A DNA stretch of 64,000 bases, from assembly GCF_040802235.1 (NCBI RefSeq), contig NC_133161.1, positions 107,711,001 through 107,775,000 on the forward strand. The letters are read 5' to 3'. A program made the position numbers and the translations under genes. The notes below the pieces were generated by a model. The model worked only from the letters and a program-made list of their open reading frames with translations, was not told the origin of the DNA and ran no database searches. The stretch is from Manis javanica (lineage: Eukaryota > Chordata > Mammalia > Pholidota > Manidae). Positions 1 through 64,000 of this stretch are shown here, in pieces. Positions within the stretch are counted from its first letter, which is position 1. Each line of letters opens with the position of its first letter.

Positions 1-439
1 TTTGAGCTAGGGCTTTTTTCCTTGGGACTTTTTCTTTGAAGACCTGAGTACTTTGTGAAGAACACAAATGATTATGTTTTTATGCATTATAGGTTGCAAT
101 GAGTCCTTCAGACTCTTAATAAGTCTGTACTTAACAAAAATACTCAGTTTTTTCAGTCCTAATTTATTTTTATGCAGCTGAACATTACACTCAGGCTGGT
201 TTATCTGAGTGTGAGAGGACAGGTGCTAAAGGTGTAGGGCAGCTCCCTTTTGTAAGGACCATGCACTTTATAACTTTTGTAGTTAAACATTATAGAGAGA
301 TAGTTTGGAAATGCCGGCTGAGACTTGAGTTCAGCTAGGAGAGACAGGTAAGCACAGCAAAACAACTTAAGGATTACCCAATAGACAATAGAAAGGACAA
401 CTTTTGAGTAACAGTTTAGTCAGAGGGGCCAGCAGCAGA
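1..439. other. unassigned AT-rich sequence
   Basis: No open frame, RNA gene or repeat family could be assigned. It lies directly 3' (minus strand) of the retroviral integrase remnant that follows, so it may be decayed env or LTR sequence of the same element, but no retroviral motif is visible. Confidence 0.3.
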
Positions 440-2787
440 GAGTTTAATGCCCAGGATGAGAGATTCCATTCCGGCGAGGGCCAGGATCCACGGCGTGCAG
501 GTGTTCATTAGTCAAGAGGGTAATCGTCAGATGCAGAGGCAGAGAGGATCTGAAGGTCTAGCTGGGCTTTCTACTGATGTATTTCTTTGTCCGGAGTATG
601 GGTTCTTCTCACTCTGGAATGATGGACCCATGGAGTGATGCCTGTAACTTTGAGGGCAGTAGTAGTAGTTAGAACAACAATGTGGGGCCCAGTCTATTGA
701 GGTTTGAGGGGATCTCCTTTTCAATTTTTGACCCAGACTGAGTCCCCAGCCTGGAAGGAATGTACTGGGGTCCCTAAGGAGATTGGGGCTCTTTCTATGG
801 TATATTACTGCAGCTTATTTAGGGCGGCTCTTAAGGCTTGGAGCTCTTCTCTTACTCTCTTATCTCCTATCTGGTGTAGGTTCCCAGGGATGCTTCCTAG
901 ACACGGGGGAGGGTGTCCATACACTAATTCAAAAGGGGAAAAGTATTGAGTCCCAGGTGTGCAGTGAGCATGCAGGAAAGCCAGGGGCAGTGAATCTGGC
1001 CACGGGAGGCCAGTTTATTGGCAAAACTTAGTTAGGGTTCCTTTGAGGGTGTGATTTGTTCACTCCACTTTCCCTGAACTTTGTGGCCTATATGCAGTGT
1101 GGAGTTCCCACATAATGTTGAGAGATTTAGTTAAAATCTGTACTGCATCTGCTACAAAGGCAGGTTAGTATTGCTTTTTGAGGAGGGCTTCTAGTGCAGT
1201 TTTTTTTAGGTGGGTGAGCTGATGGTATTTGCTGACTAGATGCCTTCTGGTTACAGTTGGGACAAAGATGTGTCTGTCAGGCAGCAGCCATCATTTTTTT
1301 TTTTTAAGTTAGGGTGGCTCCTTCAGCCATGACCCAGTCCTTTCCTTTCTCAGTGTACTTCGGTGGAGGGGCCTCCACTGGGGGCGTTAGGGCCATGGTG
1401 AGGGAAGGAGCCTTATCTGTTTTTATTGGCTGCTGTTTTAGCTGCCTTATCTGCCAGCTGGTTCCCCTGTGTTATAGGGTTGTTTTCTTTTTGGTGTTCT
1501 TTGCAATGCAGAATTGCTATTTTTCTGGGAGCCAGACAGCCTTGAGGAGTTTTAGTATTGTGCCAGCTGAAAGTTGGAGAAGAATTGGAGTCCCTGTGTG
1601 TTTAAGAGGGACACAACAGTATGTGGGACCTTGACTTTTATTTTTTTGTCTCAGAGTAAGTTTATCTGCTTTTTTTAATGAATAGAACTGTGGCTGCCAG
1701 CGTCCTGAGGCAGGGTGGCCATCCTGCCTCAATTGGGTTTAGTTTTTTTTTTTTTTCTGACAGGTATGCAACTGGCCACTGCCAGGTCCTAACAGTTTAT
1801 GTGAGAACTTCAAGGGCTACTTTTTTTTCATGTATGAAGAGACTAAAGGGCTTTTTTGTATCTGGCAGGCCTAGAGCTGGTCCCTGTTCTGAAGCAGCCT
1901 TTATTTCCAGGAAGGTGACTCTTGCTTCCTTGTCCAGACGGGGTTCTCGGTATGGCACCCTCAGGAGGTTGTAGAGGGGTTTTGCCATTGCCGAGAATCC
2001 AGGAATCCAGATTTTGCAGAACCCGGTGGCCCCCAGGAATTCTCGTATGCCTTTCTTCATCTGGAGCTGGGTCTAGTGCCCTTTCTCCCTGGGTGAGGAG
2101 GAAGCCCAAGTACCAGACTTGCTGCTGGCACATTTGTGCTCTTCTTTATCCTGAGTCTGACAGGAGTTGCAGAAGGGATTTTGTGCCTTTTGCACAATTT
2201 TCCTGGGTGTCACTGGCAAGGAGGAGGTCATCTATGTACTACAGGAGGGTGCAGCGCATGGCTTCCCTTGGAAAGCTGGCAAGGTCTGCAGCCAATGCCC
2301 CTCCAAAGAGAGTGGGTGAGTTCTTGAACTCTTGTGGAAGCTGCGACCATGTTGACTGCATCTGCCGTCCTGTATCCAGTTCAGTTCATTCGAAGACAAA
2401 TAAGAGCTGGCTTTGGGGGGCCAGCCAGAGGCAGAAAAAAGCATCTTTTAAGTTTAGGCAAGTGAACCATTTGGCAGACCCTGGGATATGGCTGAGGAGG
2501 GTGTACGGGTTTGGGACCACAGGGTGTAAAGAGACAGTCACTCAGTTAATGGCTTACAGGTCTTGAACAGGCTGGTGCCCTCCTCCTGGCTTTTTGACTG
2601 GTAGAAGCAGGGTGTTCCAGGATGACTGACTCTTGGTTAGAATGCCCGCCTCTCTGAGTCTGATCAGTGTTCCTGGATGCCTGCTCTCACCTCTGGTGAG
2701 AGGGAGTACTGCCACTGTCTCTGTGGCTGGGTCCCCAGTGTGAATTCTGCAATGACAGGGGCTCAGTTACGAGCAAGTCCAGGTGGG
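440..2787 (-). pseudogene. class I (gammaretrovirus-like) ERV pol remnant
   Basis: Read on the minus strand, this holds a decayed reverse transcriptase, RNase H and integrase. From 2787 downward the translated pieces match the RT fingers (VKKPGGG), the LNLKDAFF block and the catalytic YIDD at 2227-2238. The codon just before YIDD is a TAG stop. Around 1800-2060 comes the RT to RNase H connection (REFLGATGFCKIWIPGF and a KPFSLFIHE block). Around 530-700 is the integrase C-terminal block ending in HHSRV. There are many stops and frameshifts, and no LTR or primer site was found on either side. The element is an old insertion truncated at both ends; the exact left edge is uncertain. Confidence 0.75.
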
Positions 2788-4298
2788 TTGTCTCTGTTTT
2801 TATTTGATCGTTGAGCCATTGATTATTTAGGAGCATGTTATTAAACTTCCATGTGTTTGTGGGCTTTTTCATTTTCTTTGTGTAATTTATTTCTAGTTTT
2901 ATACCTTTGTGATCTGAGAAGCTGGTTGGTACAATTTCAATCTTTTTTAATTTACTGAGGTTCTTTTTGTGGCCTAGTACATGATCTGTTCTTGAAAATG
3001 TTTCATGTGCTCTTGAGAAGAATGTGTATCCTGTTGCTTTTGGATGGAGTGTTCTGTAGATGTCCATTAGGTCCATCTGTTCTAATACATTGTTCAGTGC
3101 CTCTGTCTCTTTATTTATTTTCTGTCTGGTTGATCTGTCCTTTGGATGGAGTGGTGTGTTGAAGTCTCCTAAAATGAATGCATTGCATTTTATTTCCCTC
3201 TTTAATTCTGTTAGTATTTGTCTCACATATGTAGGTGATCCTGTGTTGGGTGCATAGATATTTGTAATCATTATATCCTCTTGTTGGACTGACACCTTTA
3301 TCATTATGTAATGTCCTTCTTTGTCTCTTGTGACTTTCTTTCTTTTGAAGTCTATTTTGTCTGATACAAGTACTGCAACTCCTGCTTTTTTCTCCCTGTT
3401 GGTTGCATGAAATATCTTTTTCCATCCCTTTGTTTTCGGTCTGTGTATGTATTTGGGTTTGAAGTGAGTCTGTTGTAGGCAGCATATAGACGGGTCTTGT
3501 TTTTTTATCCACTCAGTAACTCTACGTCTTTTGATTGGTGCATTCAGACTATTTACATTTAGGGTGATTATTGATAGGTATGTACTTATTGCCATTGCAG
3601 GCTTTAGATTCATGGTTACCAAAGGTTCAAGAGTAATTCCCTTACTATCTAACAGTCTAATTTAACTCACTTCGTATGCTATTACAAACACAACCTAAAG
3701 GTTCTTTTTTTCCCCTTCCTTTTTCTTCCTCCTCCATTCTTTGTATTTTATGACTCATATTCTGTACTCTTTGTCTATCCCTTGGGTGACATCTTTTTAG
3801 CCTTAGGAATACTTCCATCTATAGGAGTCCCTCCTAAATACACTGCATAGGTGCTTTGTGGGATGTAAATTCTCTCAGCTTTTGCTTATCTCAAAATTGT
3901 TTAATCCCTCCTTCAAATCTAAATGATAACCTTGCTGGGTAGAGTATTCTTGGTTCGAGTCCCTTCTGTTTCATTGCATTAAATATATCATACCACTCCC
4001 TTCTGGCCTGTAAGGTTTCTGTTGATGTGTCTGATAATCACCTGATGGGTTTTCCCTTGTATGTGATCTTTTTTCTCTCTCTAACTTCTTTTAAAAGTCT
4101 GTCCTTATCATTCATCTTTGCCATTTTAGCTATTATATGTCTTGATATTGTCTTCCTTGGGTCCCTTGTGTTAGGAGATCTGTGCATCTCCATGGCTTGA
4201 GAGACTACCTCCTTCCCCAGATTGGGGAAGTTTTCAGCAATTACCTTCTCAGTGACACTTTCTATCCCTTTTTTTCTCTCTTTTTCTTCTGGTTTTCA
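2788..4298 (-). mobile_element. truncated L1 fragment (ORF1 C-terminus and ORF2 endonuclease)
   Basis: On the minus strand, 4298 to about 3690 encodes the C-terminal half of L1 ORF1, and 3622 to about 2788 encodes the start of ORF2. The ORF2 part begins with the endonuclease blocks LNVNSLNAPIKRRR, LQQTHFK, GDFNTPL and SDHKGIKLE. The canonical endonuclease residues are partly altered (QETH reads QQTH). The element stops after about 260 ORF2 codons, where it abuts retroviral pol, so it is 5' truncated and its 3' two thirds are missing. A deletion or recombination at the join is more likely than a normal insertion, which would keep the 3' end. Confidence 0.8.
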
Positions 4299-5071
4299 AA
4301 GAACCATTTTTTTGTTTCATACATTTCCTCTCGTTTTACTCTTTTCAGTGTCATTGATTTCTGCTCTTGACTTTATCAGTTCCTTCTTTCTGCTTGTTTC
4401 GGTTTATTTTGCGTGAAGTAGGAACTTAGGTGATGGACTCCAGACCTTTCATCTGTGCTGGTGTGCTGTGAATGCCCCTCTCCACATTGCTTAGCTGCAG
4501 AGCACACACTTGAGTGTTTTGTATTCTTATTTTCATTCAGTTTAGCTCTGTGTTTTTAAAGAATTTCCCGGGTACTTCCTGGCTGACCGCGGCTGACTTA
4601 GAAGTGTGTTGCTGGCTTCCCACTGTTGCTGTCATCTTTCTGTTCCTGAATTCTGTTTCTGTTTGCATCCACTGTGCTCTGGGTACACACTCTCTGATTG
4701 CAGTTATTTGAAATGTGTTGATGTTTGATGGCCCAGGAGTTTGACCTGTCTTGAGGAATGTTACCCATTAAAGATGGATGCACCCTGCTGTCTTCTGTGT
4801 ATGGGGGTGCCCTTGGCTGTCGGCATGCTTCAGGTCTCCTACGCCAAACTGAATGTTGTCTTGCTTCACCTCTAGAGGAGCAACATGAAGCCTTCAGCTG
4901 TCCCGGTGGCCTATCGAACTCTCCCAGCAGCGTCAGTCTCCACTTCATGGTTTTTGAGATTCTGATGGCTGGTGGACACTTTTCAGGCTTTTATGTCTTC
5001 CCGGTGGCCCCATTGTACAATATGTCATTACATGATGCCCTTTCCTTTGCTTTACTTTGTCAGGTAGTATT
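4299..5071 (-). mobile_element. ancient L1 (L1M-type) ORF2 segment, left part
   Basis: The sequence resembles the minus-strand image of an old mammalian L1 ORF2: the region near 4300-4400 matches the part upstream of the RT, and 4580-4850 matches the endonuclease region. It is heavily diverged with no open frame. The same old L1 appears to resume at 25380 beyond the provirus, consistent with the provirus having inserted into it. Assignment is by eye only. Confidence 0.5.
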
Positions 5072-5076
5072 ACAGC
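5072..5076 (+). repeat. 5-bp target site duplication of provirus, left copy
   Basis: ACAGC sits immediately before the 5' LTR, and the identical ACAGC follows the 3' LTR at 25375-25379. A 4-5 bp duplication next to TG...CA LTR ends is what retroviral integrase leaves. Confidence 0.8.
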
Positions 5077-5326
5077 TGAAGGGCCCCCACCAGTAAGATG
5101 GCAAACTTCTGGCTTCTCTTTGGAGTCCTCGATTCCCGCCGGCGCCACCTGAAGCCCAATCACCTCTCGCCCCCCCTCCCAATCCCAGCACTGAGCCAAT
5201 AGCCACCAGCCCCGTAGAAGTAACACCACAATCACCCCATGCCCCTCCCTATGTAACCCAGCACCTTTCCCTAATAAAGCAGAATTCTCCAGTGAATTGC
5301 TGCTGTGTGTCGCTCCTTTCCTTTCA
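5077..5326 (+). repeat. 5' LTR of class I provirus
   Basis: Starts TGAAGGGCC and ends CTTTCA. It carries a TATA-like TATGTAAC near 5250 and the polyadenylation signal AATAAA at 5273-5278. It matches the 3' LTR along its whole length. Confidence 0.92.
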
Positions 5327-5327
5327 T

Positions 5328-5345
5328 TGGTGCCGAAACCTGGGA
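5328..5345 (+). promoter_or_regulatory. retroviral primer binding site, tRNA-Phe type
   Basis: TGGTGCCGAAACCTGGGA begins two bases after the LTR end. It is complementary to the 3' end of mammalian tRNA-Phe at 17 of 18 positions (comparison from memory of the tRNA). This is the site where minus-strand DNA synthesis would start. Confidence 0.8.
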
Positions 5346-5455
5346 GACGGGACACCCCAACTGGGCCCCGTCTTCCCCCTGACACCAGCAGCAGCTTGCC
5401 CTCGTCCTCTTTTTCCGGCACTGGCTCATCACACTCATCACTCCTCTCTGGCCTA

Positions 5456-5464
5456 TAGGTAAGT
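5456..5464 (+). promoter_or_regulatory. probable splice donor in proviral leader
   Basis: TAG|GTAAGT lies about 130 bases after the LTR, where retroviruses place the major donor used to splice the env message. It fits the consensus well; use cannot be shown from sequence. Confidence 0.5.
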
Positions 5465-5568
5465 TTTACCCCGGAGTGGGCCACTCTTCCCCAAGCTATC
5501 ACAGTGCCATTGACTGTGATCATCCGGCAAGGCTCTGACGCTCAGGGATGAGGAGGGAACTCTCCCCG

Positions 5569-5930
5569 CCTCCGGCCTTCACGGCTGCAGCAGATCCTAA
5601 GCTGCCCTCCAACAGCCATAAATTGCCACCTCCGGCCTTCACAGCTGCTGCAGACCCTCAGGCCCCCCTCCAACAGCCATAAATCGCTGCCTCCAGCCTT
5701 CACAGCTGCTGCAGACCCTCAGGCCCCCCCTCCAACAGCCACAAATTGCCGCCTCCGGCATTCACGGCTGCAGCAGACCCTCAGGCCCCCCTCCAACAGC
5801 CATAAATTGCCACCTCCGGCCTTCACAGCTGCTGCAGACCCTCAGGCCCCCCTCCAACAGCCATAAACCCCGCCTCAGGCCTTCACAGCTGCAACAGACC
5901 CTCAGGCCCCTCCTCCAACAGCCATACACG
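5569..5930 (+). repeat. 60-62 bp tandem repeat in proviral leader, about 6 copies
   Basis: Units start at 5569, 5629, 5690, 5752, 5813 and 5873, each opening with a variant of CCTCCGGCCTTCAC and containing CTCCAACAGCCATAAA. Spacing is 60-62 bp and the copies are very similar. The array lies between the splice donor and the gag start, the usual packaging-signal region. Confidence 0.9.
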
Positions 5931-6230
5931 AGGTGACTCCTTTGTGGATGAGAAAGCTCCCTTTTCCCCTTCTTCCTTCCATTCTGCCTGCCGAAATCCG
6001 TTCCGTCCACCGAAAATTCCTAGTACTAGGTACCTCGTGACTCCGGCACTCTGCCTTCTTAGGGAAGTCTGGGTGACGACCCACACTTCCTAAGAAATTC
6101 CGACTCGTATACGAGTTTCCGCAGACCACCAAGGATCATGGGGGACTCCCTTTGTCCCCTTGCAGTCTGCCTCCGGTCTGAGAATATCCGTTCGTCTTCC
6201 CCTGTTTGTCTCCTTCTCTGTCCTTTAGCC

Positions 6231-7770
6231 ATGGGAGCCTCCTCATCCCTCCCTGAAAGTTCACCTCTTGAATGTCTGCTTAAGCATCTGGCTACCCTCT
6301 CCCTGATGCCTGATATAAAACCAAAACGTCTCCGTAAATATTGCTCCCAAGATTGGCCGACATACCCCCTAGACAATAACAACCAATGGCCCCCAGGGGG
6401 AACTCTTGATCCTAACATCACTCGCAATCTCTTTAACTACTGCCAGCGCCTGAAAAAGTGGAAGGAGATTCCCTATATGGAAGCTTTCCACCTCCTCCTC
6501 CCCCCGCCCCTTCCCAAGTTCTCCTAGCCTGCAAGCCGCCGCCCCCACATAAGCCTCCTGTTCACTCCCTTCCCCTTCTTCTCCTACAACAGCCCTTCCC
6601 CCTTCCTCCCTCACCATCTCCTCCTGCATCTCACCTCCTCTGCCTTCGTCCCCCACAGATTAAGCCTGAGCCTTTCAGCCCCCCTTTAACTAGGTCCCGG
6701 GGGCCTCCTCCGTCTTTGCCCTCATCACCTGTTTCTCCCCAGTTAGAGACTGCCTTTGTCCTCTCACATGTTTGTAGAGAGAATGGGAAAGCACCTTCGC
6801 CCATGTCTAAACGCAGCATGGGAAAGCACAAGCTAGAGAACAACTGGTGCAGTCCTTGGAAGTTATCTGTCCACAAAAACATATCTTGTCCTCGAAGATG
6901 AGCCAAGACTCCTCATTCTGAAAATAGGGAGACCTTGAAGATGTGTAGGAACACCACCCCTGCTTCTAGCTATGCCCTTCCCCCACTTGCTGATGTGGCA
7001 GGAATGGAGAACAAAGAACATTCTGTTTATGCATTCCATAAGCAATTAACTGGAGCCCTGCTGTAGCTCAGTTAGTAGAGCATGGGACTCTTAACCTCAG
7101 AGTCATGAGTTCAAGCCCAACTAGAGCAGCAGAGGCAAGCAGCTGGGCTGCTGGCTGGTGACACATGAGTCCGATTCTATCTTTCTTTATTTTCTTTGCC
7201 CGCCTTCCGCAGTTCAGGACCTGCTCGACTAGGCGTGGCTAGACCGCATCACTCCCCCACAGACTGAGCCAGAACCCTTCAGTTCCCCTCAGACTCGGTT
7301 CTGAGGGCCTCCCAAAATTATCGCCCCCCCTCCAGGACGTAGCTTAGACAGACTCACTCAAGCCCTATTATAGTATACCAGCCTTGACCCAGAAACGCCT
7401 GACGGAAGACATGTCCTTATGACATACTTCCTAGCTCAAAGCTACCCCAACATTAAAGCTAAACTCAAAAAGTTAGAACAGGGCCCCGCTACCCCACAGA
7501 CTGAGATCCTAACAGTGGCCTTTAAAGTCTTCCATAACCGGGAGGAGGAGAAAGAACGCCATAAACAAAAGGCTGATCAGGCCAATTTACAAATGTTGGC
7601 CCAGCTGATAAAACCACAACCTGGGCGCCCCTTTAAAACAAGCCCCCGCTAAGAGCTTGTTTCAAGTGCGGAAAAGAGAGACATTGGTCAAGGGCGTGCC
7701 CCTCCCCCAGATCTCCTACCACCCCATGCCCCAGATGCCACAAAAAGGGCCACTGGGGGTCTGATTGCCC
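6231..7770 (+). pseudogene. gag pseudogene of class I provirus
   Basis: The ATG at 6231 opens with MGASSS, a typical myristoylation signal of a retroviral matrix protein. The matrix frame stops at 6525-6527. A proline-rich stretch continues in another frame (6458-6901), as expected for the p12-like spacer. A tRNA-like insertion interrupts at 7055. A capsid remnant with a charged helix follows (7419-7652). After another frameshift come two zinc knuckles of the nucleocapsid, CFKCGKERHWSRAC (from 7658) and CPRCHKKGHWGSDC (7727-7768), both with intact CCHC spacing. At least two frameshifts plus the insertion prevent any Gag product. Confidence 0.85.
7055..7130 (+). tRNA. tRNA-Lys(CTT)-like pseudogene or SINE head
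   Basis: The segment aligns base for base with the body of tRNA-Lys with anticodon CTT: D arm TAGCTCAGTTAGTAGAGC (A box), anticodon loop ACTCTTAAC, and T arm AGTTCAAGCCC (B box). The acceptor and T stems no longer pair well, so it is not a working tRNA gene. It lies inside the gag remnant. No poly(A) tail or clear target duplication is visible, so a retro-tRNA and the 5' end of a tRNA-derived SINE are both possible. Confidence 0.5.
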
Positions 7771-7859
7771 AACCACCCAAAGGGGTGGCTGGACAAACAA
7801 CCCCCATCCTAAGCCCGCCGTAGTGAGGCTGCCACAAGAAGATTGACGGGGCCCGGGGG

Positions 7860-9293
7860 CTTCTTGCCTGATCATTTCCATCAGCAAACAAGAGCCCAGG
7901 GTTACTTTAACTGTAGACGGTCTCCCCATCTTCTTCCTCCTAGATACAGGAGCCACTTTCTCAGTCTTGCGAGAATACCGGGGCCCTACCACGCCTGCCA
8001 TTACTCCTATAGTTGGGGTAAGAGCTAAACAGATTTTCCCATTAACCCCCCCCCTTTTATGCACAATCCAAGACGATCCCATACCTTTCTCCCACTCCTT
8101 CCTGGTTCTGCTCCAGTGTCCCATCCCTTTACTACGACGGGACATCCTTACTCTCCTCCATGTTTCCATAACTATATCCACTCCCACAGCCCCCAGTACT
8201 CCCTTTCTGATGGCCCTCATAGCCGACGACCCCCCTCTACCCAATGAAAGCTCCAGTTCCGCCCTCATACACCCTGTAAATCCCAAAGTTTGAGACATTA
8301 CAAGCCCCTCCGTGGCTCTATGTCCTCCTGCCTCTATCAAATTACGTGACCCCTCTCAGTATATCTGTCAGGTCCAATACCCCCTAACCACCTCAGCCCT
8401 CATAGGCCTCCAACCCATCATTCAAGATCTCTTAAACAAAAATTACCTCAGACCCACTCACTCCCCATTTAATACCCCCATATTAGCTGTTAAAAAAACC
8501 AACAGAACTTTCCGCCTCATCCAAGACCTTCGCCTCATCAACATAGCCGTTGTCCCTATCCATCCCTTAGTTCCAAATCCATATACCCTTTTATCGTGGA
8601 TCCCTGCCTCGGCATCCCACTTCTCAGTCCTAGATCTCAAGGATGCATTTTTCTATCCCTCTAGACCCCTCCTCCCAAGATTTTTTCATCTTCACCTGGA
8701 CGGACCCATACACAAGACATTCTGAACAACTCACTTAGACAGTTTTGCCACAAAGCTTCCGAGATAGTCCCCACATTTTTTGGACAGGTCCTAGCTCAGG
8801 ACCTCAAACAGTTTAATCATGATCACCCAACTCCACCTTATTACAATACATGGACAATCTTCTACTCTGCAGTCCCTCGTGAGAACAGTCTCAACTTGAC
8901 ACTGCCTCCATACTTAACCTTCTAGCTTCCAGAAGTTACCAAGTATCCCTCATCAAAGCTCAAATCTCTTCCTCTCCTGTCACTTACCTCAGATTCCTCC
9001 TGTCTCAACAAAGAAAGTCCATTACCTTAGACAGAAAACGGCTCCTCTCTGACCTGCCCGTTCCCAAAACCAAGACAGAAATCCTTTCCTTTCTAAGCCT
9101 GGCTGAGTATTTTAGAGCGTGGATCCCTAACCTCTCCGTGTTAGCAAGACCCCTATATGACCTCAGCAAGGGCCCCCCCTGAAGAACCATTATCCTCCTC
9201 ACCCCGACACTCCTTCATTAAGCTCTGTCAAGCCCTTGTGGAAGCCCCAGGTCTCCATCTTCCTGATTTGTCGAAGCCCTTCTCATTATACAT
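7860..9293 (+). pseudogene. pro-pol pseudogene (protease and reverse transcriptase) of class I provirus
   Basis: The protease shows LLDTGATFSVL with the DTGA active site at 7943-7954. The RT follows with QYPLTTSALIGLQPII, the VLDLKDAFF block (about 8627) and, near 8850, YMDN where the catalytic motif should be YxDD, so the second catalytic aspartate is Asn. Stops and frameshifts follow. The connection domain up to 9280 reads into the KPFSLY block and is cut by the L1 insertion after 9293. The remainder resumes at 22799. Confidence 0.85.
9283..9293 (+). repeat. 11-bp target site duplication of L1 unit 2, left copy
   Basis: TCATTATACAT here is repeated exactly at 22788-22798, bracketing the whole 13.5-kb L1 block. 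The length suits L1 target-primed insertion. Confidence 0.85.
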
Positions 9294-9307
9294 ACTTTTT
9301 TTTTTTT

Positions 9308-9611
9308 TGAGAGGGCATCTCTCATATAATTGATCAAATGGTTGTTAACAACAATAAAATTCAGTATAGGGGGTTCAATGCTCAATGTACAATCATTAAT
9401 CCATCTCAAGCCTAATTCTCGTCAGTCTCCAACCTTCTGAAGCATAACGAACAAGTTCTTACATAGTGAATAAATTCTTACATGGTGAACAGTACAAGGG
9501 CATTCATCACAGAAACATTCGGTTTTGATCACGCATTATGAACTATAAACAATCAGGTCAAATATGAATATTCATTTGATTTTTATACTTGATTTGTATG
9601 TGGATCCCACA
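9308..9611 (-). repeat. retroviral LTR end of L1 unit 2
   Basis: On the minus strand it begins TGTGGGATCC and ends CCCTCTCA, directly followed by the poly(A) of unit 2. It is about 90 percent or more similar to the LTRs at 9665-9988 and 56537-56853. The AATAAA equivalent has decayed to AATTAT. Confidence 0.8.
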
Positions 9612-9619
9612 TTTCTCCC

Positions 9620-9661
<42 letters not shown>

Positions 9662-9664
9662 TTT
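9620..9664 (+). repeat. (ATT)n microsatellite at unit 1 tail
   Basis: About 13 consecutive ATT repeats followed by a T run. On the minus strand this is an AAT-rich tail after the unit 1 LTR. It marks the boundary between the 3' end of unit 1 and the remaining LTR of unit 2. Confidence 0.9.
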
Positions 9665-9988
9665 TGAGAGGGCATCTCTCATATTTATTGATCAAATGGT
9701 GGTTAACAACAATAAAATTCAGTATAGGGGGGTCAATGCTCAATGTACAATCATTAATCCATCTCAAGCCTAATTCTCGTCAGTCTCCAATCTTCTGAAG
9801 CATAACGAACAAGTTCTTACATGGTGAACGAATTCTTACAGAGTGAATAAATTCTTACATGGTGAACAGTACAAGGGCATTCATCACAGAAACTTTCGGT
9901 TTTGATCATGCAATATGACCTATAAACCATCAGGTCAAATATGAATATTCATTTGATTTTTGTACTTGATTTATATGTTGATCCCACA
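9665..9988 (-). repeat. retroviral LTR at 3' end of L1 unit 1
   Basis: On the minus strand it starts TGTGGGATC right after a purine tract (AGGAGAAA), carries AATAAA (complement of 9684-9689) and ends CCTCTCA about 18 bases later, where the A/AAT tail starts. There is no long U5, as expected if the copied RNA was polyadenylated in this LTR. Confidence 0.8.
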
Positions 9989-11305
9989 TTTCTCCTATTA
10001 TTATTATTATTTTTATTTTTAATAAAATGCTGAAGTGGTAGGTAGATGCAAGATAAAGGTAGAAAACATAGTTTAGTGCTGTAAGAAGGCAAATGTAGAT
10101 GATCAGATGATCAGGTGTGTGCCTATGGACTAAGTATTAATCCAGGCTAGACAAGGGCAGCAAGACATCCACGGATGCAGAAGATTTCTCTCAAAGCAGG
10201 GGGGGTGAGGTTCTGAGCCTCACCTCTGTTGATCCCCAAATTCTCACCTGATGGCCCCCCTGCGACTGTGCCTGTCTTAGGTTGTTCCTCCCTTGAGGAA
10301 TCTTACCCGTCTCTGGCTAACCAGTCATCTTCCGGGGCCATACAGGGAAATGTAAAGTTGGTAAGTGAGAGAGAAGCCATATTGTTTGCAAAGGTTAGCT
10401 TTTTACTTCTTTGCAGATTTATGCCCTGTGGCTTCTATGCCCAGCACTTGTCTCGAGGTATCTTTACCACCTGGAGGAATTATGATACTCGGTAAATTCG
10501 ATATGAGGCACGAATTCTATTTAAGGTTTGTAATTAGGAAGGAAGAAGAAAAGCTATAGATGTAGCATATGAAGGAAACTTGGGAGGATTGATTATTTCT
10601 TTGACATATCTTCTTGTATAGTACCTTAAGTATGTATAGGTTTTAAACTACTAACTAATTTGCACACACATATTAACATAATAGGAATACGGTGACATAA
10701 ACAAAGCAAATCTATAATTACCAGCCATCTCCAGTGAAGCCAAGAAAACCATTTAGGCACCCTAGGCATTTGTGAAAATTTATCTATAATATGATGGATA
10801 TTTTCCAACTGTACTTGAACCATCAGACAAATTAAAGCAGCCCATTTCTGGGATCTGTTCACATCCCATATGTTCTTTTAACCATAGATAGTCTATAGTC
10901 ATGAGATTTTGGGGTGCTACAACTTGCACCCCTCCCAACTCCTGGTTGAGTTCCAACAGTACAGATCCAGTCAAATTCGTTGTCTCACTGTATGCACATG
11001 CCAGCCTAGACATCTCCCTCCTCCTTCTTATGGCAAGTCCAGGAGACGGTGGGCTGGATGCAGCCACAACCGCAGCATCGTCCGGATCCCTGGGGAGGCT
11101 TTTTGATGATCATCCCCCGGCACGAGTCCTCCAGAGAGTGCTGATGCCGGAAGCTCCTCCTCATATCGTATCTTATTTCATTTTCTGGGTATCCAAGCTA
11201 GGCCTTGATCTTCTGCGTAGAAACAAACAGACCCTTTGCCCACACTTTGACATGCCCTCTATACCACTGTGCAGAACTCATTGGAGGTCAGCACACAGTA
11301 ACTGC
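9989..11305 (-). pseudogene. retroviral integrase end and envelope TM remnant in L1 unit 1
   Basis: Minus strand. From 11305 down: a short integrase C-terminal block (AWIPRK-like), then a TM envelope subunit with a decayed fusion peptide, a heptad region, the immunosuppressive-like block (QNLMTIDYLWLKEH), a membrane anchor and a short tail, ending near 10626. About 600 bases of 3' non-coding sequence and a purine tract then lead to the LTR. In the CX6CC motif the first of the paired cysteines reads Gly (CEQIPEMGC). Stops and frameshifts are present. No surface (SU) subunit lies between integrase and TM. The cysteine spacing resembles gamma/alpha-type TM proteins; the integrase end looks class II-like (tentative). 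Confidence 0.7.
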
Positions 11306-11851
11306 TTTTTTTTTTTTTTTTTTTAATTAAGAGAAAGGAATATTATCAGAAAAGAGTACCTCCATAGCTGATCATCTGACACCCTTTAAGTGATCAACAT
11401 TAAGGATATTTAAAGCATGCATTGATCTTTGATTTACCAATAGTTTTATCCTGTTAACGAGTAATCCCCTTTTCTTTCTCTCTTTCTTTCTTTTTTTTTT
11501 TTTTTTTTTAAATTTTTAATCTACCCTTACATGAAGAATACTATGTTTACTATGCTCTCCGCTATATCAGGTCCCCCCTAACAACCCCATTACGGTTACT
11601 GTCCATCAGCTTAGCAAAATGTGGTAGAGTCACTACTTGTCCTCTCTGTGTTGTGCAGCCCACCCTCCCCTTTCTCCCTCCCCCCCATGCATGCTAATCT
11701 TAATACCCCCCTTCTTCTTCCCCCCCCTTATCCCTCCCTGCCCACCCATCCTCCCCAGTTCCTTTCCCTTTGGTACCTGTTAGTCCATTTTTGGGTTCTG
11801 TAATTCTGCTGCTGTTTTGTTCCTTCAGTTTTTCCTTTGTTCCTATACTCC

Positions 11852-14800
11852 TCAGATGAGTGAAATCATTTGGTATTTCTCTTTCTCCGCTTGGCTTATT
11901 TCACTGAGCATAATACTCTCCAGCTCCATCCATGTTGCTGCAAATGGTTGGATTTTTCCACTTCTTATGGCTGAGTAGTATTCCATTGTGTATATGTACC
12001 ACATCTTCTTTATCCATTCATCTACAGATGGACATTTAGGTTGCTTCCAATTCTTGGCTATTGTAAATAGTGCTGCGATAAACATAGGAGTGCATCTGTC
12101 TTTCTCAAACTTGATTGCTGCGTTCTTAGGGTAAATTCCTAGGAGTGGAATTCCTGGGTCAAATGGTAGGTCTGTTTTGAGCATTTTGATGCACCTCCAT
12201 ACTGCTTTCCACAATGGTTGAACTAATTTACATTCCCACCAGCAGTGTAGGAGGGTTCCCCTTTCTCCACAGCCTCGCCAACATTTGTTGTTGTTTGTCT
12301 TTTGGATGGCAGCTATCCTTACTGGTGTGAGGTGATACCTCATTGTAGTTTTAATTTGCATTTCTCTGATAATTAGCGATGTGGAGCATCTTTTCATGTG
12401 TCTCTTGGCCATCTGTATTTCTTTTTTGGAGAACTGTCTGTTCAGTTCCTCTGCCCATTTTTTAATTGGGTTATTTGTTTTTTGTTTGTTGAGGCGTGTG
12501 AGCTCTTTATATATTCTGGACGTCAAGCCTTTATCAGATCTGTCATTTTCAAATATATTCTCCCATACTGTAGGGTTCCTTTTTGTTCTATTGATGGTGT
12601 CTTTCGCTGTACAGAAGCTTTTCAGCTTAATGTAGTCCCACTTGCTCATTTTTGCTGTTGTTTTCCTTGCCCGGGGAGATATGTTCAAGAAGAGATCACT
12701 CATGTTTATGTCTAAGAGGTTTTTGCCTATGTTTTTTTCCAAGAGTTTAATGGTTTCGTGACTTACATTCAGGTCTTTGATCCATTTTGAGTTTACCTTT
12801 GTATATGGGGTTAGACAATGGTCCAGTTTCATTCTCCTACATGTAGCTGTCCAGTTTTGCCAGCACCATCTGTTGAAGAGACTGTCATTTTGCCATTGTA
12901 TGTCCATGGCTCCTTTATCAAATATTAATTGACCATATATGTTTGGGTTAATTTCTGGGGTCTCTAATCTGTTCCACTGGTCTGTGGCTCTGTTCTTGTG
13001 CCAGTACCAAATTGTCTTGATTACTATGGCTTTGTAGTAGAGCTTGAAGTTGGGGAGTGAGATCCCCCCTACTTTATTCTTCTTTTTCAGGATTGCTTTG
13101 GCTATTCGGGGTCTTTGGTGTTTCCATATGAATTTTTGAATTATTTGTTCCAATTCATTGAAGAATGTTGCTGGTAATTTGAGAGGGATTGCATCAAATT
13201 TGTATATTGCTTTCGGCAGGATGGCCATTTTGACGATATTAATTCTTCCTAGCCATGAGCATGGGATGAGTTTCCATTTATTAGTGTCCCCTTTAATTTC
13301 TCTTAAGAGTGACTTGTAGTTTTCAGAGTATAAGTCTTTCACTTCCTTGGTTAGGTTTATTCCTAGGTATTTTATTCTTTTTGATGCAATGGTGAATGGA
13401 ATTGTTTTCCTGATTTCTCTTTCTATTCATTCGTTGTTAGTGTATAGGAAAGCTACAGATTTCTGTGTGTTGATTTTGTATCCTGCAACTTTGCTGTATT
13501 CCGATATCAGTTCTAGTAGTTTTGGAGTGGAGTCTTTAGGGTTTTTTATGTACAGTATCATATCATCTGCAAATAGTGACAGTTTAACTTCTTCTTTACC
13601 AATCTGGATTCCTTGTATTTCTTTGTTTTGTCTGATTGCCGTGGCTAGGACCTCCAGTACTATGTTAAACAACAGTGGGGAGAGTGGGCATCCCTGTCTG
13701 GTTCCCGATCTCAGTGGAAATGCTTTCAGCTTCTCGCTGTTCAGTATAATGCTGGCTGTGGGTTTATCATATATGGCCTTTATTATGTTGAGGTACTTGC
13801 CCTCTATTCCCATTTTGCTGAGAGTTTTTATCATGAATGGATGTTGAATTTTGTCAAATGCTTTTTCAGCATCTATGGAGATGATCATGTGGTTTTTGTC
13901 TTTCTTTTTGTTGATGTGGTGGATGATGTTGATGGATTTTCGAATGTTGTACCATCCTTGCATCCCTGGGATGAACCCCACTTGGTCATGGTGTATGATC
14001 CTTTTGATATACTGTTGAATTCTGTTTGCTAATATTTTATTGAATATTTTTGCATCTACGTTCATCAGGGATATTGGTCTGTAATTTTCTTTTTTGGTGG
14101 GGTCTTTGCCTGGTTTTGGTATTAGGGTGATGTTGGCTTCATAGAATGAGTTTGGGAGTATTCCCTCTTCTTCTATTTTGTGGAACACTTTAAGGAGAAT
14201 GGGTATTATGTCTTCTCTGTGTGTCTGATAAAATTCCGAGGTAAATCCGTCCGGCCCCGGGGTTTTGTTCTTGGGTAGTTTTTTGATTACTGTTTCAATT
14301 TCTTTGCTTGTAATTGGTTTGTTTAACTTTTGTGTTTCTTCCTTGGTCAGTCTTGGGAGGTTGTATTTTTCTAGGAAGTTGTCCATTTCTTCTAGGTTTT
14401 CCAGCTTGTTGGCATATAGGTTTTCATAGTAGTCTTTAATAATTCTTTGTATTTCTGTGGAGTCTGTCGTGATTTTTCCATTCTCATTTCTGATTATGTT
14501 GATTTGTGTTGACTCTCTTTTTCTCTTAATAAGTTGGGCTAGAGGCTTATCTATTTTGTTTATTTTCTCAAAGAACCAGCTCTTGGTTTCGTTGATTTTT
14601 GCTATTGTTTTATTCTTCTCAATTTTGTTTATTTCTTCTCTGATCTTTATTATGTCCCTCCTTCTGCTGACTTTAGGCCTCATTTGTTCTTCTTTTTCCA
14701 GTTTTAATAATTGTGATGTTAGACTATTCATTTGGGATTGTTCTTCCTTCTTCAAGTGTGCCTGGATTGCTATATACTTTCCTCTTAAGACTGCTTTCGC

Positions 14801-15694
14801 TGCATCCCACAGAAGTTGGGGCTTAGTGTTGTTGTTGTCATTTGTTTCTATATATTCCTTGATCTCTATTTTGATTTGTTCATTGATCCATTGATTATTT
14901 AGTAGCATGTTGTTAAGCCTCCATGTGTTTGTGAGCCTTTTTGTTTTCTTTGTAGAATTTATTTCTACTTTCATACCTTTGTGGTCTGAAAAATTGGTTG
15001 GTAGAATTTCAATATTGTGGAATTTACTGAGGCTCTTTTTGTGAGCTAGTATGTGGTCTATTCTAGAGAATCTTCCATGTGCACTTGAGAAGAATGTATA
15101 TCCTGTTGCTTTTGGATGTAAAGTTCTATAGATGTCTATTAGGTCCATCTGTTCTAGTGTGTTGTTCAGTGCCTGTGTGTCTTTACTTATTTTCTGCCCG
15201 GTGGATCTATCCTTTGGGGTGAGTGGTGTGTTGAAGTCTCCTACAATGAATGCATTGCAGTCTATTTCCCTCTTTAGTTCTGTTAGTATTTGCTTCACAT
15301 ATGCTGGTGCTCCTGTATTGGGTGCATATATATTTAGAATGGTTATATCCTCTTGTTGGACTAAGCCCTTTATCATTATGTAGTGGCCTTCTTTATCTCT
15401 TGTTACTTTCTTTGTTTTGAAGTCTATTTTGTCTGATATTAGTACTGCAACCCCTGCTTTCTTCTCACTGTTGTTTGCCTGAAATATGTTTTTCCATCCC
15501 TTGACTTTTAGTCTATGCTTATCTTTGGGTTTAAGGTGAGTTTCTTGTAAGCAGCATATAGATGGGTCTTGCTTTTTTATCCATTCTATTACTCTATGTC
15601 TTTTGATTGGTGCATTAAGTCCATTTACATTTAGGGTGACTATTGAAAGATATGTACTTATTGCCATTGCAGGCTTTAGATTCGTGGTTACCAA
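11852..15694 (-). CDS. L1 ORF2p (endonuclease and reverse transcriptase), one premature stop
   Basis: Encodes the L1 enzyme that nicks target DNA and copies its own RNA there. The frame spans 1281 codons, normal for L1 ORF2, and is interrupted only by one TGA after residue 755 (13427-13429). The rest stays in the same frame. Visible from the N-terminus: endonuclease blocks [30 protein letters not shown] and [11 protein letters not shown] blocks [41 protein letters not shown] and the catalytic FADD; and near the C-terminus the cysteine motif [18 protein letters not shown] (CX3CX7HX4C). It lies 168 bases after ORF1. It is technically a pseudogene, but very young. Confidence 0.9.
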
Positions 15695-15862
15695 AGGTTC
15701 AAGGTTAGCTTCTTTAGTATCTTACTGCCTAACTTAGCTCGCTTATTGAGCTGTTATATACACTGTCTGGAGAGTCTTTTCTTCTCTCCCTTCTTATTCC
15801 TCCTCCTCCCTTCTTCATATGTTGTGTGTTTTGTTCTGTGCTCTTTTTAGGGGTGCTCCCAT

Positions 15863-16786
15863 CTAGAGCAGTCCCTGTAGGATGCCCTGTAGAGGTGGTT
15901 TGTGGGAAGCAAATTCCCTCAGCTTTTGCTTGTCTGGGAATTGTTTGATCCCACCATCATATTTAAATGATAGTCGTGCTGGATACAGTATCCTTGGTTC
16001 AAGGCCCTTCTGTTTCATTGCATTAAGTATATCATGCCATTCTCTTCTGGCCTGTAGGGTTTCTGTTGAGAAGTCTGATGTTAGCCTGATTGGTTTTCCT
16101 TTATAGGTGACCTTTTTCTCTCTAGCTGCCTTTAAAACTCTTTCCTTGTCCTTGATCCTTGCCATTTTAATTATTATGTGTCGTGGTGTTGTCCTCCTTG
16201 GATCCTTTCTGTTGGGGGTTCTGTATAATTAAATGGTCTGTTCGATTATTTCCTCCCCCAGTTTGGGGAAGTTTTCAGCAATTATTTCTTCAAAGACCCT
16301 TTCTATCCCTTTTCCTCTTTCTTCCTCTTCTGGTATCCCTATAATACGAATGTTTTTCCTTTTGTATTGGTCACATATTTCTCTTAGTGTTGTTTCATTC
16401 CTGGAGATCCTTTTATCTCTCTCTCTGTCAGCTTCTATACGTTCCTGTTCTCTGGCTTCTATTCCTTCAATGGCCTCTTGCATCTTATCCATTCTGCTTA
16501 TAAATCCTTCCAGGGATTGTTTCACTTCTGTGATCTCTTTCCTGACATCTGTGATCTCCTTCCGGACTTCATCCCACTGCTCTTGCATTTTTCTCTGCAT
16601 CTCATCCCACTGCTCTTGCATTTTTCTCTGCATCTCATCCCATTGCTCTTGCATTTTTTTCTGCATCTCTGTCAGCATGTTCATGATTTTTATTTTGAAT
16701 TCTTTTTCAGGAGGACTAGTTAGGTCTGTCTCCTTCTCAGGTGTTGTCTCTGTGATCTTTGTCTGCCTGTAGTTTTGCCTTTTCAT
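15863..16786 (-). CDS. L1 ORF1p (RNA-binding chaperone), one premature stop
   Basis: ORF1p coats L1 RNA as a coiled-coil trimer. The start ATG at 16786 opens MKRQNYRQTK. The frame of 308 codons (stop included) is broken only by a TAA at 16229-16231 and then continues in the same frame to 15863. The N-terminal half holds a coiled coil with three nearly identical 11-residue units of MQEQWDEMQRK type. The central block IRIIGIPEEEE belongs to the RNA-recognition fold, and the C-terminal block with LQARREW and ARLSFKY is the usual CTD. Length is near that of mammalian ORF1p. Confidence 0.88.
16560..16680 (-). repeat. 33-bp in-frame repeat in ORF1 coiled coil, 3 copies
   Basis: Three almost identical 33-bp units, each coding 11 residues of the ORF1p coiled coil. 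Eleven residues are three helical turns, so adding units lengthens the rod without breaking its register. Confidence 0.85.
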
Positions 16787-18398
16787 GGTGATAGAGATAG
16801 TCTGCAGAGCTGGTACAAGTGACCGCTGGAAGAGCTTCCCTTCTTGTTGGTTTGTAGCCTTTTCCTGGGAGAATAGCGACCTCTAGTGGCTTGTGCTGGG
16901 CAGCTGTGCGCAGACAGGGCTTCTGCTTCCTGCCCAGTTGCTTTGGGGTTTATCTCCACTGTTGCTGTGGGCTTGGCCTGGCTGGGGCTGTTCCTCCAAA
17001 ATGGTGGAGCCCCGTTAGAGGGGGAGCAGCCAGGAGACTATTTATCTCCGTAAGGGGCCTCTGTGCTCCCTGCTGCCCAGGGGGTTAGGGTGCCCAGAGA
17101 TCCCCAGATTCCCTGCTTCTGGTCTAAGTGACCTGTCCTGCCCCTTTAAGATTTCCAAAAAGCACTCTCCAAACCAAAACAACAACAGCAACAATGAGAG
17201 AGGGAACAGAAAGGAAAAAAAAAAAGAAAAAACACGCGATTTTGTTTTTTTTTCCTCAGGTGCCGGTCCCAGGCACCCGCGCACTGGTCCTGCTGCCCTG
17301 TCTCCCTAGCACCAGGGTCCCTGTCCTTTCAAGGCTTCCAAAAAGCACCCACCCACCGGTCCCGCAGGGAAGGAACGCTCAATATTCTTTGTCCTCAGGC
17401 ACTGGTCCCACGCACCCGCTCACCAGTCCTGCCGCCCTGCCTCCCTAGCACCGGGGTCCCTGTCCCTTCAAGGCTTCCAAAAAGCACTTGGCAAAAAGAG
17501 AGAAAAAAAAGGGGAAAAACGCGCGATTTCTTCCGTCCTCAGGTGCTGGTCTCAGGCACCCACCCACCGGTCCCACAGGGAAAAATGCGGGATATTCTTT
17601 GTCCTCAGGTGCCGGTCCCAGGCACCCGCTCACCAGTCCCGCCGCCCTGCCTCCCTAGCACCGGGGTCCCTGTCCCTTTTAGGCTTCCAAAAAGCACTCG
17701 CAGAAAAGAGAAAAAAAAAAGGGGAAAAACGCGCGATTTCCTCTGTCCTCAAGTGCCGGTCTCAGGCACCCGCCCACCGGTCCCGCAGGGAAAAACGGGG
17801 GATATTCTTTGTCCTCAGGCGCCGGTCCCAGCCACCCGCTCACCAGACCCGCCACCGTGCCTCCCTAGCACTGGGGTCCCCGTCCCTTCAAGGCTTCCAA
17901 AAAGCGCTTGCCAAAAAGAGAAAAAAAAAAAGGGGGAAAAACGCGCGACCTCCTCCGTCCTCAGGCACCGGTCTCAGGCACCCGCCCCCAGGTCTCGCAG
18001 GGAGAAACGCGGGATATTCTTTGTCCTCCGGCGCTGTTCCCAGGCACCTCCTCACCGGTCCCGCCACCCTGCCTCCCCAGCAACGGGGGCCCGTCCCTCT
18101 AAGGCTTCCAAAAAGCGCTCGCCAAAAAAAAAAAACTGCTCCGGTTTCTCTCCACCCGCCGGGAGCCGGGGGGAGGGGCGCTCGGGTCCCGCCGGCCTGG
18201 GGCTTGTATCTTACCCCCTTCACAAGGCGCTGGGTTCTTGCAGGTGTGGATGTGGTCTGGATGTTGTCCTGTGTCCTGTGGTCTCTATTTTAGGAAGATT
18301 TTTCTTTGTTATATTTTCATAGCTCTATGTGTTTTTGGGAGGAGATTTCCACTGCTCTACTCACGCCGCCATCTTGGCTCCCGCCCTCCTTGGTAGTC
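16787..18398 (-). promoter_or_regulatory. L1 unit 1 5' UTR / promoter with about 210-bp monomers
   Basis: The block GGCTTCCAAAAAGC recurs with its start at 17333, 17472, 17682, 17892 and 18103, that is spacings of 139, 210, 210 and 211 bp; a decayed copy lies near 17151. Each unit also holds a purine run (AGAAAAAAAAAGGGG), an ACGCGCGA box and a CACCCGCYCACC box. L1 transcription starts in the 5' UTR, and tandem monomeric promoters are known from mouse L1. The region is GC-rich, with CpGs in each monomer. Confidence 0.85.
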
Positions 18399-19715
18399 TA
18401 TTTTTATTTTTAATAAAATGCTGAAGTGGTAGGTAGATGCAAGATAAAGGTAGAAAACATAGTTTAGTGCTGTAAGAGGGCAAATGTAGGTGATCAGGTG
18501 TGTGCCTATGGACTAAGTATTAATCCAAGCTAGACAAGGGCAGCAAAACATCCACGGATGCAGAAGATTTCTCTCAAAGCAGGGGGGGGTGAGGTTCTGA
18601 GCCTCACCTCTGTTGATCCCCAATTTCTCACCTGATGGCCCCCCTGCGACTGTGCCTGTCTTAGGTTGTTCCTCCCTTGAGGAATCTTACCCGTCTCTGG
18701 CTAACCAGTCCTCTTCCGGGGCCATACAGGGAAATGTAAAGTTGGTAAGTGAGAGAGAAGCCATATTGTTTGAAAAGGTTAGCTTTTTACTTCTTTGCAG
18801 ATTTATGCCCTGTGGCTTCTATGCCCAGCACTTGTCTCGAGGTATCTTTACCACCTGGAGGAATTATGATACTCGGTAAATTCGATATGAGGCATGAATT
18901 CTATTTAAGGGTTGTAATTAGGAAGGAAGAAGAAAAGCTATAGAGGTAGCATATGGAAGAAAACATGGGAGGATTGATTATTTCTTTGACATATCTTCTT
19001 GTAGAGTACCTTAAGTATGTATAGGTTTTAAACTTCTAACTAATTTGCGCACACATATTAACATAATAGGAATACGGTGACATAAACAAAGCAAATCTAT
19101 AATTACCATCCATCTCCAGTGAAGCCAAGAAAACCATTTAGGCACCCTAGGCATTTGTGAAAATTTGTCTATGATATGATGGATATTGTCCTACTGTACT
19201 TGAACAGTCTGAGAAAAATCAGACAAATTAAAGCAGCCCATGTCTGGGATCTCTTCACATCCCACATGTTCTTTTAACCATAGATAGTCTATAGTCATAA
19301 GATTTTGGAGTGCTACATCTTGCACCCCTCCCAACTCCTGGTTGAGTTCCAACAGTGCATATCTGGTCAAATTCATTGTCTCACGTATGCACATGCCAGC
19401 CTAGACATCTCCCTCCTCATTCCAATGGCAAGTCAAGGAAACGGTGGGGTGGACGCAGCCACAACCGCAGCATCGCCCGGATTCCTGTGGAGGCTCTTTG
19501 ATGATCATCCCCTGGCACGAGTCCTCCAGAGAGTGCTGATGCCAGAAGCTCCTCCTCATATCATATCTTAGATCATTTTCTGGGTATCCAAGCTAGGCCT
19601 TGATCTTCTGCATAGAAACAAACAGACCCTTTGCCCACACTTTGACATGCCCTGTATACCACTGTGCAGAACTCATTGGAGGTCAGCACATAGGGACTGC
19701 CTTTTTTTTTTTATT
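18399..19715 (-). pseudogene. retroviral TM remnant in L1 unit 2
   Basis: Collinear with the unit 1 segment 9989-11305 and highly similar to it. It includes the QELGGVQ and IDYLWLKEH blocks of the TM envelope subunit (around 19394-19200) and the 3' non-coding stretch. Stops and small indels break it. Its LTR lies at 9308-9611, separated by the insertion of unit 1. Confidence 0.75.
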
Positions 19716-20222
19716 AAGAGAAAGGAATATTATCAGAAAAGAGGACCTCCATAGCTGATCATCTGACACCCTTTAAGTGATCAACATGAAGGATATTTAA
19801 AGCATGCATTGATCTTTGATTTACCAATAGTTTTATCCTATCAAGGAGTAATCCCCCTTTTCATTCTTTCTTTCTTTTTTTTAAATCTTTAATCTACACT
19901 TACATGAAGAATACTATGTTTACTATGCTCTCCCCTATATCAGGTCCCCCCTAACAACCACATTACGGTTATTGTCCATCAGCTTAGCAAAATGTTGTAG
20001 AGTCACTACTTGTTCTCTCTGTGTTGTGCAGCCCACCCTCCCCTTGCTCCCTCCCCCCATGCATGCTAATCTTAATACCCCCCTTCTTTCCCCCCCCCTT
20101 ATCCCTCCCTGCCCACCCATCCTCCCCAGTTCCTTTCCCTTTGGTATCTGTTAGTCCATTTTTGGGTTCTGTAATTCTGCTGCTGTTTTGTTCCATCAGT
20201 TTTTCCTTTGTTCCTATACTCC

Positions 20223-22787
20223 TCAGATGAGTGAAATCATTTGGTATTTCTCTTTCTCCACTTGGATTATTTCACTGAGCATAATACTCTCCAGCTCCAT
20301 CCATGTTGCTGCAAATGGTTGGATTTTTCCACTTCTTATGGCTGAGTAGTATTCCATTGTGTATATGTACCACATTTTCTTTATCCATTCATCTACCGAT
20401 GGACATTTAGGTTGCTTCCAATTCTTGGCTATTGTAAATAGTGCTGTGATAAACATAGGGGTGCATCTGTCTTTCTCAAACTTGATTGCTGCGTTCTTAG
20501 GGTAAATTCCTAGGAGTGGAATTCCTGGGTCAAATGGTAGGTCTGTTTTGAGCATTTTGATGAACCTCCAAACTGCTTTCCACAATGGTTGAACTAATTT
20601 ACATTCCCACCAGCAGTGTAGGAGAGTTCCCCTTTCTCCACAGCCTCGCCAACATTTGTTGTTGTTTGTCTTTTGGATGGTAGCTATCCTTACTGGTGTG
20701 AGGTGATACCTCATTGTAGTTTTAATTTGCATTTCTCTGATAATTAGCGATGTGGAGTATCTTTTCATGTGTCTATTGGCCATCTGTATTTCTTTTTTAG
20801 AGAACTGTCTGTTCAGTTCCTCTGCCCATTTTTTAATTGGATTATTTGTTTTTTGTTTGTTCAGGCATGTGAGCTCTTTATATATTCCTGGACGTCAAGC
20901 CTTTATCGGATCTGTCATTTTCAAATATATTCTCCCATACTGTAGGGTTCCTTTTTGTGCTATTGATGGTGTCTTTTGCTGTACAGAAGCTTTTCAGCTT
21001 AATGTAGTCCCACTTCCTCATTTTTGCTGTTGTTTTCCTTGCCCGGAGAGATATGTTCAAGAAGAGGTCACTCATGTTTATGTCTAAGAGGTTTTTGCCT
21101 ATGTTTTTGTCCAAGAGTTTAATTGTTTCATGACTTACATTCAGGTCTTTAATTCATTTTGAGGTTACCTTTGTATATGGGGTTAGACAATGGTCCAGTT
21201 TCATTCTCCTACACGTAGCTGTCCAGTTTTGCCAGCACCATCTGTTGAAGAGACTGTCATTTTGCCATTGTATGTCCATGGCTCCTTTATCAAATATTAA
21301 TTGACCATATTTGTTTGGCTTAATGTGTGGAGCCCCTAATCTGTTCCACTGGTCTGTGGCTCTGTTCTTGTGCCAGTACCAAATTGTCTTGATTACTATG
21401 GCTTTGTAGTAGAGCTTGAAGTTGGGGAGTGAGATCCCCCCTACTTTATTCTTCTTTTTCAGGATTGCTTTGGCTATTCGGGGTCTTTGGTGTTTCCATA
21501 TGAATTTTTGAATTATTTGTTCCAATTCATTGAAGAATGTTGTTGGTAATTTGAGAGGGATTGCATCAAATCTGTATATTGCTTTGGGCAGGATGGCCAT
21601 TTTGACGATATTAATTCTTCCTAGCCATGAGCATGGGATGAGTTTACGTTTATTAGTGTCCCGTTTAATTTCTCTTAAGAGTGCCTTGTAGTTTTCAGAG
21701 TATAAGTCTTTCACCTCTTTGGTTAGGTTTATTCCTAGGTATTTTATTCTTTTTGATGCAATGGTGAATGGAATTGTTTTCCTGATTTCTCTTTCTATTG
21801 ATTCATTGTTAGTGTATTGGAAAGCTACAGATTTCTGTGTGTTAATTTTCTATCCTGCAACTTTGCTGCATTCCGATATCAGTTCTAGTAGTTTTGGAGT
21901 GGAGTCTTTAGGGTTTTTTATGTACAGTATCATATCAACTGCAAATAGTGACAGTTTAACTTCTTCTTTACCAATCTGGATTCCTTGTATTTCTTTGTTT
22001 TGTCTGATTGCCGTGGCTAGGATCTCCAGTACTATGTTGAATAACAGTGGGGAGAGTGGGCATCCCTGTCTTGTTCCCGATCTCAGAGGAAATGCTTTCA
22101 GCTTCTCGCTGTGCAATATAATGCTGGCTGTGGGTTTATCATATATGGCCTTTATTATTTTGAGGTACTTGCCCTCTATTCCCATTTTGCTGAGAGTTTT
22201 TATCATGAATGGATGTTGAATTTTGTCAAATGCTTTTTCAGCATCTATGGAGATGATCATGTGGTTTTTGTCTTTCTTTTTGTTGATGTGGTGGATGATG
22301 TTGATGGATTTTCGAATGTTGTACCATCCTTGCATCCCTGGGATGAACCCCACTTGGTCATGGTGTATGATCCTTTTGATATACTGCTGAATTCTGTTTG
22401 CTAATATTTTGTTGAGTATTTTTGCATCTACATTCATCAGGGATATTGGTCTGTAATTTTCTTTTTTGGTGGGTTCTTTGCCTGGTTTTGGTATTAGGGT
22501 GATGTTGGCTTCATAGAATGAGTTTGGGAGTATTCCCTCTTCTTTTATTTTTTGGAACACTTTAAGGAGAATGGATATTATGTCTTCTCTGTGTGTCTGA
22601 TAAAATTCCGAGGTAAATCCGTGCGGCCCCGGGGTTCTGTTCTTTGGTAGTTTTTTGCTTACCTTTTCAATTTCTTTGCTTGTAATTGGTTTGTTTAACT
22701 TTTGTGTTTCTTCCTTGGTCAGTCTTGGGAGGTTGTATTTTTCTAGGAAGTTGTCCATTTCTTCTAGGTTTTCCAGCTTGTTGGCAT
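20223..22787 (-). pseudogene. L1 ORF2 C-terminal two thirds, unit 2
   Basis: Covers ORF2 from the region before the RT ([12 protein letters not shown]) to the C-terminus. RT blocks and the C-terminal cysteine motif are recognisable. The catalytic FADD reads FAVD ([11 protein letters not shown]), a TAG follows at 21850, and further breaks lie near 21150 and 20780-20880. It is clearly less intact than unit 1, in keeping with unit 1 having inserted into it. Confidence 0.85.
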
Positions 22788-22798
22788 TCATTATACAT
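22788..22798 (+). repeat. 11-bp target site duplication of L1 unit 2, right copy
   Basis: TCATTATACAT, identical to 9283-9293. Confidence 0.85.
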
Positions 22799-23110
22799 TC
22801 TTGAGAGGTACAGTCAAGCTCTAGGAGTCCTAGGCCAATATTATGTCCCATCCTTTGCCCCAGTAGCTTATCTCTCCAAGCAATTAAACCGCACAGTTTG
22901 GGTATGGGCCCCCTGCCTACGAGCATTAGCCGCTAGACAGCTCTTGCAGAAGGAAGCTCATAAACTGACATTCAGGGCGCCCCTTACCATTCTGTCCCCA
23001 CATCACCTAAAAGATCTCTTAACCTACAAAAGTTTACAGACTCTCCCTCCCTCCAGACTCCTGACCTTACTGTCCTCTTTCCTCCAAAATCCCGTTCACC
23101 CCCTTTGCCA
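22799..23110 (+). pseudogene. RNase H remnant of class I provirus, after the L1 block
   Basis: Resumes the pol frame interrupted at 9293. The blocks [25 protein letters not shown] (read as two overlapping short pieces) are typical of the gammaretroviral RT to RNase H connection. Only about 300 bases remain before the env start, so most of RNase H and all of integrase are deleted. Confidence 0.75.
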
Positions 23111-23124
23111 TCTATACCTGAATC

Positions 23125-24828
23125 ATGACTTTTTTCTCCTTTACTGCTCTCTCGCTTTTTTTCCTCATTCCTATTGTCTTCCCCGCCACCCCAGCCTCCT
23201 TTGTATGGCGATTCAAAGTCAGACAGACTTACACACAGCATCAAACAAAAGCTACTGCCCTCATTGCCACATCAGACCGCCCTCTGAAAGGCTGCTCTAA
23301 GCCTTTATACCTCCACTTTCCTCCCTCCACCGAAGTGTTCACTAACAGCTACCCTTATTCTCCCTACCTCTGCTTCCTCTATGACCAAAAACAAGCCTTT
23401 TGCAGGCAATGGCCAGACACCTACGGGAGATGTCCCTACTGGTCTTGCGCCATTCACTACATACGTAACTCCCGGTACCCACAGTATTACTCCTCCAACA
23501 GTTTCATGAAATATCCCAACGGCTCATTCTCCTTATCAATCCCAGCTCCCTGGGACTCTCGATGGGCCGCCGGAGTCACAGCCTCAGTTTACTATGGGGG
23601 GTCCTCGACACCCCATGGTGCCCTTCATATCCCTCGAGAGTATGTTCCCTCTCATTCCCAGATCTCTCAAGTTGCATCAGATAGCAGACATTCCGAAAAA
23701 GTCATTATCCAAACTCTTGACGGCGCCTCTTCATCTTCTTATCCCCGCCCCTCTTCCCATTTCTCCTACTCTTCATTACAGCTCATTCAGGACACCACCA
23801 TCTTTCTCAACCACACCCTTAACACAGCCAATTGTTTCTTGTGTGCATCACTACAGCGCCCACTGCTGGCCACCGTGCCCCTTAATATTTCCAACTACTC
23901 CTTCCATGCAGAAAGACAACCCCTCTGCCCCCTGGCAGACATACCCCTATGGGAACCAGAATACGCAAGTAATCTCACCATCCACCACTGTGTAGGCCCA
24001 ACTCCACCCCCCTCCAGCTCACTTCACTGCCTCTCTATCTACACCCCTACCTCTAGCTCTAAGACTTTTACGCAACCGAGATACTTCTTTTAGTGTAATG
24101 GTAGTCTTTTCAACTCACTGCCTCCCAACTCCGATACACCCTGCATTCTCGTCACTCTAATCCCACAGCTTACACTTTGCAGCATGGCAGAATTTCTTGA
24201 GCTCCAACCTCCCTTGCCCTCGCGCACAGAAAGGGCTGCTTTCCTTCCCATCATAGTTGGTATCTCTTTGACCACCTCAGCCATTGGGGCAGAGTTTTTG
24301 GGAGGAGCCTTGGGTCACTCTCTATGGGCAGTTAGAGATCTCAACGCCAAACTTGAGGGAGCCCTGACATCCACTGCCGATTCCCTAGTCTCTCTCCAAA
24401 GACAAGTCACTTCGCTAGCTAAAGTCACCCTTCAAAACCAGCGGGCCTTAGATCTGCTTACAGCCGAGAAGGGCAGCTCCTTCATCTTCCTCTGGGAAGA
24501 GTGCTGCTATTACATCAACGAATCCGGCATTGTAGAAACTGACATCACCAAACTCACCGACCTTGCCTCCAGCCTCCACTCTGCTTCCAATTCCAACCCA
24601 TTCTCTTCAATACTAACAAACTCCCTCCTTTCCTGGGTCTGGCCCATTGCAAGTCCCATAATAATCATTCTTCTCACCTGGCTCTTCTTACCCTGTATAA
24701 TAAAGTTCATCAAATCCCAAGTCAGAAAAACCTCTAATCAAACTTTCAACCAGCTTTTACTCAAGAACTACCAGCTTCCAGCCACAGAAGATCCCTCACC
24801 CTCACGTGACCTCCTCACCACATGCTGA
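23125..24828 (+). pseudogene. env of class I provirus, full-length frame with one stop
   Basis: A frame of 568 codons from an ATG at 23125, interrupted only by a TAG at 24091-24093. Order of features: hydrophobic signal peptide (about residues 1-25), a surface subunit with many cysteines and N-glycosylation sites and a CFLC (CXXC) motif near 23836, an RTER cleavage-like site near 24222-24233, a hydrophobic fusion-peptide-like stretch, the block LQNQRALDLLTAEKG, a membrane anchor near 24640-24710 and a cytoplasmic tail. In the CX6CC motif the first cysteine is Phe, so the usual covalent SU-TM link is not possible. This is a gamma-type env. It is far better kept than gag or pol of the same provirus. 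Whether it ever made protein in the host is unknown. Confidence 0.88.
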
Positions 24829-25110
24829 GATGGACCCCTCTCTCCGCTGGAAACTTCCTAGAAACAGTGGCCGCAGACGCCTGGCTCCTGGTATCCGTGT
24901 CCTCTTGGCACCATTAGAATCAACAAGTCCTCAACCTATAATTACAGGGAACCTTCATTGATTTCCAACCTGAAGAAGTCCACATCTACTCATCCTTACT
25001 GTGGGGAGTCCTATCAACCCTTTCCTCCCAATCCTCAAGACCTCACTCCCTTCTCTGCCCCCATTCAGCAAGAAGCAGTCAGAGAGAAAGCAACGTCCAC
25101 AACCCCATAG

Positions 25111-25126
25111 AGGAGAAAGGGGGGAA
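25111..25126 (+). promoter_or_regulatory. polypurine tract of class I provirus
   Basis: AGGAGAAAGGGGGGAA lies immediately before the 3' LTR, the position of the plus-strand primer in retroviruses. Confidence 0.85.
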
Positions 25127-25374
25127 TGAAGGGCCCCCATCAGTAAGATGGCAAACTTCCGGTTTCTCTTCGGAGTCCTCGGTTCTCACCGGCGCCACTT
25201 GAAGCCCAATCACCTCTCGCCCCCCTCCCAATCCCAGCACCTAGCCAACAGCCACCAGCCCCGTAGAAGTAACACCACAATCACCCATGCCCCTTCCTAT
25301 ATAACCCAGCACCTTTCCCTAATAAAGCGGAATTCTCCGGTGAATTGCTGCGTTGTGTCGGTCCTTTCCTTTCA
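25127..25374 (+). repeat. 3' LTR of class I provirus
   Basis: Starts TGAAGGGCC, has TATATAAC near 25300 and AATAAA at 25321-25326, and ends CTTTCA followed by the ACAGC duplication. About 18 substitutions separate it from the 5' LTR. Confidence 0.92.
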
Positions 25375-25379
25375 ACAGC

Positions 25380-26830
25380 CACTCTTGCTTTTGTTTTGTT
25401 TTGTTTTGTTTTAATACTTGCCTGGCTTATCTTTTACTGTCATTTTACTTTCAGTTTACCTGTGTCATCGAATTGAAATGAAGTTGCTTATAAACAGCAT
25501 ATAGTTCAGTCTTGCTTTTTTAACCAGTTTACCAATTTTACCTCCTAATTTTTGTATTTACATTTTAATGTACTTCATGTAATTTGTGTGGTCAGCCCAT
25601 TCATGCATGTTAAGGTGGAGGCCTGTCATTTTGTTATCTGTCTTCCGGTTTACGTGTTCCTTCTTCCTTTGTTTCTCTTGCTCTCCTCCAGATCATGTGA
25701 AGACTGTAAAGACTCTGTCATGATTTATTTACAGAGGTTTTGGGTGTATCCCTTCACACGTTCCTCAGTGGTGGTTCTGGGTGGCAAGGCACACACCCAC
25801 AGCCTGTCAGCCTGCTGGGAGCTGTGCTGGCTCACCACTCTTGAGTCACGTGTGCACTCTGCGTCCATTTCCATCCCCTGGCCTTCCCTGCTTCTACATG
25901 TCTTGGGCATCAGATGGCATGCTCATTGTTTGTTCCAGTCATCATATATACTTTAGAAAATTCAAGAAGCAGGGGATTGCCCACTGGATTGACTCCTATT
26001 TCTGCTCTTCCTGTGTTTCCTTCCTCCCTCGTGCTCCAAGATGCCTCTGTCATATCCTTTTGTCTTAAAGTCCCTCCTTTAGCCAGTCTTTAGGGCAGGT
26101 CTGCTAGTGATAAATTCCTTTGGTTTTCTTTCATCTAAAAATGTATTCTCCTTTATTCTTGGATGAGACTGTCTTGTCCTTCAAGACTTAAAAAACATTG
26201 TGCCACTTCCTTCTGACCTCTGTAGTTTCAGATGGGATGCTCACTGTCATTTTGATCCATGTCCCCTATAGGTATTGTGTCATTTCTCTCTGGCTGCTTT
26301 CACAATTTTATCTCTAGTGCTCAGGAGTTAAATTGTAATACATCTTGATGTGGATTTCTTTGGGTGTTTCCTATGTGAGGCCTGTGCAGTCACTTGAATC
26401 TGTAATTTTCTAACTTTTACCTAAGAAATTTCAGCCATCATTGCTTTTTCAGGTCCTCTCTCCTGCTCTCTTTCTGGGACTCTGGTTCTATGAATGGGGG
26501 ATCTTCTGTTACTCTCCCCAGGCTCTGGAGCCTCTGTTCATTTCTCAATGTGTTTTCTTCCTGTTATTCAGGTAAGCCATTTCTGTTGGCCTGTCCTCAG
26601 TCTCACTGACAAGCCTCTGTCATTTCCATGTACTCACAAGCCCATCCCCCAAGGTTTTCATTTCAGCGATTTTCCTACATTGTTCTGATTTCCTTTGCTT
26701 CTTTCTTATAATGTCAATTTGCTGAGATTTTCCATTTGTTTCAAGATAATTTGTTATTAGTTGTTGAACCACTTGTAATATGGCCGTTTTAAACTCCTTG
26801 CCAGATGGTCCCAGCATCTTGCCCTCAGTG
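25380..26830 (-). mobile_element. ancient L1 (L1M-type) ORF2 start and ORF1, right part
   Basis: The minus-strand image of an old L1 continues here after the provirus: the ORF2 start region (near 25440-25560) and then ORF1 C-terminal and central regions (near 26100-26800). The order matches the young L1 at 15400-16800. No open frames remain. The assignment rests on similarity by eye to the younger copies in this window and to recalled L1M sequence. Confidence 0.55.
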
Positions 26831-27406
26831 CCGGCACCAGTCAGTTGCCTTTTTTCATTCTAGTTGTGATTTTCCTGGTTCTTGGGCTCCTCCCTGATTT
26901 TCCTGCTATGATGGACAGGTCTTTTGTTCGCTTTGTGTTCGGGTGTCGTGGACAGTTAGGCCATCATGTTCGGATCTTTAGCAGGCAGTCATCCTGTCGG
27001 TGCTTGGTGTGCAGAGACTGCGTTTTGTGGCCGTGGCTCCCAGGGACAGCATCATGGTTCAGAGGACTTGTGGCATTATTTTGGCCTCGTGCCGCTGGGG
27101 CACTGCAGGGATGGAAGGCTTCCCTGCCTGGCCACCCTGTGCCTCTGGGTGGGGAGGTGGGTATCCGGCCCCTGGGAAGAGAGTGCTTCCTGGGCTGAAT
27201 GTCCCCTGCCAGTGCTCCCACCCCATACCCGAAAGCCTCTGGGTGGGATGGGAAAGGGGGGCTTGGGCCTGGGGGGAAAGGGGTGGCTTTTCCTTGGCTC
27301 CTTATTGGGAAGCCTCCCCTTGATCATCCTGCCAGCTCCCTTAGAGTTGACAGCAGGACCCCAGTTTCACACTGGGATGAATACACCTCCCTGATACTCC
27401 TGGTAG
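26831..27406. other. no assignable feature (possible old L1 5' end)
   Basis: GC-richer sequence without a gene or a clear repeat. It may be the 5' UTR of the preceding ancient L1, but no diagnostic motif is visible. Confidence 0.3.
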
Positions 27407-27828
27407 TGATGCCGGAGAATGAGCTTCACAAATACTCAAGGTAGGAGAGCAAGGTCCAGGCTTTTATTTAGAAATAAAGTGAGAGAATAGAGCTCCTGGC
27501 TCACGCCAGGAAGGGACAAGAGAGCCTGTAGTGGTGTGTTGTCTAGGGGGTTTTATAGGCAGTTGAGGATTTTTCGAGAACATGAAAAAAACTTAGGGGT
27601 GTGGACTTGCATCACCTGCCCTGTCAAGGTGGGCTGGGTCATAGCCTGATTGCTAGGGGTGACAGCGGGGTCACGGTTTATGCTGATACCCTTGCAGAAC
27701 ACTCAACATACCAGGCCAAGTTGCTCCTGGCCTTTTGACCTTTAACTGATCTGACTGAAGACGTCTATATTCTTAGGTATCATTCCGTAGAGAATTAGTG
27801 TGACCTTGACTTTGCATAATGCTTAACA
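27407..27828 (-). repeat. probable solo ERV LTR
   Basis: On the minus strand it begins TGTTAAGC and ends GGCATCA. It carries a TATA box (CCTATAAAACCCCC, near 27545-27560) and, about 70 bases on, AATAAAAGCC (near 27465) before a short U5-like end. This is the layout of a class I LTR of about 420 bp. No internal retroviral sequence adjoins it. A perfect target duplication was not found, so the exact ends are tentative. Confidence 0.6.
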
Positions 27829-28689
27829 GTTTCGATGGGGACTTCTTTGCCCGTTGTTACATTGCTCTCACTGTAAACATTCCGCTCTGCTTTTCCCAGA
27901 GGCCCTCACCCTACTCTGACTACACCCATGGTCTCTGTCTCAGTAGGCTGCGAGTCAGGCAGTGCTGGGCCTGGTGCCCCTTCTGCTGGGTGGGCTGCTA
28001 TGCTGCTCCCCCAGGCCTGGGGCCCCTTGCCAGCTCAGTTTCCTCTTTTCACCTTTGAAAGTTCTGTTTGTATGGTCTCTTATTTCCTGCATCATCGTCA
28101 GATTAATCGGGAGAAACAGACCCACAAACCTGTGCCATTTTGCTGGGTCTGGGGACCCCTTACTCCCTGCTTAAGGGCTTTGGTTTCTGAAAAGTCAGGG
28201 TGTTGGCCAGATTGTACGCTGTTGACAGGACTGGGAGCCGGGGAGGACTCAGCTAAGGCAACAGGAGAAGGGCTCAGGAGGTGAGGGAAGAGGCTGGTGT
28301 GGGGAGGGAAGGGAGGCAGATGGCCACATGCCCCCACTGAGGGGCATGCAGGACACGGGGCTTCAGCTGGGCATGGGGGATCTGGCGCCACAGCCGTGCC
28401 CAACAGGCAGCCGGCTGTGTGGCCTGACTCTGGAGGCCTGACTCTGGAGGCGCATTGTGCTGCACCCCGCTCCGTGGGCTCTTGCAGAGCCAGCAGAAGA
28501 CTGAGGTTAGGGAGAGAGCCCCACCAGTGGCTGTTGTGATTGCCTGCCCTGGCCCCGTCGACTTCAGGGTGGTCACAATGTCCGTGTGTCTCTCGGAGCC
28601 TGGCACAGGGCGGGCGCTCCGCAAACCTGATCGCGGGGGCTGTGTGGAAGCCAGGGTGCAACCCAGGGGACTGGGTCTGCTGCATCCTT
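27829..28689. other. no assignable feature upstream of NACAD
   Basis: Unique-looking, increasingly GC-rich sequence. No exon, RNA gene or repeat could be supported. It leads into the CpG-rich region of the NACAD promoter. Confidence 0.4.
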
Positions 28690-29406
28690 GAGGGTATGGC
28701 AGGGCGGATGCTGCGGGCGCGGAGGCGTGTTTCTCCCTCTGCCCGCCCTCCGGAGCGCTAGGGGAAGGCGCCGCGCTGTGGGAAGCCCGGAACCCGCTCG
28801 CAGGGCTCCCTGGGGCGGCCTTCCGCTGCGCTCCTGCCGTGCAGGCTCCGGGCCTCCAGTTGCCATGGTGCCGGGAGGCGGTTGCCAGGGAAACCGGAAG
28901 ACTGACCAATCAGCTCGGGGCTGCGGCACCTGCTCACCTCTCGGATGGAGACACCATGTCGGCCGGAGAGCCCCAGCAGCTGGGGGCCAGGAGGCCAGCC
29001 ATGGGAGTGCGGCGCCTCCTCCCCCAAAGCTCCCGGCCCCTCACCCCGAGGTCTAACCATTCCCGCCTCTTCCCAACCGGCTAAGGGGAGATGCCCCTGG
29101 GGTCCGCCCGGCCTCCGACAGGCCCCAAACGCCCCTCCCGATAAGGCATGGGATGCTGCGCAAAGGCGGGGCCGCGCAGCGCCGGATGAGAGCACTGCCT
29201 GTGGGGAGGGAGGCCGCCCGCCCCACTCCGAGCTCCGCAGGGCCTGGTGCGCCGGCGCACGCTCACTCGGGGGGCCAGGCCGGCGGGGCGGGGCCGACAC
29301 GTCCAATGACCCCCACCCCCGCGGCCGAGGGGCGGTGGCCTCGCAGGCTTGGCGAGACAGGCGTGTGGTCGGACCGGGCTCCGGGGGACGCACGCAAGGC
29401 CAGGCC

Positions 29407-36249
<6,843 letters not shown>

Positions 36250-36295
36250 CTGCTGACCAACGCCCCGCTGTGTCCTGCCCCCAGCTCTGCTGCTC

Positions 36296-36301
36296 AGTAA
36301 A
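36296..36301 (+). terminator. NACAD: NACAD polyadenylation signal (AGTAAA variant)
   Basis: AGTAAA lies 47 bases after the stop codon, in the short 3' UTR. It is a known weaker variant of AATAAA. No AATAAA occurs nearby. Confidence 0.6.
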
Positions 36302-36371
36302 TGGGTGCCTCTACTGCCTCGCTGTTCTGCTCCACTACTTCACCCTCAACAGGCTCTGCCTGATCAGGATT

Positions 36372-36655
36372 GAGCATGGTGGGGGTGGGGGTTCCTCCCG
36401 TGACCTCAGTGTAGTGGACCCCACTCTTGTCCCCAGAGGGTAGTGATCATCTCACCCTTGTCTGTCCCCTGAGGGAGGTGGTCATCTATATCCTGAGAGT
36501 GGGTCCCATGTGTCGCCAGGGGGTGGGGGTCCTCCTGTCTCCCCAGAGCCTGGTGATTCTCCCTATGTCTACAGAGGGTGGGGGTCACTGTGTCCCCAGA
36601 GCATGAGGGTCCTCTCCTATCTTTCCAGAGGGTGGGCGTCCTCCCCATGTCCTGG
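36372..36655 (+). repeat. degenerate minisatellite downstream of NACAD
   Basis: About eight imperfect units of roughly 35 bp built around GGGTGGGGGTCCTCC and TGTCCCCAGAG. It lies just after the NACAD poly(A) signal, between the two convergent genes. Confidence 0.7.
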
Positions 36656-37956
36656 CATCTGACATAACCAGAGCTCATGGGCCATCACACCACCTACCTT
36701 AGGCCTGGGTGCCTGGGGACCAGTGTTTCCAGAACTCCCCTGATGGCCCCTCAGCAGGGCCTGTGCTAGAGAAGCCACAGAGGCAGCATTTGCTCAGGCA
36801 GATTTCAATCAACCCCTAAAGAGCCTGGCTCCTCACTGGGCCCCACACAGCTCACCCATCTCCACATTCTCTCCTATATTTCCCAGTGGCCAGGCCCACA
36901 GAGTGGGGACCCTGACCCAGTACAGGAGGGGGACCCGCAGTGTGGGGCCACAGCACAGGGGACACTTGCTGGTGGGCCCAAAACAAGCAGTCCCTGACCC
37001 TCACAGATCCTTCAGGGGGCTCGGTGTGCTGCAGCTGGCTAAGGCCAAGGGTGGGCTCAGGGGGCCAGCCCCAAACTAAGGCTGTCTTAATCCATTCTGG
37101 ATGCTTCCAGACACATCCAGAAATGGCATCTACCAAGGGTCTCCCTTAGCGCTGCCTGGCTGGGGCCCACAACCAGCTCCTGGACAGCCTGGGCCAGAGC
37201 CAAGTCTGAGACACTTCATCCCATCCCACCCCGCCCCTTATTAGAGTGGAGAGCCTGAGGGACTCCCCTGCTCAGTTACCACACAGCTGCACCTCAGCCC
37301 AGGGCTCTGCACCCCCTACCTAAGCCCAGTGCCCATCCTGCTCAGCGTAGGACTCAGTGCACACACCAGCAGGGTGTCACAGGGCAGAGCCACTACCTTG
37401 AGGGGAGCCCAGAGCTGCGCCTCCTGACACCTGCACTGCAGTCTACAGGCCCAGCCCCCACCACCTCCCATGTCCCCAGGGCACAGATGGGGCCCAGCCC
37501 AAGGGAGACTAAGGCCAAGGGTCTTGAGAGTTGGACACGGTGCCCTTGCTGGTCTCGCTGACAATCGGACCCTGGGCTCCAAGGTGACATGCTCTCCAGG
37601 TGGACCTGCACTCAGTATAGATGGCTATGGAAACCACCCAATGGGGGGCCTGGGGTGAGGGGCCAACTGAGGCTCACATGGGCCTGGCCACAAAGAGCCC
37701 AGCCCCAGCACAGGGCCCAGGCGGGCCAAATTGCATGGCCAGCTCCCTCCCCGCCAGATGAGAAACACGCTGGCAGCAGAGGTGAATCATTCACATTGCA
37801 GTAAACTTCTTTAAGGGTCTGTGTTCCTGTGCAAAACTGACAGCTGTCTGGGGTCAGGTGACAGGACCCCTCCAGGAGCAGAGCCCATGCAGGCAGCAAG
37901 GCCACCCCGGGTGTGTCCTTCACAGCAGATGGCACTTGCCCTGGCCGCCCACCCCC
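36656..37956. other. NACAD-CCM2 intergenic region with CCM2 3' UTR
   Basis: No coding exon. The part next to 37957 must hold the CCM2 3' UTR on the minus strand. A convincing AATAAA on that strand was not found; CTAATAAG near 37237 is a weak candidate. Confidence 0.45.
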
Positions 37957-46192
<8,236 letters not shown>

Positions 46193-47167
46193 CTACTCCT
46201 GACAACACACATAAGAATCACAAAGGGGAGACGGATTAAGGATGGCAGCGTGGAAGGTGAGACAGAGAACTGCTCCAAAAACCACATACATTATGAAAAT
46301 ATAGTTAATACAACTAATCCTGAAAGAGCAACAGGAAAGAAGGCTGCAAGAGACTGTATACACCTGGAGAACAGAGGAGACCTCACGAAATGTGGTAATA
46401 TACCAAAGCCTTGATCCAGCAGGACCCAAGCCCTTCCCGAACCCCAGCTCACCAGCTGGAGGAAGGAAAACAGAGTGGGGAGGGGGTGGAAGCCTAGGAC
46501 TGCTCAACACCCAGCCCTGGAGGTCTACTATGGAAGCACAAACCTACATTGCAAGGTGCTCTGGAGATTAGTGGTGCTGGAAAGCTAAGACAGGCAGAAT
46601 ACTTCAAGAGACTAAGGATCCAGCCATTTGTGGAGGACAGGGATCCACATCCAGCTGGTCTGAGATAGAGGAAAGATGGGCTGTCTGAGAGGCTTCATAA
46701 CAGGGAGAGGGCTGCTGAAGGGGCGGGGTTTGCACGGAGCTTGATGTGCAGGAGAAAAGATAGGTGGACAAGGTTGTCTGGGCACACTTTGCCCAGCAGG
46801 TTGGTAACTTTCAGGAGATTCAAGTGCTCTAGCCCCCTGGCTGGCTACTCAGCTCAGAGGCTCCTCACTGTGATACGCAGCCTGCCACGCCTTCCTCCTG
46901 GCCTGCGAACATCAGCTCACAAACAGGCAGTCCTTGCCCTGGTGACAGGCCTGCCAGAGGGAAGCCCCACCTATGGCAACTACAGAAACACAGAGGCTTA
47001 CACCTGTGTGCTAGGCCCACTGGCTCTGATACTGGAGACAGCCACTGCAGCCAGGAATCAGGAAACACCTCTTTCCTTGCCCCCAGGCACCAGTGCTGCT
47101 CCCCTGCAACCCACAACATCACTCCAGAGGCTGAGTAGCTGCAGAGACTAGACCTTCTGGGCACTAC

Positions 47168-47503
47168 ATGGTGACATATACAAATTCGAAATTTCAAAGG
47201 AACCAGGTTCAGACCAAAATCTCAAAAACACCAGAAAAAGGCCCAAATGAAACTAAACTCACCAATCTTCCTGAAAGTGAGTACAAAATAAAAATCATGA
47301 ACATGCTCATGGAGGTACAGAAAAATAGTCAAGAACTCAGGGAAGAATTAAGGATGAATATTCAATCATTAAGAAATTCAATATCAGAAATGAAACTTAC
47401 AATGGAGGGATTTAAAAGCAACTTAGATGTAGTAGAAGAGACAGCAAATGGAATACAAATTAGAGCAGAGGAATACAAAGAAGCTGAGGCACAGAAGGAA
47501 AAA
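47168..47503 (+). pseudogene. L1 ORF1 N-terminal half (host L1)
   Basis: Open for 112 codons, with the coiled-coil region (MLMEVQKNSQELREELR and SISEMKLTMEGFKSNLD). It lacks the 11-residue triplication seen in unit 1. It is cut at 47503 by the L1 array, and the rest of ORF1 lies at 57378. Confidence 0.75.
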
Positions 47504-47513
47504 AAGGATCTCT
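47504..47513 (+). repeat. 10-bp target site duplication of the L1 array, left copy
   Basis: AAGGATCTCT is repeated exactly at 57368-57377. The ORF1 frame of the host L1 is broken exactly here. Confidence 0.85.
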
Positions 47514-50500
47514 GGGGCGAAGCCAAGATGGCAGCGTGAGTAGAGCAGCGGAAATCTTCTCCCAAAACCACATATATTTTTGAAAATAAAACAAATACAA
47601 CTATCCCTAAAAGAGAGACCAGAAGACACAGGACAACAGCCAGACTACATCCACACCTGTGAGAACCCAGCACCTTGCAAAGGGGCTAAGATACAAGCCA
47701 CGGCCCAGCAGGACCCGAGCGCCCCTCACCCCAGCTCCCGGTAGGAGGACAGGAGTCAGAGAAGGGAGGGAGAGGGAGCCCAGGACTGATAAACACCCAG
47801 CCCTAGCCATCCTCACCAGAGCGCAGACACAGTGCATGCGTGGGGTGCTGGATACTAGGGAAACAGGACAGTAAGACCTGTGAGCAGGTCCCTGCAGCCG
47901 GAGCCCCAGGGACAAAGAAAAGCAAGTGCTTTTTGGAAGTTCTAAAGGGACAGGGACCCCACAGCTGGACAGAAGCGTCCCGGGAAACTTAGCCCAGCAA
48001 CAAGGAATCCCGGGGAACTCTTGGCACCCTAAACCCTGGATAGCAGGGCAGCTCAGAGGCCCCTCATGGAGATAAACAGCCTCCCGGCCGTTTCCCCTTC
48101 GACACGGCTCCGCCATGTCGGAATAGCAGCCCGAGGCAGGCCATACCTACAGCAACAGCAGAGATAAACTCCATAGTGGCCGGGCAAGAATAAGAAGCCC
48201 TGTCTGTGTGCAGCTGCCCGGCACAAGCCACTAGACGTCACTGTTCTCCCAGAAGAAGAAGGGCACAAACCAACATGAAGAGACGTTCTCCAAGCCGTGA
48301 CTCATGCCAGCTCTGCTAACTATATCTATCGCCATGAAAAGGCAGAATTTAAAGTAGACAAAGATCACAGAGGCAACACCTGAGAACAAGATAGACCTAA
48401 CCAGTCCTCCTCAAAAAGAATTCAAAATAAAAATCATAAACATCCTGAAAGATACAGAGAAATATACAAGAGCTAAGGGATGATGTCCAGAGGGAGATGA
48501 CGAAGTGAAACAATCTTCGGAAGCATTTATAAGCAGAATGGATAAGATGCAAGAGGCCATTGATGGAATGGAAACCAGAGAACAGGAATGCATAGAAGCT
48601 GACACACAGAGAGATAAAAGGATCTCCAGGAATAAAACACTATTAAGAGAACTGTGTAACCAATGCAAATGGAACAATATCCGCATTATAGGGGTCCCGG
48701 AAGAAGAGAGAGAAAAGGGGATAGAAAGTGTCTTTGATGAAATAATTGCTGAAAATTTCCCCAAACAGGGGTAGGAAATAATCGATCAGACCATGGAAGT
48801 ACACTAAACTCCCAAAAGAAAGGACCCAAGGAGGACAACACCAAGACACATAATAATTGAAATGGCAAAGATCAAGGACAAAGACAGAGTTTTAAAGGAG
48901 CTAGAGAGAAGGAAAAGGTCACCTATAAAGGAAAACCCATCAGGCTATCATCAGACTTCCCAACAGAAACCCTACAGGCCAGAAGAGAATGGCATGATAT
49001 ATTTAATTCAATGAAAAAGAAGGGCCTTGAACCAAGAATACTGTATCCAGCACGATTATCATTTAAATATGAAGGAGCAATTAAACAATTCCCAGACAAG
49101 CAAAAGTTGGGGCAATTTGCCTCCCCCACCTCTACAGGATATTTTAGAGGGACTATTCTAGATGGGAGCACTCCTCTAAGACTAAACAGATGTCACCAGA
49201 GAAAATTAAATCACAGCAAAGAAAGCAGACCAACTAAATACTAACTAAAGGCAAAAAATAAAATCAACTACCCACAAAAGCAGTAAAAGGAAACAAATAA
49301 AAAAAAGAGCACAGAATAAAACACCTAACATATAAAGAATGGAAGAGGAGGATTAAGGAAGGGGAGAAATAAAGAATCACCAGACAGTGTTTATAACAGT
49401 TCAATAAGCAAGTTAAGTTATACAGTAAGATACTAAAGAAGCTAACCTTGAACCTTTGGTAACCACGAATCTAAAGCCTGCAATAGCAATAAGTACATAT
49501 CTTTCAATGGCCACCCTAAATGTAAATGGACTGAATGCACCAATCAAAAGACACAGTAATAGAATAGATAAAAAAGCAAGACCCATCTATATGCTGCTTA
49601 CAAGAAACTCACCTTAAACCCAAAGACAGGCACACACTAAAAGTCAAGGGATGGAAAAACATATTTCATGCAAACAACAGAGAGAAGAAAGCAGGGGTTG
49701 CAGTACTAGTATCAGAAAAATAGACTTTAAAACAAAGATAGTAAGAAGAGATAAAGAAGGTCATTACATAATGATAAAGGGCTCAGTCCAAAAACAGGAT
49801 ATAACCATTACAAATATAGATGCACCCAACACAGGAGTACCAGCATATGTGAAACAAATACTAACAGAAGTAAAGAAGGAAATAAAATGCAATGCATTCG
49901 TTTTAGGAGACTTCAAAACACCATTCAATCCAAAGGACAGATCCACCAGGCAGAAAATAAGTAAGGACAAAGAGGCACTGAACAATACATTAGAACAGAT
50001 GGACCTAATAGACATCTACAGAACACTCTACCCAAAAGAACCAGGATACACATTCTTCTCAAGTTCACATGGAAAATTCTCCAGAATAGACCACATACTA
50101 GGTCATAAAAAACTTTAGTAAATTCCAAAAGATTGAAATTCTATCAACCAACTTTTCAGACCACAGGGGTATAAAACTAGAAATAAATTGTACAAAGAAA
50201 ACAAAAAGGCTCACAAACACATGGAGGCTTAACAACATGCTCCTAAATAATCAATGGATCAATGAACAAATAAAATAGAGATCAAGGAATATATGGAAAC
50301 AAATGAAAACAACACCACAAAGCCCCAACTTCTGTGGGGCGCAGCAAAAGCAGTCTTAAGAGGAAAGTATATAGCAACCCAGGCATATTTAAAGAAGGAA
50401 GAACAAACCCAAATGAATAGTCTAATGTCACAATTATCAAAACTGGAAAAAGAAGAACAAATGAGGCCTAAAGTCAGCAGAAGGAGGGACATAATAAAGA

Positions 50501-53500
50501 TCAGAGAAGAAATAAAAAAAATTGAGAAGAATAAAACAATTGAAAAAAATCCATGAAACCAGGAGCTGGTTCCTTGAGAACATAAACAAAATAGATAAGC
50601 CTCTAGCCAAACTTATTAAGAGAAGAAGGGAATCCACACACATTAACAGAATCAAAAACAAGAATGGAAAAATCATGACAGACCCCACAGAAATACAAAG
50701 AATTATTAGAGACTACTATGAAAACCTATATGCTAACAAGCTGGAAAACCTAACCTAGAAGAAATGGTCAACTTCCTAGAAAAATACAAGCTTCCAAGAC
50801 TGACCAAGGAAGAAACACAAAAGTTAAACAAACCAATCATGAGCAAAGAAATTGAAGCGGTAATCAAAAAAACTACCCAAGAACAAAACCCCCAGGCCAG
50901 ACAGATTTACCTCAGAATTTTATCAGACATCCACAGAAGATTTAATACCCATTCTCCTTAAAGTTTTCCAAAAAATAGAAGAGGAGGGAATACTCCCAAA
51001 CTCATTCTATGAAACCGACATCACCCTAATACTAAAACCAGGCAAAGACCCCACAAAAAAGAAAATTACAGACCAATATCTCTGATGAATGTAGATGCAA
51101 AAATACTCAATAAAATATTAGCGAACCGAATTCAAAAATATATCAAAAGGATCATATACCACAACCAAGTGGGATTCATCCCAGGGACGCAAGGATGGTA
51201 CAACATTCGAAAATCCATCAACATCATCCACCACATCAACAAAAAGGACAAAAACCACATGATCATCTCCATAGATGCTGAAAATGCATTCGACAAAATT
51301 CAACATCCATTCATGATAAAAACTCTAAGCAAAATGGGTATAGAGGGCAAGTACCTCAACATAATAATGCCACATATGATAAACCCACAGCAACATCATA
51401 CTGAACAGCAAGAAGCTGAGAGCTTTTACTCTTGAGATCAGGAACAAGACAGGGATGCCCACTCTCCCCACTGTTATTCAACATAGTACTGGAGGTCCTA
51501 GCCACGGAAATTAGACAAAACATAGAAATAAAAGGAATCCAGATTGGTAAAGAAGAAGTTAAACTGTCACTATTTGCAGATGACATGATATTGTACATAA
51601 AAAACCCTAAAGACTACACTCCAAAACTATTAGAACTGATACCGGAATACAGCAAAGTTGCAGGATACAAAATTAACACACAGAAATCTGTGGCTTTCCT
51701 ATACAATAACAATGAACTAACAGACAGAGAAATCAGGAAAACAATTCCATTCACAATTAAATCAAAAAGAATAAAATACCTAGGAATAAACCTAACCAAG
51801 GAAGTGAAAGACCTATACCCTGAAAACTACAAGACACTCAAGAGAAATTAAAGAGGACACTAACAAATGGAAACTCATCCCATTCTCTTGGCTATGAAGA
51901 ATTAATATAGTCAAAATGACCATCCTGCCCAAAGCAATATACAGATTTGATGCAATCCCTATCAAATTACCAGCAACATTCCTCAAAGAACTGGAACAAA
52001 TAGTTCAAAAATTCATATGGAAACACCAAAGACCCTTAAAAGCCAAGGCAAACCTGAGAAAGAAGAATAAAGTGGGGGAATGTCAAACCCCAACTTCAAG
52101 GTCTACTACAAAGCCATAGTAATCAAGACAATTTGGTACTGGCACAAGAACAGAGCCACAGACCAGTGGAACAGATTAGAGACTCCAGACATTAACCCGA
52201 ACATATATGATCAATTAATATTTGATAAAAGGGCCATGGACATATAATGGGGAAAGAACCGTCTATTCAACAGAATAGTGCTGGCAAAACTGGACAGCTA
52301 TATGTAAGAGAATGAAACTGGATCACTGTCTAACCCCATACACAAAAGTAAATTCGAAATGGATCAAAGACCTGAATATCACAATAAAACAATAAAACTA
52401 ATAAAACTCTTAGAAAAAAACACAGGCAAAAATCTCTTAGACATAAACATGAGTGACCTCTTCTTGAACATATCTCCCCGGGCAAGGGAAACAAAAGTAA
52501 AAATGAACAAATGGGACCATATCAAGCTGAAAAGCTTCTGTACAGCAAAGGACACCATCAATAGGACAAAAAGGTATCCTACAGTATGGGAGAATATATT
52601 CATAAATGACACATCCGATAAAGGGTTGACATCCAAAATATATAAAGAGCTCACACACCTCAATAAACAAAAAGCAAATAATGCAATTAAAAATGGGCAG
52701 AGGAGCTGAATAGACAGTTCTCTAAAGAAGAAATTCAGATGGCCAACAGACACATGAAAAGATGCTCCACATCGCTTGTCATCAGAGAAATGCAAATTAA
52801 AACATCAATGAGATATCACCTCAAACCGGTAAGGATTGCCACCATCCAAAAGACAAACAACAACAAATGTTGGCGAGGTTGTGGAGAAAGGGGAACCCTC
52901 CTACACTGCTGGTGAGAATGTAAATTAGTTCAACCATTGTGGAACCATAGTTCAACAATGGTGGTTCCTCAAAATGCTCAAAATAGAAATACCATTTGAC
53001 CCAGGAATTCCACTTCTAGGAATTTAGCCTAAGAATGCAGCACTCCAGTTTGAAAAGGACAGATGCATCCCTATGTTTATCGCTGCACTATTTACAGTAG
53101 CCAAGATATGGAAGCAACCTAAGTGTCCTTCAGTAGATGAATGGATAAAGAAGATGTGGTACATATACACAATGGAATATTATTCAGCGATAAGAAGAAA
53201 ACAAATCCTACAATTTGCAACAACATGGATGGTGCTAGAGGGTATTATGCTCAGTGAAACAAGCCAGGCACAGAAAGACAAGTACCAAATGATTTCCCTC
53301 ATATGTGGAGTATATGAACAAAAGAAAACTGAAGGAACAAAAAAGCAGCAGAAGCACCGAACCCAAGAATGGACTAACAGTTACCAAAGGGAAAGGGACT
53401 GGGGAGGATGGGTGGGAAGGGAGGGATAAGGATGGGAAAAAAGAAAGCAGGCATTACGATTAACATGTATAGTGTGGGGGAGAGGCATGGGAAGGGCTGT

Positions 53501-53648
53501 GAAACACAGAGAATACAAGTAATGATTTTACAGCATCTTACAATGTTGATGGACAGTGACTGTGAACGGGTATGTTGGGGGGAGCCTAGTGAACATAATG
53601 TCCTTCATGTAATTGTAGATTGATGATACCAAAATAAAATTTAAAAAA
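47514..53648 (+). mobile_element. full-length L1 (unit E) inserted in the old L1
   Basis: The 5' UTR begins GGGGCGAAGCCAAGATGGCAG and resembles the 5' end of unit 1, but without the monomer array. ORF1 begins at the ATG at 48334 (MKRQNL, followed by a stop) and is broken by frameshifts to about 49244. ORF2 runs about 49490-53340 in pieces. The 3' UTR ends in AATAAAATTTAAAAAAAA at 53648. It has no retroviral tail. Its left duplication (47504) is not repeated right after its own poly(A) but only after the next two elements. Confidence 0.85.
49490..53340 (+). pseudogene. L1 ORF2 pseudogene of unit E
   Basis: Endonuclease blocks (FVLGDFKTPFNPKDRS), RT blocks ([35 protein letters not shown]) and the C-terminal region ([16 protein letters not shown]) are all recognisable in order. 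There are at least eight frame breaks. It is more decayed than unit 1. Confidence 0.85.
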
Positions 53649-55224
53649 AATATTCAATAAAGGAGCCATGGACATACAATGGGGAAATGAGAGTCTCTTC
53701 AACAGGTGGTGCTGGCAAAACTGGACAGCTACATGTAAGAGAATGAAACTGGACCAATGTCTAACCCCATACACAAAAGTGAATTCAAAATGGATCAAAG
53801 ACCTGAATGTAAGTCATGAAACCATAAAACTCTTAGAGAAAAACATAGGCAAAAATCTCTTGGACATAAACATTAGCGATCTCTTCATGAACATATCTCT
53901 CCAGACAAGAAAAACAAAAGCACAAATGAACAAGTGGGACTATATCAAGCTGAAAAGCTACTGTACAGCAGAGGACACCACCAATCGAACAAAAAGGTAC
54001 CCTACAGTATGGGAGAATATATTCATAAATGACAGATCTGATAAAGGCTTGACATCCAATATATATAAAGAGCTCATGCACCTCAACAAACAAAAAGCAA
54101 ATAATCCAATTAAGAAATGGGCAGAGGAACTGAACAGTTCTCCAAAAAAGATATTCAGATGGCCAACAGACATATGAAAAGATGCTCCACATTGCTAGTT
54201 ATTAGAGAAATGAACATTAAAACCACAATGAGATATCACCTCCCACCAGTAAGGATGGCTACCATCCAAAAGACAAACAACAAGAAATGGCAAGGTTGTG
54301 GACAAAGGGGGAACCCTCCTACCCTGCTGGTGAGAATGTAAATTAGTTCAACCATTGTGGAAAGCAATATCGAGGTTCCACAAAATGCTCAAAATAGACT
54401 TACCATTTGACCCAGGAATTCCACTTCTAGGAATTTACCCTAAGAATGCAGCACTCCAGGTTGAAAAAGACAGATGCACCCCCTATGTTTATCGCAGCAC
54501 TATTTACAATAGCCAAGAAATGGAAGCAAGCTAAGTGTCCATCAGCAGATGAATGGATAAAGAAGATGTGGTACATACACAATGGAATATTATTCAGCCA
54601 TAAGAAAACAAATCTTACCATTTGCAACAACATGGATGGAGCTAGAGGGTATTATGCTCAGTGAAATAAGCCAAGCAGAGAAAGACAAACACCAAATGAT
54701 TTCACTCATCTGTGGAGTATAAGAACAAAGGAAAAACTGAAGGAACAAAACAGCAGCAGAATCACAAAACCCAAGAATGGACTAACAATTACCAAAGGGA
54801 AAGAGACTGGGGCGAATGGGAGGGTAGGGAGGAATAAGGGTGAAGAAGAAGAAAGGGGTGTTATGATTAGCATATATAATGTGGGGGGTTGGGGGAAAGG
54901 GGAGGGCTGTGCAACACAGACAGGACAAGTAGTGATTCTACAACATTTTGCTATGTTGATGAACCGTGACTGTAATGGGGTTTGTGGGGGGGACTTGGTG
55001 TAGGGGAGAGCCTAGTAAACATAATATTCTTCATGTAATTGTAGATTAATGATAACAAAAAAAGGAGGAGGGATTACCCCCTGATAGGATAAAATTAACT
55101 GCAAATCAACGATTAATGAATGCTTTACATATCTTAATTTTGATCTTTTAAAGGGTGTCAGAGGATCAGCTATGGAAGTATATTTTTTCTGATAATATTT
55201 CTTTCTCTTAACAAAAAAAAAAAG

Positions 55225-56536
55225 CAGTTCCTGTGTGGTGTTCTCCAATAGGTTCTTCACAATGGTATAAAGGTCATATCAAAGTGTGGGCAAAGGGTTT
55301 GTTTGTGTTTATACAGAGGATCAAAGCCTAATTTGGCTACCCAGAAAACGAATTAAGATACGATATGAAGAAGAACTTCCAACATCAACACCCTCTGGAA
55401 GAGTCATTCCAGAAGATGATCATCAAAAAACTTCAACAAAGATCCTGGCACTGTTGCAGTTGTAGCTGCATTCATCCCACTGGTTCCTGGACTTGCCATT
55501 GGAATGAAGAAGGAGATATCTAAGCTGGCCTGTGCATACAGTAAAACAACAAATTTGACTGGATCTATGCTGTCGGAACTCTACCAAGAATTAGGAGAAG
55601 TGCAAGTTGCAGTGCTCCAAATCGTGCAACTATAGACTATGTACTGTTAAAAGAACATATGGGATGTGAACAGTTCCCAGGAATGTGTTGTTTTAATTTG
55701 TCCAGTTTTTCTCAAACTATTCAAATTCAGTTAGACAATATCCATCATATTATTGATAAGTTTTCACAAATGTCTAGAGAACCTAACTGGTTTTCTTGGT
55801 TTCACTGGGTATGGCTGGTAACTGTAGGTCTGCTTTTGTTATGTATCTGTATTCCTATTCTGTTAATGTGTGTACGCAATTTAATTAGTAGTTTGTTAAA
55901 ACCTATACATGCTTACGTTACTCTACAAGAAGTTATGTCAAAGAAATAATCAATCTTCCCATTTTTCTTCTGTCTGCTACTTCTATAGCTTTTCTTTTTC
56001 CTTCCTAATTACAACCCTTTAGTAGAATTTGTGCCTCATATCAAAAATTACCGAGTATCATAATTCTTCCAAGTGGTAAACATACCTCAAGACAAACGCT
56101 GGGCATAGAAGCCACAGGGCATAAATCTGCAAAGAAGTAAAAAGCTAACCTTTTCAAAGAATATTGCTTCTCTCTCACTTACCAACTTTACATTTCCCTG
56201 TATGGCCCTGGAAGATGGCTGGTTAGCCAGAGACGGGTAAGATTCCTCAAGGGAGGAACAACCTAAGACAGACACAGTCACAGGAGGCCCATCAGGTGAG
56301 AACTTGGGGATCAACAGAGGTGAGGCTTAGAACCTCACCTCCCTGTTTTGAGAGAAATCTTCTGCATCCTTGGATGTTTTGTTGCCCTTGTCTAGCTTCG
56401 ATTAATACTTAGTCTATAGTCACAGACCTGATCATCTACATTTGCCCTCTTACAGCACTAAATTATGTTTTCTACCTTTATCTTGCATCTACCAACCACT
56501 TCAGCATTTTATTTAAAAAAAATAATAAGGGAGAAA
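55225..56536 (+). pseudogene. retroviral integrase end and envelope TM remnant in unit C
   Basis: The best-kept copy of the captured segment. An integrase-like end (IWLPRKRIK, about 55335) leads, without any SU region, into TM. TM shows a hydrophobic fusion-peptide stretch near 55456-55505, a heptad region and, after a frameshift near 55630, an open 96-codon frame (55659-55949). That frame carries an intact CX6CC motif (CEQFPGMCC), a second heptad region, a membrane anchor (VTVGLLLLCICIPILLMCV) and a short tail. A 3' non-coding stretch and a purine tract (AAGGGAGAAA) lead to the LTR. The frameshift and missing SU make it non-functional as an envelope. Confidence 0.75.
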
Positions 56537-56853
56537 TGTGGGATTCACATATAAATCAAGTATAAAAATCAAATGAATAATCATATCTGACTTGATGGTT
56601 TATAGTTCATGATGCATGATCAAAACCAAAAGTTTCTGTGATATGACTGCCCTTGCACTGTTCACCATGTAAGAACTTATTCACTATGTAAGAATTTGTT
56701 CACCATGTAAGAACTTGTTCGTTATGCTTCAGAAGATTGGAGACTGTTGAGAATTAGGCTTGGGGTTGATTAATGATTGTGCATTGAGTCCCCTATACAG
56801 AATTTTATTGTTGTTAACAACCATTTGATCAATAAATATGAGATGCCCTCTCA
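56537..56853 (+). repeat. retroviral LTR at 3' end of L1 unit C
   Basis: Starts TGTGGGATTC, has AATAAA at 56831-56836 and ends CCCTCTCA 17 bases later, followed by AAAAGAAAAAATAATAAT. It matches the LTRs of units 1 and 2 along its length. Confidence 0.82.
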
Positions 56854-56880
56854 AAAGAAAAAATAATAATAATAATAATT

Positions 56881-57367
56881 TTAAAAAAGAATGAAACCTT
56901 GCCCTGTGTGACAACATGGATGGGCCTTGAGGGCAACGTGACTTAAGTCATAAGTCAGAGAAAGGAAAATACTGTATGATATTACTTATAATATGGAATC
57001 TAAACAAACAAAAACCAAGCTCATAGTTACAGAGAACAGATTGGTGGTTGCCAGAGGCAGGTGGTCAGAGGTGGGCAAAATGGGTAAAGGGAGTCAACAG
57101 ATACAAACTTCCAGTTATAATATAAGTAAGTCATGAGCATATAATGTGCACCATGGCAACTTCAGTTAATAATATTGTATAACATAATTGAAAATTGCTA
57201 AGAGAATAAATCTTAAAAGTTGTCATCACAAGAAAAACATTCTATAAATATGTATGGTGATAAATGTTAACTAGACTTATTGTGGTGGTCATTCTGCAAT
57301 ATATACAAACATCAAATCATTATGTTGTACACCTAAAACTAATAAAATGTTTTATGTGAAAAAAAAT
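56881..57367 (+). mobile_element. 5'-truncated L1 3' end (L1MA/MB-like), unit F
   Basis: Contains the end of ORF2 (ACAACATGGATGGGCC) and a 3' UTR with GTTGTACACCTAAAACTAAT near the end, as in L1MA/MB-type elements, then a poly(A). The AAGGATCTCT duplication follows immediately. Confidence 0.75.
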
Positions 57368-57377
57368 AAGGATCTCT
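57368..57377 (+). repeat. 10-bp target site duplication of the L1 array, right copy
   Basis: AAGGATCTCT, identical to 47504-47513. The ORF1 sequence of the host L1 resumes directly after it. Confidence 0.85.
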
Positions 57378-57960
57378 AAGAATGAAAAAATATTGAGAGA
57401 ATTCTGTGACCAATCCAAACAGAACAATATTCGCATTATAGGGGTACCAGAAGAAGAGAGAGAAAAAGGAATAGAAAGTGTCTTTGAGGAGATAATTGCT
57501 GAAAACTTCCCCAATCTGGGGAAGGAGGTAGTCTCTCAAGCCATGGAGATGCACAGATCTCCCAACACAAGGGACCCAAGGAAGACAACATCAAGACATA
57601 TAATAGCTAAAATGGCAAAGATGAATGATAAGGACAGACTTTTAAAAGAAGTTAGAGAGAGAAAAAAGATCACATACAAGGGAAAACCCATCAGGTGATT
57701 ATCAGACACATCAACAAAAACCACCCTACAGGCCAGAAGGGAGGGGCATATATATATAATGCAAAGAAACAGAAGGGCCTGGAACCAAAACTCTACCTGG
57801 CAAGATTATCATTTAAATTTGAATGAGGGATTAAACAATTTTCAGATAAGCAAAAGCTGAGAGACTTCACATTTCACAAACACCTCTACAGTGCATTTTG
57901 TAGGGACTGCTATAGATGGAAGTGTTCCTAAGGCTAAATGGCTGTTACCAGAGGAAGTAA
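57378..57960 (+). pseudogene. L1 ORF1 C-terminal half (host L1)
   Basis: Continues the ORF1 interrupted at 47503: IRIIGVPEEEREKGIESVF, the RNA-recognition region, then the CTD with frameshifts after 57698. Confidence 0.8.
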
Positions 57961-58198
57961 AACCACAGCAAAGTAGAACAATTAATTACTAAGCAGATGC
58001 AAAATCAAATCAACTACCCCCAAAGTCAATCAAGGGACAAAGAGTACAGAATATGATAACTAATATCTAAAGAATTGAAGAGGAAGAAAATGGAGGAAAA
58101 AGAAAAAAGAACCTTCACATTGAGTTTGTAATAGCATACTAAGTGAGGAAAGTTAGACTGTTAGACAGGAAGAAAGTTGCCCATGAAGGAAGTTACCT

Positions 58199-61100
58199 TT
58201 GGAAACCACGAATCTAAAGCCTGCAGTGGCAATAAGTACATACCTACCGATAATCACCCTAAATGTAAATGGTCTGAATGCACCAATCAAAAGACACAGA
58301 ATCACTGAATGGATAAAAAAAACAAGACCCAACTATATGCTGCCTACAAGAGACTCACTTCAAACCCAAAGAAATACACAGACTGAAAGTAAAGGGATGA
58401 AAAAAGATATTTCACGTAATCAATAGGGAGAAAAAAGCAGGAGTTGCTGTACTTGTATCAGACAAAATAGACTTAAAACAAAGAAATTAACAAGAGACAA
58501 AGAAGGACATTACATAATGACAAAGGGATCATACCAACAAGAGGATATAACCCTAATAAATATCTATGCACCCAACACAGGATCACCTACATATGTGAGA
58601 CAAATACTAACAGAATTAAAGGGGGAAATAGAATGCAATGCATTCATTTTAGGAGACTTCAACACACCATTTACTACAAAAGACAGATCAACCAGACAGA
58701 AAATAAGTAAGGACACAGACACACTGAACAATGTATTAGAAGAGATGGGCTTAACCGACCTCTACAGAACACTCTACCCAAAAGAAACAGGATACACATT
58801 CTTCTCAAGTGTACATGGAACATTTCCAAGAATAGATTCTATACTAGGCCACAAAAAGAGCCTCAGTAAATTCAAAAAGAATGAAATTATACCAACAAGC
58901 TTCTCAGATCACAAAAGCATGAAGCTAGAAATAATTTACATAAAGAAGATGAAAAAGCCCACACATAGAGGCTTAATAACCTTCCCCTAAGTAATCAATG
59001 GATCAATAACCAAATAAAAACAGAGATCAAGCAATATATGGAGAAAAATGACAGGATTCATTTATCTCATTGAATCACTGAACAATTATTCAATGCCGCA
59101 AAATCTGTGGGACACACCGAGGCCATGCTAAGAGGAAGTATACGGCAATACAGGCTTACTCAGAAAAGAAGAACAATCCCAAATGAACAGTCTAAACTCA
59201 CAATAATGAAACTAGAAAAAGTAGAACAAATGAGGCCCAAAGTCAGTACAAGAGGGACATAATAAACATTAGAGCAGAAATAAATAAAATCGGGAAGATT
59301 AAACAACAGAATGAATCAATGAAAGCAGGAGCTGGTCCTTTGAGAAAATAAACAAAATAGATAAACAGCTAGCCAGACTTATCAAGAAAAAAAGAGTTTA
59401 CACACATAAACAGAATCACAAATGAAAAAGGAAAAATCACTATGGACACAACAGAAATATAAAGAATTATGAGAGAATACTATGAAAAATTATATGCTAA
59501 CAAGCTGGATAATCTAGAAGAAATGGACAACTTTCCAGAAAAATACAACCTTACAAGGCTGGCCCACAAAGACACAGAAAATATGAATAGACAAATTACC
59601 AGCAAAGAAACTGAACTGGTGATCAAAAAACTACCCAAGAACAAAACTCCTGAAACAGATGGTTTCACTGCTGAATTTTATTAAACATTTAGTGACGACC
59701 TAATACCCATCCTCCTTAGTTTTCCTAAAAGTAGAAAAGGAGGCAATACTCCAAAACTCATTCTACAAGGCCAACATCCCTCTAATACCAAAACCATACA
59801 AACACACCACAAAAAAAGAAATGACAGACCAATACCCCTGATGAACATAGATGCAAAAATACTCAACAAAATATCAGCAAACCAAATTAAAAAATGCATC
59901 AAAAATACCATCCATCACAATCAAGTGGGATTTACTCCAGGGAAGCAAGGATGGTACAACATTCAAAAATCCATCAACATCATCCACCACATAATCAAAA
60001 AGAAGGACAAAAACCACACGATCATCTCCACAGATGCTGAAAAAGCATTTGACAAAATTCAACATCCACTCATCATAAAAAGTCTCAACAAAATGGGTAT
60101 AGAGGGCAAGTACCTCAACATAATAAAGGTCATATATGACAAACACACAGCCAACATTATACTTAGCAGTGAGAAGCTGAAAGCTTTTCCTTTAAGATTG
60201 GGAACAAGACAAGGATGCCCATGCTCCCCACTTTTATGCAATATAGTTCTAGAGGTCCAAGCCATGGCAATCACACAACGCAAAGAAATAAAAGGCACCC
60301 AGATTGGCAAGGAAAAAATTAAACTGTCCCTCTTTGCAGATGACATGATATTGTACATAAAAAAGCCTAAAGAATCCATTCCAAACCTACTAGAACTAAT
60401 ATCTGAATTCAGTAAAGTTGCAGGATACAAAATTAATACACAGAAATCTGTTGCATTCCTTTATACTAATGATCAAATAGCAGAAAGAGAAATTAGGAAA
60501 ACAATTCCATTCACAATTGTATCAAAAAGAATAAAATACCTAGGAATAAACCTAACCAAGGAAGTGAAAGACTTATACTCTGAAAACTACAAGACACTCA
60601 TGAGAGAAATTAAAGAAGATACCAATAAATGGAAACACATCCCATGCTCGTGGATAGGAAGAATTAATATTGTCAAAATGGCCATCCTGCTTAAAGGAAT
60701 TTACACATTCAATGCACTCCCTATCAATACCAACAGCATTCTTCAATGAAGTAGAGCATATAGTTCTAAAATTCATATGGATCCATAAAAGACCCTGAAT
60801 AGCCGAGGCAATCCTGAGAAGGAAGAATAAAGCAGGGACAACTATGCTCCCCAACTTCAAGCTCTATTACAATGCCACAGTAATCAAGACAATTTGGTAC
60901 TGGCACAAGAACAGACCCATAGACAAATGGAACAGACTAGAGAACCCAGATATAAACCCAAGCACACATGGTCAATTAATATATGATAAAGGAGCCATGG
61001 ACATACAGTGGGGAAATGACAGCCTCTTTAACAGCTGGTGTTGGCATAACTGGACACCTACATGCAAGAGAATGAAACTGGGCTATTGTTTAACCCCATA

Positions 61101-61890
61101 CACAAAAGTAAACTCAAAAGGGATCAAAGACCTGAATGTAAGTCATGAAACCATAAAACTCTTAGAAAAAAACATAGGCAAAAATCTCTTGGGCATAAAC
61201 ATGAGCAATTTTTTCCTGAACACAAATCCTTGGGCAGGAGAAACAAAATAAAAAATGAACAAATGGGACTACAACATGCTGAAAAGCCTCTGTACAGCAA
61301 AGGACATCAGTAGCAGAACAAAAAGGCATCCTACAGTATGGGAGAATATATTGTAAATGACATATCTGACAAGGGGTTAACATCTAATATATATAAACAA
61401 CACACATGCCTCAACAACAGAAAAGTAAATAACCCTATTAATAAATGGGCAGAGGATATGAATAGACACTTCTCCAAAGATGAAATTCAGATGGCCAATG
61501 GGCACATGAAAAGATGCTCCACATTGCTACTTATCAGGGAAATGCAAATTAAAACCACAATGAGATATCACTTCACACCCGTTAGGATGGCCAACATAGA
61601 AAAGACTAAGAACAACAAATGCTGGCAAGGATACAGAGAAAGGGGAACCCTCCTACATTGCTGGTGGGAATGTAAATTAGTTCAACCATTGTGGAAAGCA
61701 GTATGGGGGTTCCTCAAAAAGCTCAAAATAGAAATACTATTTGACCAGGGAATTCCACTCCTAGGAATTTACCCTAGGAATGCAGGAGCCCAGTCTGAAA
61801 AAGACATATGCACTCCTCTGTTTATCACAGCACTATTTACAATAGCCAAGAAATGGAAGCAACCTAAGTGTCCATCAGTAGATGAATAGA
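58199..61890 (+). pseudogene. L1 ORF2 pseudogene (host L1)
   Basis: Endonuclease ([22 protein letters not shown]), the pre-RT region, an RT in a 302-codon open stretch (59841-60749, with [11 protein letters not shown] and FADDMILY), then the C-terminal cysteine region (near 61620-61680, [18 protein letters not shown], where the second Cys is Tyr). Several frameshifts and stops separate the blocks. Confidence 0.85.
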
Positions 61891-62397
61891 TAAAGAAGAT
61901 GGGGTACATATACACAATGGAGTATTATTCTGCCAGAGGAAGAAAACAAATCCTACCATTTGCAACATGGATGGAGCTAGAGGGCATTATGCTCAGTGAA
62001 ATAAGCCAGGCAGAGAAAGACAAGAACCAAATGACTTCACTTATCTGTGGAACATAAGAACAAAGCAAAAACTGAAGGAACAAAACAGCAGCAGAATCAC
62101 AGAATCAAAGAATGGACTGAAAGTTTCCAAAGGGAAAGGGACTGGGGAGGGTGGGTGGAGCGAGAGAGAAAAGGAATAAGGGGCATTACAATTAGCACAC
62201 AGAACGTGGGGTCGGGAGGCATGGGGAAGGAAGTATAGCACAGAGAAGACAAGTAGTGACTTTACAGGATCTTACTACGCTGATGGAAAATGACTGTAAT
62301 TGGGTATGCGGTGGGGACTTGATAACGGGGGGAATCTAGTAACCACAATGTTGCTCGTGTGATTGTATGTTCATGATACCAAAAAGGAAAAAATAAA

Positions 62398-63250
62398 ATA
62401 AAAGAATTGCAAAGGGCCAGGCTGCTGGGAGAGAAGCACACAGCGCAAAGGAGTACATGGTCTGGCAACGTGGAACCAGAAGGCCTCCTAGAAGGGTGTC
62501 CCCCAAACCACTGTGTGTGCTAGGGCTCTGTGGCTCTCACAGAGCAGACTCTTGCATGGACCATCCCCCTCTCACCAGCAACCACGTTCACTCTGTCAGG
62601 TGGACACCCATCTCCAGTTAGACACCAAAGGAGCCTAGAAGTGGTCATTTTCCATGTGTACAAGAGAAAAGCTGAGCGTGCAGAGAACCAACAAGTCTTC
62701 CTCAATACATCAGAGAATGAGCTCACAGGGTACACCACTGCCCCACAGGGAGGAGCCATGGAGGCTGGAAGCAGAGGACATGGGCGAGGAGGTAACCAAG
62801 TGAGCTGTGAGGCTGCACTGCAGCTCCAGGGCAGTCATGTGGCATGAGCTCTGCCCCAGAGCCCGGGTTCACAAGGTTAGGCTGGAGTGCCAGCTCCTCC
62901 TGCTCCTGCATCCTCAGCTGTGGCCAAAGGGTTGTAGTCCTTGACCATTCTTCCTCATGCCCCTAGCAGCCAGGCCCCAAGGGCCCAGCCCAACCCTGTC
63001 TCTCCAAAGGAGGGACCAAACGAGGTACAGAGCACATGTAGGTCACAGCTGGGACACGGGCTCGCTACAGGCAATACAATCCTAGGATGGGAGAGCACCG
63101 CCTCCTCCCCAGCCCCACAGCCGAGCTGCTGCACAGCAGGAGGGGCCATGCTGGCCCCATCTTAGTCCCTGACACCACAGACTAAACACAGCCTAGCCCC
63201 TTGCCAGACACATGGCCTCCACTGAGACCTGCCCACCCCACCTCCTTTTA
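62398..63250 (-). other. CCM2 intron, no feature recognised
   Basis: Non-repetitive-looking intronic DNA. The missing 5' coding exons of CCM2 were looked for here on the minus strand and not found. Confidence 0.5.
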
Positions 63251-64000
63251 CCCACACATCACATCCATCCCTCAACAAAAAAATTACACAGCATACTGAA
63301 AGGCAAAAAAAAGCACTGAATAAACAGGGCAAGCATTAGAACCAGCGTCAGATCTGGAAGGCTGCTGGAATGACGAGACCAGGAATCTAAAACAACTATG
63401 ATTAGTATGCTCAGGAATCTAACAGAAAAAGTAGGCACACACGAGATCAGATGGGTAATCTATGCAAAGATAGATATCCTAAAAAAAGCAGCAGTGCGGA
63501 ATGCCAAAATCCAAATCGCTGTAACAGAAATCAAACAACTACCTTTGACAGCTCTAAGCACACTGGGCATAGCTGGGGAAGAAGCAAGGAGTCTGGAATG
63601 GATGGACAGAAACTTTCCAACGAGAAGGCAGAGAGAAAGGCATGAATAAATGAAACAGAATATCCAAAACATGAGAAAATTCCTAGAGGTGGGATCACCA
63701 GTGGGAGAGAAAGGAAAGAAACATTTGAAGCAGTAACAACAAAGTCCCCCCAGTCAATGTCACAGACACCAAACCACAGATCCAGCAGGATAAACAACTA
63801 AACAAAGCAAAACACCAAGGCACATCATATTCAAATGGCAAAAAGCCAGACAGAGGAAACCTGAAGTGGCCAGAGAATAAAAGCATAGCCCCCAGAGGGA
63901 AAATGGTGGGGGTGATGCCCGACCTTCCTTTAGAAATTGTGCAGGTGAGTGAAATACTTTGCATTGAAAGAAACATCCTCAAATCTGCAATTCTCTGTAC
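63251..64000 (+). mobile_element. ancient L1 (L1M-type) ORF1 fragment
   Basis: Matches the older mammalian L1 ORF1 region by eye: the CACAGACACCAAACCACAGA, CACATCATATTCAAATGGCA and AGAGGAAACCTGAAG blocks occur in the order expected for the RNA-binding and C-terminal domains. No long frame is left. It runs off the window edge. Confidence 0.6.

Follow-up and report, generated by a model that had tools for sequence, protein, structure and literature searches.

A pangolin L1 family with a retroviral TM-LTR segment as its 3' end

An L1 family of thousands of pangolin copies, some of them recent and nearly identical, carries a piece of an endogenous retrovirus (ERV) as its 3' end. The tailed copies are an L1 family and not a segmental duplication. 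We consider it probable, at roughly 0.8, that an ancestral pangolin L1 gained new 3' ends by transcriptional read-through and that the chimera then amplified.

Tailed and untailed L1 copies in the window

The window, which is the whole stretch of 64,000 nucleotides of Manis javanica DNA that was analysed, contains three tailed L1s (units 1, 2 and C) on two strands, as determined by self-BLAST and inspection of the boundaries. Their parts, and the two untailed L1s of the window, are as follows.

9284-9293: left copy of the unit 2 target duplication, 10 bases, CATTATACAT (boundary inspection)
9297 to about 9650, minus strand: 3' piece of unit 2, with LTR and poly(A), severed by unit 1
9654-18398, minus strand: unit 1, a full-length L1 with retroviral tail, sitting inside unit 2 (self-BLAST, boundaries)
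9666-9988, minus strand: LTR U3-R of unit 1, from TGTGGGAT to the poly(A) site, without U5
9989-9996, minus strand: purine tract of unit 1, directly before the LTR start TGTGGGAT
10200-10500, minus strand: post-TM core of unit 1, the stretch with the fewest lineage-level changes
10253-10339, minus strand: conserved hairpin of unit 1 within the post-TM core, a candidate RNA export element
10640-11110, minus strand: envelope TM remnant of unit 1, placed by alignment to unit C
10930-11267, minus strand: tract of unit 1 with an A-to-G burst fixed in the young lineage
11110-11306, minus strand: integrase C-terminal end of unit 1, assigned from the Pfam match of the unit C piece
11307-11324, minus strand: second A-tract of unit 1 (a T-run on the plus strand)
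11325-11470, minus strand: linker of unit 1 (junction alignment)
11471-11514, minus strand: first A/GAAA tract of unit 1
11515-11851, minus strand: L1 3' UTR of unit 1
11852-15721, minus strand: L1 ORF2 frame of unit 1, with a single in-frame stop at 13427-13429
17130-18398, minus strand: L1 5' UTR of unit 1, with monomers of roughly 210 bases
18399-22787, minus strand: 5' piece of unit 2, with the upstream part of the tail as far as the post-TM segment, linker, L1 3' UTR and partial ORF2; 5'-truncated
22789-22798: right copy of the unit 2 target duplication, CATTATACAT (boundary inspection)
about 46230 to 62397: untailed L1 D, interrupted
47514-53648, plus strand: untailed L1 E, ending in AATAAA and an A-tail
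53649-56880, plus strand: unit C, an older tailed L1, 5'-truncated (self-BLAST, boundaries, junction alignment)

Alignment of units 1, 2 and C showed a common order: the L1 3' UTR, an A and then a GAAA tract, a linker of about 150 bases, an A-tract and the retroviral part. The latter runs from the integrase end through envelope TM, a post-TM segment, the purine tract and LTR U3-R to poly(A). The initial annotation had described the same arrangement in three L1s on two strands, and the self-BLAST, the boundaries and the aligned junctions all agree with it. The two L1s that it had listed as lacking the tail, D and E, both end without it, as judged from their boundaries and the junction alignment.

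The roughly 210-base monomers of the L1 5' UTR span positions 17345-18135 of the window. Unit 2 interrupts a provirus-like region at 5077-25374, the flanking repeats of which (5077-5326 and 25127-25374) are 92% identical. This region was considered as a source of the tail and rejected, as it had no match to the tail in a nucleotide self-BLAST (E 1e-10, pieces of at least 120 bases). The window also contains NACAD, a frame of 1,375 aa at 31229-35356 with 96% identity over 92% to a Manis javanica protein, which identifies the host as a pangolin; its reading frame includes 30-base repeats at 33177-34070.

The retroviral reading of the tail as integrase end, TM, purine tract and LTR is supported, and the support is weak in places. 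In unit C, the TM piece gave a match to ASLV fusion TM chains (E 3.3e-7) and a weak one to Pfam GP41 (E 0.13), and the integrase-end piece matched Pfam IN_DBD_C with an E value of 0.0035 and 17 bits, under the cut-off of 21. Pfam returned nothing for seven of the ten tail pieces submitted, the TM piece of unit 1 included. A protein search with the TM piece matched 22 of 28 candidates, all unnamed (21 from ENA and one from another source). In IMG/VR, no relatives were found by a single exact LTR-end pattern or by the TM piece (three pattern matches, none confirmed), and the 25 contigs returned by a motif scan were taken as chance. Rfam contained no RNA family that reached the gathering score in the window, and the tail itself gave three weak, unrelated matches. 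The integrase end and TM directly adjoin, with no room for envelope SU, which is gone from the captured segment. About 600 bases of post-TM sequence separate TM from the purine tract. The TM frame is open across 134 codons in unit C and is broken in unit 1; the protein is, therefore, not what is kept.

Copy number, mobilization and 3' ends of the family

The initial annotation proposed that copies be counted by their junction. We searched the 2.56 Gb assembly with a 20-base pattern from the linker core (up to two mismatches) and a 28-base pattern from the LTR end (up to three mismatches). The linker core occurred at 14,767 places (7,353 and 7,414 on the two strands), well beyond chance because the reversed pattern occurred at only 4, and the LTR end at 29,456 places (14,765 and 14,691; control, 0). 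The family thus extends far outside the window. Forty loci, the first 40 of the 100 linker places listed, were compared in detail; all are exact matches on one contig (C1), which biases the sample toward copies close to the linker query. The L1 3' UTR joins the linker at the same point in 38 of the 40; L024 starts in the A-tract and L058 has no L1 3' UTR. The integrase end and TM come next after the linker in all 40, and the LTR end lies within the fetched stretch in 38 (not L058 and L069), each time with an A-run after it. In L019, L026 and L059 this A-run comes after ACACACAC beyond the LTR end. The same junction had been claimed at independent sites, and across the three units and the fetched loci its position is indeed constant apart from tract length; the alternative that junction positions differ between loci was rejected on this ground.

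Two further features were seen among the fetched loci. L018 has three LTR matches in a row (L018:161-1233), which may reflect insertions, one after another, into the A/AAT-rich end of a tail. L027 and L028 have in common a partial duplication of the L1 3' UTR, possibly a side branch.

The LTR ends are about twice as numerous as the linkers, a rough ratio since one pattern is longer than the other and tolerates more mismatches. One interpretation of this excess treats the tail as an independent element, SVA-like or SINE-like, that was joined to L1 repeatedly, by template switching or adjacent insertion, and the tail-only copies are indeed common. The 40 loci were chosen by their linker, and any tails with other 5' ends would lie outside that sample. 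However, 5' truncation predicts the same excess toward the 3' end, and the copies with a linker run into L1 at the same place in 38 of 40 cases; we, therefore, regard repeated joining of a separate element as improbable.

Are the shared junctions merely copies of one duplicated locus? Some of the fetched loci are mutual duplicates (L011/L016; L012/L013/L021/L022; L009/L017; L019/L026/L059), as would be expected if segmental duplication of a single L1-plus-ERV locus had spread the junction. Against this, extraction of target duplications, as the initial annotation had suggested, identified nine distinct ones of 13-17 bases that enclose tailed copies among the 40 loci (L011, L012, L014, L015, L020, L023, L025, L063 and L067, duplicated loci counted once). 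In the same scan, 16 short stretches stop before the 5' end, and the remaining loci gave nothing convincing. The 5' truncation points also differ among copies, the 3' ends are set by poly(A), and the junction occurs at thousands of places. Segmental duplication as the source of the shared junction is contradicted by these observations, and we give it next to no weight.

At each of the nine loci, and in unit 2 of the window, the whole L1 and its tail lie within one target duplication. Together with the terminal A-tails and the varied 5' truncation points, this argues that the chimera retrotransposes as one RNA. Both an A-tract between the L1 3' end and the transduced piece and a terminal poly(A) are present. 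ORF1, ORF2 and the 5' UTR are all found in the tailed family, coding being judged from open frames. Among the 20 long loci compared, L015 and L018 have an ORF1 of 328 and 326 aa, respectively, and an ORF2 of 1,289 aa, open from stop to stop, and L014 has open frames of 328 and 1,253 aa.

The initial annotation further suggested that the chimera used the AATAAA of the LTR, which in unit 1 lies 18 bases before the poly(A) site. At L1's own 3' end, AATAAA is absent from 39 of 41 tailed copies and present in two (L014 and L064). When the weaker ATTAAA is also counted, 35 of the 41 have a signal at this end, in most cases ATTAAA. Among the old tailed copies, L070 has ATTAAA, and no hexamer of either kind is present in unit C, L066 or L019/L026/L059; the same is true of L060, which is not old. 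Untailed L1s end in AATAAA in four of six testable cases (D, E, L020 and L027), within A-rich ends; the other two ends, those of the untailed L1 downstream in L019 and L026, are one duplicated site and lack it, and the end in L010 is cut off. In all, 46 LTR ends were seen, in the window and among the fetched loci. The next 20 bases contain 12 or more A residues in 43 of them, three open with 8-10, and U5 followed the LTR end in none of the 46. As read from these DNA ends, the env/LTR segment forms the 3' end and the poly(A) site of the L1-mobilized unit. Because the DNA copies end there, we infer that transcripts end at the LTR signal, L1's own AATAAA being gone. The suggested use of the LTR signal agrees, at the level of DNA, with ends at the LTR poly(A) site and with the loss of the L1 AATAAA from most copies.

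A tree of 18 L1 3' regions, tailed and untailed, placed unit C, L026, L012 and unit 2 on a ladder that leads to the young copies, most of which have branches under 1% (L010, L025 and L028 are at 1.7-2.3%). The untailed copies D and L020-upstream lie outside this ladder, and untailed E and L026-downstream lie at an unresolved base alongside tailed L019. The reading of the tree is limited at D and L020-upstream, at the root and by short rows, which cover 23-29% of the columns. The best tree has two changes of the tail label, and a single change is found in 32% of 200 bootstrap trees. The proposal that the tail marks a sublineage thus holds insofar as the tailed copies form a ladder with the untailed ones outside it or at its base, but one origin is recovered in only those 32%. 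The tails of L019, L026 and L059 are 96-99% identical and have the same 3' flank, but L019 and L026 occupy separate positions in the L1 tree. These three loci might be explained by duplication combined with exchange.

How could such a 3' end have been assembled? The initial annotation envisioned a single read-through into an ERV. Amplification of the chimera as one unit is consistent with our results, but the linker between two A-tracts suggests two steps. L1 may have acquired the linker downstream first and the ERV piece afterwards, in which case the two A-tracts would represent two successive joins. With its own AATAAA gone, transcripts would then run on to the LTR signal. The earlier reading is refined by these two joins, the loss of AATAAA at the L1 end, the thousands of copies and an apparently constrained part of the tail.

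Nucleotide changes and a conserved hairpin within the tail

Young copies carry a burst of A-to-G change, read in the sense of the element, in the integrase end and the first half of TM, with 35 A>G (at 10930-11267) versus 7 T>C. The base before the changed A is A or T in 27 of the 35, and the base after it is G in 16. A second burst is private to L028. Set against four young copies, this locus shows 84 changes over about 7 kb; of the 84, 27 fall in the final 592 columns of the alignment, and all 27 are A>G. Taken together, the two bursts suggest two or more reinsertions of edited L1 RNA. The type of change and the neighbouring bases point to ADAR as the enzyme. If this is true, the bursts would be DNA traces of ADAR-edited and reinserted L1 RNA, one of which became the founder of a lineage.

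To describe lineage-level change, 13 young copies were set against four old ones that are independent of each other (L059, L066, L070 and unit C). The post-TM core has 8 fixed old-young differences over 299 sites and the integrase end plus TM has 77 over 652, with private changes similar in the two regions (32 and 73, respectively; fixed/private, p 0.00034). Our initial reading of divergence overstated constraint, because the A-to-G burst inflates the change in the integrase end and TM. When A>G is left out, the core has 4 fixed differences in 298 sites versus 96 in the 1,696 sites outside it (p 0.00075; fixed/private, p 0.0036), and private changes are 0.101 versus 0.100 per site. Compared with the L1 3' UTR alone, the core gave p 0.018 for fixed differences per site and p 0.12, which is not significant, for fixed/private. 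The core was picked after an initial look at regional divergence and the correction by scan was added later; the lowest stretch of 300 sites lies at 10560-10260, with 3 changes, and a value as low was obtained in 110 of 20,000 permutations. Whichever old copy is removed, the core still has a count of 1-3 changes in about 300 sites. The LTR end has 6 fixed and 7 private changes, versus 77 and 73 in the integrase end and TM (p 0.78). The LTR end, slow in fixed and private changes alike, thus gives no sign of selection.

Part of the tail, namely the post-TM core of about 300 bases, appears from these counts to be under constraint. Alternatively, the chimera might be as described and the tail carried along passively, with chance or recombination among subfamilies accounting for the small number of changes in the core. 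We give this explanation a chance just short of even: the old copies number four, the region was chosen with the divergence already seen, the scan-corrected result is modest, and the L1 3' UTR is similar in its fixed/private ratio. On the other hand, the deficit in the core persists without any one old copy and without A>G, and the hairpin is conserved in a second ERV-like context.

The hairpin, at 10253-10339, has internal loops and folds with a z of -3.08 in unit 1, whereas the fold in the older unit C is not significant (z -0.58); for the wider 331 bases, z is -2.06. Fifteen aligned copies were too alike to show any covariation. The second context is an ERV-like fragment (L009:4488-4990 and L017:4487-4989) that has no match to the TM or LTR of the tail; its post-TM segment is 77% identical overall and its hairpin 95%, as would be expected of a portable element. 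In simple retroviruses, transport elements are placed after env and before the 3' LTR, and the post-TM core lies between TM and the purine tract/LTR. The hairpin is, by this analogy, a candidate RNA export element, export being its likeliest role. Simple retroviruses carry transport elements that act via NXF1 (PMC1363727). The likeness to constitutive transport elements is one of position and, as seen in unit 1, of a fold with internal loops.

The post-TM segment might, then, have been kept as an aid to the RNA, most likely in nuclear export in the manner of constitutive transport elements. A bolder proposal would be that the L1 lineage adopted a retroviral module made up of this CTE-like hairpin and the LTR poly(A) signal, that selection kept the hairpin segment as the TM frame degenerated, and that the module contributed to the rise of the lineage as a major young pangolin L1, independently of SVA but in parallel to the way in which SVA gained its env-LTR 3' end. 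We advance it tentatively, with the odds against it, and have lowered our estimate slightly because the LTR end gives no sign of selection.

Comparison with known systems

Transduction of 3' flanking DNA by L1 is known. A 2019 source describes a human 3' transduction family with 14 members as the largest found until then (PMC6425141). Like human 3' transductions, the pangolin copies carry DNA from downstream between A-tracts, stop at a downstream poly(A) signal and lie as a whole within one target duplication. They differ in number, with more than 14,000 linker places versus the 14 members given in that source, and in that the transduced piece terminates an entire L1 family. What is new is that the 3' end of an ERV was transduced and now forms the terminus of a large L1 family with coding copies; it represents 3' transduction at very high copy number on a coding L1.

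Composite L1 insertions in which L1 is joined to small RNAs, Alu or mRNAs have been described (PMC13174262). As presented there, they are single insertions or small sets, many of them joined at the 5' side of L1, and the main text mentions no pangolin, Manis or endogenous retrovirus. In titles and abstract openings of the open-licence PMC literature, we found no report of a tailed pangolin L1 chimera. Repeat annotation of pangolins would change, as tail-only copies could be called ERV/LTR although they were made by L1.

A further close parallel is SVA, which is mobilized by L1, consists in part of hexamer, Alu-like and VNTR sequences and has no coding capacity of its own. In both cases an env/LTR segment supplies the 3' end of an L1-mobilized unit, which for the pangolin family is read from DNA ends. 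The SINE-R of SVA comes from HERV-K10, namely its env 3' end and 3' LTR, with an A-tail after it (PMC12593883). In the pangolin, L1 itself lies upstream of the retroviral part, in place of the CCCTCT hexamer/Alu-like/VNTR/SINE-R order, and the captured segment rides on an L1 of which some copies have both frames open. SVA and the tailed L1s thus offer a natural comparative test of why L1-mobilized elements have come to end in env-LTR more than once, the candidate reasons being the poly(A) signal, RNA export, or both.
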